Below are positions 1-64,000 of a stretch of DNA of 64,000 bases, in pieces. The stretch comes from Treponema socranskii subsp. paredis ATCC 35535. GTDB taxonomy: Bacteria > Spirochaetota > Spirochaetia > Treponematales > Treponemataceae. Made by a program: the position numbers and the translations under genes. Each line of letters starts with the position of its first letter. Position 1 is the stretch's first letter. The stretch covers positions 469,092-533,091 of the forward strand of contig KE332515.1 in assembly GCA_000413015.1 (NCBI GenBank), in the 5' to 3' direction. The notes under the pieces were generated by a model. That model did not search any database and was not told where the DNA came from. It worked only from the letters and a program-made list of their open reading frames with translations.

Positions 1-300
1 TGAATATCCCCCCATAAAAATTAATACTCCAACAACTACAAAGACAAAACCCCATTTTATTTTACCACTTATTTTATCAAAAAAAGGATCAATATATACA
101 ACTTTTATAATACCTATAATAAAAGGAATAATGAAAAAAACTAGTATTCGTAATGCTGCTGATTTAAAGTAAACTTCAATATTAAAGAATTTTTTTAAAA
201 CTAAACCTATATCTATTAATAATCCGAATACAATCCATGAATGGATTGCATTTATCTTAAATTCTCTATACTGTTCGTTATAATTATCTTCATTATTCAT
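1..300 (-). CDS. Partial membrane protein, cassette gene (3' end outside window)
   Basis: The reverse strand is open from an ATG at 300 to the window edge, giving about 100 residues with no stop. After a polar N-terminus (MNNEDNYNEQYREFKINAIHS) come at least three hydrophobic stretches separated by short charged loops, so it is probably a small integral membrane protein. A weak purine-rich GGA lies about 10 nt upstream of the ATG. The gene starts 37 nt beyond the attC site at 337-402, which is where the next gene of a cassette array read leftwards should start. No family is recognised. The stretch is much more A+T-rich than the core genes to the right. Confidence 0.6.
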   Translation of the reverse strand, partial: MNNEDNYNEQYREFKINAIHSWIVFGLLIDIGLVLKKFFNIEVYFKSAALRILVFFIIPFIIGIIKVVYIDPFFDKISGKIKWGFVFVVVGVLIFMGGYS

Positions 301-336
301 TTTTTATATCCAAACAAGCAGACCTCCGGCCTGTCC

Positions 337-402
337 GCCTATAACATTTGCTTGTACCGCACGCGGCTTGTCCGCGTATCGGCTTTGAACCTTTGTTATC
401 GC
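337..402 (-). other. attC site 1 of an integron-type cassette array
   Basis: This 66-bp imperfect palindrome lies just beyond the 3' end of the gene at 477-983. Read on the minus strand it begins with GCGATAAC and ends with GTTATAGGC, matching the inverted and direct core boxes (R'' and R') of attC. The centre is CCGATACGCGG, a short loop ACAAG, then CCGCGTGCGG. The arms between core boxes and centre pair only partly, as expected for the L boxes with extrahelical bases. The central CTTG/CAAG loop is shared with the site at 1018-1085. Treponema denticola is known to carry a chromosomal integron with sites of this kind. Confidence 0.65.
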
Positions 403-476
403 AAAAATATTTCCTATTCTTTTTTAAGAAGCTACGTTTCTATTATTAAAGTTTTTCCAAACAGTGTAAAGCCGTA

Positions 477-983
477 CTACAGCTTTCTATTCAAATAAAC
501 ACCGTCAATTATGTCTAAGCAAAAAATGAATGCCAAAATACTATGTATAACGGTAATTTTTTTAGAGATTTCTTTTTGTCTATATTTTGCTATCAATGCA
601 AATGTCATCGGCAAGCCTGTAAAAAATATACTCCAACAGTCTGCAATAAAACAACATATGGTAATAATAAAACCAAGCGGAAGGGTAAGCATTGCAAACC
701 CAAGAACAAAAATAAAAATATAAGCCGGTACATGAAGAAATTTTACATAAAGTATATTTTTCATAAAATCGGTATTACAGTTATTGTTAAAAGTTTCTAC
801 TCCAATGTTTATCAAACATTTTACGGCAAAAAATAATTCCATTATGTTTGCGGCGAGAAAGAAAAAACAAATTAATAAATTGAGAAGATTCGGAAGTTCC
901 GACAAATAACCAGAAAACAAAAAAGCTAATATATTTATCATTGCAAAATACGGAAACAAAATTAATGTTATATATTTTTTCAT
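477..983 (-). CDS. Small integral membrane protein, cassette gene
   Basis: The product has 168 residues and about four to five hydrophobic segments (near residues 4-25, 33-55, 85-125 and 140-160) with Lys/Arg-rich loops. It is probably in the inner membrane. An in-frame upstream ATG at 1004 exists, but the ATG at 983 is preferred because AGAGGA sits directly upstream at normal spacing. The gene lies between attC sites at 337-402 (its 3' side) and 1018-1085 (its 5' side), so the unit of roughly 680 bp has the anatomy of one integron cassette. No function can be assigned. Confidence 0.75.
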   Translation of the reverse strand: MKKYITLILFPYFAMINILAFLFSGYLSELPNLLNLLICFFFLAANIMELFFAVKCLINIGVETFNNNCNTDFMKNILYVKFLHVPAYIFIFVLGFAMLTLPLGFIITICCFIADCWSIFFTGLPMTFALIAKYRQKEISKKITVIHSILAFIFCLDIIDGVYLNRKL

Positions 984-1017
984 TTTTTTCCTCTTACCAA
1001 GCAAGAAGGGGAACTGT

Positions 1018-1085
1018 CGCCATAACTACGCATTTAAACAGCGCACGGCTTGACCGTGCGCCTGCTTTGAAATACATGTTATGTG
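1018..1085 (-). other. attC site 2 of the cassette array
   Basis: This 68-bp imperfect palindrome lies 5 bp beyond the stop codon of the ankyrin-repeat gene. On the minus strand it starts CACATAAC and ends GTTATGGCG (core boxes R'' and R'). It has a perfect 8-bp central stem, GCGCACGG/CCGTGCGC, around loop TCAAG. The next pairing block, ATTTCAAAGCA against ATTTAAACA, leaves two unpaired bases on one arm. Extrahelical bases of this kind define attC orientation for an integron integrase. It is the clearer of the two sites, and its orientation agrees with genes read leftwards. Confidence 0.75.
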
Positions 1086-1090
1086 ATTTA

Positions 1091-2068
1091 TTATTTTCTA
1101 AGATTTAAAATATCTGCATAGGTTCTTCCGAATTTTGTTTTTATATTTTTATCAGCCCCTTTAGATATTAACAATTCGATCAATCCCTCAGGATAAGCTG
1201 CTGACGCATAATGTAAAACCGTCCATCCAAAATCATCTATTTGATTTACGTTTATCTTATTATCCAACAAGAACATTACAACTTCTACTTGAGCTTTTTG
1301 AATTGCCCTTGCATTCCCATAATAAGGCATATCTCCGATAAAGTTGATTTTTGCTGATTCTTCATTTTCATTAACAGGATTTTCCCAATTAATTAAAGGT
1401 CCGTAATATGTAGCTGCGAATAACAAAGCTGTTTGATTTGAACTATTTAAACAATTAATACCAACACCTTTTTTTACAGCATATTTTATTAATTCCAAAG
1501 AATTTTCATTTATACTTTTTGATGCAAGATGAATCAAAGAATTTCCCATTTCATCTTTATAATTGAAATCCGGATTTAATGCTTCACAAACCGCATCATA
1601 TTTATCCGGAGTAACTAAAGACAGAATCATTGGATTAGTCAGTTTTCCAACTGTAATGGCTTTTACTTTCGCGCAAATATCTTCAATTGATTTTCCATTA
1701 TCACGAAAATAGTTTCTAAAACCCCATACATATTTATTTGAATCTACAAAATCATTTTCGCAAAAATATTGAATTATTTCGTCATCATATTGATTCCAAA
1801 TTGCATTTGCAAAATACTTTTCTTTACCTTCAGCTCCTGCTTCAATAAGTATTTTTACTAATTCAAAATTATTTTTAACGCGTTCGATAGGGTAATAACC
1901 ATAATACTTTTGGTTAACATCCTCACCGGATGCAATTAATTTCTTCACTGTGTTTATATTAACTTTGTCTTTCATTAATGCGCTATTTAATTTCGATAGT
2001 TTTTCAGCTGCAAAAATCATTGTTGTACTTAAAATACAAATAATAATACCGAATACAATTTTTTTCAT
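1091..2068 (-). CDS. Exported ankyrin-repeat protein
   Basis: The product has 325 residues. An N-terminal signal peptide (MKKIVFGIIICILSTTMIFA, then AE) suggests export to the periplasm. The mature part carries ankyrin-type repeats: a helix pair near 35-85, a repeat around 165-215 with the pattern GNSLIHLAS, and two C-terminal repeats near 255-325 with GWTVLHYAS and GRTYADIL. Ankyrin arrays bind other proteins, and no catalytic motif is visible. AGGAGGAA lies 5 nt upstream of the ATG. Immediately 3' is an attC site, so the gene looks like the right-hand cassette of the array. The possible gene remnant ending at 2088 stops just before its ribosome-binding site. Confidence 0.8.
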   Translation of the reverse strand: MKKIVFGIIICILSTTMIFAAEKLSKLNSALMKDKVNINTVKKLIASGEDVNQKYYGYYPIERVKNNFELVKILIEAGAEGKEKYFANAIWNQYDDEIIQYFCENDFVDSNKYVWGFRNYFRDNGKSIEDICAKVKAITVGKLTNPMILSLVTPDKYDAVCEALNPDFNYKDEMGNSLIHLASKSINENSLELIKYAVKKGVGINCLNSSNQTALLFAATYYGPLINWENPVNENEESAKINFIGDMPYYGNARAIQKAQVEVVMFLLDNKINVNQIDDFGWTVLHYASAAYPEGLIELLISKGADKNIKTKFGRTYADILNLRK

Positions 2069-2087
2069 TTCTTCCTCCTAAAGCACC

Positions 2088-2330
2088 TCACTGCGCATAT
2101 CCGTCATAATCCTCATTATCCGGCAAAATCGTCGTATAAGAATCATACAACGATACCGTTATTTCTTTACTATACCACGATATCACCCGAAAATACAGTA
2201 CTTATACAGTCCACCGAAAATTACAGAAACAACCTTTGTTCGTTCCGATACATTCAAAAACCGCTCGTTTTTCCTAACCGCAAACCTGAATAAATTATTT
2301 GTATCTTCCCTGCCCTCCCGATTTTTTTAA
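2088..2330 (-). pseudogene. Possible frameshifted 3' gene remnant upstream of the ankyrin gene
   Basis: The 388 bp between the ankyrin gene and the dehydrogenase (2069-2456) hold no intact gene. On the minus strand about 45 codons are open from near 2327 and end at a TGA near 2188. They include the residues RFAVRKNERFLNV and VVSVIFGGLYKY. An overlapping +1-type frame then runs about 37 codons, ending DNEDYDGYAQ before a TGA at 2088-2090. One frameshift near 2190-2205 would join them into an 80-residue tail. No start codon is visible. The stop lies 9 nt before the ankyrin gene's ribosome-binding site, as in an operon. The remainder (2335-2456) is promoter and leader of the dehydrogenase gene. 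Confidence 0.3.
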
Positions 2331-2339
2331 TTTTTTTGC

Positions 2340-2368
2340 TTTACATTTCCGGGATAATGCTTTATTAT
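2340..2368 (+). promoter_or_regulatory. Promoter of the dehydrogenase gene
   Basis: TTTACA at 2340-2345 and TATTAT at 2363-2368 are separated by 17 bp. The predicted leader is about 80 nt. It contains the perfect palindrome GTGCCGTCGGCAC (2382-2394), which could be a hairpin or operator, and ends with AGAGGAA before the TTG start. Confidence 0.5.
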
Positions 2369-2456
2369 TTTTTTTGTGGATGTGCCGTCGGCACAAGAGG
2401 GAGCAATCCCCATACAAGACTTGCTGTAGCAAAGTAGCAGTGCAGAGGAACAAAAA

Positions 2457-3404
2457 TTGGCATTCAAAGTCACGATCATCGGAGCCGGTCAAGTAGGCTC
2501 TACGATCGCGTATTCGCTCACCGTTAAAGGCATCGCGTCTGAAATCGTAATGATCGATATCAACACGCAAAAAGCTTTGGGCGAAGCGCTCGACATCAGG
2601 CAGGGTACGCCGTTCTGCGACCCCGTAACCATCTATGCAGGGACATACGCCGATGCAAAGGATTCGGACATCGTCATTCTGACATCGGGCGTCGCGCGGA
2701 AGCCCGGACAATCCAGGCTGGATTTGGCGCAGACGAACGTCGACATCACGAAGAGCATCATCCCCGAAATCGTCAAGTATGCTTCTACGGCGATTTACGT
2801 GATTGTTTCGAATCCTGTCGATATTTTGACGTATCAATTTTACAAAATGTCGGGACTGCCGCAAAATCAGATTTTCGGTTCGGGAACGATCCTCGACACT
2901 GCCCGCCTTCGCGCACGCATTGCCGAATACTACCACATCGCACAGCAAAACGTACACGCGTACGTTTTCGGCGAACACGGAGATTCGTCGTTTATTCCGT
3001 GGTCGCTTGCAAATATCGCGACGATTCCCGTCGACGAATACAAATCCTGTCTCGAAGACAACGATAAACTGATTCCTCCGCTCATTCACGAAGAAGTCGA
3101 ATCCTATATCCGAAGTTCGGGCGGAAAGATCATCGAGCGCAAAGGGGCGACTTTTTACGCCGTGGCGATTTCGGTCGCGCACATCGTAGACTGCATCAAT
3201 AACGCCGCAGACACGACGCTCACCGTTTCCGCTATGGCGAACGGCGAATACGGCATTAAAGACGTAAGCCTTTCGATGCTTTCCGTCATCGGACGTACGG
3301 GATTTCACGGGCACTTGCTCGCGCCTCTTTCCGATATGGAAATCGTACAGATGCGGCGCAGCGCTGACTGCTTAAAAGACGCGATCAAACAGATACGGTT
3401 TTAG
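2457..3404 (+). CDS. NAD-dependent L-lactate/L-malate dehydrogenase
   Basis: The product has 315 residues. It is a cytosolic 2-hydroxyacid dehydrogenase of the LDH/MDH superfamily. It shows the Rossmann motif GAGQVGST (residues 9-16), NPVDI (119-123), LDTAR (146-150; catalytic-pair Asp and substrate-binding Arg) and GEHGDS (172-177; catalytic His174). The translation start is TTG, chosen for AGAGGAA 6 nt upstream and because GAG begins at the usual position. Overall wording is LDH-like, but the residue discriminating substrates (Gln in LDH, Arg in MDH) appears to be Arg81 in the motif GVARKPGQSR, which resembles malate dehydrogenase. A fumarase follows 265 bp downstream, so oxaloacetate reduction to malate is plausible. 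Substrate assignment is an inference. Confidence 0.85.
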   Translation: MAFKVTIIGAGQVGSTIAYSLTVKGIASEIVMIDINTQKALGEALDIRQGTPFCDPVTIYAGTYADAKDSDIVILTSGVARKPGQSRLDLAQTNVDITKSIIPEIVKYASTAIYVIVSNPVDILTYQFYKMSGLPQNQIFGSGTILDTARLRARIAEYYHIAQQNVHAYVFGEHGDSSFIPWSLANIATIPVDEYKSCLEDNDKLIPPLIHEEVESYIRSSGGKIIERKGATFYAVAISVAHIVDCINNAADTTLTVSAMANGEYGIKDVSLSMLSVIGRTGFHGHLLAPLSDMEIVQMRRSADCLKDAIKQIRF

Positions 3405-3669
3405 CATCGGCGATTTGATGTGATTGCGGACGATCGTTCGCAGGATCGGAAAAATGCGCCGAACATAAAAATCCCGTTTTAATAAAAGCAGGATTTTAAA
3501 AACCTGTTTGACATCTCGCGTCGCCGCTCCGTTACCGGTTTCTTTTTCCGAATATCATCCGCACCCGCAATCATTTCAAATTATTGATTATCAGATCGGC
3601 GAATTTCGATTTTAATAAAATTCAAAATTGAATTATTAATTTTCGATAATAATTATACGGGGAAAAGCG

Positions 3670-5061
3670 ATGGGCGATTTCAGAATTGAACACGATTCGA
3701 TGGGAGAAGTAAAAGTTCCCGCCGATAAATATTGGGGAGCGCAAACCGAGCGCAGCCATGAAAATTTCCGCATCGGTGTCGGCATTGAAACGATGCCGCG
3801 GGAAATCACAAAAGCGTTCGGGCATTTGAAAAAAGCCGCCGCGCGCGCGAACTGTGCGTTAAAGCCTGAAAAGATGACGGCGGAAAAACTTTCATGCATA
3901 GAAAAAGCCTGCGACGAAGTGATCGAAGGAAAGCTCGACGAACACTTTCCGCTCGTCGTATGGCAGACGGGAAGCGGCACGCAGTCGAATATGAACGCGA
4001 ACGAAGTGATCGCAAACCGTGCAAACGAAATCGCGGGTAAAAAGCTTTGTCATCCGAACGACGACGTCAATATGAGTCAGTCGAGCAACGATACTTTTCC
4101 GACGGCGATGCACATTGCGGCCGTCGTCGAAATCGAAGATAAACTCTTTCCGGCGATCGACTTGCTTGTATCGACGTTTAAAAAGCTCGAAGCGGTAAAC
4201 GAAAACGTCGTCAAAAGCGGGCGCACGCACTTGCAGGATGCCGTCCCGATTTCGTTCGCGCAGGAGATAAGCGGCTGGCGGACGTCCCTCGAAAAAGACA
4301 AAACCCTCATTTCATTCGCGCTTCCCGAATTGAAAGAGCTCGCTCTCGGCGGTACGGCCGTCGGTACGGGGCTCAACGCGCCTCGAGGCTTCGACGTAAA
4401 AGTTGCCGAAGAACTGTCTTCTCTCACCGGAAAGCGCTTTATCACGGCTCCGAACAAATTTCACGCGCTCACGAGTAAAGACGAAATCGTTTTTGCGCAC
4501 GGAGGCGTAAAAGCGCTCGCGGCGGATTTATTAAAAATCGCAAACGACGTGCGCTGGCTCGCTTCGGGACCGCGCTGCGGACTCGGCGAAATACATATTC
4601 CCGAAAACGAGCCGGGCTCTTCGATCATGCCGGGAAAAGTCAATCCGACGCAGTGCGAAGCGGTGACGATGGTCGCAGTGCAAGTGATGGGAAACGACGT
4701 CGCAGTAGGTATCGGCGCGAGTCAAGGCAATTTCGAACTCAACGTATTTATGCCGGTCATCGCGTATAATTTTTTGCAGTCGGTACGCCTGCTTTCCGAA
4801 GCGATCGTGTCGTTCAACGACAACTGCGCGTCGGGCATTACGGCGAACAAAGAAAAGATGCATTTCAACCTCTACAATTCGCTCATGCTCGTCACCGCGC
4901 TGAACCCCTACATCGGCTACGAAAACGCGGCAAAGACGAGTCACAAAGCGTACGAAGAAAACATTTCGCTGAAAGACGCATGCGTATCGCTCGGTTTTTT
5001 GACTGCGGAAAAATTCGACGAAGTTTTTCATCCCGAAGAAATGGCGGGCGTAAAGCGTTGA
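3670..5061 (+). CDS. fumC: Class II fumarate hydratase
   Basis: The product has 463 residues, full length for class II fumarases. These are iron-independent homotetramers interconverting malate and fumarate in the cytosol. The superfamily signature GSSIMPGKVNPTQCE is at 316-330, including the catalytic serine region. GRTHLQDAVP (184-193) carries the catalytic His, and QSSND (137-141) and GSGTQSNMN (101-109) form other parts of the active site. GGGGAAAA precedes the ATG. The upstream 265 bp is A+T-rich without a clean promoter match. The Hdr gene set begins 78 bp downstream on the same strand with no terminator between, so fumarate supply may be co-expressed with fumarate reduction. Confidence 0.95.
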   Translation: MGDFRIEHDSMGEVKVPADKYWGAQTERSHENFRIGVGIETMPREITKAFGHLKKAAARANCALKPEKMTAEKLSCIEKACDEVIEGKLDEHFPLVVWQTGSGTQSNMNANEVIANRANEIAGKKLCHPNDDVNMSQSSNDTFPTAMHIAAVVEIEDKLFPAIDLLVSTFKKLEAVNENVVKSGRTHLQDAVPISFAQEISGWRTSLEKDKTLISFALPELKELALGGTAVGTGLNAPRGFDVKVAEELSSLTGKRFITAPNKFHALTSKDEIVFAHGGVKALAADLLKIANDVRWLASGPRCGLGEIHIPENEPGSSIMPGKVNPTQCEAVTMVAVQVMGNDVAVGIGASQGNFELNVFMPVIAYNFLQSVRLLSEAIVSFNDNCASGITANKEKMHFNLYNSLMLVTALNPYIGYENAAKTSHKAYEENISLKDACVSLGFLTAEKFDEVFHPEEMAGVKR

Positions 5062-5139
5062 AGCGCGGTGCCGAACGCGGCGGGCTTTGCAAAGAGCACG
5101 ACGCGCTCGGAGAAAAGTTTTATTGAGAGGTTTTTGAGT

Positions 5140-5958
5140 ATGGACGATCACCGTATATATTCGTATTTTCCGGGATGTACGCTTCGGAACAAAGCGCTCG
5201 ATTTGGATCGCTATGCCCGTTCCTCGGCCGAAGCGCTCGGGTTTACGCTCGAAGAGATTCCCGATTGGCAATGCTGCGGCGGAACCTACCCGCTTGCAAA
5301 AGACGAAATCGCGACGAAGCTTTCATCGGTGCGCGCGCTTGCAGCCGCTCGGGATGCGAAGCGGGAACTCGTTACGATATGCTCGGCGTGTCACAACGTC
5401 ATAAAGCAGGTAAACGACGATATGAGGCGGGACGACAACGTCATCGTAAAAGTCAACAACTATTTTAAAAATGACGGCATCTCCTATCACGGGGAGACGA
5501 AGGTACTGCATTACCTCGAAGTGCTTCGCGACGCAGTCGGCTGGAAAAACGTCAAAGCGAAAGTGACGAAGCCGCTTGAGGGCAAAAAAATCGGAGCGTA
5601 CTACGGCTGTCTCCTGCTGCGGCCGGGACGCGTCATGAAGATGGACGATCCGGAAAATCCGAGCATCCTCGAAGATTTTATATCGGCGATCGGTGCGACA
5701 CCTGTGCGCTATTCGCTTCGGAACGAGTGCTGCGGCGCGTATACGATGTTCGACGGCGGAGACATTCCCGAAAAGCGATGCAAAAAAATTTTGGATAATG
5801 CCGAATCGCAGGGAGCCGAGCTGCTCGTCACAGCCTGCCCGCTCTGCCGTTATAATCTCGTAAAACACCGGAGCGCCGAAAACGCCCCTGTGTTGTATTT
5901 TACCGAACTGCTCGCCGAAGCTCTCGGCGTCAAGGAGCAATGCCGTGCTGCAGTCTGA
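5140..5958 (+). CDS. hdrB: HdrB-like subunit with two CCG domains
   Basis: The product has 272 residues and is a soluble homologue of heterodisulfide reductase subunit B. Two complete cysteine-rich CCG domains are visible: Cys13, Cys45-Cys46, Cys81, Cys84, and Cys157, Cys197-Cys198, Cys233, Cys236. In methanogen HdrB these hold two non-cubane 4Fe-4S clusters that reduce a disulfide. The start at 5140 is chosen because GAGAGG lies upstream and the family begins near YSYFPGC; an in-frame ATG at 5068 would add 24 atypical residues. It overlaps hdrC by 14 nt. Treponemes are not known to make CoM/CoB, so the natural acceptor is open. The downstream flavoprotein points to fumarate. Confidence 0.88.
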   Translation: MDDHRIYSYFPGCTLRNKALDLDRYARSSAEALGFTLEEIPDWQCCGGTYPLAKDEIATKLSSVRALAAARDAKRELVTICSACHNVIKQVNDDMRRDDNVIVKVNNYFKNDGISYHGETKVLHYLEVLRDAVGWKNVKAKVTKPLEGKKIGAYYGCLLLRPGRVMKMDDPENPSILEDFISAIGATPVRYSLRNECCGAYTMFDGGDIPEKRCKKILDNAESQGAELLVTACPLCRYNLVKHRSAENAPVLYFTELLAEALGVKEQCRAAV

Positions 5959-6340
5959 ACTCAATAAGATCCGCGATGAAATACTTTCGATCAGCGGAGT
6001 AAACGTGCGCAAGTGCATGCAGTGCGGAAAGTGTTCGGGTACTTGCCCGTCCTACGACGATATGGAATATCATCCACACGAATTCGTGCACATGGTCGAA
6101 ACCGGCGATATCGAAGCGCTTTTGAAAACGGAATCGACGTACCGCTGTCTGTCGTGTTTTGCGTGCATGGAACGCTGCCCGCGCCAAGTCGAACCTGCGA
6201 AGATCGTGGAAGCGGTGCGCACGGTCGTCGAACGAAAGCGGGGTGCGGAACACCTCGCTGCGGAAAAAGTGCCGCTTTATATCGACGGCGATATGCCGCA
6301 ACAGGCGATCGTCAGCGCATTCAGAAAGTATAGGAAGTGA
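5945..6340 (+). CDS. hdrC: HdrC-like 4Fe-4S subunit
   Basis: The product has 131 residues. It carries two classical 4Fe-4S motifs, CxxCxxCxxxC at Cys24-Cys34 and Cys68-Cys78, each followed by Pro. This matches HdrC, which relays electrons between HdrA and the CCG subunit. The start is GTG at 5945, with AAGGAG at 5932-5937; the gene begins inside the end of hdrB, so the two are translationally coupled. The length is shorter than many HdrC proteins because the C-terminus stops soon after the second cluster. Confidence 0.88.
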   Translation: MLQSELNKIRDEILSISGVNVRKCMQCGKCSGTCPSYDDMEYHPHEFVHMVETGDIEALLKTESTYRCLSCFACMERCPRQVEPAKIVEAVRTVVERKRGAEHLAAEKVPLYIDGDMPQQAIVSAFRKYRK

Positions 6341-6342
6341 GT

Positions 6343-8340
6343 ATGCGGAAAATCGGAGTTTTTGTGTGCCACTGCGGCACGAATATAGCGGGCACGGTCG
6401 ATGTCAAAGCCGTCGCGGACGCGCTCGGAAAAGAAGCGGGCGTCGTCTTTTCGACGGACTACACCTATATGTGCTCTCAGACGGGTCAGGATCTCATAGC
6501 CGACACGATAAAAGAACATGAGCTCGGCGGAGTCGTCGTGTGTTCCTGCTCGCCTCGTATGCATGAAGCGACATTCCGAAAGTGTGCGGAAAAAGCGGGC
6601 ATCAATCCCTATCTTCTCGAAGTCGCAAATATTCGCGAACAGGATTCGTGGATATGTAAAGACATGCCGACGGCGACGGCAAAGGCGATTTCGCTCGGAA
6701 AAGCGGCTATCGCAAAAGTGCTGTTAAATGAACCGCTCACTGCAGGCGAAACGCCGGTCACCAAGCGCGCTCTCGTCATCGGCGGAGGCATCGCGGGCAT
6801 CCAGACGGCGATCGATATCGCCGACGCGGGTTTTCCGGTAGATATCGTCGAAGCGAAGCCGACGATCGGCGGCAAAATGGCGCAGCTCGACAAAACCTTT
6901 CCGACACTCGACTGTGCGGCCTGTATCCTCACGCCGCGCATGGTCGAATGCGGACAAAATGAAAATATCAGAATCCTCTCGTACAGCGAAGTGACGGATA
7001 TCAAAGGATTCGTCGGAAACTTTACCGTGACGATAAAGCGCAAAGCGCGCTACGTCGACGAAACGAAATGTACGGGCTGCGGCGAATGCGTGCAAAAGTG
7101 TCCGCAAAAAAAAGTGCCGAACGAATTCAATATGAATCTCGACAAGCGCTCCGCAATCTATATTCCCTTTGCGCAAGCCGTTCCGAAAATCGCGACAATC
7201 GATGCCGCACACTGCATGAAGCTCACGTCGGGAAAATGCGGCGTCTGTTCGATGGTGTGTCAGGCGAAGGCGATCGACTACGGTGCGAAAGATACGTTCA
7301 TCGAAGAAAAATACGGAGCCATCGTCGCCGCAACCGGCTACAATCCGATCGACTTGTCGAAGTTCGACGAGTTCGCGTATTCGCAAAGCAAAGACGTCGT
7401 ATCGTCCCTCGAATTCGAACGCCTTATGAATGCGGCAGGCCCTACCGGCGGTACCCTGCTCCGCCCTTCCGACGGCAAGCATCCCAAAACGATCGTATTT
7501 GTCCAATGCGTCGGAAGCCGCTGTTCGGCGGATGCGGAAAAAGGTCATGAATACTGTTCGAAAATCTGCTGTATGTACACGGCAAAGCACGCGATCCTCA
7601 CGAGAGACCACTACCCCGATACGGAGTGCTACGTATTTTATATCGACGTGCGCACACCGGGAAAAAACTTCGACGAATTTTACCGGAGGGCGGTCGAACA
7701 GTACGGCGTACACTATATCAAGGGTATGGTCGGAAAAGTGTCCGTCGAAGAAGACGGCACGCTCGACGTGCAAGGCTCGGATCTGCTCATGGATAAGCAA
7801 GTACACATCAAAGCCGACATGGTCGTGCTTGCCGCTTCCATCGAAGCGGATAAGTCCGCGCGCTCATTGGCGACGATGCTCACCGCGAGTATGGACACGA
7901 ACGACTTTTTTACCGAAGCGCATCCGAAGCTCCGCCCCGTCGAAAGCCCGACTGCGGGCGTCTATCTTTCAGGCTGCGCGCAGGGACCGAAGGATATTCC
8001 CGAAACGGTTTCGCAGGCAAGCGCGGCGGCAAGTAAAGTCATCGGCCTCCTCGTAAAGGATAAACTGAAAAACAATCCCTGCGTCGCCGAATCCGACGAA
8101 GCGATGTGCAACGGCTGCTCGCAGTGCGAAAACGTATGCCCCTACGGCGCGATCACGTATATCGATAAAGACTTCCGCGGCATAAACCGCACGACGGTAA
8201 CACGCCGAGTCGCGCAGGTAAACCCCGCCGTCTGTCAAGGCTGCGGCGCGTGTACGGTCGCCTGTCCCTCGGGAGCGATGGATCTCAAAGGATTTACGAA
8301 TAAAGAAATCATGGCGGAGGTCGATGCTTTATGTCTGTAA
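6343..8340 (+). CDS. hdrA: HdrA-like FAD/iron-sulfur subunit
   Basis: The product has 665 residues and is the flavin-containing core of Hdr complexes; in methanogens its FAD is the site of electron bifurcation. It starts IGVFVCHCGTNIAGTVD as typical HdrA does. It has a Rossmann FAD motif GGGIAG at 147-152, the CAAC motif near 191-194, a 4Fe-4S motif at Cys243-Cys254 and another Cys set near 288-303. Two C-terminal ferredoxin motifs (CNGCSQCENVCP and CQGCGACTVACP) complete it. ATG at 6343 is preferred to an in-frame GTG at 6337 because TAGGAAG then has normal spacing. It follows hdrC by 2 nt and overlaps the next gene by 10 nt. Confidence 0.92.
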   Translation: MRKIGVFVCHCGTNIAGTVDVKAVADALGKEAGVVFSTDYTYMCSQTGQDLIADTIKEHELGGVVVCSCSPRMHEATFRKCAEKAGINPYLLEVANIREQDSWICKDMPTATAKAISLGKAAIAKVLLNEPLTAGETPVTKRALVIGGGIAGIQTAIDIADAGFPVDIVEAKPTIGGKMAQLDKTFPTLDCAACILTPRMVECGQNENIRILSYSEVTDIKGFVGNFTVTIKRKARYVDETKCTGCGECVQKCPQKKVPNEFNMNLDKRSAIYIPFAQAVPKIATIDAAHCMKLTSGKCGVCSMVCQAKAIDYGAKDTFIEEKYGAIVAATGYNPIDLSKFDEFAYSQSKDVVSSLEFERLMNAAGPTGGTLLRPSDGKHPKTIVFVQCVGSRCSADAEKGHEYCSKICCMYTAKHAILTRDHYPDTECYVFYIDVRTPGKNFDEFYRRAVEQYGVHYIKGMVGKVSVEEDGTLDVQGSDLLMDKQVHIKADMVVLAASIEADKSARSLATMLTASMDTNDFFTEAHPKLRPVESPTAGVYLSGCAQGPKDIPETVSQASAAASKVIGLLVKDKLKNNPCVAESDEAMCNGCSQCENVCPYGAITYIDKDFRGINRTTVTRRVAQVNPAVCQGCGACTVACPSGAMDLKGFTNKEIMAEVDALCL

Positions 8341-8831
8341 AAAACGATATGCAGCCGAAGACTGTCGATTCGGCTGCCGGAAACGATGTTCCCGAAAAAA
8401 GAAGTGCATTCAAACCGAAGATCGTAGCCTTTTGCTGCAACTGGTGTTCGTACGCGGGAGCGGATTTGGCCGGCAGCAACCGCCTCGAATATCCCGCCGA
8501 TGTCAAAATCATCCGCATCCCCTGTTCGTGCCGATTAAACCCGATCTTTATCCTGCGCGCGTTTCAGCGGGGAGCCGACGGCGTCATCCTCTGCGGCTGT
8601 CACCCCGGAGACTGCCACTATACGAGCGGCAACTATTTTGCAAGACGGCGCATGACGCTCCTCTTTTCCATGCTCGAATTCCTCGGAATCGAAAAAGGAA
8701 GGACGAGAGTCGAATGGGTGTCCGCGGCGGAAGGTGCGAAATTTGCCAAAACGATGCATGAATTCGTCGAGACTATAACGGCGCTCGGAGAAAACAAACG
8801 GCTGGAGGATTTACGATGCAAAGCGAAATGA
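8331..8831 (+). CDS. flxD: MvhD/FlxD-like electron-transfer subunit
   Basis: The product has 166 residues. It matches the MvhD/FlpD family, the small 2Fe-2S protein that docks an electron-donating module onto HdrA. Family wording is clear: KPKIVAFCCNWCSYAGADLA near 28-47, IRIPCSCRLNP near 63-73, and DGVILCGCHPGDCHY near 83-97, which supply the conserved cysteines. About 25 N-terminal residues precede the family start and are charged and low in complexity. GGAGG lies 10 nt upstream of the ATG. Its position between hdrA and two iron-sulfur genes is where an NADH-side (Flx) module would be joined to Hdr. Confidence 0.88.
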   Translation: MSVKNDMQPKTVDSAAGNDVPEKRSAFKPKIVAFCCNWCSYAGADLAGSNRLEYPADVKIIRIPCSCRLNPIFILRAFQRGADGVILCGCHPGDCHYTSGNYFARRRMTLLFSMLEFLGIEKGRTRVEWVSAAEGAKFAKTMHEFVETITALGENKRLEDLRCKAK

Positions 8832-9790
8832 CCGGCGAATTGGTAAGCCGCGCAAAAGCGCTGCTTGCGGATAAAACCGTACAGCTCGTGCTCGGCTGGA
8901 GAAGAGGCCTTTTCGATTACGATGTGACGCCTTCGCTTTTTACGTCGGCGGACGATGTCGAAAAAAACTTCGTATACAACGAATACAGCGCGGCGAACTT
9001 GTCGAAATACCTCGTCAAAGAAACGCGCAAAATCGAAACGGCGAAAAATACCGTGCGCGCGAACAACGCGCTTGCAAAACAAAAAGACGCAAACGCCGAA
9101 ACGCAGGCGGAACCCGAAGCGAAAATACTCGTGTTTTTAAAACCCTGCGACACCTACAGCTTTACCGAATTGCTGAAAGAACACCGCATTTTCAGAAGCG
9201 ATGTATACGCGATCGGCGTTCCGTGCGACGGCATGAAAGACCCGGAAAAACAAGAACTGTCCGAACGCTGTGCCGTGTGTAAAAGCAAAAAACACATCGG
9301 CTGCGACGAACTTATCGGAGAAGACGGAGACGTACGGGATTCCGCGCGATTCGACGAAGTTGCAAAGCTCGAAGCGATGACGGAAGAAGAACGCTTTGCG
9401 TTTTGGCAAAACGAACTTTCGCGCTGTATCCGCTGCAACGCGTGCCGCGACGTCTGTCCCGCCTGTACTTGTACGACGTGCGTATTCGACAACCCCGCAT
9501 CCGGCGCTGCACAAAAAGTCGCCGCATCGAGTTTCGAAGAGAGCATGTACCATATCATCCGCGCGTGGCACGTTGCAGGCCGTTGTACCGACTGCGGCGA
9601 ATGCTCGCGCGTGTGTCCCCAGCATATCCCGCTGCACCTCATCAATCGAAAATTTATTAAAGACATCGACGAACTCTACGGTTCTTATACGGCGGGAAGC
9701 GATATGGAAACAAAGCCGCCGATGCTCACGTATCGGACAGACGACGCGGAGCCCGGCATCATCTATTCGCGTTCGGGAGGTACGTTATGA
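8816..9790 (+). CDS. flxC: 4Fe-4S protein, FlxC-like
   Basis: The product has 324 residues and is probably cytosolic. The central part holds FLKPCDTYSFTELL and RCAVCKSKKHIGC, found in coenzyme F420 hydrogenase-like and AsrA-like proteins. The C-terminal third has two 4Fe-4S motifs, CIRCNACRDVCPAC and CTDCGECSRVCP, near residues 203-216 and 259-270. A charged insertion near 65-102 is Lys/Ala/Glu-rich. It starts with GGAGG upstream, overlaps flxD by 16 nt and overlaps the next gene by the ATGA arrangement. By position and cysteine pattern it corresponds to an iron-sulfur subunit of a FlxABCD-HdrABC type complex; whether it is strictly FlxC or FlxB is uncertain. Confidence 0.75.
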   Translation: MQSEMTGELVSRAKALLADKTVQLVLGWRRGLFDYDVTPSLFTSADDVEKNFVYNEYSAANLSKYLVKETRKIETAKNTVRANNALAKQKDANAETQAEPEAKILVFLKPCDTYSFTELLKEHRIFRSDVYAIGVPCDGMKDPEKQELSERCAVCKSKKHIGCDELIGEDGDVRDSARFDEVAKLEAMTEEERFAFWQNELSRCIRCNACRDVCPACTCTTCVFDNPASGAAQKVAASSFEESMYHIIRAWHVAGRCTDCGECSRVCPQHIPLHLINRKFIKDIDELYGSYTAGSDMETKPPMLTYRTDDAEPGIIYSRSGGTL

Positions 9791-10854
9791 GAACTTTCGT
9801 ATCGCTGCCGTTTGAAAAACTCGACGAACTCTTTGCCCTCATCGCACAAAAGGAAGCGCTGTATATTCCCGTAGACGACGCATCGGGTAAAGCCGATTTT
9901 AAACGCTGGAAAAAAGGCGCCGTCCTTTCGTCCGAGCTTAAAACGGTGAGATCGGCAAAAGATTTTTTCTTTCCGAAAATCGAAAACCTCGTGCACTACA
10001 AACTTTCAGGCAAAAAAATCGAAGTCGAAGATCCGCGTACCGAATCGGAAGACTTTATCGTTTTCGGAGTGCGCGCGTGCGACGCTGCGAGTTTTGCGAT
10101 CGTCGATGCCGTGTACATCAATATGCAGCCGGTCGACACCTACTACAAAACGCGGCGTGAACACGGCACCGTCGTCACGCTCGCCTGCTCGGAACCGAAA
10201 GAAACCTGTTTTTGCAAACTCTACGGGATCGATGCCGCCGAGCCGCAAGGAGATGCGAGCGCATGGATCGCCGACGGAAAGGTCTTTTTCCGCGCGAACA
10301 CCGAAAAAGGCGACGCGTTTATCGAAATCATCAAAAGCATGACGAGCGAGAGCAGCGCGGATATCGTCGAAAAACAGCAAAAGGCTACGCGGGAAAAAAT
10401 CGACAAACTGCCTTTCGTCGATATCGACCTTTCGAAATTTCGCGGCGAAAACATGCTTTCGATTTTCAATCTGCCGGTGTGGGAAAATCTTTCGGAAGCA
10501 TGCTTGGGCTGCGGCACTTGTACATACGTGTGTCCGACGTGTATGTGTTTTGACATCAGGAGTTTCGATACCGGATGCGGCATACGGCAGTTCCGCTGCT
10601 GGGACAGCTGTATGTTTTCGGACTTTACGAAGATGGCGGCGGAAAATCCGCGGCACACGCAAAAGGAGCGCTTCCGTCAGCGCTTTATGCACAAGCTCGT
10701 GTATTATCCGATGGATCACGGCGGCGTTTACAGCTGCGTCGGCTGCGGAAGATGCCTCGAAAGCTGCCCCATCCGCATGAACATCGTAAAAGTTATGAAA
10801 ACGATAAACGACGATGCCCGAATCGAAAAGCCGGAGGTACACGATGGAAAATGA
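9787..10854 (+). CDS. flxB: 4Fe-4S dicluster protein, FlxB/AsrA-like
   Basis: The product has 355 residues. It resembles the AsrA/HydB group, iron-sulfur proteins that pass electrons between an FAD/NAD-binding partner and the rest of a complex. The motif FGVRACDAASFAIVD lies near 94-108. Two C-terminal 4Fe-4S motifs follow, CLGCGTCTYVCPTC near 239-252 and CVGCGRCLESCP near 318-329. Between them, CWDSCMFSDF is the usual linker. It starts inside the stop of the preceding gene (ATGA) and overlaps flxA by 11 nt. This pairing with an AsrB-like protein is the normal arrangement for this family. Confidence 0.8.
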   Translation: MRTFVSLPFEKLDELFALIAQKEALYIPVDDASGKADFKRWKKGAVLSSELKTVRSAKDFFFPKIENLVHYKLSGKKIEVEDPRTESEDFIVFGVRACDAASFAIVDAVYINMQPVDTYYKTRREHGTVVTLACSEPKETCFCKLYGIDAAEPQGDASAWIADGKVFFRANTEKGDAFIEIIKSMTSESSADIVEKQQKATREKIDKLPFVDIDLSKFRGENMLSIFNLPVWENLSEACLGCGTCTYVCPTCMCFDIRSFDTGCGIRQFRCWDSCMFSDFTKMAAENPRHTQKERFRQRFMHKLVYYPMDHGGVYSCVGCGRCLESCPIRMNIVKVMKTINDDARIEKPEVHDGK

Positions 10855-11671
10855 CATGTTGATTCCGTACATCGGCGTGATCACCGACATACGCGATGAA
10901 ACGGGAGACGTAAAGACTTTCCGCGTAGTCGGACGCGACGGAAAAAAATTGTTTTACCACAAGCCCGGTCAGTGCGCGATACTCTCCGTTCCGGGCATCG
11001 GGGATTCCATGATTTCGATAACGTCTTCTCCGACGGTCGAAGCATATCAGGAGTTCAGCATAAAAAAATGCGGATGCGTCACGTCGTGGCTGCATGCGGC
11101 CGAAAAAGGACAGGAGATAGGCGTGAGAGGCCCGCTCGGAAACGGCTTTCCCGTCGACACCGTTTTTAAAGGCAAAGACTTGCTCTTTGTCGCAGGCGGC
11201 ATAGGCTTGGCTCCGCTTCGAAGCGTCATCAATTACGTCCGTTCTCACCGAAGCGATTACGGCAAAGTGACGATCGTTTACGGTTCACGCTCGAAACAGG
11301 ATCTCGTCGCATACAAAGAGATCACCGAAGAGTGGATGAAAGCTCCGGACTTTACCGTATATTTAACGATCGATAAAGCCCAAGACGATTGGGACGGTCA
11401 CGTCGGTTTTGTGCCGCCCTATGTCAAAGAGCTCAACCCCGATACGAGTATGACGGCGATCATGTGCGGTCCGCCCATCCTCATCCACTTGACGCTCGCC
11501 GGACTCAATGAGCTCGGCTTTAAAGATACGCAGATATTTACGACGATGGAGATGCGTATGAAATGCGGCATCGGAAAATGCGGCAGATGCAATATCGGCA
11601 ACAAGTACGTATGCAAAGACGGGCCGGTGTTTTCGTTCGACGAACTCGGAGCCCTTCCGCCCGAATATTGA
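10844..11671 (+). CDS. flxA: FAD/NAD(P)H-binding subunit, FlxA/AsrB-like
   Basis: The product has 275 residues of the ferredoxin-NADP reductase superfamily. It has an N-terminal FAD-binding barrel (to about residue 100), an NAD-binding lobe with GGIGLAPLRS near 115-124, and a C-terminal 2Fe-2S cysteine set with KCGIGKCGRC near 240-249. Proteins of this type bring NADH into AsrABC, HydABC-like and FlxABCD complexes. The start at 10844 is chosen for GGAGG upstream; an in-frame ATG 30 nt earlier has none. It gives the Hdr complex a plausible NADH entry point. There are 55 bp to the next gene and no visible terminator. Confidence 0.85.
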   Translation: MENDMLIPYIGVITDIRDETGDVKTFRVVGRDGKKLFYHKPGQCAILSVPGIGDSMISITSSPTVEAYQEFSIKKCGCVTSWLHAAEKGQEIGVRGPLGNGFPVDTVFKGKDLLFVAGGIGLAPLRSVINYVRSHRSDYGKVTIVYGSRSKQDLVAYKEITEEWMKAPDFTVYLTIDKAQDDWDGHVGFVPPYVKELNPDTSMTAIMCGPPILIHLTLAGLNELGFKDTQIFTTMEMRMKCGIGKCGRCNIGNKYVCKDGPVFSFDELGALPPEY

Positions 11672-11726
11672 CGGGCAAAAGGAAATCAAGGAAACGCGAT
11701 ATTAATAATTTAAAGAGGATTATGCC

Positions 11727-12404
11727 ATGTCGGAAAAATTGATAAACATTTACCTGTTCGGAAAACGATATGAAGTGCCCGAACATCTGACGATCATGAA
11801 TGCGATGGAATACGCCGGTTACGAACTCGTGCGCGGCTGCGGGTGCAGAAACGGTTTTTGCGGCGCATGCGCGACGGTGTACCGCATCAAAGGACAAAAC
11901 CGCCTGCACACGTGCTTGGCGTGCCAGACAAAAGTCGTCGACAATATGTACATCGCGACGCTGCCGTTTTTTCCGCTCGTAAAACAAGTGTACGACATCG
12001 ACGCGGTCACGGCCGAACAGCGGATCATGATGGAGCTCTATCCCGAAATCTACGCGTGTGTCGGCTGCAATGCGTGTACGCGCGCATGTCCGCAAAACTT
12101 GCGCGTCATGCAGTACATCGCCTATGCACAGCGCGGCGAATTTCAAAACTGCGCGGACGAATCTTTCGACTGCGTTATGTGCGGCATCTGCTCATCGCGC
12201 TGTCCGGCAGAAATCAGCCATCCCCAAGTAGCCGAACTCGCGCGCCGCTTAAACGGCAAATATATCCAGCCGGAAGCAAAGCATTTGACCGAACGCGTCG
12301 AAGAGATCAAAGACGGAAAATTCGAAAGTCTGATTCAAAATCTCATGGCAAAGCCGATCGATCAAATCAAAGAGCTGTACAACAGCCGCGACATCGAAGC
12401 GTAA
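11727..12404 (+). CDS. 2Fe-2S/4Fe-4S subunit, fumarate reductase-type
   Basis: The product has 225 residues. The N-terminal ferredoxin domain has plant-type 2Fe-2S cysteines Cys38, Cys40, Cys45, Cys48 and a distal pair Cys63/Cys66. The C-terminal half has two 4Fe-4S motifs, CVGCNACTRACP (111-122) and CVMCGICSSRCP (149-160), as in the N-terminal part of SdhB/FrdB and of methanogen TfrB. It lacks the CCG domains present at the C-terminus of TfrB; these exist as the separate HdrB protein encoded at 5140. AGAGGA precedes the ATG. It should wire the flavoprotein encoded 17 bp downstream to the Hdr/Flx proteins. Confidence 0.85.
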   Translation: MSEKLINIYLFGKRYEVPEHLTIMNAMEYAGYELVRGCGCRNGFCGACATVYRIKGQNRLHTCLACQTKVVDNMYIATLPFFPLVKQVYDIDAVTAEQRIMMELYPEIYACVGCNACTRACPQNLRVMQYIAYAQRGEFQNCADESFDCVMCGICSSRCPAEISHPQVAELARRLNGKYIQPEAKHLTERVEEIKDGKFESLIQNLMAKPIDQIKELYNSRDIEA

Positions 12405-12421
12405 CGAAAAGGAGCGTGAAT

Positions 12422-14032
12422 ATGTATACGGGCATTATGAACGAGTCGGCGGAAAAGGTCGCCGCAAAGAGAAAGGAAAACGCCGCATTTGAACCGCGCC
12501 GCATGAGTGCTGAAGAAAAAGACGCCGTACTGCGGGAATATCATCCCGATCATATAACGGAGCAGTTTACCGAACTTACAATCGGGCCGAATAAGGGTGA
12601 AAAAACGCCTCTTGAGCTTGCGGAAATTTTACAAGGCATGCCGCGCATAGAACCTGAAAAAATCGATTTGACGAAAGCCGATTACGAAACCGACGTACTC
12701 ATCATCGGAGGAGGTGGTGCGGGAACGGCGGCTGCGATCGAAGCTGACAACGCGGGCGCAAAAGTGCTCCTCGTCACAAAACTCCGCGTCGGAGATGCGA
12801 ACACGATGATGGCCGAAGGCGGCATTCAAGCGGCCGACAAAGCGAACGATTCGCCCGAACGACACTTTCTCGACGCTTTCGGCGGCGGTCACTTCGACGC
12901 AAAAAAGGAACTCGTTTACGAACTCGTCACCCGTGCGCCCGAAACGATCCGGTGGCTCAACACGCTCGGCGTCGAATTCGACAAAGAAAAAGACGGCACG
13001 ATGATTACGACGCACGGAGGCGGCACGAGCAGAAAGCGCATGCACGCGTGCAAAGATTATTCGGGCGCCGAAATCATGCGCACGCTCCGCGATGAAGTTT
13101 TAAATCGCGCCGAGCACATCACCGTCGTTGATTTTACGAGCGCGGTGGAATTATTAAAAGATGAAAAAGGAAACTGCGCCGGTGCCGTACTCATGAACAT
13201 GGAGACGAAAGAGCTGCTCGTCGCAAAGGCGAAAGCCGTCATCATCGCGACGGGGGGAGCCGGACGCATGCACTATCAGGGCTTTCCGACGTCGAACCAC
13301 TACGGCGCGACGGCGGACGGACTCGTGCTCGCGTATCGCGCGGGCGCAAAACTCCTCTATCAGTATTCGCTCCAATACCATCCGACCGGCGTCGCCTATC
13401 CGCAGCAAGTGTTCGGTGCGCTCGTTACAGAAAAAGTGCGCTCACTCGGCGCAAAAGTGTGCAATATCGACGGGGACGCTTTTATCCATCCGCTTGAAAC
13501 GCGAGACGTGGAAGCGGCGGGCATCATCCGCGAAGTAAAAAAAGGCAAGGGTATTCCGACGGGTATGGGAGAAGGCGTGTGGCTCGACACGCCGATGATC
13601 GAGTTGAAAAACGGCGAAGGTACGATCGAAAAACGCATACCCGCAATGCTGCGCATGTTCGAAAAATACGACATCGATATCAGGCGCGATCCGATCCTCG
13701 TCTACCCTACCCTGCACTATCAAAACGGCGGTGTCGAAATCGACAGGGAGTGCAAAACGAATATCGGAAACCTCTTCGTCGCAGGCGAAGCATCCGGCGG
13801 TATTCACGGAACGAACCGTCTCATGGGAAACTCGCTTTTGGACGTCGTCGTCTTCGGACGCATCGCGGGAACGGCGGGCGCACGAGAGGCGCAAAAAAAC
13901 GCGATGCCGGAAAAGCTTTCGCTCGAACACGTAAAGGATTTCGAAAAAGAGAGGGCAGCGGCCGGCATAAAAACGCAAACGCTCTCGCCCCGCCTTTTGC
14001 CGCATTATACGCATAGAGACGGCGAACTCTAA
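12422..14032 (+). CDS. Fumarate reductase/succinate dehydrogenase-type flavoprotein
   Basis: The product has 536 residues. It has an N-terminal extension of about 90 residues, then the FAD motif IIGGGGAGTAAA (94-105). Active-site features of the fumarate reductase superfamily follow: HGGGTSR (198-204), HPTG (320-323), Arg340 where the proton-relay Arg is expected, YPTLHYQNGG (428-437), and GEASGGIHGTNRLMGNS (455-471). The usual RGEGG is replaced by RSLGA, so this is a divergent branch. No Tat or Sec signal is present, so it acts in the cytosol. AAAGGAG precedes the ATG. Succinate formation from fumarate fits the upstream fumarase; L-aspartate oxidase is less likely in this operon. Confidence 0.85.
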   Translation: MYTGIMNESAEKVAAKRKENAAFEPRRMSAEEKDAVLREYHPDHITEQFTELTIGPNKGEKTPLELAEILQGMPRIEPEKIDLTKADYETDVLIIGGGGAGTAAAIEADNAGAKVLLVTKLRVGDANTMMAEGGIQAADKANDSPERHFLDAFGGGHFDAKKELVYELVTRAPETIRWLNTLGVEFDKEKDGTMITTHGGGTSRKRMHACKDYSGAEIMRTLRDEVLNRAEHITVVDFTSAVELLKDEKGNCAGAVLMNMETKELLVAKAKAVIIATGGAGRMHYQGFPTSNHYGATADGLVLAYRAGAKLLYQYSLQYHPTGVAYPQQVFGALVTEKVRSLGAKVCNIDGDAFIHPLETRDVEAAGIIREVKKGKGIPTGMGEGVWLDTPMIELKNGEGTIEKRIPAMLRMFEKYDIDIRRDPILVYPTLHYQNGGVEIDRECKTNIGNLFVAGEASGGIHGTNRLMGNSLLDVVVFGRIAGTAGAREAQKNAMPEKLSLEHVKDFEKERAAAGIKTQTLSPRLLPHYTHRDGEL

Positions 14033-14126
14033 AAAACGGGTTCGGCAAAGCGTTTTTGCCGTGTGACAAAGGACAGAGCTGCCGCCGAAAGTGCAGCTGA
14101 TTTTACATTACAGGTTAGGAGGAACT

Positions 14127-14474
14127 ATGGAACATCAAGTACTTGAATTTCTCGGCATTCTGAAAGGCGGCGTATTTTACCCCGCGAGCATTCTCGAATC
14201 GATTATGATTTTGTGCTTCGGTCTTTCGTGGCCGATGTCGATCGCTCGTTCGCTGAAATCGAAATCGACAAAGGGCAAAAGCCTTTTGTTTATGTGCTTT
14301 ATCGCGTTCGGCTATATCTGCGGCATAAGCGCAAAGCTCCTCGAGCACAAATACAACCTCGCCTTTTGGTTTTATATTCCGAACATCGTCATGGTGACGA
14401 CGGATATATGCCTTTACTTTCGGAATAAGCGAATCGAAAATTCGCTCGGCGAAACGATTATCGTCGAAGCGTAA
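14127..14474 (+). CDS. Small three-helix membrane protein at operon end
   Basis: The product has 115 residues with three hydrophobic segments near 20-40, 52-68 and 80-98. The wording FGLSWPMSIARS at the end of the first segment recalls PQ-loop (SemiSWEET-like) repeats, but the match is weak. TTAGGAGG lies just upstream of ATG 14127, which rules out an in-frame ATG 36 nt earlier. It is the last gene before a strong terminator and follows the flavoprotein by 94 bp. It could be a membrane partner of the reductase or a transporter for a related metabolite. No heme or quinone site is evident. Confidence 0.7.
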   Translation: MEHQVLEFLGILKGGVFYPASILESIMILCFGLSWPMSIARSLKSKSTKGKSLLFMCFIAFGYICGISAKLLEHKYNLAFWFYIPNIVMVTTDICLYFRNKRIENSLGETIIVEA

Positions 14475-14486
14475 TTTTCATTCACC

Positions 14487-14529
14487 CGTCCGCTTCGATA
14501 AGGTCGCGCAAGCGGACGAGCCTTTTTTT
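14487..14529 (+). terminator. Terminator of the Hdr/fumarate reductase operon
   Basis: CGTCCGCTT (14487-14495) pairs perfectly with AAGCGGACG (14510-14518) across a 14-nt loop, followed by T7 at 14523-14529. It separates this operon from the convergent cyclase gene. Confidence 0.85.
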
Positions 14530-14532
14530 CCG

Positions 14533-17373
14533 TCACTTCGTCGTCATATTCATCACTCCGTCCCAATCGTCGGGAATGCCGTGCTTGAGGTAGTCTTTGC
14601 AGCGTTCTGCGAACACGAGAGACGCTTCGTCGGCAGGATTCAGTTTATTCGCATTCATAAACATTTTTCCCGCCTTTTTAAAATCCCGTGCGAGATATCT
14701 GTCGAGTGCTTCGTGAAATTCGCCGAGGGATGCAAGTTCATCGGGCGGCATTTCGTTTTTAAACCCGAGTATATTGTACAGCTGTACGGGCTTATTGATA
14801 CCGACGACGCGCACTTTATCGAGTCTGCGGGAGACGAGTTCGCCTTTATGTTCGCCCGAATCGGCTTCGTTCCACGTCGTTTCCGAAATGAGGATCCACG
14901 ATTTGTAGATTTTATTGACGCCTTCAAGGCGGCTCGCGAGGTTGACGTCGTTGCCCATGATCGTATAATTCATCTTCATACTCGTACCCATATTTCCGAC
15001 GACCATATTGCCCGTGTTGATGCCGATCCGCGTTTCGAGCTCGCGCGGGATGTCTCTGTGAGCGAGATGCTTTTCGTTGTACAGTTTTTCAGCCTGCTTC
15101 ATGCGCACGGCCGCGGCACAGGCGCGGTAAGCGTGATCGGGCAAATCGATCGGTGCGCCGAAAAACGAAACGATCGCGTCTCCGATGTATTTGTCGATCG
15201 TGCCGTTGTAACGCAAAATCGTATCGCTGAGCAAACCGAGGTATTCGTTCAAAATCGATACGAGCTGAGTCGGCGTGACGAGTTCGCTGAACGATGAAAA
15301 ACCTTTGATATCGGAAAAAAGCGCGGTTATGTGTTTGTCTTCTCCGCCGAGCGAAAGCTTTTCGGGATCTTCGACGATCGCGTTGACGACGTCTTTTGAA
15401 AGGTAGGTCGAAAATGCGCGGCGCAAAAATCTTTTTTCGCGGTCGCTGAGCGTAAAGCGCAAAATGATTCCCGCAACATATATGAAAAGCGTAAAAAGGC
15501 AGGATGCGACGGGCGGAATATAATAACCCGGCACGATCATAAAAAATACGAAGACGCTTACGATGAGAAAGACCGCTATGCCGGTTACGACATTCTGCAT
15601 CATATCGGATCTGCCGTAGGTGATGAACATGACGAAAAACATTAACAAAAAGGCTGCGATCATACCGAAATACCACGGAAACGGAGTGATAAAATCGCGC
15701 TGCAAAATCGTGTTCATGACGTTCGCGTGCGTGCCGACGTTCGGATAACTTCGCGTAAACGGGTTCGTTCCGAGGTCGGTCGTACTCGATGCGGTGTTTC
15801 CTATGATACAGTACGACGCGCGGTATACGTCTTTCATATCGTTTACGTACTGCCGGTAGGTTTTATAATTGTCGGAAAGGAGTCCGAATTGCTCTTTCAT
15901 GACATCGATAAAATTTTCACCCTGCTCTTCAGGCAGTCCCGCTTTTAAAAGTTCCGCAATACGCGCTTCGATCGAGTTCATATATCCGGCATCGATAAAC
16001 AAACCGATATCGTCGTAAAAGGCTTCTCGTGCGGCAAAGTAGGCTTCGTATTCGTTTGCGTTTATCCCGTCGATGAGCTCGCCGTTTTCGTTGAAACCCG
16101 CGCACCGCGCAAGCAGTATCTGTTTTTCTTCGTCGATCATTTTATATTGTTTTAATAATTTTTGTGCCGCTCCCATATAGCCGAGTGCGCTCCCGTCGGA
16201 GGCGAACAGTTCATTACCCCGTATATTGCCGAGAGTTGTGACGACGGCTTCTTCGATAAAATCGAGATCTTTCAAAAAGACCACCGATTCGTTTTTAAAC
16301 GATTTTCCCTGCTCTCTATGGAGCCAGTTGATAAGCATGCGTCCGTGGCCGTCGAGCGGGATCTTTACGGTCGTTTTCTCCGTCTCTCCGGGAAAGAGCG
16401 CGTTGAACACGATGAGCGAGTTTTGCGTGCGCTCTATGCGTTCCGCATTGAGTATGTGCAAAAGCGGGGCAAACGAAAGCTGAGCCGCATATTTTCCGCC
16501 GTAATCGTAGAGCAGTTCGATCCTCCGCCGAGTACCGTCGCTGTCGATGACGACGTTCGTAAAGCCCGCGCCCGCCGCACGAGAGATGAGCGTATGAAGC
16601 GCCGGAGAAAATCCCGTCTTTTGTCCGTTATACTGTTCGTCTGACGTATATTGATTGGCGCGTGAAATAAAACCGCCGGAGTCGGTGACGTTCGAAAGCA
16701 AAATGCGTTTTTGCGCGTAATTTCTGTCTTCGTCGGAAAGCGTGATCGCAACGTCGCGCGTATTTACGGTAAGCCACGTGTTGCCGAAAAATTGGATCGC
16801 CCGTGCGAAATAGTCGTCGTTATCGCGGTATATTTTCGATGCGATATCGGTCTGCATATTCGAAAGCGCGGGATCGATATAATTGGCGATCATATCTTTC
16901 GTCACGGCCGAAAGCTCGGAACGGGAAACGAAACCGCGCCTGACCGATTCGGAAAACTCGTTGATGACGCCCGTGATGTCGTTCCGTCCGGCCGAAATCG
17001 CAGCGTTCATATTTTCTTCGGCGTTCGGCGCCACCCCGCGCGGAGAAGGCGAAAGGTATTCGACATCGAAAACGACGCTTTCCGCGCCGAGCTCGCGTAT
17101 GCGCAAAAGACAATCGGCGATGATATCGCGGCTCCACGGCCATTCGCCGAGCGCTTGAATCGATTCGTCGTCGATGTTGACGAATAAAATCTTTTCCGAT
17201 TGTTTCGGTTCTCTTCGGAGGCCGAGCAAAAAGTCGTACATACGGTAATCGAGTTTTTGGAAAAATCCCAAAGCGCCGAGCGCCGAAAAAACGGCTGCGG
17301 CCGCAACGAGAACGATAAAACCGAGAGATTTAAAAAAAGACGAGCTTTTTTTTGTTTTCTTTTCCTGTGCCAT
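14533..17373 (-). CDS. CHASE2-domain class III adenylate/guanylate cyclase
   Basis: The product has 946 residues. After a basic N-terminus there is one membrane helix (about 17-37), then a long extracytoplasmic CHASE2 sensor domain (about 45-590; it starts YRMYDFLLGLR, ILFVNIDDESI, WPWSRD). Three to four membrane helices follow (about 600-690), then a class III nucleotide cyclase domain (about 720-900). Metal-binding Asp residues are visible in FSDIKGF and YIGDAIV, and VNLASRLEG supplies the transition-state Asn and Arg. Thr in NYTIMGN sits at the base-selecting position, as in bacterial adenylate cyclases. It is not in an operon, and its promoter places the start codon about 4 nt after the predicted transcript start. 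Confidence 0.9.
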   Translation of the reverse strand: MAQEKKTKKSSSFFKSLGFIVLVAAAAVFSALGALGFFQKLDYRMYDFLLGLRREPKQSEKILFVNIDDESIQALGEWPWSRDIIADCLLRIRELGAESVVFDVEYLSPSPRGVAPNAEENMNAAISAGRNDITGVINEFSESVRRGFVSRSELSAVTKDMIANYIDPALSNMQTDIASKIYRDNDDYFARAIQFFGNTWLTVNTRDVAITLSDEDRNYAQKRILLSNVTDSGGFISRANQYTSDEQYNGQKTGFSPALHTLISRAAGAGFTNVVIDSDGTRRRIELLYDYGGKYAAQLSFAPLLHILNAERIERTQNSLIVFNALFPGETEKTTVKIPLDGHGRMLINWLHREQGKSFKNESVVFLKDLDFIEEAVVTTLGNIRGNELFASDGSALGYMGAAQKLLKQYKMIDEEKQILLARCAGFNENGELIDGINANEYEAYFAAREAFYDDIGLFIDAGYMNSIEARIAELLKAGLPEEQGENFIDVMKEQFGLLSDNYKTYRQYVNDMKDVYRASYCIIGNTASSTTDLGTNPFTRSYPNVGTHANVMNTILQRDFITPFPWYFGMIAAFLLMFFVMFITYGRSDMMQNVVTGIAVFLIVSVFVFFMIVPGYYIPPVASCLFTLFIYVAGIILRFTLSDREKRFLRRAFSTYLSKDVVNAIVEDPEKLSLGGEDKHITALFSDIKGFSSFSELVTPTQLVSILNEYLGLLSDTILRYNGTIDKYIGDAIVSFFGAPIDLPDHAYRACAAAVRMKQAEKLYNEKHLAHRDIPRELETRIGINTGNMVVGNMGTSMKMNYTIMGNDVNLASRLEGVNKIYKSWILISETTWNEADSGEHKGELVSRRLDKVRVVGINKPVQLYNILGFKNEMPPDELASLGEFHEALDRYLARDFKKAGKMFMNANKLNPADEASLVFAERCKDYLKHGIPDDWDGVMNMTTK

Positions 17374-17383
17374 ACTGTCTTTC

Positions 17384-17412
17384 AGTATAACACAAATTTA
17401 CGCATCTGTCAG
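17384..17412 (-). promoter_or_regulatory. Promoter of the CHASE2 cyclase, very short leader
   Basis: On the minus strand, CTGACA (17407-17412), 17 bp, TATACT (17384-17389), then 10 nt to ATG at 17373. No Shine-Dalgarno motif is present in those 10 nt. Confidence 0.6.
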
Positions 17413-17417
17413 AGAGT

Positions 17418-17448
17418 CTGTCTCAAAAGTCGGCTACTTTTTCGACAG
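17418..17448. repeat. Intergenic hairpin of a recurring family (CAAAAGT type)
   Basis: CTGT, then CAAAAGT, a short loop, ACTTTTT and CGACAG. Closely similar hairpins lie at 44637-44675 and, in a partial form, at 36207-36232. They all sit between genes and probably act as terminators or as a dispersed small repeat. Confidence 0.5.
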
Positions 17449-17456
17449 CCCGTCGA

Positions 17457-17499
17457 GTTTAAAATTAAGTCTTTATATTATAATGACTTAATTTTAAAC
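17457..17499. repeat. 15-bp perfect inverted repeat
   Basis: GTTTAAAATTAAGTC (17457-17471) is mirrored exactly by GACTTAATTTTAAAC (17485-17499) with a 13-nt A+T-only loop. It lies between the cyclase promoter and the 3' end of rnc. Its role is unknown; there is no flanking T-tract. Confidence 0.6.
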
Positions 17500-17512
17500 G
17501 TCGCACATAAAA

Positions 17513-18271
17513 TCAAGGAAGCTGTCCAAAAACTGAAGTTTTTGGACAGCCCTTTCCTGTCAGAATCGTATACGCTTTTTTGGCGGCTTTCTGTTCGGCT
17601 TCTTTTTTGCTTTTGCCGCTTTCGGGACCGTATGCACTCTCTCCGAGGTAGACGGTAACGGAAAACGTACGATCGTGATCGGGACCGGTGACGCTCACCG
17701 TTTCGTAGCGGGGACACTCTTTTGTCTTTTTTTGATACAATTCCTGGAGCAGCGTTTTATAATCTTTCGAACCGCGGTCTTCCTGCACTTTTTCGATTTC
17801 GGGGACGAGAAACGAAAGCACATATGTTTCGGCAGCCGCGTAACCCGCATCGAGAAAATAGGCGCCGATGATCGATTCCATGCAGTCCGCAAGGATGGCG
17901 GGTTTTTGCCTGCCGCCGCTCAACTCCTCCCCGCGTCCCAAAACAAGCATTTTGTCGATGCCGAAGCGGAGTGCGATCGGCGCAAGGGTTTTTTCGGAAA
18001 CTACGACGGATTTGATTTTTGCCAAATCGCCTTCGGGATTGTTTTCGAAAGTTTTGTATAAATACGTCGCAGCGGCAAGTCCGAGTACCGAATCGCCTAA
18101 AAATTCGAGACGTTCGTTGTTTTCAGGACGTTTTTCGGAACTTTCGTTCGCATACGAGCGGTGACGGAACGCAAGGTCGAGCAGCTCAAGGTTTCGGAAG
18201 CGCAAACCGAGCGGCTTGCAAAACCGAATAAGTTTTCGTTTTCGTTCGGATAAAATCGTTTTTCGCTTCAT
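17513..18271 (-). CDS. rnc: Ribonuclease III
   Basis: The product has 252 residues. It is the double-strand-specific endonuclease of rRNA and mRNA processing. The RNase III signature NNERLEFLGDSVLGL is near 48-62, the second acidic cluster DCMESIIGAYFLDAG near 119-133, and a C-terminal dsRNA-binding domain ends about residue 237. The start at 18271 is chosen because an upstream in-frame ATG (18310) lies inside the acpP terminator hairpin. The last 15 residues (from about TGKGCPKTSVFG) are encoded by the intergenic-type hairpin at 17521-17550, so the reading frame runs through a repeat before its stop at 17513. Confidence 0.92.
   Translation of the reverse strand: MKRKTILSERKRKLIRFCKPLGLRFRNLELLDLAFRHRSYANESSEKRPENNERLEFLGDSVLGLAAATYLYKTFENNPEGDLAKIKSVVVSEKTLAPIALRFGIDKMLVLGRGEELSGGRQKPAILADCMESIIGAYFLDAGYAAAETYVLSFLVPEIEKVQEDRGSKDYKTLLQELYQKKTKECPRYETVSVTGPDHDRTFSVTVYLGESAYGPESGKSKKEAEQKAAKKAYTILTGKGCPKTSVFGQLP
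17521..17550. repeat. Hairpin repeat inside the 3' end of rnc
   Basis: GCTGTCCAAAAACT and AGTTTTTGGACAGC form a perfect 14-bp stem with a 2-nt spacer. The terminator at 40410-40446 has nearly the same stem. Here the copy is within the rnc coding frame. Confidence 0.7.
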
Positions 18272-18297
18272 GCGTACAATCCCGGATAGGCCGGTAT

Positions 18298-18333
18298 AAA
18301 AAAAACACAAGCGCTGAAGGCTTGTGTTTTTTT
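18298..18333 (-). terminator. Terminator after acpP
   Basis: A perfect 12-bp stem, AAAAACACAAGC/GCTTGTGTTTTT, encloses a 7-nt loop, with A/T runs on both sides giving a U-tract in either direction. It lies 22 bp beyond the acpP stop and should end rpmF-acpP transcripts or attenuate rnc. Confidence 0.8.
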
Positions 18334-18354
18334 ATAAGTCGCCTCAACGGCGGA

Positions 18355-18597
18355 TTATTTTTTTGCCTGTTCGGCTTTGATGAATTCGTAGGCGTCGCGG
18401 ACGGTTTCGAATTCGTTCGCTTTGTCATCGGGAATGCTCACTCCCAATTCTTCTTCGATAGCGTAGACGAGCTCGTAGGTATCGAGACTGTCCGCACCGA
18501 GATCGCCTCTGAATGAGGAATCGAGGGTGATTTTGCTTTCATCGATTTCCAGTTTCTCGGCAATGAGTTTCTGGATTTTGTTGAATAATTCGTCCAT
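18355..18597 (-). CDS. acpP: Acyl carrier protein
   Basis: The product has 80 residues. It is the small acidic carrier of fatty acid synthesis. GADSLDTYEL contains the Ser that receives 4'-phosphopantetheine. The start at 18597 (MDELFNK) is preferred because AGGGAG is then 7 nt upstream; the ATG two codons earlier sits too close to it. It follows rpmF by 16 nt and is followed by a terminator. coaD, which makes the phosphopantetheine precursor, lies upstream on the same strand. Confidence 0.95.
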   Translation of the reverse strand: MDELFNKIQKLIAEKLEIDESKITLDSSFRGDLGADSLDTYELVYAIEEELGVSIPDDKANEFETVRDAYEFIKAEQAKK

Positions 18598-18613
18598 GTT
18601 CATGCTCCCTGCA

Positions 18614-18802
18614 TCAGCCGTTTGATTCCGGCGTAATTACCTGACGTCCGCGGTAAAATCCGCATTTCGGACACACATGGTGCGGCTGCACAAGGTTCCC
18701 GCAATTGTTGCACGGAACAAGCTGCGGTGCCTCAAGATGCATATTCACACCCTGTCGTCTTTTCGTCACGGCTTTTGAAGTTTTTGATCTGGGTACTGCC
18801 AT
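18614..18802 (-). CDS. rpmF: 50S ribosomal protein L32
   Basis: The product has 62 residues, the usual size. It begins MAVPRSKTSKAVTKRRQG and keeps the zinc-ribbon cysteines in CNNCGN and CPKCGFYRG. The rpmF-acpP pairing is common in bacteria and links translation to lipid synthesis. GAGG lies upstream of the ATG. Tandem promoters are visible at 18842-18902. Confidence 0.97.
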   Translation of the reverse strand: MAVPRSKTSKAVTKRRQGVNMHLEAPQLVPCNNCGNLVQPHHVCPKCGFYRGRQVITPESNG

Positions 18803-18841
18803 TATACTTAAACCTCGCTTTTTTCTGAATAACTGCGGTCA

Positions 18842-18902
18842 ATAGTACAACAGTTTCCAGCCGAATGTCAATCTATTATAACATTTTTCCGTTTTTAGTC
18901 AA
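18842..18902 (-). promoter_or_regulatory. Tandem promoters of rpmF-acpP
   Basis: On the minus strand the distal promoter is TTGACT (18897-18902), 16 bp, TATAAT (18875-18880). The proximal one is TTGACA (18866-18871), 18 bp, TACTAT (18842-18847). Both are close to the sigma-70 consensus and leave a leader with a ribosome-binding site. Confidence 0.75.
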
Positions 18903-18931
18903 CGCTTTTTTCGGGCATGTATCGGCACGGT

Positions 18932-19411
18932 TCATCTGCCGAATTTTTCTTTCAGAGCCGCTTCGACGATCGGCGGCACCATCGACGAAATATCTCCGTG
19001 ATACTGCGCGAGCTCTTTTATCGAACTCGATTTGACGATGACGTAACGCTGCTCCGTCGGTATAAAAAGCGTTTCGATGTCGGGATTGAGCATGTGATTC
19101 ATCAGCGACAGATCGAATTCGTATGCGAAATCGTTCGTGTTGCGGATACCGCGCAGCAGTACGTTTGCGCCCGTTTTTTTCGCATACTGCGCAACGAGTT
19201 CACTGCACAAATGGAGCGTAACGTTTTTGTACGGTTTGATGATTTCTTCCATCATGCGGTAGCGTTCTTCTTCCGTAAAGAGATACTGCTTGTTCGAATT
19301 TACCGCGATGACGACATCGATTTTATCGAAGAGCTTGCTCGCCCTTTTGATAATGCTTAAGTGCCCGTTCGTCGGCGGGTCGAACGAACCGGGAAATACT
19401 GCGGTTGTCAT
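18932..19411 (-). CDS. coaD: Phosphopantetheine adenylyltransferase
   Basis: The product has 159 residues, full length. It transfers AMP from ATP to 4'-phosphopantetheine in CoA synthesis. The nucleotidyltransferase motif GSFDPPTNGHL is at residues 8-18, RGIRNTNDFAYE near 88-99, and the second nucleotide-binding motif SSSIKE near 126-131. The promoter is immediately upstream with only 6 nt between the -10 hexamer and the ATG and no ribosome-binding site. Confidence 0.95.
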   Translation of the reverse strand: MTTAVFPGSFDPPTNGHLSIIKRASKLFDKIDVVIAVNSNKQYLFTEEERYRMMEEIIKPYKNVTLHLCSELVAQYAKKTGANVLLRGIRNTNDFAYEFDLSLMNHMLNPDIETLFIPTEQRYVIVKSSSIKELAQYHGDISSMVPPIVEAALKEKFGR

Positions 19412-19417
19412 GCGATT

Positions 19418-19446
19418 ATAGTAACGCGGAGAGGGAAATTGTACAA
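19418..19446 (-). promoter_or_regulatory. Leaderless promoter of coaD
   Basis: On the minus strand, TTGTAC (19441-19446), 17 bp, TACTAT (19418-19423), then 6 nt and ATG. The transcript should begin at or next to the start codon. Confidence 0.65.
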
Positions 19447-19513
19447 GGCAAAGAGCACATCGCTCTATAGCCGTTTTATTTACAGATGAGTATACTGCTC
19501 GTGAGGTAAAGCG

Positions 19514-21253
19514 ATGAAAAAAACGATTGTACTACTGCTGCTGTCCGTAAGCGTGCTCGGCGTCGGGTTTGCCGATGACGGCGGTACAAAGTACCTTGAA
19601 GATTGGTCGTACGGAAACATTTACGTTACAAAGTCGAGTATGGAAATTGCGCTGGAAAGCGAGTTTTTGTATGTCAACCAAAAGCGGCATACGGTGCGTG
19701 CGCTTTTCGATTTTAAAAATCTTACGGCGCAAAAACGAAAGGTGCCGTGCGCGTTCCCCATCGTCATTACAATTCCGTATGAATTTGACGGTACACAAAT
19801 CGTTACAAGCGATTTTAGAGCCTTTTACAATTTGACGGCTTTAAACCTTGCATTCGGCAGGCAAACGCAGCCGGTACGAGACGAAGGGCAGGCGTTCAAA
19901 ACAATTCCCGTCAATCCTTTGGAAGCCGATAAAAAATTGCGCGTTATTCCCTATGCCGAATATAAAAAGCAGCTTGATGAGTTCTACGGTGAAAACGTTT
20001 TTCATAAGGATAAAAATAAAACCGTTTACGAGGGTGTAAACATCCTCTTAAACGGCAAAAAAGTTCCGATTACGCACGTCGGCATCGAAACAAACGTCGT
20101 TCAGGAAAGTCAAATGAAAGTCCCCGAAAAATGGGGCGGACAGCCGGTTTATAACGGCGAAATCACGCTAAAACTGCACTTTTACCACGAACTGGAGTTC
20201 CCCGCTTCTTCATCGTCCGTCGTCGACATTACCTACGCAACGGATACCGACAAAGGCGCCAAACGCGGAGAGGCTTACAAAAGCGTTTACGACATTTCGA
20301 CCGGCGGTACGTGGGCGGGGAGCATTAAGAACTTCGTCTTGCTGACCGATGACGAGGTTACGATGCACAATTCCGTCGCACAATTTGAGCAAAAGAGTCT
20401 TTTCGGCTTCGGCAGCTATTCTTATGACGCCGGCACTATCCTGTGCGCGCGAAATTACAAACCTTCCGCACGCGAATATTTTGAATTCACCGGGTACACG
20501 TATGACGACGAAATGGGATGGGCTTTTATGCAAAACCGCGAAAAGCAAGACTTTGTCCGAAATATCAGCGCTTCCTCTTTTCTCGACGGAAGCTTTAAAA
20601 TCACCGATGAAAAATCTTCTTCGTATAAACCCGAATGCTCTTTTGACGGGGTGTTTTTGAACGGCTGGGTCGAGGGCGCAAAAGGCGACGGTATCGGAGA
20701 ATGGATCGAGTTTACGCTGACATCGACGGTTTTCGGTCCGTTTATGACCAACGGTTTGACACGGAATTATACGGATAAACAAGAGTCATGGGTCGAAGAT
20801 TCCGTAGTGCTTTCCGATATTCACGATCGGAAAGAGTTGACGTGGGCAAAGAACAATCGGATAAAAACGATGACGCTTGAAAACGTCAAAACACATGAAA
20901 AACGGAAATTAAACCTCGTCGACTTATATGCGGGCTTCCGGCTTGACGACCGGGAAACCGAAACAAGATGGCTCTCTGCCAATGCGAACAAAAATCCCTG
21001 CATATTGCTTCCGGGCACCTACCGTCTCTCTATCGACAGCGTGTATAAGGGCACAAAATGGAGCGACACGGTTTTGGGCGAAGTATGGTTTTACGATTTG
21101 GGAAAGACATTCGGCGCCATCGCTGCGGATGAACTGAAATCAGGCAAACCCTTTATCACCGCCGAAGTCGAAAAACTGTTGTTCCGCTTCAGCGATTATA
21201 CTGAGGGAAATGTAAAATATATGGAGGAAGAGTTTATCAACTTGGCGCGGTAA
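19514..21253 (+). CDS. Exported protein of unknown function
   Basis: The product has 579 residues. A signal peptide (MKKTIVLLLLSVSVLGVGFA, then DD) predicts export. The mature protein is rich in beta-prone aromatic sequence. An early segment with FLYVNQKRHTVRALFDFKN and VPCAFPIVI recalls the DUF4424-like layout, but that is a weak resemblance. No catalytic motif was found. GTGAGG precedes the ATG, and TATACT at 19491-19496 is a possible -10. The lipoprotein gene 72 bp downstream has its own promoter. Confidence 0.75.
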   Translation: MKKTIVLLLLSVSVLGVGFADDGGTKYLEDWSYGNIYVTKSSMEIALESEFLYVNQKRHTVRALFDFKNLTAQKRKVPCAFPIVITIPYEFDGTQIVTSDFRAFYNLTALNLAFGRQTQPVRDEGQAFKTIPVNPLEADKKLRVIPYAEYKKQLDEFYGENVFHKDKNKTVYEGVNILLNGKKVPITHVGIETNVVQESQMKVPEKWGGQPVYNGEITLKLHFYHELEFPASSSSVVDITYATDTDKGAKRGEAYKSVYDISTGGTWAGSIKNFVLLTDDEVTMHNSVAQFEQKSLFGFGSYSYDAGTILCARNYKPSAREYFEFTGYTYDDEMGWAFMQNREKQDFVRNISASSFLDGSFKITDEKSSSYKPECSFDGVFLNGWVEGAKGDGIGEWIEFTLTSTVFGPFMTNGLTRNYTDKQESWVEDSVVLSDIHDRKELTWAKNNRIKTMTLENVKTHEKRKLNLVDLYAGFRLDDRETETRWLSANANKNPCILLPGTYRLSIDSVYKGTKWSDTVLGEVWFYDLGKTFGAIAADELKSGKPFITAEVEKLLFRFSDYTEGNVKYMEEEFINLAR

Positions 21254-21287
21254 ACAAGACAGCGGGCACCGTCAATTTCTTTTCCAT

Positions 21288-21316
21288 TTGACGAAACAGA
21301 TAAGTGATTGTATATT
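21288..21316 (+). promoter_or_regulatory. Near-leaderless promoter of the lipoprotein gene
   Basis: TTGACG (21288-21293), 17 bp, TATATT (21311-21316), then 9 nt to ATG 21326; no Shine-Dalgarno sequence. Confidence 0.6.
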
Positions 21317-21325
21317 TAGTGCATT

Positions 21326-21904
21326 ATGAAAAAAATAAAACACAGCGCAATCATCGCACTCTGTATCTTTTCCGCATTTTTGATTTCGGCGTGTGCATCC
21401 GCACGGCGGGAAAAAGACTCGCCCGCACTCCCGGAGAAAAAAATGCGGCCGGGAACGCCCGCCGTTTCGCAAAAAACGGATGCCGAAAACGCAGAATACC
21501 TCCGCTCGATCAATCATATCGACGTGACAAAAAAAACCTTTGAAGACGATAAAGCCGCAATCATGGCAAGCATCGATGAGCTTTCTTCCATTATGGCGGG
21601 CGGACGTTATGAAGCGTGGCTCAAATTTATCGATGAGGAATCGATCCGCTATTGGTCGAATCCCAAAAACCTTGAGCGCGCATCCAAAATGCTTCCGGTC
21701 AAGGGACTGCGCATGAACAGTCTGCGCGATTATTTTACTTACATCTTTGTTCCTTCACGAAAGGGACGCAAAGTCGACGAAATCAGATACGATTCCAAAA
21801 CGTCGGTAAAAGCCGTTCAAGTGCGGGAAGATACGGACATCATCTATTATTATTTTAACAAAATAAACGGAAAGTGGCTCGTCCATATTCCGCCCATCGA
21901 TTGA
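21326..21904 (+). CDS. Lipoprotein of unknown function
   Basis: The product has 192 residues. The N-terminus is a lipoprotein signal peptide ending in the lipobox LISAC at about residue 23. A charged Pro/Lys-rich linker follows (about 24-55), then a mixed alpha/beta domain with ELSSIMAGGRYEAWLKFID and RYWSNPKNLERASKML. The C-terminal half resembles small stress- or transport-associated folds in wording only. It is likely anchored in the envelope. The nearest neighbours are other exported proteins. Confidence 0.75.
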   Translation: MKKIKHSAIIALCIFSAFLISACASARREKDSPALPEKKMRPGTPAVSQKTDAENAEYLRSINHIDVTKKTFEDDKAAIMASIDELSSIMAGGRYEAWLKFIDEESIRYWSNPKNLERASKMLPVKGLRMNSLRDYFTYIFVPSRKGRKVDEIRYDSKTSVKAVQVREDTDIIYYYFNKINGKWLVHIPPID

Positions 21905-22026
21905 CGGAGACCGCGCGCGCAATTCGAACATTGATTTTTTTTTTGATTTTTTATAGAATAACGGAAAGGTTAAAAACTTTTTGAAAGCTGTTTTTTTCCG
22001 AAAAAGTTTTAGAGGAGATTGTGCAG

Positions 22027-22767
22027 ATGAAATTGTATAAGATTGCGCTTTGCGCCGCCGCTTTTGTTGCTTCTTCTTCGCCGTTTTTTGCACAGGAACA
22101 GCGCGTTCAGAAAAAAAACGATTCCGCGAAACGGAGCGAAAGATCCGTTGAAAACGAATACTTGAGCGATGTCGACGGCACGGTCGTGCTGACCCTCGCC
22201 CGCTCGGATTCGTACGACAACAAACTCGTTGCCCTCGAATATCTGGAAAGCATTATCAAAGACGGCAATACGTCCGAAGACGTCGCCGCGGCTCTCGATC
22301 AGCTTGCAGGCGAAGGTCTTTTGACTCAAGCACGAATGGGCGGACGGCTCGTCAACAATTTTCCCGACGTAAGACGGAAAGCATGCCTGCTTCTTGCAAA
22401 AGTCGGAGGCGAGCATTCGAAAAACACGCTCATCAATATCGCGATTGCGGACAACGAACCGATGGTACAAGCCGCCGCGATCCGCGCGCTCGGAGAGATG
22501 GGCTTAAACGAAAACGATGAAGCCGCCGACGCGATCGCATTCGCAAATCACCGAAACCGCGTATTGAATCCTACGAGCAGCATGGCAATCGAAACGCTCG
22601 ACGCGTTTGAAAAACTTGCAGGCAGTACGGAAAACAAACGGGCTATGGTCGACGAAATTTCGCGAATCGCATCGGACTATCACTATACGAGTGCGGTACG
22701 CAAGCGTGCGCTCGAAGTACTCAAAGGCATTAAGCTCGATTCATCGTCTTCGGGAAGCGCCAAGTAA
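22027..22767 (+). CDS. Exported HEAT-repeat protein
   Basis: The product has 246 residues. A signal peptide (LYKIALCAAAFVASSSPFFA, then Q) is followed by a charged stretch and then paired helices typical of HEAT repeats, for example VRRKACLLLAKVGG and MVQAAAIRALGEMG. Such repeats are binding scaffolds. ATG 22027 is preferred over an in-frame GTG at 22021 because AGAGGAG then has normal spacing. The end is Ser-rich and simple. Confidence 0.75.
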   Translation: MKLYKIALCAAAFVASSSPFFAQEQRVQKKNDSAKRSERSVENEYLSDVDGTVVLTLARSDSYDNKLVALEYLESIIKDGNTSEDVAAALDQLAGEGLLTQARMGGRLVNNFPDVRRKACLLLAKVGGEHSKNTLINIAIADNEPMVQAAAIRALGEMGLNENDEAADAIAFANHRNRVLNPTSSMAIETLDAFEKLAGSTENKRAMVDEISRIASDYHYTSAVRKRALEVLKGIKLDSSSSGSAK

Positions 22768-22918
22768 AAAGTGATACAATCAAACGATATCGTTTCGCAG
22801 TGTTTCCGAAAAAAGGCGGAAATCCTCAAGCGATTTTTTTGATCGTATGCGTGCGGAAAAATACGGAGCCCGTTCGAATTTCAATCTTCGGCTTCCGTGA
22901 TTTTATCGGCACGCATAA

Positions 22919-22992
<74 letters not shown>

Positions 22993-23022
22993 TCTTTCAA
23001 AGATAAGGATGTAAAAATATTT

Positions 23023-23613
23023 ATGGAACCCGTTATTTTAGCGTCGTCGTCGCCGCGCCGTCAGGATATATTGAAACTCTTGCACATTCCCTATCAAGTG
23101 ATCATGCCGAATATCGACGAAACGGTATCGCCCTCTCTTCCGGCCGAAGACGTTCCGGAAATTTTCGCGCGGGAAAAAGTCGCGGCCGTCGTACATTCGC
23201 TCGCCGCCGACAGGGAAATCCCGTGGGTGCTCGCCGCCGACACGGTTATTATTTTCAACAATAAAATCTACGGCAAACCTTCGGATCAGGAAGAAGCGGC
23301 GGCGTTTCTCCGCGAATTGAGCGGAAAAACGCATACGGTCAAAACGGTTATCGCACTCTACAGCGGCAGGACGAAAACGACGGTCGTCCGCGAAAGCGTT
23401 ACGGAAGTGACCTTCAAAGAGATGAGCGAACGTGAAATCGAATGGTACGTCGAAACGGGTGAATGGCACGGAGCCGCAGGCGGCTACCGCATTCAAAGCC
23501 TCGCTTCGTGTTTTATTAAAAAAATAAAAGGCACGACGAGCGGAGTTGAGGGCTTGCCGATTTCGGAGCTTTATGATATTCTTGCGTCGCAGGGTTATTC
23601 GATTATCGAATAG
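23023..23613 (+). CDS. maf: Maf-family nucleoside triphosphate pyrophosphatase
   Basis: The product has 196 residues. Maf proteins hydrolyse non-canonical or excess nucleoside triphosphates to monophosphates. The N-terminal signature ILASSSPRRQDIL (residues 4-16), NIDET (31-35), the catalytic segment VLAADTVI (69-76) and GKPSDQEEA (85-93) are all present. It lies between a tRNA gene and rpsB on the same strand. A purine-rich AAGGA lies about 15 nt upstream of the ATG, rather far away. Confidence 0.93.
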   Translation: MEPVILASSSPRRQDILKLLHIPYQVIMPNIDETVSPSLPAEDVPEIFAREKVAAVVHSLAADREIPWVLAADTVIIFNNKIYGKPSDQEEAAAFLRELSGKTHTVKTVIALYSGRTKTTVVRESVTEVTFKEMSEREIEWYVETGEWHGAAGGYRIQSLASCFIKKIKGTTSGVEGLPISELYDILASQGYSIIE

Positions 23614-23711
23614 CTTTGCCGTGCGCCCGGGGCCGTAGGCTTAACGGGCAAACGATCTTCCGTACGTCGATCTTTTTAACAAGAGACGGCGCATCGAGAA
23701 ACAGAGTTCGG

Positions 23712-23727
23712 GGTATCGTACGATACC
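23712..23727 (+). promoter_or_regulatory. Perfect palindrome in the rpsB leader
   Basis: GGTATCGTACGATACC is a perfect 16-bp palindrome ending 3 nt before the GAAGGAG ribosome-binding site of rpsB. As RNA it could form a hairpin next to the site; as DNA it could be an operator. The maf-rpsB gap of 130 bp shows nothing else clear. Confidence 0.45.
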
Positions 23728-23743
23728 GGTGAAGGAGTACGTC

Positions 23744-24625
23744 ATGGCAGTTGTAACCATGAAAAACCTGCTTGAATCGGGAGTTCATTTCGGTCATCAG
23801 GTAAAGCGGTGGGATCCCCGCATGAAGAAATATATCTTCGCGGAGCGGAACGGGATTCACATTATCGATTTGCAAAAGACGATCGCAGCCATAAAAGAAA
23901 GCTACGAAGTCGTACGCAAAGCGACGACGGCGGGAAAATCGATCCTCTTCGTCGGAACGAAAAAACAGGCGCAGCAGGCGATTCAAAAAGAAGCCGAACG
24001 CTGCGGTCAATTTTACGTCAACAACCGCTGGCTCGGCGGTATGCTCACAAACTTTTCAACGATCAAAAAATCGCTGCAGCGGCTTAAAAAAATCGAAAAG
24101 ATGGAAGTCGACGGCACTTTCGACAATTTGACGAAAAAAGAAGTTTCCGCTCTGCAAAAAGAAAAGGCAAAACTTGAAAAAAACCTCGCCGGCATCAAAG
24201 AGATGAAAGAATTGCCGGGCGTCGTGTTCATCATCGACACGCACAAAGAACAGATCGCCGTCGCCGAAGCGCACCGTATGGGTATTCCCATCATCGCCGT
24301 CGTCGACACGAACTGCAATCCCGAAGGCATCACCTACCCTATTCCCGGCAACGACGACGCTATCCGCGCCATTTCGCTGTTTACGTCGATCATCGCAAAT
24401 GCGGTCATCGAAGCGGACAATGAACAGGGCTTAAAGATCCTCGAAAATTTGAACGATGAAGACGAAAACATACAGACGGATGCCGCCGTCAAAGACAACG
24501 ACGTCGAAATCGAAGATTATTCGAATTACGAGCCTGCGGAAACTAAAAAAGAAGAAGACGCCGAAACGGAATCGAAAGAAGCGGATCAGCTTATCGACGA
24601 AGATAAAATCTACGGCGACAAATAA
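23744..24625 (+). CDS. rpsB: 30S ribosomal protein S2
   Basis: The product has 293 residues. Typical S2 wording includes [11 protein letters not shown] near the start, [12 protein letters not shown] near 92-103, and TNCNPEGI with PGNDDA near 195-212. ATG 23744 is selected for GAAGGAG at normal spacing. The protein carries an acidic C-terminal tail of about 50 residues (from about residue 240, rich in Asp/Glu/Lys) beyond the usual 240-residue core. It is followed by tsf as in most bacteria. Confidence 0.97.
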
Positions 24626-24637
24626 CTAACGAAAGGA

Positions 24638-24667
24638 GATATCCGAAAGCGTAAATTTTCGGATATC
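24638..24667 (+). promoter_or_regulatory. Hairpin between rpsB and tsf
   Basis: GATATCCGAAA and TTTCGGATATC form a perfect 11-bp stem with an 8-nt loop, 12 bp after the rpsB stop and 25 bp before tsf. There is no T-tract, so it is more likely an attenuator, processing site or mRNA-stabilising hairpin than a full terminator. Confidence 0.6.
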
Positions 24668-24692
24668 CCCTGTCAATTTTGGAGTTACGATA

Positions 24693-25526
24693 ATGAATAT
24701 TAAAGCATCGGATATTAAAACGCTGCGTGAAACGACGGGCGCCGGTATGATGGACTGTAAGCGTGCGCTTGAAGACACGAACGGCGATATCGATAAAGCG
24801 GCAAAACTTTTAAAAGAAAAAGGACTTGCCGCCGTCGCAAAAAGAGCCGACCGCGCGACCGCGGAAGGACGCATCTACATTCAGAAAAAGGGAAACAAAA
24901 TCGCGGTCGTCGAACTCGTGTGCGAAACCGACTTCGTTTCCAAAAACGAAGAATTCATAGCGCTCGGACAAAAGCTCGTCGATTTGACGTTTGAAAAAGG
25001 CTACACGAAAGTGGAAAGCGAGCATTCCGACATGCTCACCGTTTTTGCGACGAAGGTCCGCGAAAATATGTCCGTGCGCCACGTATCGCTTATCGACGTG
25101 CCGGAAAACGCGGTTGCGGGCACTTACGTCCACAGCGATTTCAAAACGGGAGCCCTCTGCATCGTCAAGGGTTCGACGGATCCGAAAGTGCAGGAATTCG
25201 CAAACGACTGCTGTCTGCACATGGCCGCTTTTACTCCCGCATATATCACGCAAAAAGACGTTCCCCAGTCCTATACGGACGAGCAGATGGAAATATTTTC
25301 AAAGCAGCTCGATCAGGATGAAAAGATGGCGTCAAAACCGCAAAACGTCAAAGACGGCATCTTAAAGGGCAAATTGAAAAAACATCTCGAAGAAGTGTGC
25401 TTTGTCGATCAGATGTTCGTAAAAGACGACAAAATGAGCGTTGCCGCAAAACTTGCGGAAGTGTCGAAAGAAGTCGGTACCCCGCTCGAATTCGGAGAAG
25501 TGCATCTCTACGTTCTCGGAAGATAG
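24693..25526 (+). CDS. tsf: Elongation factor Ts
   Basis: The product has 277 residues. It is the guanine-nucleotide exchange factor of EF-Tu. The N-terminal signature LRETTGAGMMDCKRAL (residues 11-26) and CETDFVSKNEEF (76-87), which contacts EF-Tu, are intact. It is cotranscribed with rpsB and frr. The 69-bp gap to frr contains GCAAAGCG/CGCTTTGC, a possible weak hairpin. Confidence 0.97.
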   Translation: MNIKASDIKTLRETTGAGMMDCKRALEDTNGDIDKAAKLLKEKGLAAVAKRADRATAEGRIYIQKKGNKIAVVELVCETDFVSKNEEFIALGQKLVDLTFEKGYTKVESEHSDMLTVFATKVRENMSVRHVSLIDVPENAVAGTYVHSDFKTGALCIVKGSTDPKVQEFANDCCLHMAAFTPAYITQKDVPQSYTDEQMEIFSKQLDQDEKMASKPQNVKDGILKGKLKKHLEEVCFVDQMFVKDDKMSVAAKLAEVSKEVGTPLEFGEVHLYVLGR

Positions 25527-25595
25527 GCGCACAATGCAAAGCGTTCGTGAGCTTTCGCGTCCGCTTTGCCATGCGTTTGTTTTAGGAGTGTAAAA

Positions 25596-26138
25596 ATGGC
25601 AGACAGTGAAGAGAAAATGCAAAAAGCGATACATTCGCTTACCGATACTTTCGCCGCAATCAGAACGGGAAGAGCGAGCGCAGCTCTTTTCGATAAAGTG
25701 CGCGTCGACTGCTACGGTCAAAAATCACCGCTCAACCAAGTAGCTACGATCGCGATCCCCGAAGCGAGGACGGTCGTCATTCAGCCTTTCGACAAATCGC
25801 TCATCGGCGATATCGAAAAAGCGATTCAGGCTGCCGACCTCAGCTTGAATCCGTCGAACGACGGCAAAGTGATCCGCATCGCGATTCCGCCGCTCACGGC
25901 CGACAGACGTAAAGAACTTGTCAAACAGGCGAAAGCCGACGCGGAAAATTACCGCACGCAGATACGCAACATCCGCCGCGACGGAAACGACGCGCTCAAA
26001 AAACAGCAAAAATCGGGAGAGCTGACCGAAGACGGTTTGAAGTCGGAAACGGATAAACTGCAAAAGCTTACCGACAAGTATATCGCGGAGATACAAAAGC
26101 TCTACGATGCAAAAGAAAAGGAAATACTCGAAGGTTGA
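25596..26138 (+). CDS. frr: Ribosome recycling factor
   Basis: The product has 180 residues, the usual size. It releases ribosomes from mRNA after termination together with EF-G. IRTGRASAALFDKV (about 22-35) and the C-terminal NIRRDGNDALKK (about 128-139) are family hallmarks. The start at 25596 is chosen for TTAGGAG upstream; an in-frame ATG 30 nt earlier lacks one. Its stop overlaps the TTG start of uppS (TTGA). Confidence 0.97.
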   Translation: MADSEEKMQKAIHSLTDTFAAIRTGRASAALFDKVRVDCYGQKSPLNQVATIAIPEARTVVIQPFDKSLIGDIEKAIQAADLSLNPSNDGKVIRIAIPPLTADRRKELVKQAKADAENYRTQIRNIRRDGNDALKKQQKSGELTEDGLKSETDKLQKLTDKYIAEIQKLYDAKEKEILEG

Positions 26139-26845
26139 CCTCTCTCGATACGACTCGCCTGCCCCGCCACGTTGCGATCATTATGGACGGCAACGGCAGG
26201 TGGGCTGAAAGGCGGCATAAAAACCGCAGCGCAGGGCATTATGCGGGCGCCGAACAGGCGAAAAAAATCGTCGGAGCCGCTTCATCTCTCGGCATCGACT
26301 ACGTGACGCTCTATATCTTTTCGACGGAAAACTGGAAGCGCACCGCCGAAGAGACGGGTTATCTCATGAGTCTTATCAAAAATCACTTGAGAGCGGAGTT
26401 CGCATTTTATAAAAAAAATAAAATACGGCTTTTGCACTTGGGCGATATAGCGGGTCTTCCGGAAGATATCCGCGAAGAGATACGGAGCGCGACGGCGGAA
26501 ACGGCGCACTTTACCGGAACGACGCTCGTCATGGCGATCAATTACGGGGGCAGAGACGAAATCGTGCGCGGCATCAAAAAACTTGCCGCCAGCCGAACGC
26601 CGGCGGAAGCGATCGACGAAAATGCGCTCGCTTCTTCGTTCGACATAGCGGATCTGCCCGACGTCGACTTATTGATCAGAACGGGCGGCGAAAAACGGCT
26701 CAGCAATTTTCTTTTGTGGCACGCTTCCTATGCTGAGCTCGTGTTTACGGATACGCTGTGGCCCGACTACGGCGAAGACGAATTTTACGGTCATATCGAG
26801 CAGTTTCAAAAGAGGACGAGACGATTCGGCGCAGTGCTCGCCTAA
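26135..26845 (+). CDS. uppS: Undecaprenyl diphosphate synthase
   Basis: The product has 236 residues. It is a cis-prenyltransferase that makes the C55 lipid carrier for cell-wall and surface-glycan assembly. IIMDGNGRWA (residues 13-22) holds the catalytic Asp, followed by RSAGHYAGAE; RTGGEKRLSNFLLW (about 191-204) is the second conserved block. The start is an unusual TTG that overlaps the frr stop by 4 nt, with only GAAGG close upstream, so translation is probably coupled to frr. Confidence 0.95.
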   Translation: MTSLDTTRLPRHVAIIMDGNGRWAERRHKNRSAGHYAGAEQAKKIVGAASSLGIDYVTLYIFSTENWKRTAEETGYLMSLIKNHLRAEFAFYKKNKIRLLHLGDIAGLPEDIREEIRSATAETAHFTGTTLVMAINYGGRDEIVRGIKKLAASRTPAEAIDENALASSFDIADLPDVDLLIRTGGEKRLSNFLLWHASYAELVFTDTLWPDYGEDEFYGHIEQFQKRTRRFGAVLA

Positions 26846-26905
26846 GTTGACGCGCTTGAAGCTTTCTGCAAAGCACGAGCAAAAGTTTTTATGGAGGACG
26901 GTACG

Positions 26906-27760
26906 ATGCCAAAACTCGTACAACGGCTTTTGATTTTTTTTATCGGCATACCGCTCGTAATCGGTCTTGTCTTTCTTCCGTTTTTTTACCGGCTGCCCTT
27001 TCACATCGCCGTGTGCGCATTTTCGTTCATCGGCAGTTTGGAACTCTACGATATGTTTTCAAAAAACAGTCCGCTTTTGCCGAAACCGCTCGTCGCGTTT
27101 TTAAACCTTTTGATCCCCGTTTCGGCGTACGTCTGCGTTTGCTTTTCGTTCCCCTTCGGTATCGTAACGGTCGTTTTCGTTGCGGGAACGTGCATCCTCA
27201 TGGCTTACAACGCGCTTACGGTAAAATCTTTCGAACATTCGAATACCGCAGTTTCTCTTTCCGTATCCATTTTATTATATACGGGCTACCTCATCACCTT
27301 TATTTCCAGGATGACGGCCTATGAACACGGAAGTTTTTATATCGCCGCATTTTTATGGATGACCTTTATATGCGATTCGGTCGCGTGGCTTTTCGGCATG
27401 CTGTTCGGAAAAAACAACCGAGGCGTCATCGCCGCAAGTCCGAATAAAAGCGTCGCGGGTTTTGCAGGCGGCTATGTCGGCTGCATCCTCGCTTCGCTCA
27501 TCGCGCAGAAAGCCTTACCGCATATTTTTCCGGGTTCTCTTTGGAAATCGGTTTTTTTCGGCATCCTCGTCGCAAGCGCAGCCATCGTCGGAGACCTTGC
27601 CGAATCGGTATTTAAGCGGAGTTCAAACGTAAAAGATTCGGGCGGCATTATGCCCGGCCGCGGCGGTGTTTTGGATTCCATCGATTCGCTTTTGTTTGCG
27701 GCTCCCGTGTTTTATCTTTCGCTCCTCATGCTCTACGGAGTTCCGATCTTTTTACGATGA
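26906..27760 (+). CDS. cdsA: Phosphatidate cytidylyltransferase
   Basis: The product has 284 residues with about seven to eight membrane helices. It makes CDP-diacylglycerol in the inner membrane. The C-terminal CDS signature is clear: ESVFKRSSNVKDSGGIMPG, then RGGVLDSIDSL. GGAGG lies 9 nt upstream of ATG 26906; an earlier in-frame ATG (26891) overlaps that site and is rejected. It overlaps dxr by 4 nt. Confidence 0.95.
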   Translation: MPKLVQRLLIFFIGIPLVIGLVFLPFFYRLPFHIAVCAFSFIGSLELYDMFSKNSPLLPKPLVAFLNLLIPVSAYVCVCFSFPFGIVTVVFVAGTCILMAYNALTVKSFEHSNTAVSLSVSILLYTGYLITFISRMTAYEHGSFYIAAFLWMTFICDSVAWLFGMLFGKNNRGVIAASPNKSVAGFAGGYVGCILASLIAQKALPHIFPGSLWKSVFFGILVASAAIVGDLAESVFKRSSNVKDSGGIMPGRGGVLDSIDSLLFAAPVFYLSLLMLYGVPIFLR

Positions 27761-28839
27761 AAAAAGTTTTCGTTTTGGGCTGTACCGGCTCCATCGGTAC
27801 GAGCACGCTCGACATCATTAAAAATATGCCCGCCCTCTTTTGCGCGTGCGCCCTCGCCTCTCATACGAGCCGCGAAAAAACCGAAAAGCTCGCTTCCTCT
27901 TTCGGCTGCGATTTTACGCTTACGGCATACGAGGAGCACGGCATCGAGCGTCTCATAAAACAAACGCGCCCCGACATCGCGGTAAACGGAATAGCCGGAA
28001 GCGCGGGTCTCCTCCCGTCGAAAGCGGTGCTCGAAGCCGGAGTCGATTTGGCGCTTGCAAATAAAGAAACCGTCGTCATGGCGTGGCATCTCATACGGAC
28101 TCTCGCCGAAAAATCGGGCGCCCGCATTATCCCCGTCGATTCGGAGCATTCGGCGATCTTCAGTCTCATCGAAAAAATCGGCAAAGAAAATATTGCAGAA
28201 ATCCTCATAACCGCAAGCGGAGGTCCTTTCCGTACATACGCAAAAGAAGATCTTGCGCGCGTTTCAGTAAAAGACGCCCTCGCCCACCCGACGTGGAAAA
28301 TGGGCAAAAAAATCACAATCGATTCCGCGACGCTTGCAAACAAGGGTCTGGAAGTGATCGAAGCGTGCCGCCTCTTCGACGTATCGCCCGAAATCGTAAA
28401 AGTCGTCGTCCACCCCGAAAGCATCGTGCATTCGCTCGTGCGAACAAAGGACGGCATGCTTTACGCCCAGCTTTCCGATCCCGATATGAAACACCCGATC
28501 CTTTCGGCGCTTACACTGCCCGAAACGGCGGAAAATTATCTGGAACCTTTCGACCTCTTCGATAAAACGCTTTCGTTTTTCCGTCCGCGCACCGAAGATT
28601 TTCCGCTTCTTGCATATGCATACGAAGCGGCAAAACGGGGGGCATCCTATACGATCGCGTACAATGCCGCCGATGAAGTCGCAGCCCTCGCATTTCTCGA
28701 CGGAAAGCTTTCGTTTACCGATATCGCCCGCGTCGTTCGAAGCGTGCTTGACGAAGATTGGAGCCTGTTACCCGAAAGCTTCGAAGACGTTTTTAAAGCG
28801 GATGCAAAAGCGAGAGCTCTTGCAAAAACTCTGATATGA
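27757..28839 (+). CDS. dxr: 1-deoxy-D-xylulose 5-phosphate reductoisomerase
   Basis: The product has 360 residues. It catalyses the committed NADPH-dependent step of the MEP isoprenoid pathway. LGCTGSIGTSTLDII (residues 7-21) binds NADPH, ALANKETVV (about 100-108) and PVDSEHSAIF (about 127-136) are active-site segments, and ITASGGPFR and HPTWKMGKKIT follow. It overlaps cdsA and rseP by ATGA junctions. With uppS it supplies the isoprenoid carrier. The length is slightly short of the 380-400 residues of many homologues. Confidence 0.96.
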   Translation: MKKVFVLGCTGSIGTSTLDIIKNMPALFCACALASHTSREKTEKLASSFGCDFTLTAYEEHGIERLIKQTRPDIAVNGIAGSAGLLPSKAVLEAGVDLALANKETVVMAWHLIRTLAEKSGARIIPVDSEHSAIFSLIEKIGKENIAEILITASGGPFRTYAKEDLARVSVKDALAHPTWKMGKKITIDSATLANKGLEVIEACRLFDVSPEIVKVVVHPESIVHSLVRTKDGMLYAQLSDPDMKHPILSALTLPETAENYLEPFDLFDKTLSFFRPRTEDFPLLAYAYEAAKRGASYTIAYNAADEVAALAFLDGKLSFTDIARVVRSVLDEDWSLLPESFEDVFKADAKARALAKTLI

Positions 28840-29960
28840 AATGGATTTACGGCATCGTCTGCCTCGGTTTTTTGGTTTTTTTTCACGAACTCGGACACTT
28901 TCTCGCAGCGAAATTATTCGGCGTAAAAGTCGAATCCTTTTCGCTCGGTTTCGGCCCCGCCCTATTGCATAAAACGATCGGCGGTACCGACTACCGTTTA
29001 TCGCTTTTACCCCTCGGCGGATACTGCGGCATGAAAGGAGAGCGTGATTTTCAAGCAGCGCTCGACTCCTCTTCTCCTCGCATCGAAGCCGAGCGCGATT
29101 CGCTCTACGGCATCAACCCGCTCGGACGAGCTCTCATCGGATTTGCAGGTCCCTTTTTCAACGCGCTCTTCGCCTTTGTCGCCTTTTCGGCGGTTGCGAT
29201 GACGGGCTATACGTATTATTCGTATACTGCAAAGATAAAGCTTGCGGACGAAACCCGCCCCGAAGTGCATTCGGCGGCTCGGGAAGCGGGATTGAAAACC
29301 GGCGACACTATCGTATCGATCGAAGGAAAACCCGTCGAAGATTTTTCCGATATCATTCTGGAAGTCGCGTCGAACCCCGACAAGGATTTGCATATCGTCG
29401 TATTGCGTGACGGTGAAAAGCTTTCCTACACCGTTCACAGCGATTTCGACAAATCGACAGGGAGCGGAAAAATCGGCGTCACGCCTTTTTCGAACGCGCC
29501 GATAATGCGTGAAGCGAAACGTTATCCGTTTTTTAAAGCGCTCGTTGAGGGGATAAAGCGGACGGGAGAAACCCTTTCTCTTACCGTAAAAAGCATAGCG
29601 CTTTTATTCAAAGGAGCCGACGTGCAAAATGCGATTTCAGGTCCCGTCGGCGTTGCGGGCATGCTCGGAAACACCGTCGAAGACGGATTCGGAGCGGGGT
29701 TCAGGCAGGGCATTACGGCGATTTTGGAGCTCATGGCCTTTATCAGCATTTCGCTTTTTATCATGAACCTGCTTCCGATACCGGTACTCGACGGCGCTTT
29801 GATTTTTTTCGCGTTCGTCGAATTCGTTTTCCGCCGTCCGATCAATCCGAAAATACAATATTACGCGCAGTACGCGGGGCTTGCGATCATCGCAGCTCTT
29901 TTCGTACTCGGCATAACAAGCGATATTCGGCGCTTTACTGCGGCGCTGCAATCGCACTAG
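28836..29960 (+). CDS. rseP: RIP metalloprotease RseP (site-2 protease)
   Basis: The product has 374 residues. It is an M50 intramembrane zinc protease. HELGH at residues 17-21 in the first membrane helix supplies two zinc ligands and the catalytic Glu, and LLPIPVLDGA (about 312-321) in a later helix supplies the third ligand. One PDZ domain lies between (about 125-215, with AGLKTGDTIVSIEGK). Such enzymes cleave anti-sigma factors or signal-peptide remnants. It is translationally coupled to dxr. Confidence 0.95.
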   Translation: MKWIYGIVCLGFLVFFHELGHFLAAKLFGVKVESFSLGFGPALLHKTIGGTDYRLSLLPLGGYCGMKGERDFQAALDSSSPRIEAERDSLYGINPLGRALIGFAGPFFNALFAFVAFSAVAMTGYTYYSYTAKIKLADETRPEVHSAAREAGLKTGDTIVSIEGKPVEDFSDIILEVASNPDKDLHIVVLRDGEKLSYTVHSDFDKSTGSGKIGVTPFSNAPIMREAKRYPFFKALVEGIKRTGETLSLTVKSIALLFKGADVQNAISGPVGVAGMLGNTVEDGFGAGFRQGITAILELMAFISISLFIMNLLPIPVLDGALIFFAFVEFVFRRPINPKIQYYAQYAGLAIIAALFVLGITSDIRRFTAALQSH

Positions 29961-29969
29961 GATATCAGT

Positions 29970-31916
29970 ATGAATACATTATTAAATTTCCATCCGTTTC
30001 ACGTTTCAACAAAGGCGAATATTTTCAAAAATCGATATGCGATATTTTTTATTGCAGCCCTTTTTTGCGCGCTGCCGCTCGCATCGGAGTCTCACATTTC
30101 CAATCAAAAGCACGAAGGAGAAATCAGAGCGGTTTCAGCTTCCTTCGACGGAAGCGCATTTTTTACGGCGGGAGACGACGGATTTTTAATAAAATGGACG
30201 GACGACGGACAGGGCGAACATTATCAAATTTCGGATATGAGCGTAAAACTCTGCGCCCTCTCCCCAGACGGCAAAACGATCGCCGCATACGAAACGGACG
30301 GAGGACTCGTAAACCGCGTGAGCTTGTGGGATTTCGATACGCTGCAGCGGAAATACGCACGGCGCTTTGCAGATGCGGTGACGTCTTTGTCGTTTTCGGC
30401 AAAGGGCACTTATGTCATCGTCGGAACGGCTTCCGTAGAAGGGGCGATTTTTTTACGCGCTTCCGACGGACGCGTCGCCGACGTTTTAAAAGATTCGACG
30501 GGAATCATTTCGTATGCTGTAACGAGCGCATCGGAAAAAACGCTGTGCACGTATTCGCCTGTCGGCTTTATTTCGTATTACAATATGACCGACGGAAAAC
30601 TGAAGCGTCGCTTGAACTGCGAAGCGAATCTTTCGGATATCGCATCCTTCGACGGCGATATGTTTTTTGCAGGCACCAAAAACGATACGGTGTACGCCGT
30701 GTCGGCACTTTCGGGAAAGACGGCCGCTTCCGTTTCCGCACGCGCTCCGGTACTCCTGACGAGTGCCGACGATAAAAACCTGTACTATATCGCAAGCACT
30801 GCATCCCGAACGTACTCGCTTTCGATGCTTGAAAATCGAGGAGACAAAACGTTTTCATCTCCCCTCATTTTGAAAAATTTCAAACCGCTTCCGAACGGAG
30901 AAGCGATCAGAGCGGGCGCAAAAGCGGGAGACGAAATCGCACTCGCCTCTTCGGGCGGCAACGTATTTCGAACGACGACTTTTCCCGATACGGCGCTCCT
31001 CTCTCTTTCCCCGCTCACCGACGATATCTACGAAAAAATTTCCGATGCGGCGAGCGCCGAAGACGGCTTTTATTTTTTGACGAGCGGCGCGCTCTATGCG
31101 TCATCTTACGATACCGGCACAGTCGATAAACGCGCATCGAATGACGCTCACACGAATATGAGCGTCTGCGAAGGGGGCGTCATCCTGTGGTCGCGAGGCA
31201 CGAAGCGGGCGCTCGAATATTTCGACTTTACTGAGAATAAAACGACACGGCTTTTTACGCCCGAAAGCGGCGTACAATCCGTCCGCGCCTTCGGAAATGT
31301 GATTTTGACAATGGAAAGCAATGCCGTCGTCCGCGCGTATTACAGGGACACGGGCAAAATTGAAGAGCTGTATGCGGGAGCGGGATTGCAGGATGCGCTC
31401 ATTTCAGGCGGCACGCTCTACGTCGCAAAGTCGTCCGCGACAAATCCTCCGTCCGCCCTTCTCAGCATCGATATGCGTACAAAAGAAATCGTACCGCTGA
31501 AAATCGCAGCCGACATCGTCTATGCGCTTTCGGCTTCCGACGGCGAATTGTACGGTATCGCCGTGCAGTCAGGCGGAGATGAAAAAACGACGAATCTTTT
31601 TTCGTATACACCCGCACTTTCGAAAACGACGATGCTTTTAAAACTCAACGACGAAGATACGGGCGCTTTTACCTACTTTTACGACGGACATATTTTGACG
31701 GATATCGGAAGCGAAAAAGTATATTCGTACGATCTTTCGCGAAAAAAAAGCAGATATTACGGACGCTCCGCATCGCTTCCGGTAAAAGCCGTGCAAAACG
31801 GAGAGCGCATCGCGGTGCTGAATCGAGACGGAAGCATTTCGTGGTACGATACGGAAAAGACCGAAGTGCTCGCCGATTGGTATTTGACAAAAGACGGAAC
31901 TTGGTACGAGTTTTAA
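29970..31916 (+). CDS. Exported WD40-like beta-propeller protein
   Basis: The product has 648 residues. A hydrophobic segment at about 25-40 (AIFFIAALFCALPLA) after a 24-residue basic lead suggests export or anchoring. The rest is a chain of four-stranded repeats of WD40/PQQ-like type, for example AVSASFDGSAFFTAGDDG and LCALSPDGKTIAAYETDG near the start, consistent with one or two propellers. AGGA lies upstream of the ATG, 9 bp after rseP, so it is the last gene of that operon. The function is unknown; it is probably a periplasmic scaffold. Confidence 0.75.
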   Translation: MNTLLNFHPFHVSTKANIFKNRYAIFFIAALFCALPLASESHISNQKHEGEIRAVSASFDGSAFFTAGDDGFLIKWTDDGQGEHYQISDMSVKLCALSPDGKTIAAYETDGGLVNRVSLWDFDTLQRKYARRFADAVTSLSFSAKGTYVIVGTASVEGAIFLRASDGRVADVLKDSTGIISYAVTSASEKTLCTYSPVGFISYYNMTDGKLKRRLNCEANLSDIASFDGDMFFAGTKNDTVYAVSALSGKTAASVSARAPVLLTSADDKNLYYIASTASRTYSLSMLENRGDKTFSSPLILKNFKPLPNGEAIRAGAKAGDEIALASSGGNVFRTTTFPDTALLSLSPLTDDIYEKISDAASAEDGFYFLTSGALYASSYDTGTVDKRASNDAHTNMSVCEGGVILWSRGTKRALEYFDFTENKTTRLFTPESGVQSVRAFGNVILTMESNAVVRAYYRDTGKIEELYAGAGLQDALISGGTLYVAKSSATNPPSALLSIDMRTKEIVPLKIAADIVYALSASDGELYGIAVQSGGDEKTTNLFSYTPALSKTTMLLKLNDEDTGAFTYFYDGHILTDIGSEKVYSYDLSRKKSRYYGRSASLPVKAVQNGERIAVLNRDGSISWYDTEKTEVLADWYLTKDGTWYEF

Positions 31917-31983
31917 AAAAATCGGAACAACTCGCATTCAAATCGATTTTATATCTTCCGATATATTTTCCCGTTCGACTTAC

Positions 31984-32011
31984 TTGACAGTTGTTGTATT
32001 CCCCGTAGTAT
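31984..32011 (+). promoter_or_regulatory. Promoter of the CxxC-protein gene
   Basis: TTGACA (31984-31989), 16 bp, TAGTAT (32006-32011). The leader of about 55 nt ends with AGGGGG before ATG 32075, so this one is a normal leadered transcript. Confidence 0.6.
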
Positions 32012-32074
32012 TGCAGTACATGCGCTTGCCTCGGAAGTGCAATCGCATTACAAAAATTTTACAGGGGGATACTT

Positions 32075-32530
32075 ATGTGTACTGAATGCTACGCCGACGA
32101 AGACAGGGTAACGCCGCTTTTGAATCCGGAAGAATGTTTGAAAAACCACACGCAATACATCTGCGGAACGTGCGGACGGTGCATCTGCATCGACCGTACA
32201 AAAAACGGATTACAGCGCTGGAACTTTCCGTTTAAATCTGCGGCAATCGCAAAATTATATATACGCACGGCCGATTTCACAATGAAAAAAAGCTGCGGCG
32301 TATATGAAATAAAAAGCGCTTCGGGAAGAATTTTTTATAAAATATTTTCGGATGAAGCGGAATTGAAAACCTATTTGCAAAACAACAAAGATAAAACGTG
32401 CAGCGGAAAAAAGCCGCTTTTTTCTCAAAGCCGCTACCGCGAATTTCCGAACACGCAAGTGCGGCGCTTGAGCGATGATGAAGCGTTACTCTATATGAGC
32501 GAACGCAAAACGCGGCAAAGCCGGCGCTGA
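32075..32530 (+). CDS. Small Cys-rich cytosolic protein of unknown function
   Basis: The product has 151 residues. The N-terminus has MCTECYADE and CGTCGRCIC, paired cysteines likely to bind zinc or a cluster. The middle is a mixed alpha/beta domain with MKKSCGVYEIKSASGRIFYK, and the C-terminus is basic (LSDDEALLYMSERKTRQSRR). A second copy of its last 113 bp, about nine substitutions away, lies at 33313-33425 beyond the MNT-HEPN pair. Substitutions between the two keep the frame and the stop, so both derive from working versions of this gene. Confidence 0.7.
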   Translation: MCTECYADEDRVTPLLNPEECLKNHTQYICGTCGRCICIDRTKNGLQRWNFPFKSAAIAKLYIRTADFTMKKSCGVYEIKSASGRIFYKIFSDEAELKTYLQNNKDKTCSGKKPLFSQSRYREFPNTQVRRLSDDEALLYMSERKTRQSRR

Positions 32531-32538
32531 AACCGTTG
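32426..32538 (+). repeat. 113-bp direct repeat, copy 1 (3' end of the CxxC-protein gene)
   Basis: From CAAAGCCGCTACCGCG to CCGTTG. Compared by eye with copy 2 it has the same length, no gaps and about nine mismatches. The copies bracket the MNT-HEPN pair. Confidence 0.9.
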
Positions 32539-32564
32539 TCGGCAGTCCGTTTTCGTGGTATCAT
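32536..32564 (+). promoter_or_regulatory. Leaderless promoter of the MNT-HEPN pair
   Basis: TTGTCG (32536-32541), 17 bp, TATCAT (32559-32564), then 6 nt to ATG 32571. It starts where the repeat ends. Confidence 0.55.
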
Positions 32565-32570
32565 AAAGCG

Positions 32571-32891
32571 ATGATTACGGAAGAGATTAAACGGATAACG
32601 GAAAAAATCAAAGAAGCCCTCGATCCCGAGCGCATCTATCTTTTCGGTTCGTATGCGCGCAACGAAGAAACCGAAAAGAGCGATTATGATTTTTATGTCG
32701 TTGTCGATGAGGAAAAAGGGAATCCTTTGCTTTTGTGTGATAAAGCTTATTCGGCAATTTTCGATATACAAGAAAAACCGTGCGATGTTATCGTAAATCA
32801 TAAGTCGAAATTCGATATACGAAAATATCGTCCGACACTCGAAAAAACAGTTGCAAATGAAGGTGTATTGCTTTATGAAAAACGATCTTAA
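32571..32891 (+). CDS. mntA: MNT-type nucleotidyltransferase antitoxin (MntA-like)
   Basis: The product has 106 residues and is a minimal nucleotidyltransferase. The catalytic motif is complete: GSYAR (about residues 25-29), then SDYDFYVVV (about 36-44), with a third acid in PCDVIV. MntA enzymes silence the partner HEPN ribonuclease by AMP transfer. It overlaps the HEPN gene by 17 nt. The pair sits between duplicated copies of a gene end, suggesting arrival as a small mobile or recombined unit. The start codon is 6 nt past the -10 hexamer, with no ribosome-binding site. Confidence 0.85.
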   Translation: MITEEIKRITEKIKEALDPERIYLFGSYARNEETEKSDYDFYVVVDEEKGNPLLLCDKAYSAIFDIQEKPCDVIVNHKSKFDIRKYRPTLEKTVANEGVLLYEKRS

Positions 32892-33270
32892 ACAAGACGT
32901 AGCGGAATGGCTTCGTATTGTCGAAATGGACAGGACAACCGCTTATCACCTTTTTAAAACCATGCATCCCAAACCTTTGGAAATCATCTGCTTTCACTGT
33001 CAGCAGGCTGCCGAAAAAGCAATTAAGGCTTTATTTATCTTAAACGAAATTGAAATTATCAAAATACACGATCTGGGAATGCTTATTAAAACGATACAAC
33101 CGAAAACAGCGTTTCCCGAAACAGTGAAACTTTCTGCTATCAGTTTAACAAAATTTGCCGCGACTTTTCGATACCCTGACTATCCTGATATCGATGAAGA
33201 GCTTACAAAAAAGGCGCTCGCCGATATGGATGTCGTAGTCGATTGGTGCAAAGAACAAATCGAAGCTTAA
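32875..33270 (+). CDS. hepT: HEPN-domain protein (HepT-like toxin)
   Basis: The product has 131 residues, all helical. It has the HEPN family core CFHCQQAAEKAIKAL (about 36-50), HDLGML (about 63-68) and FRYPDYPD (about 97-104). In HEPN toxins the R-x4-6-H motif cuts RNA; here one spaced RTTAYH occurs near residue 22, so the catalytic assignment is not certain. The start at 32875 is chosen because the family begins there and it overlaps the partner. A hairpin followed by T's lies directly after the stop. It could act in plasmid/phage defence or as an addiction module. Confidence 0.8.
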   Translation: MKNDLKQDVAEWLRIVEMDRTTAYHLFKTMHPKPLEIICFHCQQAAEKAIKALFILNEIEIIKIHDLGMLIKTIQPKTAFPETVKLSAISLTKFAATFRYPDYPDIDEELTKKALADMDVVVDWCKEQIEA

Positions 33271-33293
33271 AATACGCACTGCTGCGGTATTTT
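33271..33293 (+). terminator. Possible terminator after hepT
   Basis: AATACGCA pairs with TGCGGTATT (one bulge) across a 4-nt loop and is followed by T's. It starts 1 nt after the hepT stop. Confidence 0.4.
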
Positions 33294-33312
33294 CAAAAAT
33301 TGATATTCTCTG

Positions 33313-33425
33313 CAAAGCCGCTATCGCGAATTTCCGAACACGCAAGTGCGGCGCTTGAGCGAAGATGAAGCGTTACGCTATATGGACGAACGTAAAACGC
33401 GGCAAAGCAAGCGCTGATACCGTTG
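33313..33425 (+). pseudogene. Detached second copy of the CxxC-protein gene's 3' end
   Basis: This is direct repeat copy 2. It reads in frame as the C-terminus of the 32075 gene, ending LSEDEALRYMDERKTRQSKR and a TGA at 33415-33417, but has no start or upstream part. Compared with copy 1 there are about nine substitutions in 113 bp, several synonymous or conservative. It is therefore more like a sister allele than a fresh duplication. Confidence 0.85.
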
Positions 33426-33440
33426 CCGCCGCTTGCATTT

Positions 33441-34913
33441 TCAAATTCCCGCACCGCGCGCAAGGGCTTCTTTATAGACGGCGACGTACTGCTCCGCCGA
33501 TTTTTTCCAGCTGAAATCTTTTTTCATACCGCGCTTTCGCATTTCGGCGATGTGCTCTTTTTTGTTATAATACGCGTAAACCGCCCAGCCGCAAGTGTCG
33601 AATACGGCGGAAGGCGTCAAGTTGTCGAACATAAAGCCCGTACCTTCCCCCGTCTTTTCGTCGTACTGTTCGACCGTATCGGCGAGTCCTCCCGTACGGC
33701 GCACGATGGGAAGCGTGCCGTACAAAAGCGAATACATTTGATTCAATCCGCACGGCTCGTATTTTGACGGCATCAAAAAGAAATCGCTGCCCGCTTCGAT
33801 GAGATGACTTAAGCTTTCATCGTAGCCGATATATGCGCGCATATTCGGAAGCTTCGACTGAAGCGCGAGTATTTCGTTTTCGCACCACTTTTCCCCGCTT
33901 CCGAGGACTGCGACCTGCACGTCGATTTCGCTGCACAGGCGGTACATGCAGCCGTAAGTCGGTGCAAAAAGTTCGGCGATACCCTTTTGATCGGCAAGAC
34001 GCGTTACGATTCCGATAACGGGAACGGCATCGTCTTCGGAAAGCTTCATACGTTTTTGCAGTTCGCGTTTGCATACCGCTTTTTTTTCAATCGATGTTTC
34101 GTCGTAGTTTACGGGAATGAGCGTATCCGTTTTCGGATTCCACACATCTTCATCGATTCCGTTTAGGATGCCGCGGACGACGTCGCGCCTTACGCGCAAA
34201 AGCCCGTCCATACCGAAGCCGCCTTCGGCAGTTTGGATTTCTTTCGCATAAGTCGGAGACACCGTCGTGATCATATCGGCGGAAGATATGCCGCCCTGTA
34301 AAAAATTGATACCGCCGTTATGTTCAAGTCCCGCGCCGTAATACAATCCCCAATGAATGCCGAGAGAAGGAAACCAATCTTTTGCGTATTGTCCCTGATA
34401 GCCTAAATTGTGAATCGTCAAAACGCTCGCCGTCTTTGCAAAGAGGTCGTTTCGGATGACGTGCTTTAAAATGATCGGAGCGAGGGACGCCGACCAATCG
34501 TGCGCGTGGACGATATCGGGATACCATCCGAGCTTTCGGCACAGCTGGAAAGCGCCGTGACACAAAAGCGAAAAGCGGTACGGATTGTCGTGAAAATCGG
34601 TTTCAGACTTTGTACCGTACACACCGTCGCGTCCGAACGCGCCTTCGTGGTCGAGAAAATAAACGCCGACCTTTGACGAAGGCAGCACGCTTTCATAAAC
34701 GCCGACCCACGATTCAGAAGTTCCCGCAGCGACGGCAAGAGGACCGGGGATCGCCTGTAACTTTTTACGGTCGATTTTATAATAGCGCGGCATGACGATT
34801 TTTACATCGTGTCCGATCTTTGAAAGAGACAGCGCCAAAGCGGACACCATATCGGCAAGCCCGCCCGTCTTTGCAAAGGGTACCGCTTCGGCCGTCACCA
34901 TAAGGATTTTCAT
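33441..34913 (-). CDS. glgA: Glycogen synthase (ADP-glucose type)
   Basis: The product has 490 residues and is a GT5 family glucosyltransferase extending glycogen from ADP-glucose. KTGGLADMVSAL (about residues 15-26) binds the nucleotide sugar, GYQGQYAKDW is in the middle, and the C-terminal donor-site loop PSKYEPCGLNQMY followed by GTLPIVRRTGGLADTV is near 375-405. The start at 34913 is chosen for GGAGG upstream. It lies 37 bp after the aminotransferase gene on the same strand, so the two may be cotranscribed. Confidence 0.95.
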   Translation of the reverse strand: MKILMVTAEAVPFAKTGGLADMVSALALSLSKIGHDVKIVMPRYYKIDRKKLQAIPGPLAVAAGTSESWVGVYESVLPSSKVGVYFLDHEGAFGRDGVYGTKSETDFHDNPYRFSLLCHGAFQLCRKLGWYPDIVHAHDWSASLAPIILKHVIRNDLFAKTASVLTIHNLGYQGQYAKDWFPSLGIHWGLYYGAGLEHNGGINFLQGGISSADMITTVSPTYAKEIQTAEGGFGMDGLLRVRRDVVRGILNGIDEDVWNPKTDTLIPVNYDETSIEKKAVCKRELQKRMKLSEDDAVPVIGIVTRLADQKGIAELFAPTYGCMYRLCSEIDVQVAVLGSGEKWCENEILALQSKLPNMRAYIGYDESLSHLIEAGSDFFLMPSKYEPCGLNQMYSLLYGTLPIVRRTGGLADTVEQYDEKTGEGTGFMFDNLTPSAVFDTCGWAVYAYYNKKEHIAEMRKRGMKKDFSWKKSAEQYVAVYKEALARGAGI

Positions 34914-34950
34914 ATCGCCTCCGTAAAACCGCTCGTATACGCCGCAGCGC

Positions 34951-36144
34951 TCAAGCTTTGTCGTGCACCGCCTTATAAAAGGCCTCACGCGAACCGATAA
35001 TCGTCCGCTCGCTCACGCAGTACGCGATCCGAAACCAGCCCTCCCCGCCGAAACCGCTTCCCGGCGCGCACAGAATATTGTATTTTTTCAAATGATTCGT
35101 AAACGCAAGATCATCACCCTTCCACGCATCGGGCACTTTCACAAAAAGATAAAATGCGCCGTCGGGTTTCGCATAGTCCAGTCCCGCGTAATCCATGATT
35201 TCTTTTAAAAGCGCGCAGCGTTTTTCATAAGGCGAATAATCGCACGGTGCGTTCCAAGAAGATGCGACGACTTTTTGAAAAAAGGCCGGCGCGTTGACGT
35301 AGCCTAAAATGCGCGTCGAAAAAATCGCTGCGGCGATAAAGGCATCCGCTTCCGTACATGCGGGATTCAAAGCGAGATACCCGATACGCTCTCCCGGCAA
35401 ACTTAAATTTTTTGCAAAAGACGTGACGATGACGGTATTTTCGTAAAACGGAAATACGGGCGGAACTTTTTTGCCGTCATAGACGATGGCGCGGTACGGT
35501 TCGTCGCAGATGAGATAAGGCATGCGTCCGCATTTTTTTCCGTGTTCGAAAAGTGCATTCGAAAGAGATGCGATATCTTCCGCGGAATAGATCCGCCCCG
35601 TCGGATTGTTCGGAGAATTGATCAAAACCGCGCAGGTTTTTTCGGTAAGCGCTTTTGCGATTGCACTGCAGTCGAGCGAAAAATCCTCTTTCGTCTTTAC
35701 GCGCACGATAGCGCCCGCATGATTTCGGATATAGTGATCGTATTCGGCAAAATAAGGAGAAGGAACGATCACTTCGTCGCCCGCATTTAAAAGCGATTTT
35801 AAAACGACGTTGAGCGCACCTGCAGCTCCGCACGACATAACGATGTGAGTCGGCGGAACGGACACTCCCTGTTCGGCTTCCGTTTTTTTCGCCATCGCTT
35901 CCCGTGCAAAAATATAACCCGCGTTCGGCATATAACCGTGTGTGCCGTGAGAGTTATCCGAAGCGATTCTCTCTATCGCTCGGACGACGCTGTCCGGCGG
36001 ATCCAAATCGGGATTTCCGAGACTGAAATCGTAGACGTTTTCGGCTCCGTATTTTTTTTTGAGCAGCGCTCCTTCTTCGAACATTTTGCGGATGACGCCC
36101 GCTTTGGGATTTTCGACCGAATCCCGTATGTATGTCGCTATCAT
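34951..36144 (-). CDS. Class I/II pyridoxal-phosphate aminotransferase
   Basis: The product has 397 residues of the aspartate/aromatic aminotransferase fold. DFSLGNPDLDPP (about 38-49), INSPNNPTGR (about 171-180), CDEPYRAIVYDG (about 211-222) and the PLP-lysine segment TSFAKNLSLPGERIGY (about 239-254) are all present. Substrate cannot be fixed; the annotation Asp/Tyr/aromatic is typical. The start at 36144 is selected because the -10 TATACT ends 6 nt earlier and the family begins there. An in-frame upstream extension of 59 codons crosses that promoter and is rejected. Confidence 0.9.
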   Translation of the reverse strand: MIATYIRDSVENPKAGVIRKMFEEGALLKKKYGAENVYDFSLGNPDLDPPDSVVRAIERIASDNSHGTHGYMPNAGYIFAREAMAKKTEAEQGVSVPPTHIVMSCGAAGALNVVLKSLLNAGDEVIVPSPYFAEYDHYIRNHAGAIVRVKTKEDFSLDCSAIAKALTEKTCAVLINSPNNPTGRIYSAEDIASLSNALFEHGKKCGRMPYLICDEPYRAIVYDGKKVPPVFPFYENTVIVTSFAKNLSLPGERIGYLALNPACTEADAFIAAAIFSTRILGYVNAPAFFQKVVASSWNAPCDYSPYEKRCALLKEIMDYAGLDYAKPDGAFYLFVKVPDAWKGDDLAFTNHLKKYNILCAPGSGFGGEGWFRIAYCVSERTIIGSREAFYKAVHDKA

Positions 36145-36150
36145 ACCTAC

Positions 36151-36180
36151 AGTATAGCACACGTATAAGATTTTGCGTAA
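36151..36180 (-). promoter_or_regulatory. Leaderless promoter of the aminotransferase-glgA genes
   Basis: On the minus strand, TTACGC (36175-36180), 18 bp, TATACT (36151-36156), then GTAGGT and ATG. Confidence 0.6.
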
Positions 36181-36206
36181 CTCCTTTTCCGCGTTTGTGT
36201 TCAAGG

Positions 36207-36232
36207 GAAAAAAGTAAGCGACTTTTTCGACG
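36207..36232. repeat. Partial copy of the CAAAAGT-type hairpin
   Basis: AAAAAGTAAGCGACTTTTT followed by CGAC matches the core of the hairpins at 17418-17448 and 44637-44675. It lies between two divergent leaderless promoters. Confidence 0.4.
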
Positions 36233-36283
36233 GTACCGTCTTTTCTCGATACCGTTTTTCCTCTATAACCGTCTGTCCGTACC

Positions 36284-36312
36284 TTGTGCCGAATTTTCGT
36301 TTTCGATAGAAT
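36284..36312 (+). promoter_or_regulatory. Leaderless promoter of the PAP2-like gene
   Basis: TTGTGC (36284-36289), 17 bp, TAGAAT (36307-36312), then 7 nt to ATG 36320; no Shine-Dalgarno sequence. Confidence 0.6.
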
Positions 36313-36319
36313 AACCCTC

Positions 36320-37243
36320 ATGGCAAAAAGTTCTGCCGAAAAAAAAGAGCCTGCCCTGCGGCCGATCGATTCTTACGGCGCCTTTCTTCCGTATTTGATT
36401 ATTCCCTTCCGGCTGAAAAGCGCAAAAGTGCTTTTCCGTTTTTTGCGTACCGTCGTGCGCGATTTTTTTTGGCTGCAGTTTTCGGTAAAGTGGCGCTTCA
36501 AAACAATTCCCGTTTTGGACGTATCACACCCGTTGGACGAACTGATTCCCTTTACGCCCGACAAAGTGAAAATCTATTTGAACTTTACAAACTTTTGGAT
36601 CCGGCCGATGACTTTTTTATTTCGCAGACTCGGCGTAAAAAAGGCGCTGCCGTACTGCATCGAATATCTTTCGCTTATCGAAACGGCGTATGCAAATGCC
36701 GCAAAAGTGTACCGCTTTTGCATGACGACGACACAGCGTCCCGATTATAAAACGGACGCGGCATTCAAAATGATTCACACTTTCGATCCGCATCTCCTCT
36801 GTGTTCCGAGCCTGCACGTTGCGATCGTTATTCTCTCGTCCGTATATTACGCGGACGTTTTTAAAAACGACGATTTTACCGCAGAGGAACGAAAAACGTA
36901 TACGGCCGAACTGCGTGAAGGTGCGCGGCGCATTATCGAAAGCGTGTTGTATGTAAAGCAGCACAGCGTAAACTGCATTCCCGCGGCGATGTATATGATG
37001 CTGTATGTGCTTAAAAATCGATTTACGATAAGCGCGGGCATCGATATTATCAACAGTCTGTTTGAGGACGACGAAACGCTTTCCGATCCCGATAAAAAGA
37101 AAATAAGCGCCCACATTCACTTTATGTTCGAACGCCTGCTTTTGGAAGGTGCAAACGAAAACGATTGGACAGTTCCGGTTAAGCGCTGGCTTAAAAGTTA
37201 TGCGCGCTCGAAAAATATCGTTTTGCCGCTCGACAGCCGATAG
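36320..37243 (+). CDS. PAP2-superfamily-like protein
   Basis: The product has 307 residues. CVPSLHVA (161-168) and the later YVKQHSV (211-217) match the two core motifs of the AUR1/inositolphosphoceramide-type branch of the PAP2 superfamily (PS.HV and TKQHY). The final Asp of the second motif (usually D-x-x-x-G) is replaced, reading NCIPA. Hydrophobic helices are only partly convincing (around 24-50, 85-105, 160-180, 215-235). The C-terminus from about 240 is charged and helical. PAP2 enzymes dephosphorylate lipids; an altered motif makes activity doubtful. Confidence 0.6.
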   Translation: MAKSSAEKKEPALRPIDSYGAFLPYLIIPFRLKSAKVLFRFLRTVVRDFFWLQFSVKWRFKTIPVLDVSHPLDELIPFTPDKVKIYLNFTNFWIRPMTFLFRRLGVKKALPYCIEYLSLIETAYANAAKVYRFCMTTTQRPDYKTDAAFKMIHTFDPHLLCVPSLHVAIVILSSVYYADVFKNDDFTAEERKTYTAELREGARRIIESVLYVKQHSVNCIPAAMYMMLYVLKNRFTISAGIDIINSLFEDDETLSDPDKKKISAHIHFMFERLLLEGANENDWTVPVKRWLKSYARSKNIVLPLDSR

Positions 37244-37284
37244 GGGCATAGAATTTTACGCAGTCCGTTTTTCGAGTAACTGTC

Positions 37285-37313
37285 TTGCTGCCCGACTGTT
37301 TACTCGGTATAAT
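37285..37313 (+). promoter_or_regulatory. Short-leader promoter of the 37327 gene
   Basis: TTGCTG (37285-37290), 17 bp, consensus TATAAT (37308-37313), then 13 nt to ATG. The predicted leader is about 7 nt with no ribosome-binding site. Confidence 0.65.
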
Positions 37314-37326
37314 GCAAACCATTAAT

Positions 37327-38058
37327 ATGAAAAAGACAGTATTTGTTTCATTTATTTATGCCGTACTCTGCGCGTTTTCCGCTTCCGCACTTCCTTTCAA
37401 CAATAAGCTTTCGAAAGCGGAACTTGCCGACCTTGAAAGCGGCAAAGTCGTCGTTCGCAATATCAGCCGCGCGTCCAATATGTGTCTTGAAGCGTCAAGC
37501 GAAAGCGCCAAAAAGATCATACGCGACATAAACGATCTCAATCCGTCCTATCTTGCCGAAGTGATCCAAGTCAGACCCTATGCCGGCAACGAAGATTTGC
37601 CCGCACGGCTCGAAGACTCGCTCATGAACATATCCGATTACGTCGGTATCCCGTACTATTCGGAACACAATAAAACGTATTACGATCTGTATTCATCCGC
37701 CGTGATTAAAAACGATTTTATTGCAGAAGACGGCGTTACTCGAAAAGTAAAAGCCGATTTGACGATGGAACCTTTCGGTCTCATCGAAACGTCCATATCC
37801 GTAAGCGCAAACGGAGAGTGCGTATACTATGTTTCGACAAACGACAATACGCTTATTCGACAGGATATGAAGATCAAATGCGTCAAACCGAACAATATGA
37901 AATCCGCCATTCTGCTCTTCCGCGACGGCGATAATTGGATTTTATACGGTGCCGGCGGCGTCAAAGCGATGAAAATTATTTTTCTCGAAAAGCGTATCGA
38001 AACGTCGTTTATAAACCGCATAAAAACGTTTTGCAATTTTATCTTTGAAAAACTCTAA
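37327..38058 (+). CDS. Exported protein of unknown function
   Basis: The product has 243 residues with signal peptide MKKTVFVSFIYAVLCAFSASA, then LPF. The mature part is a mixed alpha/beta domain with VVVRNISRASNMCLEASSES, LNPSYLAEVIQVRP and a late ILLFRDGDNWILYGAGGVKAM, with the look of a START-like or lipid-binding beta-sheet domain, though I cannot assign a family. The start at 37327 is chosen because the signal peptide begins there. rmlD follows 17 bp downstream. Confidence 0.75.
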   Translation: MKKTVFVSFIYAVLCAFSASALPFNNKLSKAELADLESGKVVVRNISRASNMCLEASSESAKKIIRDINDLNPSYLAEVIQVRPYAGNEDLPARLEDSLMNISDYVGIPYYSEHNKTYYDLYSSAVIKNDFIAEDGVTRKVKADLTMEPFGLIETSISVSANGECVYYVSTNDNTLIRQDMKIKCVKPNNMKSAILLFRDGDNWILYGAGGVKAMKIIFLEKRIETSFINRIKTFCNFIFEKL

Positions 38059-38075
38059 TTAAAAGGAAGCGCGGT

Positions 38076-39026
38076 ATGCTGTGGCTTATCGGCTGTACGG
38101 GAATGCTCGGACGCGAATTCGCGTACCGGCTTTCGGAAAAAAAGATTCCGTTCGTCGGTACGGGAAGCGAAGTCGATATAGCCGATGCCGAAAAAATCGA
38201 AGCGTTTATCAATAAAACCGAAAGCGCGTCTTTTTATGCGTCGCGCGATGTAAAAAAAGACAATAAAATCGATTGGATCATAAACTGCGCGGCCTATACG
38301 GCGGTCGACAAAGCCGAAGAAGAAACCGAAAAAGCATACCGCACGAACTGCACGGGCGCCCTCAACGCCGCGCGTACGGCGAGAGCCCGCAGCGCAAAGC
38401 TGATCCACATTTCGACCGATTACGTATTCGACGGAAAAGAGCGCACTCCGTATACGGAAGACGTACCGAAATCTCCGATAAACGCATACGGAAAAACGAA
38501 AGCGGAAAGCGAAGATCTCATCGCTCAGGCAATGACGCAGTATTACATCATCCGAACCTCGTGGCTCTACGGTTTCGGCGGCCGCAATTTCGTATATACG
38601 ATGACGCGTGCGATGAACGAGAGAGAATCGGTCAGCGTCGTAAATGATCAAAGGGGAACACCGACTTTTTGCGGTGATCTCGTATCCGCCGTCATAAAAT
38701 TAATAAAAAAAGAAGCGGGCGCGACGAGCCTCTTCGGAAAAAAAAGCGCAGCGCCCTACGGCATCTATCACTTTTCGAATTCGGGAGAAGCGACGTGGTT
38801 CGATTTTGCCGAAGCGATTTACGGCTTCGGAAAAAAATACGGCAGAATTACAAGAGATTGCAGCGTACGGCCGTGTTCATCCGCCGAATACGAAACGAAA
38901 GCCGAGCGCCCGGCTTACTCCGTCCTCGACTGTACGAAAATCGAAACGGAGATCGGCATCAAAATACCTTCATGGCGCGCAAGTCTTGAACGCTTTATAA
39001 AAAACGAAAGATTCGAAAGCTTTTAA
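38076..39026 (+). CDS. rfbD: dTDP-4-dehydrorhamnose reductase
   Basis: The product has 316 residues and is an extended SDR that makes dTDP-rhamnose. GCTGMLGREFA (residues 6-16) binds NADPH, STDYVFDG (about 111-118) and YGKTKAESE (about 134-142, catalytic Tyr-x3-Lys) form the active site, and RTSWLYG (about 156-162) is typical. An insertion of about 15 residues near 48-65 is unusual. AAGGAAG lies upstream. No rfbA, B or C is nearby, so it is separated from the rest of the pathway. Confidence 0.93.
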   Translation: MLWLIGCTGMLGREFAYRLSEKKIPFVGTGSEVDIADAEKIEAFINKTESASFYASRDVKKDNKIDWIINCAAYTAVDKAEEETEKAYRTNCTGALNAARTARARSAKLIHISTDYVFDGKERTPYTEDVPKSPINAYGKTKAESEDLIAQAMTQYYIIRTSWLYGFGGRNFVYTMTRAMNERESVSVVNDQRGTPTFCGDLVSAVIKLIKKEAGATSLFGKKSAAPYGIYHFSNSGEATWFDFAEAIYGFGKKYGRITRDCSVRPCSSAEYETKAERPAYSVLDCTKIETEIGIKIPSWRASLERFIKNERFESF

Positions 39027-39033
39027 CTTTTTC

Positions 39034-39062
39034 TTGCACGTTTTGCACTCTTGTAGTATACT
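39034..39062 (+). promoter_or_regulatory. Leadered promoter of the first sugar-binding lipoprotein
   Basis: TTGCAC (39034-39039), 17 bp, TATACT (39057-39062). A leader of about 34 nt ends with CGGAGGA before ATG 39103. It contrasts with the leaderless promoters elsewhere in the window. Confidence 0.7.
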
Positions 39063-39102
39063 TATACGGATATAGATTTTCCAAAATACGGAGGAAAAAA
39101 AT

Positions 39103-40383
39103 ATGAAAAAAATGATGATGCTGTGCGCGCTCGCCGCTGCAGCGCTCATGGTGACTTCGTGCAGCAAAAAGCCCGAAGCCGTCACCATTGAGTTTTGGAC
39201 GCATGAGGACGCAAACCGTCAAAAACTTGAAGAACGCTACATTCAAGAATTTACGGCCGCTCACCCGAACGTCACCGTAAACGTAACGCGACAGGGCGCC
39301 GCAAAGCTCATTGAGCTCGTTCAAACGGCTTTTGCCGCCGGAAGCGGTCCGACAATGTTCAACCTTTCCATAAACGACGAATATCCTTATATCACGGCCG
39401 GCCGCGTCGCTCCGATGAACTATAAAGCCGCAGGTTATAAAGACGCTGCGGAAGTCATCAACGCGTATGCGCCGAAAATGCTCGATCCCGTTACGGTAAA
39501 CGGTAAAGTATACGGCCTCCCGCTCGAACTCACAAACTGGTGCATCTTTATCAACAAAAAAGTGTTCCGCTCCGCAGGTCTCGATCCTGAAAAGGATTAT
39601 CCGAAAACCTGGGAAGACATGGTAAAAATTTCCCAAAAAATCGTTATCCGAAACGGCGACATCATTACGCGGCGCGGCTACGACTTCCGCTACAAATATT
39701 ATCTTGAAAACAACGTTCCTATGGTGGAACAGCTCGGCGGACAGCTCATCAGCGACGACGGCAAAGAAGCGATCGTCGGAAAAGATGCGTGGGTCGGATT
39801 TCTCACGTATATGCAGCAGTGGGGCCCGAACGGCTTGAATCTCGGCTCTCCGACCTATAAAGCCGCCCGCTCGGTATTCAACGCCGACAACAACGACCTT
39901 GCGATGTGCTCGACCGGTTTGTATCAGGAAGCGCGCATCCGGCACGACAACCCCGCATTCTATGACTCGGGTGAATGGATGGTCGTTCCCTATCCGAAAT
40001 TCGAAAATGCCGTCAAAGACACGGCGGCATGCTATTACGGTCATTACTACATGGTAAATGCCGATGCGACCAAAGCCCAGCAGGAAGCGGCATGGCAGCT
40101 TATCGCCTATATGCTCAGCCACGGCGAAGAATACCTTTCACAGGTCAATATCATCCAGCCGACGACGGCGCTTTTAAACAGCGACACGTTTAAAAATATG
40201 CCCTACTCGAGCGTATTTGCGGACGATCTCGAACGCGGTCACATCGTTTACTACGGTGCGAATTCAACCGCAATTCAAAGCGCGATCGGATCGGCGGTGG
40301 AAAGCGTTATGCTCCAAAGCGTAGCGCCCGAAGAAGCTTACAATAAGCTTAAAAAGACCGTTCAGGAATTGATCGAACAATAA
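39103..40383 (+). CDS. ABC sugar transporter substrate-binding lipoprotein (copy 1)
   Basis: The product has 426 residues. The lipoprotein signal ends in VTSC at about residue 23. The rest is a family 1 extracellular solute-binding protein (IEFWTHEDANRQKLEERY, then TRQGAAKLIELVQTAF). It captures a sugar or oligosaccharide for import. It is a close paralogue of the next gene, which shares most residues across the whole length. A terminator follows, so it may be expressed separately from the permeases. Confidence 0.92.
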   Translation: MKKMMMLCALAAAALMVTSCSKKPEAVTIEFWTHEDANRQKLEERYIQEFTAAHPNVTVNVTRQGAAKLIELVQTAFAAGSGPTMFNLSINDEYPYITAGRVAPMNYKAAGYKDAAEVINAYAPKMLDPVTVNGKVYGLPLELTNWCIFINKKVFRSAGLDPEKDYPKTWEDMVKISQKIVIRNGDIITRRGYDFRYKYYLENNVPMVEQLGGQLISDDGKEAIVGKDAWVGFLTYMQQWGPNGLNLGSPTYKAARSVFNADNNDLAMCSTGLYQEARIRHDNPAFYDSGEWMVVPYPKFENAVKDTAACYYGHYYMVNADATKAQQEAAWQLIAYMLSHGEEYLSQVNIIQPTTALLNSDTFKNMPYSSVFADDLERGHIVYYGANSTAIQSAIGSAVESVMLQSVAPEEAYNKLKKTVQELIEQ

Positions 40384-40409
40384 TTTTTCGCTTCGGAACA
40401 TCAAAAAAA

Positions 40410-40446
40410 CTGCCCGAAAACTTCGGTTTTTGGGCAGCCCCTTTTT
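40410..40446 (+). terminator. Terminator between the two binding-protein genes
   Basis: CTGCCCGAAAAC, loop TTCG, GTTTTTGGGCAG, then CCC and T5. The stem is nearly the same as the hairpin at 17521-17550. Confidence 0.85.
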
Positions 40447-40506
40447 ATCCGAGTAAAGATCGATTTCTCCTATATTAAAATCTGTTATTTTATTTGAGGA
40501 TTACAC

Positions 40507-41796
40507 ATGAAAAAATTTATCCGGCTCTGTATGGTTTTTACAGCCGCTTTTATTTTATTTCCGTCATGCACGAAAAAACAGGAAAATGTCGTTATCGAAT
40601 TTTGGACGCATGAAGATGCCAACCGCCAAAAGCTCGAAGACAGATACATCAGCGAATTTACGGCCGCCCATCCGAATATTACGGTAAACGTAACGCGCCA
40701 AAGCTCTTCGAAACTTATCGAACTGCTTCAGACGGCTTTCGCCGCAGGCAAAGGTCCGACGATGTTCAATACGATCATCAACGAAGAATATCCGTATATC
40801 GCCGCAGGCCGCGTAGCGCCCGTCAATTACAAAGCCGCAGGCTACAAAAATGCCGAAGCCGTCGTTGCCGCCTATGCGGACAATATGCTTGATCCCGTTA
40901 CGGTAAACGGTCAAGTTTACGGTCTTCCCCTCGAACTTACGAATTGGTGCGTGTATCTCAACAAAAAGATTTTCCGAGAAGCGGGCTTCGATCCCGAAAA
41001 AGACGCGCCAAAAACGTGGGAAGACGTCATGAGCATTTCACAAAAGCTCGCACTGCGCGACGGCGATATCTTAAAAAGAAGAGGATTCGATTTCCGCTAC
41101 GGCTATTATCTTGAAACGCTCGTTCCGCTTGCCGAACAGCTCGGCGGACAGCTCATCAGCGACGACGGCAAAGAAGCGATCGTCGGAAAAGATGCGTGGG
41201 TTGCCGTCCTGTCGTATTTAAAACAATGGGGACCGAAAGGTTTGAATCTCGGCTCTCCGACCTATAAAAATGCCCATTCGCTCTTTAACGCCGACAACAA
41301 CGATGTGACGATGTGTCTGTCGGGATTGTATCAGGAAGCGCGCATTCGAAATCAAAATCCGAACTTTTACGACAGCGGTGACTGGATGATCATTCCGTAT
41401 CCGAAATTTCAAAACGCCGTCAAAGACGTTGCGGCATGCTACTACGGCCATTACTATATGGTAAACGCCGATGCGACGAAAGCCGAGCAGGAAGCTTCGT
41501 GGCAGCTCATCTCTTATATGCTCAGCCACGGCGAAGAGTACCTTTCCGAAGTGAATATCGTTCAGCCGACACTTGCGCTTTTAAACAGCAAAACATTTAA
41601 AGATATGCCGTACTCCGAAGTGTTTGCAAACGATTTGAATCGTGCGCACATCGTGTACTACGGTGCGGCATCCGCATCGATCCAAAGCGCTCTTAAAACG
41701 GCGCTGCAAAACGTTATGCTCGGAGATGCTTCGCCGGAAGCGGTATACGAGCAGCTTAAAAAAACGGTTCAGGATTTGATCGACGAACAAAAATAA
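40507..41796 (+). CDS. ABC sugar transporter substrate-binding lipoprotein (copy 2)
   Basis: The product has 429 residues. The lipobox is FPSC at about residue 21, and the mature protein is highly similar to copy 1, with the same ELTNW, LGSPTYK and CYYGHYYMVN segments. Differences cluster in regions around 75-100 and 165-180 and may alter ligand choice. TTGAGGA precedes the ATG. It is the binding protein nearest to the permease genes (42794, 43745), with a PHP hydrolase between them. Confidence 0.92.
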   Translation: MKKFIRLCMVFTAAFILFPSCTKKQENVVIEFWTHEDANRQKLEDRYISEFTAAHPNITVNVTRQSSSKLIELLQTAFAAGKGPTMFNTIINEEYPYIAAGRVAPVNYKAAGYKNAEAVVAAYADNMLDPVTVNGQVYGLPLELTNWCVYLNKKIFREAGFDPEKDAPKTWEDVMSISQKLALRDGDILKRRGFDFRYGYYLETLVPLAEQLGGQLISDDGKEAIVGKDAWVAVLSYLKQWGPKGLNLGSPTYKNAHSLFNADNNDVTMCLSGLYQEARIRNQNPNFYDSGDWMIIPYPKFQNAVKDVAACYYGHYYMVNADATKAEQEASWQLISYMLSHGEEYLSEVNIVQPTLALLNSKTFKDMPYSEVFANDLNRAHIVYYGAASASIQSALKTALQNVMLGDASPEAVYEQLKKTVQDLIDEQK

Positions 41797-41885
41797 TCGG
41801 ATTATTTTGAAAGATCCGAAATTATGCAAAGCGGACGGTAATCCGTTTGCCGTCCGTTTTATTATCGGAGAATTCGGAGCGGAAC

Positions 41886-42716
41886 GTGGAAGTTTTTACG
41901 CAGGACGAAGTGAATCTTCATACACATTGCAAATACTGCAGACATGCCGTCGGTGAAGTAATCGACTATGTCGAAGAAGCGGAAAAGGACGGTATCAAAG
42001 TGCTCGGTATGAGCGATCACTGCCCCGTTCCGGACGACAGATGGCACAATGTCCGTATGTTTTATTCCGAACTCGACGCTTACCAAAAAGACTGCGAAGC
42101 CGCCGCCGAACGTGTTCCGCGCGGCATGCACTTTTTCCGCGGATTTGAAACCGACTATCACAGAGACTACGTTTCATATTATCGCGACGAATTGCTCGGA
42201 GAACGCGGCTTCGACTATCTTCTGCTCGCAGTCCACAATTATTATGCGCCGGACGGAAGCGATATCATGATTCCGGATTGTCCGGTAAACGATAAAGGCG
42301 TTCTGCACACATACACGAAAACGCTCATTGAAGGTATGCAGACGGGATTGTTTTTATATGCGGTACACCCCGACATTTTCGCCGCATTTTACCTCGAATG
42401 GGACGATGAAGCTGAAGCCTGTTCGCGCGACATACTCGCATGCGCCGCTTCATTGCGCTTTCCGATAGAGATAAACGGTCAAGGCATCCGCGCGAAAAAA
42501 GTCGTATACTCGGGCGGAGAACGCTATCGCTATCCGTTTCAGGAATTTTGGAATCTCGCTTCGGAATACGATGTACCCGTCGTCACGGCGGCAGACTGCC
42601 ACAAACCCCAAGATATGCTCACGTCGAGGAAAGCATGCAAAGAAATCGCTGCAAAAGCGAATCTCACGTTTGCCCGATATGCGATTGACGAAAACGGAGA
42701 CATCGTCATACAATAG
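41886..42716 (+). CDS. PHP-family phosphoesterase (histidinol-phosphatase-like)
   Basis: The product has 276 residues. PHP-domain metal ligands are visible: NLHTHCKY near the N-terminus (H-x-H), GMSDHCPVP (about 37-45), GFETDYH, VHNYY and AVHPDIFAAF, then TAADCHKP near 237-244. Enzymes of this family hydrolyse phosphoesters such as histidinol phosphate or sugar phosphates using two or three metals. The start is GTG 41886 with CGGAGC upstream. Location inside a sugar ABC operon suggests a sugar-phosphate substrate, although histidinol phosphatase cannot be excluded. Confidence 0.85.
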   Translation: MEVFTQDEVNLHTHCKYCRHAVGEVIDYVEEAEKDGIKVLGMSDHCPVPDDRWHNVRMFYSELDAYQKDCEAAAERVPRGMHFFRGFETDYHRDYVSYYRDELLGERGFDYLLLAVHNYYAPDGSDIMIPDCPVNDKGVLHTYTKTLIEGMQTGLFLYAVHPDIFAAFYLEWDDEAEACSRDILACAASLRFPIEINGQGIRAKKVVYSGGERYRYPFQEFWNLASEYDVPVVTAADCHKPQDMLTSRKACKEIAAKANLTFARYAIDENGDIVIQ

Positions 42717-42793
42717 TGTGCTGCACCGAGAGACGCCGTCGGTTTTTATAGACGGCAAACTGTTCTGTAAAAGTTTTTATGGAGGAATTAAAA

Positions 42794-43720
42794 ATGGCTA
42801 AAACGGCAAAACACTACAGCATTGAAAAACAGCAGGCGCGATGGGGATTTATTTTTACCCTGCCGAGCCTCGTTTTCTTTGCCGTGTTCAGTTTTTATCC
42901 GATCATCAATGCGTTTCTTACGAGTTTGACGAACAAACAGGCAATTTCCAGGACGTCGAAATTTGTCGGTTTACGTAATTACGTATATCTTTTTACTCGC
43001 GACAACGGCGGCTTTTCACTGTTAAACTCCATGCGCGCGACGATCATGTTTACGTTCGGCACTTTCGTTCCGATGGTCATCCTCGCTCTCATTCTCGCGG
43101 TTTTGCTCATGCAGCTGCGCCGTTCGTCCCAAAAAGGCTTTTTTCAAATTTCGTTTTATATGCCTGCAGTTCTCTCGTCCGTCGTCGCGGCTGCAATTTG
43201 GATGATCCTGTTCGATCCGCGAGGCCTGTTCAATCAGCTTTCGAATACGGTTTTATTTACCACAGGAAAAGATTATCATTGGCTCACCGACAATACGATG
43301 CTGCAGATTTCCACCATGATCGTATACTTTTGGAAGTACATCGGTTATTTCGTTATCCTCTTTATCACGGGACTCGCTTCTATTCCGCCTTCGATCTACG
43401 AAGCCGCGACTGTAGACGGCTCGAATAAGTGGCACGCATTTTTTCATATAACGCTCCCGCTTTTAAAACCGACAATCGTACTCGTGTCCATCATGGCGAT
43501 GCTCCAGTGTTTGAAAACTTTCAGCACGCAGTATATGTTCGCACAGGGAGGCGCGGCGCGCCATCCGATCGATGTCATCACGATGAATATATACTTTACC
43601 GGTATCAGAAACGGTCAGCTCGGCAGGGCGAGCGCCATGTCGATTATATTGTTTTTGATAATGCTGCTGTTCACGTACCTGCAGTTTACGCTGTCGAAAA
43701 CCGACGACGTGGAATATTAA
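42794..43720 (+). CDS. ABC sugar transporter permease (MalF/UgpA type)
   Basis: The product has 308 residues with six membrane helices; it belongs to the binding-protein-dependent permease family. The coupling-loop EAA motif is EAATVDGSNKWHAFFHITLP near 217-236. GGAGGAAT sits upstream of ATG 42794. It pairs with the permease encoded 24 bp downstream. No ATP-binding protein is encoded here, so a shared MsmK/UgpC-like ATPase is likely to energise it. Confidence 0.93.
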   Translation: MAKTAKHYSIEKQQARWGFIFTLPSLVFFAVFSFYPIINAFLTSLTNKQAISRTSKFVGLRNYVYLFTRDNGGFSLLNSMRATIMFTFGTFVPMVILALILAVLLMQLRRSSQKGFFQISFYMPAVLSSVVAAAIWMILFDPRGLFNQLSNTVLFTTGKDYHWLTDNTMLQISTMIVYFWKYIGYFVILFITGLASIPPSIYEAATVDGSNKWHAFFHITLPLLKPTIVLVSIMAMLQCLKTFSTQYMFAQGGAARHPIDVITMNIYFTGIRNGQLGRASAMSIILFLIMLLFTYLQFTLSKTDDVEY

Positions 43721-43744
43721 TAAACGATTTTTATTGGAGTCAGT

Positions 43745-44626
43745 ATGAACACAAATAAATATGTCGGAAGAATCGGTATCGGAGAAATCCTCGCGTGGAT
43801 AGCGCTCTTTATCGTATTCTTTTTTACGATAACGCCCATCATTTTTATGTTCGTCGCGTCTTTTATGGATGCGCGCCAAATTCTCGCAATGCCGTTCCGC
43901 TGGATTCCTTCCCGCGCGTATTTCACAACCGAAAACAGAACGTTTTTAACGAATTTTATCAAAGCGATTTTCGGAAACAATCAAAATCCCATATACATGC
44001 GCAATATCTTAAACTCGCTCATCGTTGCCGTAACCTGCGCGGCGACGACGGTTTTACTCGCATCGCTTTGCGGTTACGGACTTGCGAAGTTTAAGTTCAA
44101 ATCGCGAAATCTCATCTTTATGTCGATCATGGCGACGATGATGATTCCGTTCGAAGCGATTATGATCCCGCTGTACATGGTCGCAACGAGCATGCACATG
44201 ATAAACACGTACCGCGGACTCATCATCCCCTTTCTCGTATCGGCTTTCGGCGTCTTTCAAATGCGCCAATACCTTTTGACTTTCCCGACCGAATACCTCG
44301 ATGCGGCTCGCGTCGACGGTTATAACGAATTCAATATCTACAGCCGAATCGTTTTGCCGAACTGCGGACCGGTCATAGCGACGCTCGGCATCCTTTCGTT
44401 CAGAAATCAGTGGGATAATCTTTTGTGGCCGCTCCTCGTTGCACAGAGCGAAAAGATGAAAACGATTCCTCTGTACATTACGAAATTCAGCGAAGAAAAA
44501 CAAACCGATGAGGGCGCTATGATGGCGTGCGCGCTGCTCGCATCGATTCCGATGTTCATACTTTTCGGCGCTCTGTCAAAATACTTTATCGGAGGAGCCG
44601 AAGTTTACGAATCGAGAAAAGGCTGA
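43745..44626 (+). CDS. ABC sugar transporter permease (MalG/UgpE type)
   Basis: The product has 293 residues and is a six-helix permease. The EAA-type loop reads DAARVDGYNEFNIYSRIVLP near 182-201. GGAG lies upstream. It forms the inner-membrane channel with the preceding permease. The following hairpin (44637-44675) ends the transcript between convergent genes. Confidence 0.93.
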   Translation: MNTNKYVGRIGIGEILAWIALFIVFFFTITPIIFMFVASFMDARQILAMPFRWIPSRAYFTTENRTFLTNFIKAIFGNNQNPIYMRNILNSLIVAVTCAATTVLLASLCGYGLAKFKFKSRNLIFMSIMATMMIPFEAIMIPLYMVATSMHMINTYRGLIIPFLVSAFGVFQMRQYLLTFPTEYLDAARVDGYNEFNIYSRIVLPNCGPVIATLGILSFRNQWDNLLWPLLVAQSEKMKTIPLYITKFSEEKQTDEGAMMACALLASIPMFILFGALSKYFIGGAEVYESRKG

Positions 44627-44636
44627 AAATACATTC

Positions 44637-44675
44637 GGGGCTGTTTCAAAAGTCCGTTACTTTTTCGACAGCCCC
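44637..44675. terminator. Bidirectional terminator of the CAAAAGT hairpin family
   Basis: GGGGCTGT and ACAGCCCC enclose the CAAAAGT/ACTTTTT core. It lies between the convergent permease and sulfatase-family genes and resembles the hairpin at 17418-17448. Confidence 0.7.
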
Positions 44676-44682
44676 TTAAAAA

Positions 44683-46209
44683 TCAGCGGCGTTTTTTCAA
44701 CGCTTCGTACTGTTCCGTTCTCTTCATAAGTTCGGCATTTATTTTTTCAGCGCCGTATTCTTCCACGAGCGTTTTCTCTCCCGAATAAAGCGATCTGCCG
44801 AAACCCAGCGCGCGGCCTTCGATCGTACAGCCTATACTTTCGAGCATTGTCGGAAACATATCGTAGGGCGCAAAGCGTCTGTTTTTTTGTACGGGCTGCG
44901 GAGGAATTAAAACCGAATTGACGATAAGGTCGAGCCATCGGCGCCGGGCATTCGCTCCGTGAACGGGACTTTCATCCGCAATAAAATTATTGTGCGGTGC
45001 GGTGAGAAAATTGTGATCGCCCATGATGACGACGGTCGTATTGTCCCACCACGACTGCTCCTCCATCCAGCCAATGAGATCGCTTACTTGCTTGTCGGCA
45101 CAGCGGACGACGTTCATAACTTGGCGCTTATCGATTTCGGGACAAAGGGGACACTTGTAGCCGTCGGGAAAATGCGTGTCGACGGTGAGCATACCGAAAA
45201 AAAACGGAGCGCTTCCCTTTCCCAACTCGTCGAGTTCTCGCCGCACAAGCGGAAAAAGCTTTTGATCTTCGAATCCCCAAAACACTTGGTAGTTCATCGG
45301 AATCAAACCCTGCGCCTTATACCAATGAATGTCGTGAATTTCGACACCGTGATTTTCGAGAAAAATATCGCGGTTTTCAAATTGTTTGTCGCTCCCGAAC
45401 GCAAATCGGCAGCGGTAGCCGTTTTCGCTTAAAATATCGGTGAGCGTAACGGCGCCTCGAAGACAGCTGAGACTGCCGTCTTCGGTTTTTGCAAAGGGAG
45501 CAAAATACGGTAAGCCGCTGAACTTCGAAATGATACCCGCAGCCGTCCATGAAGTTCCGGCAAGGTTTTCCCCTCCGCCGAGTTTTTCGTTTTGGCTGAA
45601 ATTGACGTTCGCTTTTGCCAAAGACGTGATGCCGGGTATGAGATTTTCGCGAAAAAGACCGCCTTCTTCGATCGATGCAAAAGAAGACTCGACCGACTCC
45701 ATAAAGATAACGACGAGATTCCGTTTTTTTTCAGGGAATGCGATACGGGTCGATGCGGGATCGACATAGTGTTTATCGTAAAAATCGGAATGCGCCGGAG
45801 TTTTCCGTACTTCGTATAAAATCGCGGGGTATTTCCATGCGCGAAGCATGACGAGCGTTATGACAACGGCAAAAACCGCATACGAAATGCCGAATACAAA
45901 GCACTTGTCCGCATCCGCCAAAACCGAACGGAATTTTTTCCCCGTCGCTTTTTTATACAATTTTGCAAGAGCGAAGTTGCCGAGTAAAACGAGCGCATAT
46001 ATGATTCCCGCCGGTACGATAATGTTTTTAAAAAACGATAAAAAGGTTCCCGAATCGGATCCTTTCGTATTTGCGCCGAGAACAAAAAACACGGCATAAG
46101 CGTTATCCATCGGATACTGAATCCGCGACCAGCGGAGCGAAAATAATGTCAGTATTGCAAAGATACATAAAAGATGGGCGATAATCAGTTTAGCAGTTAT
46201 TCTACGCAT
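44683..46209 (-). CDS. Sulfatase-family phosphoglycerol transferase (OpgB/LtaS-like)
   Basis: The product has 508 residues with three to five N-terminal membrane helices (to about residue 145), then an extracytoplasmic sulfatase-fold domain. VVIFMESVESSFA (about 160-172) gives the metal-binding Glu, NLAGTSWTA (about 207-215) the catalytic Thr, and VIMGDHNF (about 390-397) the C-terminal metal site. OpgB/LtaS enzymes move phosphoglycerol from phosphatidylglycerol to periplasmic glucans or polymers. Sugar substrate is not predictable. It is monocistronic; no clear ribosome-binding site precedes the ATG. Confidence 0.85.
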   Translation of the reverse strand: MRRITAKLIIAHLLCIFAILTLFSLRWSRIQYPMDNAYAVFFVLGANTKGSDSGTFLSFFKNIIVPAGIIYALVLLGNFALAKLYKKATGKKFRSVLADADKCFVFGISYAVFAVVITLVMLRAWKYPAILYEVRKTPAHSDFYDKHYVDPASTRIAFPEKKRNLVVIFMESVESSFASIEEGGLFRENLIPGITSLAKANVNFSQNEKLGGGENLAGTSWTAAGIISKFSGLPYFAPFAKTEDGSLSCLRGAVTLTDILSENGYRCRFAFGSDKQFENRDIFLENHGVEIHDIHWYKAQGLIPMNYQVFWGFEDQKLFPLVRRELDELGKGSAPFFFGMLTVDTHFPDGYKCPLCPEIDKRQVMNVVRCADKQVSDLIGWMEEQSWWDNTTVVIMGDHNFLTAPHNNFIADESPVHGANARRRWLDLIVNSVLIPPQPVQKNRRFAPYDMFPTMLESIGCTIEGRALGFGRSLYSGEKTLVEEYGAEKINAELMKRTEQYEALKKRR

Positions 46210-46333
46210 GTATTACAATCCGTTGTGCTACTGTAGCAAAAATGCGTAATCTGCACAATAGGCAGTTTTTCCGACAGAGACGAAATTGATAAAAAATACT
46301 TGAATGTTTTTACCCGAAAGACTTTTAACGCAG

Positions 46334-48076
46334 TTACAGCATCGTATAAGTGCATGAAAAGGAAAGCTCGACGCCGTGTGCAAAAGAGGCGCTTGTGTTT
46401 TTATTATTAAAAATAAACATATATGAAGCCCTCCCTCCGAATTGAAAATGCTCATTGAGCGTATAACTTCCTTTTAGGGTAATGCAATTCGTATACTGCA
46501 CGATTCCCGTCAGGCTTTTGTTTCGTGCGATTTCTGCAGCTTCCGCCGCCGTAATTTCTCCGAACCTGAAGCGCATCAACGGATAATAATTGTAATACTT
46601 TTTACCGCCTACGTCGATCTCGTTTCCGAACAGGCCGAACGAATTCGTGCCGTGCGCGACAAAAAGGTATTCGAAATCCGCCGACCATTTGTTCGGCTGC
46701 ACGTAACCCGCTCTCACCTGCGCTCCGATACAGTCGGGACCGAAAGGCGTTCCTATCCATGAACAGATAGGTATCCTCGTATTGCTCTGCATATCGAGGC
46801 GGGAGCGGTACAGCGACCATTCGGCGCCCTGTTTGATATAGCAAAACGGCGTCGTATAGACGGCTTCCGCCGTCGCAATCCAATAGCCGCCTCCGCTTTC
46901 CGGGAAAGTAAGCTCTACGCCGAGCTGAGCACCGAAACTGTCCGGCATCGCTCTTCCCGTATCGTCGTTGAGTTCAAGCGGCGCCTGTATTTCGTTTTGC
47001 GCATACAATCCGTATATGCGGACATTTTTACACGGTACGATATCGAAATCGATTCCCATATATGCACAGACGTACGCCTCACCGTAATAAGGCTCTTCTT
47101 CCGGGCTGATATATTCTCTCCATGCGCCGAACGAGTGCATAATCATAAGCGGATTTAAAAAACGGAATTCGAAAGGACGGGCGACGAGGGTTCCTTCGAG
47201 CACTCCCAGTCGTATCCATTTAAAAGGCACAGCTTCAATCCTGTGAATATACATGAATTTGTCTTTTGAAATTTCAGAAACATACATGCCGTACCTTATA
47301 TGCGGCGAATAAAGATTAAGCTGAACATAAGCGTCGGTTTCAAACGTCGAATTGTAAATAACGCTGCCCGTCTGCGTTTTTCCGACGCGCATTCCTGCCC
47401 GCGCGATATTGACATTGACACCCCAGTTGTTAAAACACATGCCGATACTTCCGTATGCGCTGCGCGGCCAAAAAAACTCCACATCGCTTGAGCTGTACGG
47501 AAAATTGATAAAGTTTTCAGCTTTCGACATACCCCAAAAACTTTTGCCGACAAACGGATCGGCCGACAAAACGATATAATCGCCGAAAGAAAGCGCAAGC
47601 GGCAGCGTAATGAACGGATCGGCCCCATCGCTTCCGATAAACGATGATGCCGCTCCGTAGGGTTTCGGCCCCGCGTGCCCCGTATAATCGCTTGCGAACG
47701 TCCAGTTTATATCTTTATTGCTTTTGTACATGAGAGCGGGTTTCGCAATGACATTGAAGTCGAAAGAGACTTCTCCCCATTTCAAAAGAAAAGCATCGCG
47801 CTTTAGAAAATCCCGCGCTTTTGCATAGAGTTTTTTTCCCGATGCCGAAAGAGCGTCTTCATCGACGGCATCCAAATACATTTTGATTTCCGCAGCCGAA
47901 AGGGGCGCATTGTCCGCGAGAGACGTTCTTCCCGATTCGGCATTCAGCATATACAGCGCATCGTATATCCAATGACCCGACGGAAGGAGCTGTTGAAAAC
48001 TGTGAATTTGTGCAAAACAAAAATGTGAAATCGACAGAAACACACACAGCGCGCAGAATTTTTTCGCCCTTGTCAT
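46334..48076 (-). CDS. Outer membrane beta-barrel protein, Wzi-like layout
   Basis: The product has 580 residues with a signal peptide (KKFCALCVFLSISHFCFA, then Q). The mature protein has alternating aromatic/polar strands and ends with a beta-barrel-like SFSCTYTML. It shares with capsule-assembly Wzi proteins a short N-terminal helical domain (about 25-95) followed by a strand-rich barrel, but the motif match is poor, so the assignment is tentative. It may be a surface porin or adhesin. Its start codon lies 6 nt beyond the -10 hexamer. Confidence 0.65.
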   Translation of the reverse strand: MTRAKKFCALCVFLSISHFCFAQIHSFQQLLPSGHWIYDALYMLNAESGRTSLADNAPLSAAEIKMYLDAVDEDALSASGKKLYAKARDFLKRDAFLLKWGEVSFDFNVIAKPALMYKSNKDINWTFASDYTGHAGPKPYGAASSFIGSDGADPFITLPLALSFGDYIVLSADPFVGKSFWGMSKAENFINFPYSSSDVEFFWPRSAYGSIGMCFNNWGVNVNIARAGMRVGKTQTGSVIYNSTFETDAYVQLNLYSPHIRYGMYVSEISKDKFMYIHRIEAVPFKWIRLGVLEGTLVARPFEFRFLNPLMIMHSFGAWREYISPEEEPYYGEAYVCAYMGIDFDIVPCKNVRIYGLYAQNEIQAPLELNDDTGRAMPDSFGAQLGVELTFPESGGGYWIATAEAVYTTPFCYIKQGAEWSLYRSRLDMQSNTRIPICSWIGTPFGPDCIGAQVRAGYVQPNKWSADFEYLFVAHGTNSFGLFGNEIDVGGKKYYNYYPLMRFRFGEITAAEAAEIARNKSLTGIVQYTNCITLKGSYTLNEHFQFGGRASYMFIFNNKNTSASFAHGVELSFSCTYTML

Positions 48077-48082
48077 ATCGTT

Positions 48083-48111
48083 ATGATAATGATATTCGAG
48101 CGGAATGTCGA
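48083..48111 (-). promoter_or_regulatory. Leaderless promoter of the barrel-protein gene
   Basis: On the minus strand, TCGACA (48106-48111), 17 bp, TATCAT (48083-48088), then 6 nt (AACGAT) to ATG. Confidence 0.6.
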
Positions 48112-48191
48112 GCTTTTATCCAAGTAAAGGTGATCTTGCGTTCGCCGTAAAGTGCGGACGCATTTTCTCTGCGTGACCGGTATAAGCGATT

Positions 48192-49691
48192 TTAAAAATA
48201 ACGCTTTACGTAGAGTTTCAAATCGCTTGCCGTTTGAAAGACGTCGGATCCTTTTTTGTAAAATCCGAATTTTTGATACAAAAAGAACGACAGACCCGCA
48301 TAATAATTTTTATACACGCAGTGTTCGTAGGCTGCGTTTCCGTACCAGATGAGGTTGTATCCGGAAGAACCTTCGGGAGGAGCGGAACCGGGTATCGTAT
48401 AAAACGCGCTGAACGATCCTTCAAGCAAAAAAGTTCCCGCCCAAAGGTTCGCCGCTTTAAATCCCGCCTTTACGTTTCCGCCGATTCCCAAATCGTAGAG
48501 GCGCTGCTCGCTTCCGTCGTATTTCGATTTTCGCTTGTTCGCTTTGAGATTAAAATAATAATCCGACGCGCCCAAGTACGTAGCTCCCATGCCGCTTTTC
48601 CATTCGATCGTCCACTTGTGCGGCAAAGCGTATCTTTGACGAACCGAAAAACCGAGTGAATTGTTTTGATAATTCAAATCCGTCGCCATGATAAAATCGT
48701 ATGAAAGATCAAGGGCGAGCGCCGTCGCAAGGGTATCGTTCGTTTCAAAAACCCACGAACGCAAAAAGCCGTTGGCAAATATTTTTATGCAGTAATAGTT
48801 TCCGTCAAAACTCGCATCGGTCGAAAGCGTAAACCGTTCGAAAGGCTTTTTTACGTCGCGCACATAAGGATTTCCGTACAAAATGTCGAAACCGATACCG
48901 CCGGAGACGGCATTGCGGTAGCCTTTGTCTTTATATGCGTTGTCGGAAAAGCCGAACGCGCTGTCGATGTGATCGGCCGACAAGCGAAGCGAAAACTCTT
49001 CGATCGTACCGACCTCTCTCGGCGCTTTTTCTCCGGTAAGGAGCCTATTTAAAGCCGCCTGAGGACTTGCGATCCACGAAAGATAGGGATATTTGTCGTC
49101 GAGCGAAAGATAGATGCGGTGGAACATTTCGCCCAAAAAACTTCCGCCGATCGGAGTATGGATGACGTCGTTGAACGAAGGCGGTTCGTTTTCCATCGTA
49201 TATTCCCACATAATCGAGCCGAATGCCGCAAACGCAAACGATTGCCAAAAATTAAAACCGTTCGCCCTGCCCGCCGCAAAATAAATCGATCCCTGATACG
49301 GATGTCCGATTTGGTTTATTTCGAATTCGTCCTGATCCCACACCCACGGATGCACTATATTGCGGCCCATCGTTTCAAGAGAAATATCTGCAAACGGCGA
49401 TCGCGTGATAATTCGATTGAACGTCGTTATGAAAATATTGAACGAAAAGACTTCGCCCGCGGCGATCACGCCGTGCCGGAAATCGGCTTCGGTAAATTCC
49501 GCTTTTCCGAAATTGCGCTCGTCCTTTTTGCCGGCAGAGCCCTCATCCGCTTCTGTAAAAGAGGACGCATCCTTTTCGGTAAAATCGCTCGCTTGGGTTT
49601 CAGCGGCTTCGCTCCCGTCCGCTTGCGCGTAAAGAACCGTAGAAACGCATAATAAAATTACACAAGCCGACAAACGTATCGTTTTTTTCAT
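48192..49691 (-). CDS. DUF3943-type outer membrane protein (copy 2 of a tandem pair)
   Basis: The product has 499 residues. The signal peptide ends VSTVLYA, then QAD; an acidic Ser/Glu linker follows (about 25-70). The conserved DUF3943 core (about 75-240) has HPWVWDQDEFEINQIGHPYQ and GRANGFNFWQSF with LGEMFHR. The rest is strand-rich, ending DLKLYVKRYF, as in outer membrane barrels. The ATG overlaps the stop of the upstream paralogue (ATGA) and is preceded by AAGGCGG. Function unknown. Confidence 0.8.
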   Translation of the reverse strand: MKKTIRLSACVILLCVSTVLYAQADGSEAAETQASDFTEKDASSFTEADEGSAGKKDERNFGKAEFTEADFRHGVIAAGEVFSFNIFITTFNRIITRSPFADISLETMGRNIVHPWVWDQDEFEINQIGHPYQGSIYFAAGRANGFNFWQSFAFAAFGSIMWEYTMENEPPSFNDVIHTPIGGSFLGEMFHRIYLSLDDKYPYLSWIASPQAALNRLLTGEKAPREVGTIEEFSLRLSADHIDSAFGFSDNAYKDKGYRNAVSGGIGFDILYGNPYVRDVKKPFERFTLSTDASFDGNYYCIKIFANGFLRSWVFETNDTLATALALDLSYDFIMATDLNYQNNSLGFSVRQRYALPHKWTIEWKSGMGATYLGASDYYFNLKANKRKSKYDGSEQRLYDLGIGGNVKAGFKAANLWAGTFLLEGSFSAFYTIPGSAPPEGSSGYNLIWYGNAAYEHCVYKNYYAGLSFFLYQKFGFYKKGSDVFQTASDLKLYVKRYF

Positions 49692-51088
49692 AGAACCGCC
49701 TTTCCGTACAGCCGTACGTTGTTTGAAATAAATTCGACGTGAGGAGCATCGCCGTAAAGATTCCATTTATGATATATAAAATCCCGAACGCCGATCGAAA
49801 AATTTTTCCAAAGCGAGTGTTCGTAGCCTATGTCGGCATACTGCACAAAGAGCGCTCCTCCGTATCCGCTTTTTCCGTCCGGCAATTTAAATAAAAAATC
49901 GCCGTTCACCGACGCTTGGAACGTACCGAATCTCCTGTTTTCGATCGCTATTCCGAGTCTGGCATACGCGCCGCTATAATAATCATAAGTCCGCTTCGAA
50001 TCTTTTTTATAATTTGTTAATTTTTTCATATAATAATTATTTTCAGTCGCATTGATGATATCCCATCCGGCAAAGGCTTCCCATTTTAAATTCCACTTTT
50101 CATCTGCCGACGCGATGTATTGCTTGACTCCCGCTCCGGAAGCGGCGGTCGCATAGTGTATATCGGATGCGAAAATGACATTATACGCCGCTTCGACGCC
50201 GAAAGTCGACTTCGCACGTCCTTCGGCCGGTATCGGAACGGAATACAAAAGCCCGTTCGCAAAAACCCTCAGACAGTATGAGTCGATAAATCCCGCAATC
50301 GAAAGATCGAGCGTAAACTGATCGAGGGGAGCTTCGGTTTTGTGAGCGTAAGGATCGCCGTAGACGGCTTTTACGCCCGTCGCAAAAACGGGAATATCGA
50401 TGCCGTCGGCATTGTTATACGTATCGGAAAATTTAATAAAATTCGAAAAAAGATCGACACCGAAAAAAAGCTCGACGGATTCCACTCCGCCCGATACTTC
50501 GGGAGCTTTCGTTCCCGTTACAAAGCGGTTGAACGCATCTTGAGGACTTATGAGCCATGTGAGCGGCTTGAGCCGTCCCTTAGTCGATAAAAAAAGACGG
50601 TGCAGCATCTCTCCGTAGAGCGCTCCCGCAAAGGGCGTTACGATCATATCGTTGATCGAAGGCAGGCTCGTTTCCATAAACAGTTCCCAAAAAAGAGAAC
50701 CGGCTGCGGAAAACAAAAAACTTTGATAAAAATTAAAACCGTTTGCCCTGCCCGCATTGAAATAGAGAGAACCGGCATAGGGATGGGCGAATTGATTGAC
50801 GACGAAAGTATTTTGATCGAACTCCCACTTGCCGCTTGAAAGATGCTTCCACATAAATGACGGATTCGTCTTGGCAAAATCCGCATTGAGTACGATGCTG
50901 TCGAACGCGTTTACGGCGAAGTTTACGCCGAGTACTTCGGCCGATGCGATAAAAAAACCTTGGACGCCGGGCTTTGCAACGGCAAGAGCCTTTTCGGTTT
51001 CGATGTGTTCTTTGCCGTCTTCCGCACCGCAAGGTAAAACGGCGATGCAAAAAAGCAGCAAAGCGATACGGGATAATTTTCCAAACAC
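49688..51088 (-). CDS. DUF3943-type outer membrane protein (copy 1 of a tandem pair)
   Basis: The product has 466 residues. The signal peptide (to about LPCGA) precedes the DUF3943 core with NTFVVNQFAHPYAGSLYFN, GRANGFNFYQSFLF and YGEMLHRLF, closely matching the neighbour. Strands follow and the end is NNVRLYGKAVL. The start is GTG at 51088; the -10 hexamer TAAATT ends 6 nt before it, so this gene may produce a leaderless mRNA with a GTG start. Operon with the next paralogue. Confidence 0.8.
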   Translation of the reverse strand: MFGKLSRIALLLFCIAVLPCGAEDGKEHIETEKALAVAKPGVQGFFIASAEVLGVNFAVNAFDSIVLNADFAKTNPSFMWKHLSSGKWEFDQNTFVVNQFAHPYAGSLYFNAGRANGFNFYQSFLFSAAGSLFWELFMETSLPSINDMIVTPFAGALYGEMLHRLFLSTKGRLKPLTWLISPQDAFNRFVTGTKAPEVSGGVESVELFFGVDLFSNFIKFSDTYNNADGIDIPVFATGVKAVYGDPYAHKTEAPLDQFTLDLSIAGFIDSYCLRVFANGLLYSVPIPAEGRAKSTFGVEAAYNVIFASDIHYATAASGAGVKQYIASADEKWNLKWEAFAGWDIINATENNYYMKKLTNYKKDSKRTYDYYSGAYARLGIAIENRRFGTFQASVNGDFLFKLPDGKSGYGGALFVQYADIGYEHSLWKNFSIGVRDFIYHKWNLYGDAPHVEFISNNVRLYGKAVL

Positions 51089-51094
51089 GGTAAT

Positions 51095-51123
51095 AATTTA
51101 ACATAAAAAATGCCGACTGTAAA
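51095..51123 (-). promoter_or_regulatory. Leaderless promoter of the DUF3943 pair (GTG start)
   Basis: On the minus strand, TTTACA (51118-51123), 17 bp, TAAATT (51095-51100), then 6 nt to GTG 51088. Confidence 0.55.
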
Positions 51124-51258
51124 TCCGAAGCTTTATAGTATTGTGTCGCTGCTTTTGACGCAATTTTATATCTGTGCTAGAATGTAAATCCGTGGAAATT
51201 TCAATTTTCAGATTTTTTCCATAATCAATTTAAAATCTGATTAGGAGTTTGCTGATCG

Positions 51259-52317
51259 ATGAAAATCGCCGTCGATGCGCGCATGCTCGGTTCGGGCGGA
51301 ATCGGCACCTATATCGCCTCGCTTTTGCCGTATTTTTTGGAAAAAAACGAATGCTTTATTTTCGGAGATGGAAGTGCGGTCTCTCCGTTCGGAAAATACG
51401 AAAACGCGGAAACCGCCGAATGCCGCGTCAAAACCTTTTCGCTTGCCGAACGCTTTGCATTTCCGCGTGAATTATGTAAAAAAATCAATTCGTGCGACGT
51501 GTACTATACGCCCTATTGCAATATTCCGTCGGGTATCGAAATCCCCGTTTTTTCAACGATCCACGACGTCGTCTTTCTCGATGTTCCCGGCCTTGCATCG
51601 AAAGCGGGAGTTGCCGCACGGAAATATTTTTATCAGCGTGCCGTCGACAAATCCCGCACAATCTTTACCGTTTCGGAATTTTCTCAAAACCGCATCAGAG
51701 CGACGCTCGACTGTAAAAATCTGCCGATCGTCGTCGCATACAATGCGCTTCCCGCGTGGTTTTATTCGAAACCTTCTCAAGTTGTACACAAAATCAGACA
51801 ACTGCTCTTTGTCGGCAATATAAAAAAACACAAGGGCCTTTCCGTTTTGCTTGACGCACTGAAAAAAGCGCGGAAAACAGGCTTCGATATGCCGCTCGTC
51901 ATCGCAGGAAACGCCGACAATTTTCGAACGCGCGACACGACTGTTGCCCGTGAAATCGCCTCGCTTCCCGAAGACGCCGTGCGCTTTACGGGACGCATTT
52001 CGGATGCAGAACTTTCGGAACTGTATCGAAGGTCGACACTGCTCGTTCAGCCTTCGCTCTACGAAGGATTCGGACTCCCTCCGCTTGAAGCTCTGTCGCT
52101 CGGCACGAAAGCGCTCATATCGGACATTCCGGTATTTAAAGAGATATATGAAGGATTTCCCGTCGTCTTTTTTAAATCAGGAGATTCGGACGATTTGGCC
52201 GAAAAGCTCATCGCGTGTGCAAACGATACCGCACCGCTTCCGCCCCTTCCCGATCGCTATTCGTATAAAAAATCCGCCGCCATCATACTGGACGCCCTCG
52301 ATTTTTACCGCGCGTAG
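51259..52317 (+). CDS. Glycosyltransferase, GT4 family
   Basis: The product has 352 residues of GT-B fold. The N-terminus has GSGGIGTYIASLLPY (about 12-26). The C-terminal donor-binding half shows LFVGNIKKHKGL, VRFTGRISDAELSELY and LYEGFGLPPLEAL, the E-x7-E motif of retaining GT4 enzymes. AGGAG lies upstream, rather far from the ATG. It likely adds a mannose-like sugar to a surface glycan; acceptor unknown. Confidence 0.88.
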   Translation: MKIAVDARMLGSGGIGTYIASLLPYFLEKNECFIFGDGSAVSPFGKYENAETAECRVKTFSLAERFAFPRELCKKINSCDVYYTPYCNIPSGIEIPVFSTIHDVVFLDVPGLASKAGVAARKYFYQRAVDKSRTIFTVSEFSQNRIRATLDCKNLPIVVAYNALPAWFYSKPSQVVHKIRQLLFVGNIKKHKGLSVLLDALKKARKTGFDMPLVIAGNADNFRTRDTTVAREIASLPEDAVRFTGRISDAELSELYRRSTLLVQPSLYEGFGLPPLEALSLGTKALISDIPVFKEIYEGFPVVFFKSGDSDDLAEKLIACANDTAPLPPLPDRYSYKKSAAIILDALDFYRA

Positions 52318-52344
52318 AGCACACCGATGCGCATAACGCGGCGA

Positions 52345-52373
52345 TTGTTTTTCCGTGCGCTATGCGATACAAT
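52345..52373 (+). promoter_or_regulatory. Leaderless promoter of the GmhA-like gene
   Basis: TTGTTT (52345-52350), 17 bp, TACAAT (52368-52373), then 8 nt to ATG 52382. Confidence 0.6.
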
Positions 52374-52381
52374 CGAATCGT

Positions 52382-53017
52382 ATGATTGATTATATTTCCG
52401 TTTTACTGTCACGCTACCCTTCTCTTTCGGTATGCGGAAAAGATATCCGCCTCGCCTGCGAACTCATCAAAACCTGCTATGAAAACGGCGGAAAGCTCAT
52501 CGTCGCCGGAAACGGCGGAAGCGCCGCCGACAGCGATCACATCTGCGGAGAACTTTTGAAAAGTTTTGTAAAAAAACGCCGGATCGAAAAATCGTTCATC
52601 GACGCGCTTAGTGCAATCGACGCCGAAACGGGAGCATATCTTTCGGATAAACTCGAAGGCTCGCTTCCCGCAATTTCGCTCGCAAACCAAAGCGCCGCAA
52701 TGACGGCAAGTTTAAACGACGTCGACGGTAACGTACTCTTCGCGCAGCAGCTTAACGGCTACGGCAAAGCGGGCGACGTTTTTTTAGGTATTTCGACGAG
52801 CGGCAACGCAAAAAACGTTTTCTATGCGGCGGTTGTCGCAAAAGCGAAAGGAATGAAAACGATCGCTCTTTCCGGCAAAACCGGCGGAAAAATCGCGCCC
52901 CTCGCCGACGCCGCAATCGTCGTGCCGGAAAACGAAACATATAAAATTCAGGAACTGCACTTGCCGATATATCACGCGCTCTGCCTGCAGATCGAAGAGT
53001 ATTTTTTTGCCGACTAA
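52382..53017 (+). CDS. gmhA: SIS-domain sugar isomerase, GmhA-like
   Basis: The product has 211 residues and is a single SIS domain. NGGSAADSDHICGEL (about 46-60) and GISTSGNAKNV (about 135-145) are the sugar-phosphate-binding loops of phosphoheptose isomerase, and the C-terminal LHLPIYHALCLQIEE supplies the conserved His. It is slightly longer than E. coli GmhA because of an insertion near 62-95. It probably converts sedoheptulose 7-phosphate or a similar sugar for surface glycans. An in-frame ATG 27 nt earlier lies within the promoter. Confidence 0.8.
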   Translation: MIDYISVLLSRYPSLSVCGKDIRLACELIKTCYENGGKLIVAGNGGSAADSDHICGELLKSFVKKRRIEKSFIDALSAIDAETGAYLSDKLEGSLPAISLANQSAAMTASLNDVDGNVLFAQQLNGYGKAGDVFLGISTSGNAKNVFYAAVVAKAKGMKTIALSGKTGGKIAPLADAAIVVPENETYKIQELHLPIYHALCLQIEEYFFAD

Positions 53018-53044
53018 TTTTTTTCATCGTTGCAGGGGATTTTT

Positions 53045-53671
53045 ATGCATATAAAAAAAATTACTGCCGTGCTCGCCGCGGCAATCTGTACCGCTTTGCT
53101 TTACGCCGCTTCCCCCGAACCGTACAATTACTACGAATCCGCTCCCGGTTATACCGAGCCCTTCGATTCGAATGACGATGCATCTACTTTCGACCGAAAT
53201 ATTCCGATCGAAAGAGAATATCAAGGAAACGATCCCGTCGAAGGTTATTGGATTGCGACAAACCAGCGCACGGGAGAAGCGCTGTGCGGCTGGCACATGT
53301 TCGTAAAAGACGGCATATTGTACGGTGTTATCCTCTCGGCAAAGGATGCAACGAATGAAAGCATCGCTTTCCGAGCAAAAGGCCCCTATCCCGATTTTCC
53401 CGAAAAAGGCAAACTCGACAAAAAACCGATGTTCGGTCCGACGTGGATTTACGGTCTTAAAAATGCGGGAACGGGTCGATGGAAGAGAGGCTATATCATA
53501 AATCCCGACGACGGAAATTGTTTTCGCTGCAAAATTACGTTTTGTAAAACGGACGGCAAACGGTATAAACGCGATTATATAAAAATGTGCGGCTCGCTTC
53601 GAGGCATCGGTATCGGCATAACACAGCTGTGGCCGGCAGCGACAAAGGCTGAAGCATCGGGTATACGGTAA
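53045..53671 (+). CDS. Exported DUF2147-like protein
   Basis: The product has 208 residues with a signal peptide (KKITAVLAAAICTALLYAA). After a Tyr/Asp-rich linker the DUF2147 layout is recognisable: GYWIATNQRTGEALCGWHMF, DGILYGVILSA, IYGLKNAGTGRWKRGYIINP, DDGNCFRCKI and CGSLRGIGIGITQLW. These proteins are secreted and of unknown function. AGGGGA precedes ATG 53045, 27 bp after gmhA. Confidence 0.75.
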   Translation: MHIKKITAVLAAAICTALLYAASPEPYNYYESAPGYTEPFDSNDDASTFDRNIPIEREYQGNDPVEGYWIATNQRTGEALCGWHMFVKDGILYGVILSAKDATNESIAFRAKGPYPDFPEKGKLDKKPMFGPTWIYGLKNAGTGRWKRGYIINPDDGNCFRCKITFCKTDGKRYKRDYIKMCGSLRGIGIGITQLWPAATKAEASGIR

Positions 53672-53695
53672 GGAACATACATTAAGGAGAAAAGC

Positions 53696-54823
53696 GTGAA
53701 AATTGCAATCGTACACGACTGGCTCGTCAATTACGGAGGCGCGGAATCCGTAATCGAATCGATTTTAAAAATATATCCCGACGCCGATATTTTTACGCTC
53801 GTATACGACAAACGCAAAATCGGAAATCATTTTCAAAACAATACAATTTTCACGAGTCCGCTTCAAAAGCTTCCGCTCGCGACAAAGCTGTACACGAAAC
53901 TTTTAAAGTTTATGCCTAAAGCCTTCGAGTCTTTCGATTTTTCGCCTTACGACCTCGTCATCTGCTCTTCTTCATCGTGCGCAAAAGGCGTCATCACCCC
54001 GCCGGACGTTCCTCATATCGCATACGTGCACACGCCGATGCGCTACGCGTGGGATCTCTTTTTCGATTATCGAAAGCGAAGCGGCCGCCTCACCCGCTTT
54101 TTTATGGATAAGTGGATGACCGAAATCCGAGAGTGGGATTATATTTCAAGTCAACGGATAGATAAAATAATCGCAAATTCGAAATACATCTCGCGGCGAA
54201 TCGAAAAATTTTGGAAGCGGGATTCCGAAGTCATCTACCCGCCCGTGCATCTCGAAAAATTTACACCGATAAAAAATCCTTCTCTCGATTATTATGTCGC
54301 CTTTTCACGCCTCGTTCCGTATAAGCGAATCGATATCGCCGTCGACGCCTGCAAAGCGCTCGGAAAAAATCTTATCGTTATCGGCTCGGGCTCGGAAGGA
54401 AAAAATTTAAAAAAACGCGCGGCGAACGCAAAAAACATCACGTTTACCGGCAGGATAAGCGATGAAAAACTGTGTTCATACCTGCAAAACTGTAAAGCGC
54501 TCATCTTTTGTGCGGAAGAAGATTTCGGCATCGTACCGCTTGAAGCGCAGGCGTGCGGGAGACCGGTCATCGCCTACGGAAAAGGCGGCGCGTGCGAAAC
54601 GGTCCAAGACGGAAAAACCGGCGTCTTTTTTTCGGACCAGACGGCAAGCTCCGCGAAAGAGGCAATCGAACGCTTTGAAGCGCTCGATAAAAAAGGTGCA
54701 TTTAAAAGCGAAAAAATCGTACAACACGCCGCATCTTTTTCCGAAGAGCGCTTTATCCGCGAGTTTAAATCGGCGGTTGAAAGCATGCAAAAAACGCTGA
54801 AACAGCAAACGCTTCACAAATAA
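53696..54823 (+). CDS. Glycosyltransferase, GT1/GT4 family (WbaZ-like)
   Basis: The product has 375 residues of GT-B fold. The start VHDWLVNYGGAESVIESIL is typical of mannosyltransferases of the WbaZ group, followed by YVHTPMRYAWDLFFDY (about 111-126). The C-terminal part shows SRLVPYKRIDIAV and the donor site CAEEDFGIVPLEAQACGRPVIAYG with E-x7-E. GTG start 53696 with AAGGAG upstream. Part of the surface-glycan group. Confidence 0.88.
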   Translation: MKIAIVHDWLVNYGGAESVIESILKIYPDADIFTLVYDKRKIGNHFQNNTIFTSPLQKLPLATKLYTKLLKFMPKAFESFDFSPYDLVICSSSSCAKGVITPPDVPHIAYVHTPMRYAWDLFFDYRKRSGRLTRFFMDKWMTEIREWDYISSQRIDKIIANSKYISRRIEKFWKRDSEVIYPPVHLEKFTPIKNPSLDYYVAFSRLVPYKRIDIAVDACKALGKNLIVIGSGSEGKNLKKRAANAKNITFTGRISDEKLCSYLQNCKALIFCAEEDFGIVPLEAQACGRPVIAYGKGGACETVQDGKTGVFFSDQTASSAKEAIERFEALDKKGAFKSEKIVQHAASFSEERFIREFKSAVESMQKTLKQQTLHK

Positions 54824-54860
54824 CAGCGCCCATAGGCCGTATGCACGACGGGAATACTCA

Positions 54861-54889
54861 TTGCGCAGCCCTTATTTCTGTGTTACTAT
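54861..54889 (+). promoter_or_regulatory. Leaderless promoter of the Wzi-like gene
   Basis: TTGCGC (54861-54866), 17 bp, TACTAT (54884-54889), then 8 nt to ATG 54898. An overlapping TATAAT at 54887-54892 would place the start even closer. Confidence 0.55.
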
Positions 54890-54897
54890 AATCCGCC

Positions 54898-56592
54898 ATG
54901 AAATTATGTAAATATATTTGTGCAGGACTTTTCGCTTCGATATCGGTATTTTCAATTTTTTCGCAGGAAGCGTTAAAGTCGACGGAAGAAGAGTACTATG
55001 ATTTTTTAGCCTTGCAAGGTATTACAAAACGCCCGTATTTGAACTACAGAACATTGAGCGATTCGGATTGGGTGTTTATTGATGACGGTACCGATACGGA
55101 AGAAAATACAGCCGCGGATAAAAATATCGATGCGGCACACGTCTGGCAAAATAACTATCTCGGAAAACGGCGTTTTATAAACGGCAATAAAAAGCTCGCA
55201 TGGAAAATCTACGGCCCCGAATGGTACAACAGCTTTAATACCAGTGCCCCCTACGGACAAAACGACGGCGCTCTGTGGCAGGGCCGCGGCTACAATACGA
55301 GCTTGACAGGGGGAGCGCGCTTTGAAGCGTACGGAGTTGAGCTGACGCTGAAGCCGCAGCTCAGCTTTTCGCAAAACATGGCCTTTGATATTATGGCATC
55401 AAACTACGACAGTAAGTACGGATATTTTTGGGGATATAGTCACAATATCGGAATAGATGCACCGCAGCGTTTCGGTGATAAACCTTTTTTTACATTCGAC
55501 TGGGGCGATACCGAAATCCGCTATACGTGGAAAAATTTGACGATAGGATTCGGAACACAGAGCGTATGGCTCGGCCCCGCATACCTTAATCCTATGCTCG
55601 GAAGTAATAATGCACCGGGATATCCGAAACTGGATTTAGGACTGCGGCGTACTGAAATACGGTTACCATGGCTTAAATGGTATATCGGAGATATTGAAGG
55701 GCGCATATGGACGGGGATGCTGACGGAATCGGATTATTTTGATACCGACAGTTCAAACGATCATACTATGATAAACGGTATTTCGATAAGCTATGCCCCG
55801 TCGTTCATACCGGGACTTACACTCGGAGTCAATCGAATATTCTTAACAAAATGGGCTTGGAAAAATCTCAAATACATCGGCAGATTGTTTACAACGACAA
55901 AAGGTAACGATGTGTATGGAGACGGAGAAGATCAAAAAGTTGCACTTAACGCCGTATGGCATTTCCCAAAAATCGGTTTTGAAGTATACGGAGAATTAGG
56001 AATCGATGATTATGCGACAAAAGAAGTAAATCCGTTTCATACTGCGATTTACACTGTCGGCTTCCATCAGTATATTCCTTTACCCATATACAAATTATTT
56101 CCGAATAAAAAGATAGACCTTGATTTGCACAGCGAGCTGATATTTGAATGGAACAACTTCGAAATGTCTCAAGACTTTCAACTGCAATGGGTATATATGG
56201 GATACTATGCGCATCACCAAATACGACAGGGTTATACAAATAGAGGACAGATATTGGGAGCAGGCTCGGGCTATTTCGGCAACAGTCAATTTTTAGGGTA
56301 CCAAGTATATTACCCGCGCGGAAGCACAATGCTTTCTTTCCATCGATTTTGTCCGGATAACAATTATATACTTAATAAAGCCGTCGGAACAGATGCAAAT
56401 ACGGTAAATAAAGATTACTGGGAGCGTTACGAAAGCTATATCACATGGAAACTTGAATCGTCATTTTTTCTTTTCAAATCACTATGTCTTACCGGCAGTA
56501 TTGCATATACTCACGTATATTACCGAAATTATATAAAAAATAATGAGATGCACGGTATTACATGCACTTTGAAGGGGAAATATAATTTTTAA
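54898..56592 (+). CDS. Capsule-assembly Wzi family outer membrane protein
   Basis: The product has 564 residues with a signal peptide (to about FSIFSQ, then E). The central region has the Wzi hallmark GFGTQSVWLGPAYLNPML (about 219-236), GYPKLDLGLRRTEIRLPW (about 242-259) and a late GQILGAGSGYFGNSQFLGY, with strand-rich spacing throughout. Wzi anchors or assembles exported polysaccharide at the outer membrane in Gram-negative bacteria. Its place at the head of an ABC flippase and glycosyltransferase group fits a surface-polymer role. Codon use and base composition are A+T-richer than the genes to the left. Confidence 0.85.
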   Translation: MKLCKYICAGLFASISVFSIFSQEALKSTEEEYYDFLALQGITKRPYLNYRTLSDSDWVFIDDGTDTEENTAADKNIDAAHVWQNNYLGKRRFINGNKKLAWKIYGPEWYNSFNTSAPYGQNDGALWQGRGYNTSLTGGARFEAYGVELTLKPQLSFSQNMAFDIMASNYDSKYGYFWGYSHNIGIDAPQRFGDKPFFTFDWGDTEIRYTWKNLTIGFGTQSVWLGPAYLNPMLGSNNAPGYPKLDLGLRRTEIRLPWLKWYIGDIEGRIWTGMLTESDYFDTDSSNDHTMINGISISYAPSFIPGLTLGVNRIFLTKWAWKNLKYIGRLFTTTKGNDVYGDGEDQKVALNAVWHFPKIGFEVYGELGIDDYATKEVNPFHTAIYTVGFHQYIPLPIYKLFPNKKIDLDLHSELIFEWNNFEMSQDFQLQWVYMGYYAHHQIRQGYTNRGQILGAGSGYFGNSQFLGYQVYYPRGSTMLSFHRFCPDNNYILNKAVGTDANTVNKDYWERYESYITWKLESSFFLFKSLCLTGSIAYTHVYYRNYIKNNEMHGITCTLKGKYNF

Positions 56593-56635
56593 TTTTCCAA
56601 TTCAATAAATGTAGTCATTCAGCAGCGGATAATCA

Positions 56636-58375
56636 ATGAAAGCTTTTTTGAAAATATTTACAATCCTTACTCCCAAACAGATGCGTATGTGCTTTATACT
56701 CATCTGCTTTATGTTTATCGGTGCGGCATTCGAAGCGGTCGGTATCGGCGCGCTCTATCCGCTTATAAACATCATAGGCCGGCCGGACTGGCTTGAAAAT
56801 CACAAAAAAATATTCGATATAGTTTCGATCGTCGGAATAAGGTCTCATCGGAACTTTATCATTTTTTGTGCAGGTGCTCTTATCGTTTTCTATTGCGTAA
56901 AAAGTCTTGCGCTCATTATTCAGACAAAACTGCATCTTCGCTTTTCCCTTGAAAATCAAAAAGACTACACGGAGCGGCTTTATTCGTATTATTTACGGAA
57001 ACCCTACCTTTACCATGTAAACATCAATTCCGCCGTTTTACAGAGGAATATAACGACCGGCGGACGCATCGTTTTCGCCGATATCCTCGTTTCCGCGCTG
57101 TCGGTCATAACGGAATTGATAACGGTTTTTATCATTTGGCTCATGCTGCTTATTATGGATTGGGTCATCGCGATCTCTTCGCTGTGCGTCATCGCGCCGC
57201 TTATCATTTTGATTTTAAAATATTTTCGAAAGCGTATTACAAAACAGGGAGAAATTCAAAATGCCTGTATAGCCGACTATACGAAATGGCTTTTACAGGG
57301 CTTGGGTTCCGTCAAAGAAACCAAAGTGATGCAAAACGAAAACTACTTTTGTAAAATGTTTTCCGCCGCCTATACGAAATATGCCGATACAGCACGGGAA
57401 TTTATGTTTATCGATAAGCTGCCGCGCATCATTGTCGAGCTCACGGGTGTGTGCGGCATACTCCTGCTCGTAATCGTAAAAATCATGACGGGCGTCATGC
57501 CTGAGTCGATCGTGCCCTCACTCGGCGTTTTGGGACTCGCGGCGGTGCGTCTTATGCCGAGCGTCAACAGGATCATCAGTTTGTTCAATACGATCAAATT
57601 CAATATGCCGCTGTTCAACGAAATGTACGACGATTTGCTCGCGATCAAAAACGAAAAAGATAAAGACGAGCAAAAGCGCTTGCATGCGGACGTAGGAAAA
57701 ATATCCTTTGTTAAGGAAATCACCGTACGGGATTTGACGTTTTCCTATCCGAACACGAAAAAGACCGTCTTTAAAAATATTTCGTTTTCCATACCCAAGG
57801 GAAGCTTCGTCGGAATCATCGGCGCGTCGGGCGCGGGGAAAACGACTTTTGTCGACATACTGCTCGGACTTCTGCCGCCGGAAAGCGGAGCGATCCTCGT
57901 CGACGGAAAAAATATTTACGACGATATTTCGTCGTGGCTTTGCAATATCGCATACGTACCTCAATCGATCTATTTGATCGACGGTTCGATACGCGAAAAT
58001 ATCGCGCTCGGCATCCCGACGGACAAAGTTTCCGAAGAACGCATACGCAAAGCATTGAAAATGGCGGAACTTTCCGATTTTATCGAAACGCTGAGTGAAA
58101 AAGAAAATACGCGGGTCGGAGAGCGCGGTGCGCTGCTTTCCGGAGGACAAAAGCAGCGCATCGGGATTGCGCGGGCATTGTATGCGAATCCGTCGGTGCT
58201 CGTTTTGGATGAAGCGACAAGCGCTCTCGACAACGAAACGGAAAAAAGCATAACGTCGACGATACTGAAATTGAAAGGCGAAATAACGATCATTTCGATA
58301 GCGCACCGGCTTTCGACGCTCGAAAACTGCGATTTTAAAATCAAAATCGAAAACGGTAAGGCTTTTCGAATATGA
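56636..58375 (+). CDS. ABC exporter half-transporter (PglK/MsbA-like flippase)
   Basis: The product has 579 residues. Six membrane helices occupy about 1-320. The ATPase domain (about 345-575) has Walker A GASGAGKTTF (about 395-404), Q-loop VPQSIYLIDG, signature LSGGQKQRIGIARALY (about 501-516) and Walker B VLVLDEATSALD (about 521-532). This fusion layout is shared by MsbA and the lipid-linked oligosaccharide flippase PglK; the glycan context favours a PglK-like role. No obvious ribosome-binding site precedes the ATG. Confidence 0.9.
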   Translation: MKAFLKIFTILTPKQMRMCFILICFMFIGAAFEAVGIGALYPLINIIGRPDWLENHKKIFDIVSIVGIRSHRNFIIFCAGALIVFYCVKSLALIIQTKLHLRFSLENQKDYTERLYSYYLRKPYLYHVNINSAVLQRNITTGGRIVFADILVSALSVITELITVFIIWLMLLIMDWVIAISSLCVIAPLIILILKYFRKRITKQGEIQNACIADYTKWLLQGLGSVKETKVMQNENYFCKMFSAAYTKYADTAREFMFIDKLPRIIVELTGVCGILLLVIVKIMTGVMPESIVPSLGVLGLAAVRLMPSVNRIISLFNTIKFNMPLFNEMYDDLLAIKNEKDKDEQKRLHADVGKISFVKEITVRDLTFSYPNTKKTVFKNISFSIPKGSFVGIIGASGAGKTTFVDILLGLLPPESGAILVDGKNIYDDISSWLCNIAYVPQSIYLIDGSIRENIALGIPTDKVSEERIRKALKMAELSDFIETLSEKENTRVGERGALLSGGQKQRIGIARALYANPSVLVLDEATSALDNETEKSITSTILKLKGEITIISIAHRLSTLENCDFKIKIENGKAFRI

Positions 58376-58464
58376 GTTTATTCGAATATGTTTGACGCTT
58401 TCCGTCGAAACAGTTTTATACTGTCGTGCGGCAGACAATATATTTTATTCGGAGCAATACAAGT

Positions 58465-59538
58465 ATGGCAAAGATTGTAATCAACGGAATTTTCTACAAC
58501 AAGCGTCTGTCCGGAATAGAACGGTTTGCGCATGAAATCACAAAGCGCTTGGACACGCTTACATCTCCGAACGAATTCATGCTTGCCCTTCCTCCTGTTG
58601 TACAAACAGATATTCCGCAATTTAAGAATATACATACTGTTCACCTTTTTAAAGCACCGGATTTTATCGGAAAGATAGAATTGTATATATATCTTTATCT
58701 GTACTTATGGCGCACACATTCCCTTTGTCTGGACTACGGAAACAGCACACCGTTTTTGGGACACAATATCGTTTTTTTACATGACATCTACTGCCGTGTT
58801 TTTCCGGAAGATTTTCGTACGGCAAGAGACAAATATATTATGAAAAAGACATGTAAAATGTATGAGCGTATCGCTAAAAAAGCGCGCCTCATCTGTACCG
58901 TGTCGCACTTCAGCAAAAAGCAGATTATGGATTACTACGGCGTACCCGAAGAAAAAATCCGCGTCATCTATAACGGCTTTGAGCAGATACATACGGTCAG
59001 TGCCGATGAAAGTATTTTGAAAAAATTAGGTCTTAATTCCAAAGAATTTTATTTTACACTCGGAAGCCTTTCCCTGCGAAAAAATCTGCAATGGATTATG
59101 AAACATGCGGAGCTTTATCCGAACGAACTTTTCGTCATATCGGGGGCGATGCTCAAAAATGTCATTCCGCCCGAACTTGAAAAAATAAAATTATTAAAAA
59201 ATGTTGTTCTCGCAGGCTATCTTTCAGACGGAGAAGTGAAAGCGCTTATGCAAAACTGCAAAGCGTTCGTATTCCCGACATACTTTGAAGGCTTCGGCAT
59301 ACCGCCTCTTGAAGCGCTCGCATGCGGAGCCTCCGTCATCATTTCGAATGCCGCAAGCTTGCCTGAAATATACGGAAGCTGCGCGCACTATATCGACCCA
59401 TTTAAGCCGGACGTCGATTTGGATGCGCTCCTTGCAGAACCCGTTTCATCCCCCGCTCCTCTTTTCGAAAAATATTCATTCGACAATTCGGCAAAAAAGT
59501 TATATGCGATTTTAAAAGAGATAGAGGGCGAGCGATAA
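58465..59538 (+). CDS. Glycosyltransferase, GT1/GT4 family
   Basis: The product has 357 residues of GT-B fold. It begins MAKIVINGIFYNKRLSGIE (typical of the WbdB/mannosyltransferase group) and has IFLHDIYCRVFPEDFR-like wording near 105-121. The donor half has LGSLSLRKNLQWI, LAGYLSDGEVKALM and YFEGFGIPPLEALACGASVI with E-x7-E. GGAG lies 10 nt upstream of ATG 58465; the in-frame ATG at 58426 is not supported. Lies between the flippase and a divergent GT2 gene. Confidence 0.88.
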   Translation: MAKIVINGIFYNKRLSGIERFAHEITKRLDTLTSPNEFMLALPPVVQTDIPQFKNIHTVHLFKAPDFIGKIELYIYLYLYLWRTHSLCLDYGNSTPFLGHNIVFLHDIYCRVFPEDFRTARDKYIMKKTCKMYERIAKKARLICTVSHFSKKQIMDYYGVPEEKIRVIYNGFEQIHTVSADESILKKLGLNSKEFYFTLGSLSLRKNLQWIMKHAELYPNELFVISGAMLKNVIPPELEKIKLLKNVVLAGYLSDGEVKALMQNCKAFVFPTYFEGFGIPPLEALACGASVIISNAASLPEIYGSCAHYIDPFKPDVDLDALLAEPVSSPAPLFEKYSFDNSAKKLYAILKEIEGER

Positions 59539-59566
59539 TCGGCAATTTAGGAAAACCCATCAGCCT

Positions 59567-60523
59567 CTATTTTTTTAACATTTTCTTTACTTTGCGATAA
59601 AAATATACAAACATATACAAAGGCGGAATATATGAAAATATATAAAACATCTTTTGCTTTGCAGTCGGAGATTTCAACTCTTTGAAAAGCAGGCGTATCA
59701 TCTTTAAATCGGAAGAATTCGGAAAATGCAATGTCATACCGGCTTTTATCGACAGATAATTTCCCAAAAACATATCGCCCAAATCTTTTTGCAACGGGAA
59801 ATCATATTTTCGTGCAAAAAAATTATGCACATCGCACAGAGAATCGACAAACTTCTTTTGCTTTTCAATATCCGAAGAATGGCAGGCGGAATCGCGGAAC
59901 AGGCGGTAAACGGCAAGAGCTTCGGGAAAATATTTTACTTTCGTATTTTTCGTAAACCACAACCACAAGGGACAATCTTCCATCAGCCAATTTTTTTCCA
60001 ACGGCCGCACATCGTCCATATAGTCTAAAAAAAGGCTTCGCCTGTAACAGGGGGTCGGTCCCGGCACTACCCCGCCCTTTGTAATAAAACTCTCAAAATC
60101 CGTATAGCGATCGGGGTTTTCCAAAACTAATTTCCCGTCGATTAAATCATAGACGTTTGTAAAACACATTCCGTAATCGGGACGGCTTTCCATAAAACCG
60201 ATTTGTTTTTCGACTTTGCCGGGCAGCCAATAGTCATCGCCCGCACATTCCATTATATATTTTCCCGATGCGCTCGCCAGTGTCTTATAATAGTTTCCGA
60301 CAATACCGAGATTTTTTTCATTTAAAATCAATGTAATGATGTCGGGATATTTTTCTTTATAATATTCGAGAACGGTTTGCGTTCCATCCGTCGAAGCATC
60401 GTCGCCGACAATAATTTCATACGAATAGGGATGCTTTTGAGAAAGTATACTGTCTAAAGTTTGCGCAATAAAATCTTTTTGATTATACGTAATAATAACC
60501 GCAGAAAAAACCTTTTTATCCAT
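59567..60523 (-). CDS. Glycosyltransferase, GT2 family
   Basis: The product has 318 residues of GT-A fold. SAVIITYNQKDFI (residues 7-19), IVGDDASTDGTQ (about 38-49) and MECAGDDYWLPG with the metal-binding DD-type motif (about 91-102) identify an inverting GT2 enzyme. A hydrophobic C-terminus (about 295-312) with a Lys-rich end may touch the membrane. It is encoded opposite to the neighbouring glycan genes. A TATAAT at about 60572-60577 on the minus strand may be its -10. Confidence 0.88.
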   Translation of the reverse strand: MDKKVFSAVIITYNQKDFIAQTLDSILSQKHPYSYEIIVGDDASTDGTQTVLEYYKEKYPDIITLILNEKNLGIVGNYYKTLASASGKYIMECAGDDYWLPGKVEKQIGFMESRPDYGMCFTNVYDLIDGKLVLENPDRYTDFESFITKGGVVPGPTPCYRRSLFLDYMDDVRPLEKNWLMEDCPLWLWFTKNTKVKYFPEALAVYRLFRDSACHSSDIEKQKKFVDSLCDVHNFFARKYDFPLQKDLGDMFLGNYLSIKAGMTLHFPNSSDLKMIRLLFKELKSPTAKQKMFYIFSYIPPLYMFVYFYRKVKKMLKK

Positions 60524-60635
60524 AAATATCTTTTTTCCAAGTACCGCGAATATTTAAATCGTCTTGTTGCTATTATAGCAAAAAAGCTGTACGATTGTAC
60601 AGAATATATATTAAGGAATACAGATATTCCGTTTT

Positions 60636-61091
60636 ATGAAAACCGGCAAGTACATGACTATGAATCATATATCCGAACCGAAAATAATCGAACTTCCCAA
60701 ATTTCTTGATGCGCGCGGAAATCTCTCGTTTTTTGAAAACCGAACGCATATTCCGTTCGATATAAAGCGTACCTATTGGATTTACGATGTTCCCGGCGGA
60801 GAAGAACGCGGCGGACACGCTTTTAAGAAAACGGAAGAATTTATCGTTGCCTTAAGCGGAAGTTTTGACGTCGTGCTCGATGACGGAACGTTTTCAAAAA
60901 CATACACACTTAACCGGTCCTATCTGGGTTTGTATGTTCCTAATATGTATTGGCGGGTAATGAATAATTTTTCTTCCAATTCACTTGCGCTTGTTGCGGC
61001 TTCTACGGAATTTTCTGTCGAAGATTATATTTACGACCAAGAAGAATTTGCGGCGAAAGTAAAATCCGCACGGAAGGCAGGAAAGCGATGA
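60636..61091 (+). CDS. FdtA/QdtA-like sugar 3,4-ketoisomerase homologue, divergent
   Basis: The product has 151 residues and is a single cupin. FLDARGNLSFFEN and IYDVPGGEERGGHAFKK (about 49-65) place it in the FdtA/QdtA/WxcM C-terminal family that isomerises dTDP-4-keto-6-deoxy-glucose. The family's HAH motif reads HAF here: the second His is Phe63. It may be inactive, or act on a different intermediate. The next gene encodes a paralogue with HAH intact, overlapping by 4 nt. Alternative in-frame starts exist at 60654 and 60660; the best one is unclear. Confidence 0.8.
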   Translation: MKTGKYMTMNHISEPKIIELPKFLDARGNLSFFENRTHIPFDIKRTYWIYDVPGGEERGGHAFKKTEEFIVALSGSFDVVLDDGTFSKTYTLNRSYLGLYVPNMYWRVMNNFSSNSLALVAASTEFSVEDYIYDQEEFAAKVKSARKAGKR

Positions 61092-61510
61092 CAGGCGAAA
61101 AAAATACCGTTTACGGCTGCTCCGTAATCGAATTGAAAAAAAATCACCGCGAAAAAGGCAATCTCACCGTCGTGCAGAACAATATCGAAGTGCCGTTTGC
61201 GGTAAAACGATGCTATTACCTGTACGATGTCCCCGGCGGAGAAGAACGCGGCGGACACGCGCACAAAGAATTACAGCAGCTCATTGTGGCAGCTTCCGGC
61301 AGTTTTGACGTAATTTTGAATGACGGGAATATAAAACGCACAATTTCGCTGAACAGACCCTATTACGGGCTGTTGGTCGTTCCCGGCATTTGGCGCGAAC
61401 TGAACAATTTTTCAAGCGGTTCCGTCTGCCTCGTACTCGCCTCCGAAGTCTACAAAAAAGAAGACTACATCCGCAGTTATGACGATTTTTTGGAATGGAA
61501 AGGAAGATGA
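61088..61510 (+). CDS. FdtA/QdtA-like sugar 3,4-ketoisomerase
   Basis: The product has 140 residues and is a single cupin. YDVPGGEERGGHAHKELQQL (about 46-65) keeps the catalytic His57/His59 of the family, and GSFDVILNDG and WRELNNFSSGSVCLVLAS complete it. Expected reaction is isomerisation of a dTDP-4-keto-6-deoxyhexose to the 3-keto sugar, leading to amino sugars such as Fuc3NAc or Qui3NAc. ATGA overlaps join it to both neighbours. No aminotransferase is seen in the window. Confidence 0.85.
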   Translation: MTGEKNTVYGCSVIELKKNHREKGNLTVVQNNIEVPFAVKRCYYLYDVPGGEERGGHAHKELQQLIVAASGSFDVILNDGNIKRTISLNRPYYGLLVVPGIWRELNNFSSGSVCLVLASEVYKKEDYIRSYDDFLEWKGR

Positions 61511-62442
61511 TACGGATACAAAAATATTCGGCCGGTCAAAAAAACGAATGGGATTTGTTTTGCAATAATTCAAAAATGCCGCTGTTTATGTTCAACAGAA
61601 ATTTTATGGATTATCACAAAGACAGATTTACCGATCATTCTTTGCTTTTTTATGACGATGACGAACTTACTACGATTTTTCCTGCAAGTGAAAAAGAAAA
61701 GATGCTTACTTCTCACGGCGGACTTACATACGGCGGTTTTATACTCGGAACAGGCGCAAAACAGCACACCGTAAACGATTGTTTTACCGCTTTGTTAGAT
61801 TATGCGAAAACAAAGGGTCTTACAAAAATCGTTTATAAAAATATTCCGCACATTTACCACAAACAAGGCGCGGAAGAAGATTTATATGCTCTGTTTTTAA
61901 ATGGTGCAAAAATATTAAAAGTAGAACCGTCAACCGTAATCAATTTACTAAATCCGTTAAAAATGCCGAAAGGCAGAAAGGCGCAGATAAGCAGAGCAAA
62001 GCGCGAAGGCATAGAAATAAAAGAATCGACCGATTTTAAGACTTTTATGTCGATTGAAGAAGAAGTGCTTGAAGTTCGGCACGGAGTAAAAGCCGTTCAT
62101 ACCGCAGAAGAACTTGCATTATTACATTCGTATTTTCCTCAAAACATCAGCCTTTTTGCCGCCTATCATCAAAATAAAATGATTGCGGGTTCGCTGATTT
62201 TTGAGTACGAAAATGTCGTCCACACGCAATATATGGCGGCAAACGATACGGCTCGGCAAATCGGTGCATTGGATTTAACAATATCTTTTATAATCGATAA
62301 ATATAAAGAAACAAAAACATGGCTTGACTTCGGCATATCTTCCGAAAACGCAGGCAAAATTTTAAACGAAGGTTTAATTTCTCAAAAAGAAGGTTTCGGC
62401 GGCAGGACAAATACGTACATGACGTGGGAGATAGATTTATGA
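61507..62442 (+). CDS. FemAB/GNAT-like acyltransferase
   Basis: The product has 311 residues. The start is ATG 61507 in an ATGA overlap with the ketoisomerase. Wording fits the PF13480/FemAB-like GNAT group: LTSHGGLTYGGFIL (about 69-82), GRKAQISRAKREGIEI (about 156-171), LFAAYHQNKMIAGSLIFEY (about 217-235) and a late WLDFGISSENAGKILNEGL (about 276-294). Genes like this lie in surface-glycan loci and probably add an acyl group to an aminosugar; adjacent FdtA genes support that. Confidence 0.8.
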   Translation: MIRIQKYSAGQKNEWDLFCNNSKMPLFMFNRNFMDYHKDRFTDHSLLFYDDDELTTIFPASEKEKMLTSHGGLTYGGFILGTGAKQHTVNDCFTALLDYAKTKGLTKIVYKNIPHIYHKQGAEEDLYALFLNGAKILKVEPSTVINLLNPLKMPKGRKAQISRAKREGIEIKESTDFKTFMSIEEEVLEVRHGVKAVHTAEELALLHSYFPQNISLFAAYHQNKMIAGSLIFEYENVVHTQYMAANDTARQIGALDLTISFIIDKYKETKTWLDFGISSENAGKILNEGLISQKEGFGGRTNTYMTWEIDL

Positions 62443-63797
62443 AAAATGTTGCGGTAATTTTGGCAGGAGGAAGCGGGATAAGACTCGGAGGAGAGCTTCC
62501 CAAACAGTTTTTAAAAATAGCGGGGAAAAAGATAATTGTGCACACGATAGAAGCGTTCGAACAAAATGAATTTATTGATGAAATCGCTGTGGTCTGTAAT
62601 CCGCTTTATATGCATTTGCTTGAAAATCTTCTTGTAGACAGCGGATATAAAAAAGTAAAAAAAATTTTGAACGGAGGAAAAGAGCGCAGCGATTCAAGTC
62701 TTGCGGCAATAAATGCTTATCCGGAAGATGTAAATCTTATCTTTCACGATGCTGTAAGACCTCTCGTTTCTCAAAGAATTATAAACGACTGCATAAAAGC
62801 TCTTGAAAAATATGATGCCGTCGATGTCGCAATAAAAACCACCGATACGATAATTCAAGTCCGGCAAAAAGAAATAGAAAATATTCCGGATAGGTCTATT
62901 TTGAATAACGGGCAGACGCCGCAATGTTTTAAACGTGCGCTTATTGCAAATGCGTATGAAAAGGCCTTGCAGGATCCGCATTTTAAGACGACGGATGACT
63001 GCGGCGTTGTAAAAAAATATATGAGCGGTACTCCAATCTATGTTGTTGACGGAGAGCCGCTAAATATGAAAGTTACCTATGAAGAAGATTTATTCCTTGT
63101 AGATAAACTTTTTCAGATGAAGCGGTTTGATATTTCGCAAAAACTTAATGAACTTTCATCTTTTGATTTTTACGGAACCGTAACCGTCGTATTCGGTTCA
63201 AGCTCCGGCATCGGTATGTGCATTGCGCAAAAGATCAAATCTCTAAACGGGAAGGTGTACGGGTTTTCCCGCTCGGAAGGAAACGTAAACATTCAAAACC
63301 CCGGCGACGTAAAAGCTGCATTGAAAAAAGTTTTTGATGCGGAAGGAAAGATACATTATGTAGTGAATACGGCGGGCATCCTTTCCATACAACCTCTTGA
63401 TATGATGGATTATAAAGATATTACGGATTCCGTTTCGATAAATTATCTCGGCTCCATAATCGTTGCAAAAGAATCTTTTGAATATTTGAAACGTTCTCAA
63501 GGCAGTCTTTTGCTCTTTACATCAAGTTCGTATACGCGGGGAAGAATGCTGTATGCGCTTTATTCATCGGCAAAAGCGGCAGTCGTAAACCTTATGCAGG
63601 CGTTAAATGAAGAATGGCACAGCTCAAGCGTAAGAATAAACTGCATTTGTCCGGAGAGAACAAAGACACCGATGCGTATAAAGAATTTCGGCAATGAGCC
63701 GGAAGATTCTCTTTGCTCGGCAGAAAAAGTTGCGGATTACAGCATTGCAGCCCTTATTTCTGAGATAAGCGGTGAAGTAATCGATGTACGAAAATAA
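62439..63797 (+). CDS. Bifunctional CDP-ribitol-type enzyme: cytidylyltransferase plus SDR
   Basis: The product has 452 residues in two domains. The N-terminal half (to about 230) is IspD/TarI-like: LAGGSGIRLGGELPKQFL (about 8-25) and HDAVRPLVSQRI (about 104-115). The C-terminal half (about 245-452) is an SDR reductase with FGSSSGIG and YSSAK (catalytic Tyr and Lys). The same fusion is known in Haemophilus Acs1/Bcs1, which reduces ribulose 5-phosphate and makes CDP-ribitol. It starts in an ATGA overlap. It points to ribitol phosphate or a similar polyol phosphate in the surface polymer. Confidence 0.85.
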   Translation: MKNVAVILAGGSGIRLGGELPKQFLKIAGKKIIVHTIEAFEQNEFIDEIAVVCNPLYMHLLENLLVDSGYKKVKKILNGGKERSDSSLAAINAYPEDVNLIFHDAVRPLVSQRIINDCIKALEKYDAVDVAIKTTDTIIQVRQKEIENIPDRSILNNGQTPQCFKRALIANAYEKALQDPHFKTTDDCGVVKKYMSGTPIYVVDGEPLNMKVTYEEDLFLVDKLFQMKRFDISQKLNELSSFDFYGTVTVVFGSSSGIGMCIAQKIKSLNGKVYGFSRSEGNVNIQNPGDVKAALKKVFDAEGKIHYVVNTAGILSIQPLDMMDYKDITDSVSINYLGSIIVAKESFEYLKRSQGSLLLFTSSSYTRGRMLYALYSSAKAAVVNLMQALNEEWHSSSVRINCICPERTKTPMRIKNFGNEPEDSLCSAEKVADYSIAALISEISGEVIDVRK

Positions 63798-63815
63798 AAA
63801 TAGGACTGTAATACT

Positions 63816-64000
63816 ATGAAAGAGATAATAAAAAAATTACCCTTTGTGCGAAAATTACAGAACAAATTTAACCGGCTGGAAAAGCAAATAGAGAATTTGA
63901 AAAATGAAAATAATTTTCTTGCACGGGAAGCCGTTCAAAATAGAATTACCGTAAAGATTCTACAGGGAAAGAAAATAAATATTGTTTTTGTATGTCATCG
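63816..64000 (+). CDS. Partial gene with coiled-coil N-terminus (runs off right edge)
   Basis: About 61 residues are visible from ATG 63816. A basic start (KEIIKKLPFVRKL) leads into a coiled coil with Leu/Asn heptads (about 15-40), then GKKINIVFVCHR. That last phrase recalls enzymes of the glycerophosphotransferase/glycosyltransferase group, where a CDP-polyol-using enzyme would make sense after the CDP-ribitol gene, but too little is present to be sure. Confidence 0.5.
   Translation, partial: MKEIIKKLPFVRKLQNKFNRLEKQIENLKNENNFLAREAVQNRITVKILQGKKINIVFVCH

What the first reader, a model, noticed from the sequence alone, without database searches (positions are those of the whole stretch)
5140..14474. 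HdrABC-Flx-type operon ending in a fumarate reductase: candidate NADH-driven, electron-bifurcating fumarate reduction
Seen: nine genes read one way with overlaps or short gaps encode HdrB, HdrC, HdrA, MvhD/FlxD, two iron-sulfur proteins, an FAD/NAD-binding protein, a 2Fe-2S/4Fe-4S protein and a Frd-type flavoprotein, then a small membrane protein and one terminator. Known: HdrABC-MvhAGD of methanogens and FlxABCD-HdrABC of Desulfovibrio couple two electron transfers at the HdrA flavin. Inference: electrons from NADH enter at FlxA, split at HdrA, and one branch reaches fumarate while the other reduces ferredoxin. Fumarase and a malate/lactate dehydrogenase gene sit directly upstream. A quinone-free, soluble fumarate reductase of this kind would be a distinct energy-conserving route in a spirochaete.
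Basis: partly seen in the sequence, partly recalled or inferred. Interest (0 to 1): 0.85.

Follow-up and report, generated by a model that had tools for sequence, protein, structure and literature searches.

The report
Bifurcating NADH–fumarate reductase operon in treponemes
This oral treponeme carries one operon for making succinate, in which an iron-sulfur/flavin enzyme probably uses NADH to reduce fumarate without any quinone and saves part of the energy as reduced ferredoxin; the same operon was already described in a clostridium and turns out to be common in gut treponemes and clostridia, but its chemistry has never been tested.

Summary
Window 5140-14474 encodes HdrB-HdrC-HdrA-FlxD-FlxC-FlxB-FlxA-FrdB-FrdA and a small SemiSWEET-like membrane protein, preceded by malate dehydrogenase and class II fumarase. 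The organism is Treponema socranskii or a near neighbour. The nine-gene order holds in all 80 best loci of a GTDB scan (Treponema plus Clostridia; short contigs show only part). In 200 Treponema genomes FlxA and FrdB are both present in 98 and both absent in 92; the 10 discordant cases lie at contig ends. All iron-sulfur and active-site residues are conserved, FAD would be non-covalent, and the genome has no UbiA-type prenyltransferase (no known quinone route). A soluble NAD(P)H-linked fumarate reductase complex is therefore very likely (about 0.85). Ferredoxin-producing bifurcation at HdrA is the best explanation (about 0.65) but is inferred only. It is not a new kind: the same operon and hypothesis were published for Pseudoclostridium thermosuccinogenes (PMC7282089 and the preprint it cites). 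New here: its breadth in treponemes including T. succinifaciens, two separate acquisitions, variants showing FrdBA can join HdrABC without FlxABC, and SucE-family or SemiSWEET-like transporters in the last slot.

The parts
2457..3404 (+). malate dehydrogenase (LDH-like family, Arg102 type); oxaloacetate to malate
   Evidence: Ldh_1_N/C; NCBIfam L-LDH over cut-off; Arg at position 102 in the relatives aligned; upstream neighbour in most loci
3670..5061 (+). class II fumarase FumC; malate to fumarate
   Evidence: TIGR00979 710.8 bits, over cut-off
5140..5958 (+). HdrB, two CCG motifs (non-cubane 4Fe-4S clusters)
   Evidence: ligand Cys invariant in about 96 homologues
5945..6340 (+). HdrC, two 4Fe-4S
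6337..8340 (+). HdrA, FAD and 4Fe-4S clusters; proposed bifurcation site
   Evidence: (5odc_A E 2e-200, cluster cysteines aligned); single copy in genome
8331..8831 (+). FlxD / MvhD, 2Fe-2S link to HdrA
8816..9790 (+). FlxC, 4Fe-4S adaptor; C-terminal part like FdhB of the Fdh-Mvh-Hdr complex
9787..10854 (+). FlxB, 4Fe-4S, like sulfhydrogenase beta subunit
10844..11671 (+). FlxA, FAD/NAD(P)H-binding with 2Fe-2S; electron entry
   Evidence: relatives start near this ATG
11727..12404 (+). FrdB-like: N-terminal 2Fe-2S (TfrB/FrdB-like) plus HdrC-like pair of 4Fe-4S clusters; no CCG domain
   Evidence: (hhalign to HdrC 95.5%)
12422..14032 (+). FrdA, fumarate reductase flavoprotein (TfrA-like), non-covalent FAD expected, short C-terminus
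   Evidence: active-site His/Arg/Glu invariant in about 113 homologues
14127..14474 (+). three-helix SemiSWEET-like membrane protein; candidate succinate exporter (hypothesis)
14487..14528 (+). probable intrinsic terminator (hairpin 14487-14518 then T-run)
   Evidence: not listed by the consensus scan

Best explanation
The operon encodes one soluble complex, HdrABC-FlxABCD-FrdAB, that carries out the last step of succinate fermentation. Proposed route: NADH gives a hydride to FlxA FAD; electrons pass through the FlxA 2Fe-2S, FlxB and FlxC 4Fe-4S and the FlxD 2Fe-2S centres to HdrA FAD. There the pair is split: one electron goes via HdrC and HdrB to FrdB and on to FrdA, reducing fumarate (+33 mV); the other goes via the HdrA ferredoxin domains to ferredoxin. 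Net: 2 NADH + fumarate + 2 Fd(ox) -> 2 NAD+ + succinate + 2 Fd(red). Rnf can then oxidise ferredoxin and build an ion gradient. Shown: genes, order, co-retention, intact cofactor and catalytic residues, absence of a quinone prenyltransferase, Rnf present. Inferred: complex formation, NADH rather than NADPH, direct HdrB-FrdB contact, bifurcation.
For: Same order in all 80 GTDB loci and in further Spirochaetota loci. FlxA and FrdB in 200 genus genomes: 98 both, 92 neither, 10 discordant at contig ends; both kept where FrdBA have moved away (G104, G132, G177, G200: 26, 49, 46). FrdBA and HdrA/FlxDA trees both show two Treponema lineages, one nested in Clostridia, distance correlation 0.94. HdrA keeps all ferredoxin-domain and core cysteines of 5odc_A. 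FrdA keeps residues matching E. coli FrdA H232, E245, R287, H355, R390, and Asn replaces the covalent-FAD His (24, 31, 90). FrdB has a fourth Cys (CxxCxxCxxxCP) where quinol enzymes bind 3Fe-4S. No UbiA in the genome, 14/14 controls positive. RnfC present; operon and Rnf associated, odds ratio 7.2. T. succinifaciens, a named succinate producer, carries it. In L184 HdrABC sits with FrdBA without FlxABC (84-86). Standard dG about -33 to -49 kJ/mol for Fd -500 to -420 mV. The P. thermosuccinogenes operon is induced about 4-fold under CO2 limitation.
Against: I found no biochemistry for this complex. HdrABC homologues do not by themselves prove bifurcation (PMC5861303). L186 has Flx-FrdBA with long HdrA proteins and no detectable HdrB, so the HdrB-FrdB step is not universal. 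FlxA's closest solved relative is a subunit of an NADPH-dependent enzyme. 20 of 108 operon genomes showed no RnfC (most of them incomplete). FrdB fold search gave only partial low-TM matches.
Confidence: 0.65

Rival explanations
1. Soluble NADH:fumarate reductase of the same composition that does not bifurcate: both electrons of each pair go to fumarate and HdrA is only a relay.
For: Direct NADH-to-fumarate transfer is strongly downhill (-68 kJ/mol); homologues of bifurcating proteins are not proof of bifurcation (PMC5861303); a soluble NADH-dependent fumarate reductase is known from Hydrogenobacter (own knowledge; the term is found in papers).
Against: HdrA keeps every ferredoxin-domain cysteine in about 105 homologues; a plain relay would not need HdrA/C/B; association with Rnf.
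Confidence: 0.17
2. Flx-Hdr and FrdAB are separate enzymes joined by a diffusible thiol/disulfide carrier, as in thiol:fumarate reductase (CoM-SH/CoB-SH) or the DsrC link in Desulfovibrio.
For: HdrB normally reduces disulfides; FrdA scores best with TfrA; Flx-Hdr of D. vulgaris is thought to use DsrC (PMC10084766).
Against: No DsrC in the genome; FrdB lacks the CCG domain with which TfrB oxidises thiols; FrdB carries an HdrC-like dicluster domain suited to direct docking; FrdB directly follows HdrB in L184.
Confidence: 0.13
3. The complex runs backwards, oxidising succinate with ferredoxin (confurcation) to make NADH.
For: Flx-Hdr is thought to be reversible in Desulfovibrio.
Against: Mdh and FumC sit in the same cluster, transporter genes of the family that includes a succinate exporter follow it in many loci, and named carriers make succinate (48, 10).
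Confidence: 0.04

Closest known systems
'Succinate operon' of Pseudoclostridium thermosuccinogenes (PMC7282089; preprint 10.20944/preprints201912.0288.v1, not readable here)
   Same: Fumarase, seven Flx-Hdr genes, two fumarate reductase genes, then a hypothetical protein proposed as succinate transporter; same bifurcation hypothesis.
   Different: Spirochaete host; malate dehydrogenase also in the cluster; SemiSWEET-like protein in the last slot here. I could not compare its sequences directly.
FlxABCD-HdrABC of Desulfovibrio vulgaris
   Same: All seven subunit types; NADH-driven, proposed bifurcation.
   Different: Desulfovibrio partner is DsrC and ethanol metabolism; no FrdBA; no DsrC in this genome.
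tfrAB interspersed with flxABCD-hdrABC in rTCA clusters (Thioflavicoccus, Escarpia and Riftia symbionts; PMC6315080, PMC11636981)
   Same: Fumarate reductase next to Flx-Hdr, same wiring proposed.
   Different: Autotrophic rTCA setting, korABCD interspersed, TfrAB-type reductase.
MvhADG-HdrABC / Fdh-Mvh-Hdr of methanogens (5odc, 7bkb)
   Same: HdrABC and MvhD homologous, FlxC like FdhB.
   Different: NAD(P)H module instead of hydrogenase or formate dehydrogenase; fumarate reductase as acceptor instead of CoM-S-S-CoB.
Thiol:fumarate reductase TfrAB
   Same: FrdA best NCBIfam match TfrA; FrdB N-terminus like TfrB.
   Different: FrdB lacks the CCG domain; HdrB is a separate protein.

Membership tests
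FlxABCD-HdrABC NADH dehydrogenase/heterodisulfide reductase | HdrA, HdrB, HdrC, MvhD-type FlxD and sulfhydrogenase-type FlxA/B plus FlxC all present and linked | tested here: met
FlxABCD-HdrABC NADH dehydrogenase/heterodisulfide reductase | cofactor ligands of HdrA, HdrB, HdrC, FlxA-D intact | tested here: met
   ligand-type Cys invariant or nearly so in about 100 homologues
FlxABCD-HdrABC NADH dehydrogenase/heterodisulfide reductase | NADH oxidation coupled to ferredoxin reduction | not testable with these tools
   needs purified complex
FlxABCD-HdrABC NADH dehydrogenase/heterodisulfide reductase | DsrC-like disulfide partner (a feature of the Desulfovibrio branch, not of the whole family) | tested here: not met
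   no DsrC in the genome; partner proposed here is FrdBA
Flx-Hdr-FR succinate operon (P. thermosuccinogenes type) | gene set: fumarase, seven Flx-Hdr genes, two fumarate reductase genes, transporter candidate | tested here: met
   against the description in PMC7282089; order and number from text, not sequence
Flx-Hdr-FR succinate operon (P. thermosuccinogenes type) | succinate is a fermentation product of carriers | tested here: met
   T. succinifaciens chromosome (G222:C1, 2,731,853 bp, same as PMC3156407) has the cluster (43, 46, 48); the window organism itself not tested
Thiol:fumarate reductase TfrAB | TfrB with C-terminal CCG (HdrB-like) domain | tested here: not met
   FrdB is 225 aa without CCG
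Thiol:fumarate reductase TfrAB | oxidises CoM-SH and CoB-SH | not testable with these tools
   biochemical
Quinol:fumarate reductase / succinate dehydrogenase (complex II) | fumarate/succinate active-site residues | tested here: met
Quinol:fumarate reductase / succinate dehydrogenase (complex II) | covalent FAD via His | tested here: not met
   Asn127 in all 114 homologues
Quinol:fumarate reductase / succinate dehydrogenase (complex II) | 3Fe-4S next to a quinone site | tested here: not met
   four-Cys motif instead, sequence inference; host lacks UbiA
MvhADG-HdrABC | NiFe hydrogenase subunits in the complex | tested here: not met
   operon has none

The most novel reading that the evidence does not exclude
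FrdBA is an exchangeable fumarate-acceptor module of the HdrABC bifurcation core: the NADH version (HdrABC-FlxABCD-FrdBA, with Mdh, FumC and a SucE-like or SemiSWEET-like exporter) is a standard quinone-free, ferredoxin-yielding succinate route of gut and oral treponemes and many Clostridia, moved between the phyla as a unit, and other versions (HdrA2-type HdrABC-FrdBA with class I fumarase and aldehyde:ferredoxin oxidoreductase) run on other donors.
Probability: 0.5. Interest if true: 0.72.

Novelty: new member of a known kind. Interest (0 to 1): 0.5.

Why it matters
If true, fumarate is a terminal acceptor for HdrA-based electron bifurcation, and succinate formation in treponemes and many gut clostridia yields reduced ferredoxin (hence ion gradient or H2) instead of wasting a -68 kJ/mol step. 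It would explain how succinate-forming spirochaetes such as T. succinifaciens, whose genus largely lacks quinone prenyltransferases, conserve energy at fumarate. The operon's breadth (hundreds of species) makes an untested biochemical proposal worth one purification.

Tried and rejected
Quinone-linked fumarate reductase: rejected (no UbiA; no covalent-FAD His; no 3Fe-4S motif). A weak MqnA-family hit (34.6 bits) was not followed; without UbiA it does not make a quinone. Other FAD_binding_2 proteins of the genome as the fumarate reductase: the seven strongest others carry FMN_bind domains, several with lipoprotein-like or signal-like N-termini, so they are a different, probably extracytosolic kind; that some of them also reduce fumarate is not excluded. 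L-aspartate oxidase: FrdA scores higher with TfrA than NadB (349 vs 270 bits) and has an iron-sulfur partner. Strict either/or replacement of the AspT-family transporter by the small membrane protein: not upheld, since four loci hold both nearby. FrdB fold search: matches only to parts (2Fe-2S domains of bifurcating enzymes, HdrC), low TM, inconclusive. The 2019 preprint is not held. Fine-scale conflicts between the FrdBA and Hdr/Flx trees (17 pairs of supported splits) were not resolved; quick trees only.
Full report
1. What is there. The window (47% GC) lies in a 2.74-Mb two-contig genome. By FrdB (99%) and concatenated trees (98-99%) the nearest named genome is Treponema socranskii ATCC 35536. 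The cluster reads mdh 2457-3404, fumC 3670-5061, hdrB 5140-5958, hdrC 5945-6340, hdrA 6337-8340, flxD 8331-8831, flxC 8816-9790, flxB 9787-10854, flxA 10844-11671, frdB 11727-12404, frdA 12422-14032, a small membrane protein 14127-14474 and a hairpin-plus-T-run.

2. Identity of the subunits. HdrA aligns over its full length with the methanogen HdrA of 5odc, with the N-terminal, core, inserted-ferredoxin and C-terminal ferredoxin cysteines retained. HdrB has both CCG motifs. FlxD is MvhD. FlxA and FlxB match the gamma and beta subunits of Pyrococcus sulfhydrogenase, the NAD(P)H module. FlxC matches in its C-terminal half the FdhB subunit of the Fdh-Mvh-Hdr complex; I read it as the adaptor between FlxB and FlxD (inference). 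FrdA keeps the residues corresponding to E. coli FrdA H232, E245, R287, H355 and R390, has Asn where quinol enzymes bind FAD covalently, and lacks the C-terminal Sdh/Frd domain. FrdB has a TfrB/FrdB-like 2Fe-2S domain and an HdrC-like dicluster domain, with four cysteines where quinol enzymes have a three-cysteine 3Fe-4S motif, and no CCG domain. About 100 homologues keep all these ligands.

3. It is a unit. In the same-genus loci, in all 80 best loci of a GTDB scan with FrdB (Treponema, Ruminococcus- and Oscillospiraceae-type MAGs, Eubacterium coprostanoligenes, Avitreponema) and in more distant treponemes the order is HdrB-C-A-FlxD-C-B-A-FrdB-A, usually after Mdh-FumC; short contigs show only part of it. 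In 200 same-genus genomes FlxA and FrdB are both present in 98 and both absent in 92; the 10 discordant cases lie at contig ends. In a few genomes (G104, G132, G177, G200) FrdBA lie apart from Flx yet both are kept. These counts are not corrected for relatedness. Trees of FrdBA and of HdrA+FlxD+FlxA both need two Treponema origins, the second (L073, L113, L126) nested among Clostridia, with distance correlation 0.94: the operon moved as a unit at least once.

4. Physiological setting. The genome has no UbiA-family prenyltransferase, although all 14 control genomes score, and among 108 operon-bearing Treponema genomes only one, 75% complete, has one over the cut-off. RnfC is present and associated with the operon across the genus (88/108 versus 35/92). 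DsrC is absent. HdrA is single-copy. T. succinifaciens, recognised by its exact chromosome length of 2,731,853 bp (PMC3156407), carries the whole 11-gene cluster (L145); it makes acetate, formate, succinate and lactate and fixes CO2 into succinate.

5. Variants that inform the mechanism. In L184 (another family of the phylum) class I fumarase subunits precede an HdrA2-type HdrA-MvhD fusion, HdrC, HdrB, FrdB, FrdA and an aldehyde:ferredoxin oxidoreductase, with no FlxABC. In L186 two long HdrA-type proteins, HdrC and FlxD-C-B-A precede FrdB-FrdA and no HdrB was found. So FrdBA can be joined to the Hdr core with or without the NAD(P)H module: this favours direct wiring over a diffusible carrier, but the HdrB contact may not be obligatory.

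6. Mechanism and its limits. Best explanation: NADH -> FlxA -> FlxB -> FlxC -> FlxD -> HdrA, then HdrC/HdrB/FrdB/FrdA to fumarate and the HdrA ferredoxin domains to ferredoxin. Standard energetics allow it (about -49 kJ/mol at Fd -420 mV, -33 at -500 mV). A soluble NAD(P)H:fumarate reductase complex I hold at about 0.85; bifurcation at 0.65. Homology alone does not prove bifurcation (PMC5861303).

7. The last gene. The slot after FrdA holds an AspT-family (PF06826) transporter in 56 loci and the small membrane protein in 13 plus a few contig-end cases; 24 loci have neither directly there. The AspT/AAEx family includes the C. glutamicum succinate exporter SucE1 (PMC9527358). The small protein models as three helices (pLDDT 74) and its eight best PDB matches are SemiSWEETs (probability 0.96-1.00, E 0.07-0.4); its Pfam PQ-loop score is below cut-off. 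A succinate-export role is a hypothesis (about 0.25).

8. Novelty. PMC7282089 describes in P. [quoted passage not shown] PMC6315080 and PMC11636981 propose similar wiring for rTCA clusters. The window's operon is therefore a new member of a known, unproven kind. I found no paper in the library that reports it in treponemes.

Noticed in passing
L184 (G452) 2451-11763, minus strand: Class I fumarase AB, HdrA2-type HdrA-MvhD fusion whose MvhD part has lost most cysteines, HdrC, HdrB, FrdB, FrdA and aldehyde:ferredoxin oxidoreductase, without FlxABC: a version I have not seen described, presumably with another electron donor.
   Followed up: partly
L186 (G261) 4083-17844 and L185 (G225) 6330-11793: FlxD-C-B-A-FrdBA with two roughly 1000-residue HdrA-type proteins and no HdrB (L186); in L185 a LolA-like protein is fused in frame to the FlxC C-terminus and no Hdr genes were found next to it (deletion or assembly error).
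   Followed up: partly
window 14127-14474 and the slot after FrdA in other loci: SemiSWEET-like small membrane protein or AspT/SucE-family transporter directly after FrdA; possible succinate exporters.
   Followed up: partly
L001-L004, L006-L008 (same genome): At least seven FMN_bind + FAD_binding_2 proteins, several with lipoprotein-like N-termini, typical of extracytosolic flavinylated reductases.
   Followed up: partly
L041 4807-8975; L045 703-8157; G104:C13: Unrelated genes (ABC transporter sets and others) lie between FlxA and FrdB, or FrdBA lie over 20 kb away, yet both parts are kept.
   Followed up: yes
window 2457-3404: Scores above cut-off as L-lactate dehydrogenase in NCBIfam, but Arg102 points to malate dehydrogenase; likely misannotated in public genomes.
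   Followed up: yes
window 14533-17373, minus strand: Large convergent gene whose sequence looks like a CHASE2-adenylate/guanylate cyclase, directly behind the terminator.
   Followed up: no

Follow-up and report, generated by a model that had tools for sequence, protein, structure and literature searches.

Homology-facilitated illegitimate recombination (de Vries and Wackernagel 2002 and Prudhomme 2002, as cited in PMC3240628) and the duplication of gene ends by a single crossover are the closest described counterparts of the arrangement analysed here, with which they share one homologous anchor, one illegitimate joint that often carries microhomology, and a partial duplication of the anchor gene. 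Under selection, E. coli lacZ recombinants were mostly partial gene duplications of 109-950 bp formed when a re-closed fragment integrated by one crossover, and the illegitimate joints of competent species usually display 3-10 bp of microhomology (PMC3240628). A similar recombination has been proposed for the T6SS effector-immunity modules of Vibrio cholerae, in which the 3' end of the native effector is displaced downstream as a remnant (PMC5361080). The Treponema locus resembles these modules in that an apparently incoming module is anchored on a conserved part of a gene; in V. cholerae, however, the gene end belongs to the toxin itself and arrays accumulate, whereas in Treponema an unrelated neighbour gene anchors a cargo of two genes. 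With respect to the laboratory recombinants, the Treponema cases are natural, with parental forms and empty sites in sister genomes, and the joint falls in a REP-like palindrome. We consider it probable that an MNT-HEPN gene pair was acquired at this locus by one homologous crossover at the end of a CxxC-protein gene and one illegitimate joint, with no integrase involved.

The locus lies in a window of 64,000 nucleotides (the whole stretch of DNA that was analysed, to which positions refer unless another contig or locus is named) from a 2.74-Mb genome of the Treponema socranskii group. The ancestral locus is bounded on the left by a WD40-like gene (29970..31916, + strand), which is convergent with glgA in many congeners, and on the right by glgA itself (33441..34913, - strand); the gap between these convergent genes reads as a tolerant insertion spot. 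Within it, a CxxC-protein gene of 151 aa (32075..32530, + strand) ends in the first copy of a repeat (32426..32541, + strand) that is specific to this gene and comprises codons 118-151, the stop codon and 3' flank. The second copy (33313..33428, + strand) is a truncated, untranslated end of the same gene, followed by the glgA flank. Two copies of equal length with about nine mismatches, both reading as the C-terminus of the CxxC protein, had been noticed in an earlier, sequence-only reading; indeed, the 113 nt described there contain 9 mismatches, and the ungapped alignment extends to 116 nt at 91.4% identity. The 27-nt core of the repeat occurs twice in the window and not at all in shuffles, and no third copy of the gene-end repeat is present in the genome (two per genome). 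Copy 2 keeps the CxxC frame; since it has no start codon and is preceded by an in-frame TGA, it is a remnant and not a gene. The CxxC protein matched no Pfam or NCBIfam family, and its relatives (60-94%) occur in Treponemataceae, Streptococcus and Clostridia. Outside the T. socranskii group, these relatives stand in unrelated surroundings, with no MNT-HEPN pair beside them. CxxC-protein genes adjoin nucleotidyltransferase-like genes in Streptococcus sinensis (L043) and Eisenbergiella porci (L049) too, and the two kinds of protein may be linked in function.

The presence of an MNT-HEPN pair between the two copies, as the sequence-only reading had it, is corroborated by Pfam matches for both proteins. 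The first gene encodes an MNT nucleotidyltransferase, a putative antitoxin (32571..32891, + strand; Polbeta/NTP_transf_2), in which the motif GSx10DxD is intact as GSYARNEETEKSDYD; the adjacent gene encodes a HEPN protein, a putative toxin (32875..33270, + strand; PF05168), whose ATG at 32875 overlaps the end of the MNT gene. The order of MNT upstream of HEPN, the overlapping genes and the GSx10DxD motif are shared with the type VII HEPN-MNT system MntA-HepT (PMC7641770, PMC11586414). In contrast to that system, MNT scores 44.7 bits with the MntA equivalog model NF047752, below its curated cut-off of 60, and HEPN matches PF05168 instead of the HepT-type combination of PF01934 with Rx4-6H. The conserved Rx4-6H is absent from the protein, which displays only an N-terminal RTTAYH, plus RYPDYPD. 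PF05168 represents the HEPN-T class, whose members often carry D in place of the usual H (PMC3710099). A sequence search gave no relative of solved structure for HEPN. Collectively, the two genes look like an MNT-HEPN pair and not a canonical MntA-HepT, and they would act as a toxin-antitoxin. A phage or plasmid carrier was rejected, as no CxxC or MNT relatives were found on viral contigs and only three MNT matches, all distant, on plasmids.

The same site was compared in four genomes of the T. socranskii group, namely the window genome, Treponema sp. Marseille-Q4130 (G088), T. socranskii ATCC 35536 (G086) and G059. The CxxC gene is followed by the pair in all four, with neither an empty site nor other cargo among them. 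The earlier reading had proposed a cargo-exchange hotspot and had named such a fixed arrangement as the outcome that would speak against it; a hotspot at the CxxC gene is not shown, because the pair is in all four relatives. An empty site made of a CxxC gene without the pair is lacking since the pair is present in the four genomes and the CxxC relatives elsewhere stand in unrelated surroundings. In many congeners, the WD40-like gene adjoins glgA with neither CxxC gene nor pair between them. The WD40-glgA gap holds other small genes, mntP-like and HAD-hydrolase-like (named by eye from their sequences), in two Treponema species (L141 of G162, 5284-5856; L142 of G158, 6077-7457). The changes that are seen among the relatives are replacement of alleles inside the pair and loss of copy 2. 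Both gene-end copies are present in G088, while a single deletion common to G086 and G059 takes away most of copy 2. In G059, part of MNT is replaced by a divergent allele, a foreign stretch that brings the gene to 21% divergence overall, and HEPN is deleted internally, so that the toxin is broken and the antitoxin kept.

The divergence of the locus is also uneven. Between any two of the window genome, G088 and G086, MNT differs by 0.9-1.3% (third positions 3-4%); the divergence is about 4-12% in dxr, rseP, the WD gene, glgA and the aminotransferase gene (third positions 9-23% where counted). In the CxxC gene, the 3' 102 nt differ by 7-13% and the first 351 nt by only 4-6%. In the four-gamete test, the six gene-end copies conflict at 32 of 55 informative site pairs; a minimum of three recombination points falls within 113 bp (Rm 3), and some variants are common to both copies of one genome; hence the two gene ends recombine with each other. 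An MNT core at about 1% between flanks at 4-12%, together with the mosaic gene-end copies, indicates that the segment has been exchanged, and the most likely reading of these sequences is that the pair moved between these species after their split. The description of the copies as alleles is upheld to the extent that they recombine; the further proposal that copy 2 is the newcomer fares worse, as analogy with the sister loci described below favours the reverse.

The right-hand side of the pair displays a joint. The 51 bp 3' of HEPN (33271..33321, + strand) are a copy of a dispersed REP-like palindrome with the consensus TGCGGCATTTTCGAAAATTGATATTTTCTGCAATGCCGCA, whose hairpin has a z-score of -4.5, and at GCCGC (33317-33321) its right arm passes into the end of the CxxC gene. 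The right arm occurs 15 times in 1.69 Mb of the genome and is followed by the REP tail in 14 of these; the one arm that runs into CxxC sequence, via GCCGC, is that of this locus. At the joint, G059 still has the REP-type base (CAATGCCGC), and the left edge of copy 2, as far as GCCGC, is partly palindrome sequence. The junction between REP arm and CxxC sequence reads as a non-homologous, illegitimate joint with 5 bp of microhomology. The locus displays two marks of gene-end-anchored illegitimate insertion, foreign cargo framed by a partly duplicated anchor gene and a non-homologous joint with microhomology. The pair had been credited with its own promoter and terminator, and the case for them is weak. 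A weak promoter-like site with an extended -10, TGGTATCAT (32536..32564, + strand), precedes MNT and is not above chance in comparison with shuffles. The supposed terminator after HEPN is accounted for by the REP-like palindrome that forms the joint there, broken and too damaged to fold now.

The same anatomy is present at four loci in 1.69 Mb of the own genome, which was read in stretches, and three of the four have relatives with one copy and no cargo. In particular, one-copy empty sites occur at the macro-domain, trkH and flavoprotein loci; the CxxC locus carries the pair in all genomes compared. The suggestion that the 3' end of this gene may serve as an insertion site, with the incoming unit replacing the end, gains support from these three sister loci to the extent that the unit replaced or split a gene end on entry; a cargo-exchange hotspot at the CxxC gene gains none. 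At the first sister locus, a DUF523 gene and a membrane-protein gene separate two copies of 100 bp of the end of a macro-domain gene (C1:51715-51814 and 53079-53178, 96% identity). This site is empty in G059 and G086, and in G088 a diverged macro allele is followed by remains of the same cargo; the two copies are closer to each other than to any relative, so that an imported allele is not visible there. At the second, 64 bp of the 3' end of what we take, from its protein sequence, to be trkH (C1:1399488-1399551 and 1401531-1401594) are copied beyond a gene for 555 aa. In G086 and G059 the site is empty, and its single copy agrees in the left flank with the own copy A. In G088 the cargo adjoins trkH, again with a single copy, which agrees in the left flank with the own copy B. 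The own arrangement, on these alignments, is a chimera of the two, and both parental forms survive in sister genomes. At the third, a 77-bp repeat made of a flavoprotein gene end and its terminator frames cargo in the own genome; the cargo is present in G086, and G059 and G088 have an empty site with a single copy. At the trkH and flavoprotein loci, the native flank is found with the copy that lies beyond the cargo. By analogy, it is copy 2 of the CxxC gene end that more probably represents the native end left stranded, and copy 1 would owe its end to the incoming DNA.

Besides the REP-like palindrome, several families of dispersed intergenic repeats, with dozens of partial copies per genome, are found in the window genome and its relatives. 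They lie beside the trkH and flavoprotein cargo and elsewhere too, so that a local repeat pair is not always a gene-end scar. Other candidates from the scan were set aside: several intergenic repeats, among them those near 1313 kb and 1321 kb, have the appearance of dispersed elements, and the genes of the pair at 394 kb, like the flagellar genes at 802 kb, seem to be paralogues.

A similar situation is found at MNT loci of other Treponema. In G154, an MNT-bearing insert lies between dnaX and ybaB, and a 42-bp copy of the DnaX tail is fused in frame to MNT, whose ORF (L155, 6673-7014 of the reverse-complemented locus) ends in the copied tail NDESSEDDD; in its close relative G112, dnaX directly adjoins ybaB with no insert. 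The MNT-DnaX tail would be a natural fusion produced by the joint, and no HEPN match is present downstream of this MNT. The MNT locus is framed by 184 bp of the start of a GH31-like gene in G194 and by 75 bp of the start of a MATE-like gene in G003. Of 20 other MNT loci in Treponema, 4 are spanned by direct repeats, compared with about 1% of background positions (p ~1e-4; 1e-3 with the background doubled), a count made post hoc, with the pattern already noticed, and in which one of the four cases (G178) is doubtful. In G175 (L075, 5063-6546), a restriction-modification type gene and a long CxxC-like gene enclose a truncated MNT-HEPN, and a 37-bp copy of the CxxC-like gene end is found downstream; in G097 (L074, 5613-5617), the restriction-modification type gene and the long CxxC-like gene are adjacent.

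A single crossover with an illegitimate joint would account for the duplicated gene end and the divergence of its alleles, for the one-copy empty sites, and for insertion at varied target genes with no integrase. The anatomy, the joint, the mosaicism and the exchange of the MNT core are seen in the sequences, as are empty sites and parental forms at the sister loci; the crossover at the CxxC locus and the form of the donor are inferred as follows. A donor fragment with the form CxxC gene end-MNT-HEPN-REP-like palindrome would have undergone a RecA-type crossover inside the CxxC gene end on one side, and on the other the palindrome arm would have been joined illegitimately to the CxxC gene at GCCGC. 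This joint may have been formed in the recipient gene, as in homology-facilitated illegitimate recombination, or when the fragment circularised ahead of a single crossover; by either route the product would be the gene, the cargo and a truncated gene end. Later, the two ends would have kept recombining, alleles of the pair would have been swapped between species, and copy 2 or HEPN would have decayed in some lineages. Counting against this reading, recipient DNA is usually deleted and not duplicated in classical homology-facilitated illegitimate recombination (PMC3240628), the four genomes hold no CxxC site without the pair, and the donor form CxxC-MNT-HEPN was not found elsewhere. The DNA may have entered by transformation, conjugation or another route. 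ComEC and DprA are encoded in all four genomes, and since controls such as E. coli are also positive, their presence is uninformative on competence.

Microhomology at the right joint, as well as short duplications at unrelated genes, would also result from template switching within one cell, in which replication leaves the CxxC end, copies MNT-HEPN elsewhere and returns slightly upstream at GCCGC, thereby duplicating the gene end. We regard this as rather unlikely, as a second copy of the pair was not found in the searched part of the genome and trkH and the cargo already adjoin in G088, which indicates that the cargo travelled with its neighbour gene. The recombination between the copies and the decay of copy 2 in G086 and G059 would also fit a tandem duplication of CxxC-MNT-HEPN followed by loss of the second pair and of most of the second gene; this is very unlikely, for it needs two events and leaves unexplained both the palindrome arm that runs into the gene at GCCGC and the one-copy empty sites at the sister loci.

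Duplication of gene ends is typical of integrase islands, and the genome does contain a chromosomal integron (G000:C1:193-214 kb; L082, L083), with an integrase at 213678-214598 (484 bits) and an attC-like repeat array at about 193-209 kb of C1, some 255 kb from the CxxC locus. A site-specific element with gene ends for its attachment sites, either an integrase island or an integron cassette, is nevertheless highly improbable, as the unit consists of MNT and HEPN only, with no integrase within it, and a different gene end is found at every insertion. Like the integron gene cassettes of Treponema, the pair is made of small genes between repeats; in contrast to them, its repeat is specific to one gene and is not attC. 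Indeed, attC sites have RYYYAAC/GTTRRRY arms and fold as a hairpin, and the repeat differs in sequence from the attC sites of the same genome and has fold z-scores near 0, no better than shuffles. An integron cassette was rejected on these differences from the clear attC sites of the genome. A regular-expression scan for attC gave no matches even in the true array, so that it is too strict and carries no weight. Far from the integron, an attC-like repeat pair, TGTCCGCCTA...GCACGCGGCTTGTCCGCG, lies at window positions 332-382, with its partner 1 kb to the left beyond the window; this pair and similar ones at C1:1031-1033 kb and 1531-1532 kb were read as scattered cassette remnants. Finally, a transposition-like process making target duplications of 40-180 bp would explain why empty sites have exactly one repeat copy, and is barely credible given that no terminal repeats or transposase are seen in the unit and that the cargo side of the trkH repeat matches the cargo-trkH junction of G088, which has no second copy.

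On a more speculative level, the crossover at a gene end with an illegitimate joint might belong to a recurrent and perhaps assisted route in treponemes, for instance by REP-like palindromes and an associated nuclease, which would add single genes or toxin-antitoxin pairs beside gene ends, the left-over end then working as a store of recombining alleles and a landing pad for re-entry of cargo; we give this extension a small probability. The entry of small genes without integrases or transposases has so far mostly been guessed from presence and absence, and here its scars are legible. What was a laboratory by-product of recombination may thus become a testable natural route of gene acquisition in oral spirochaetes, for which a truncated copy of a gene end at the far side of a small cargo provides the signature to search for.
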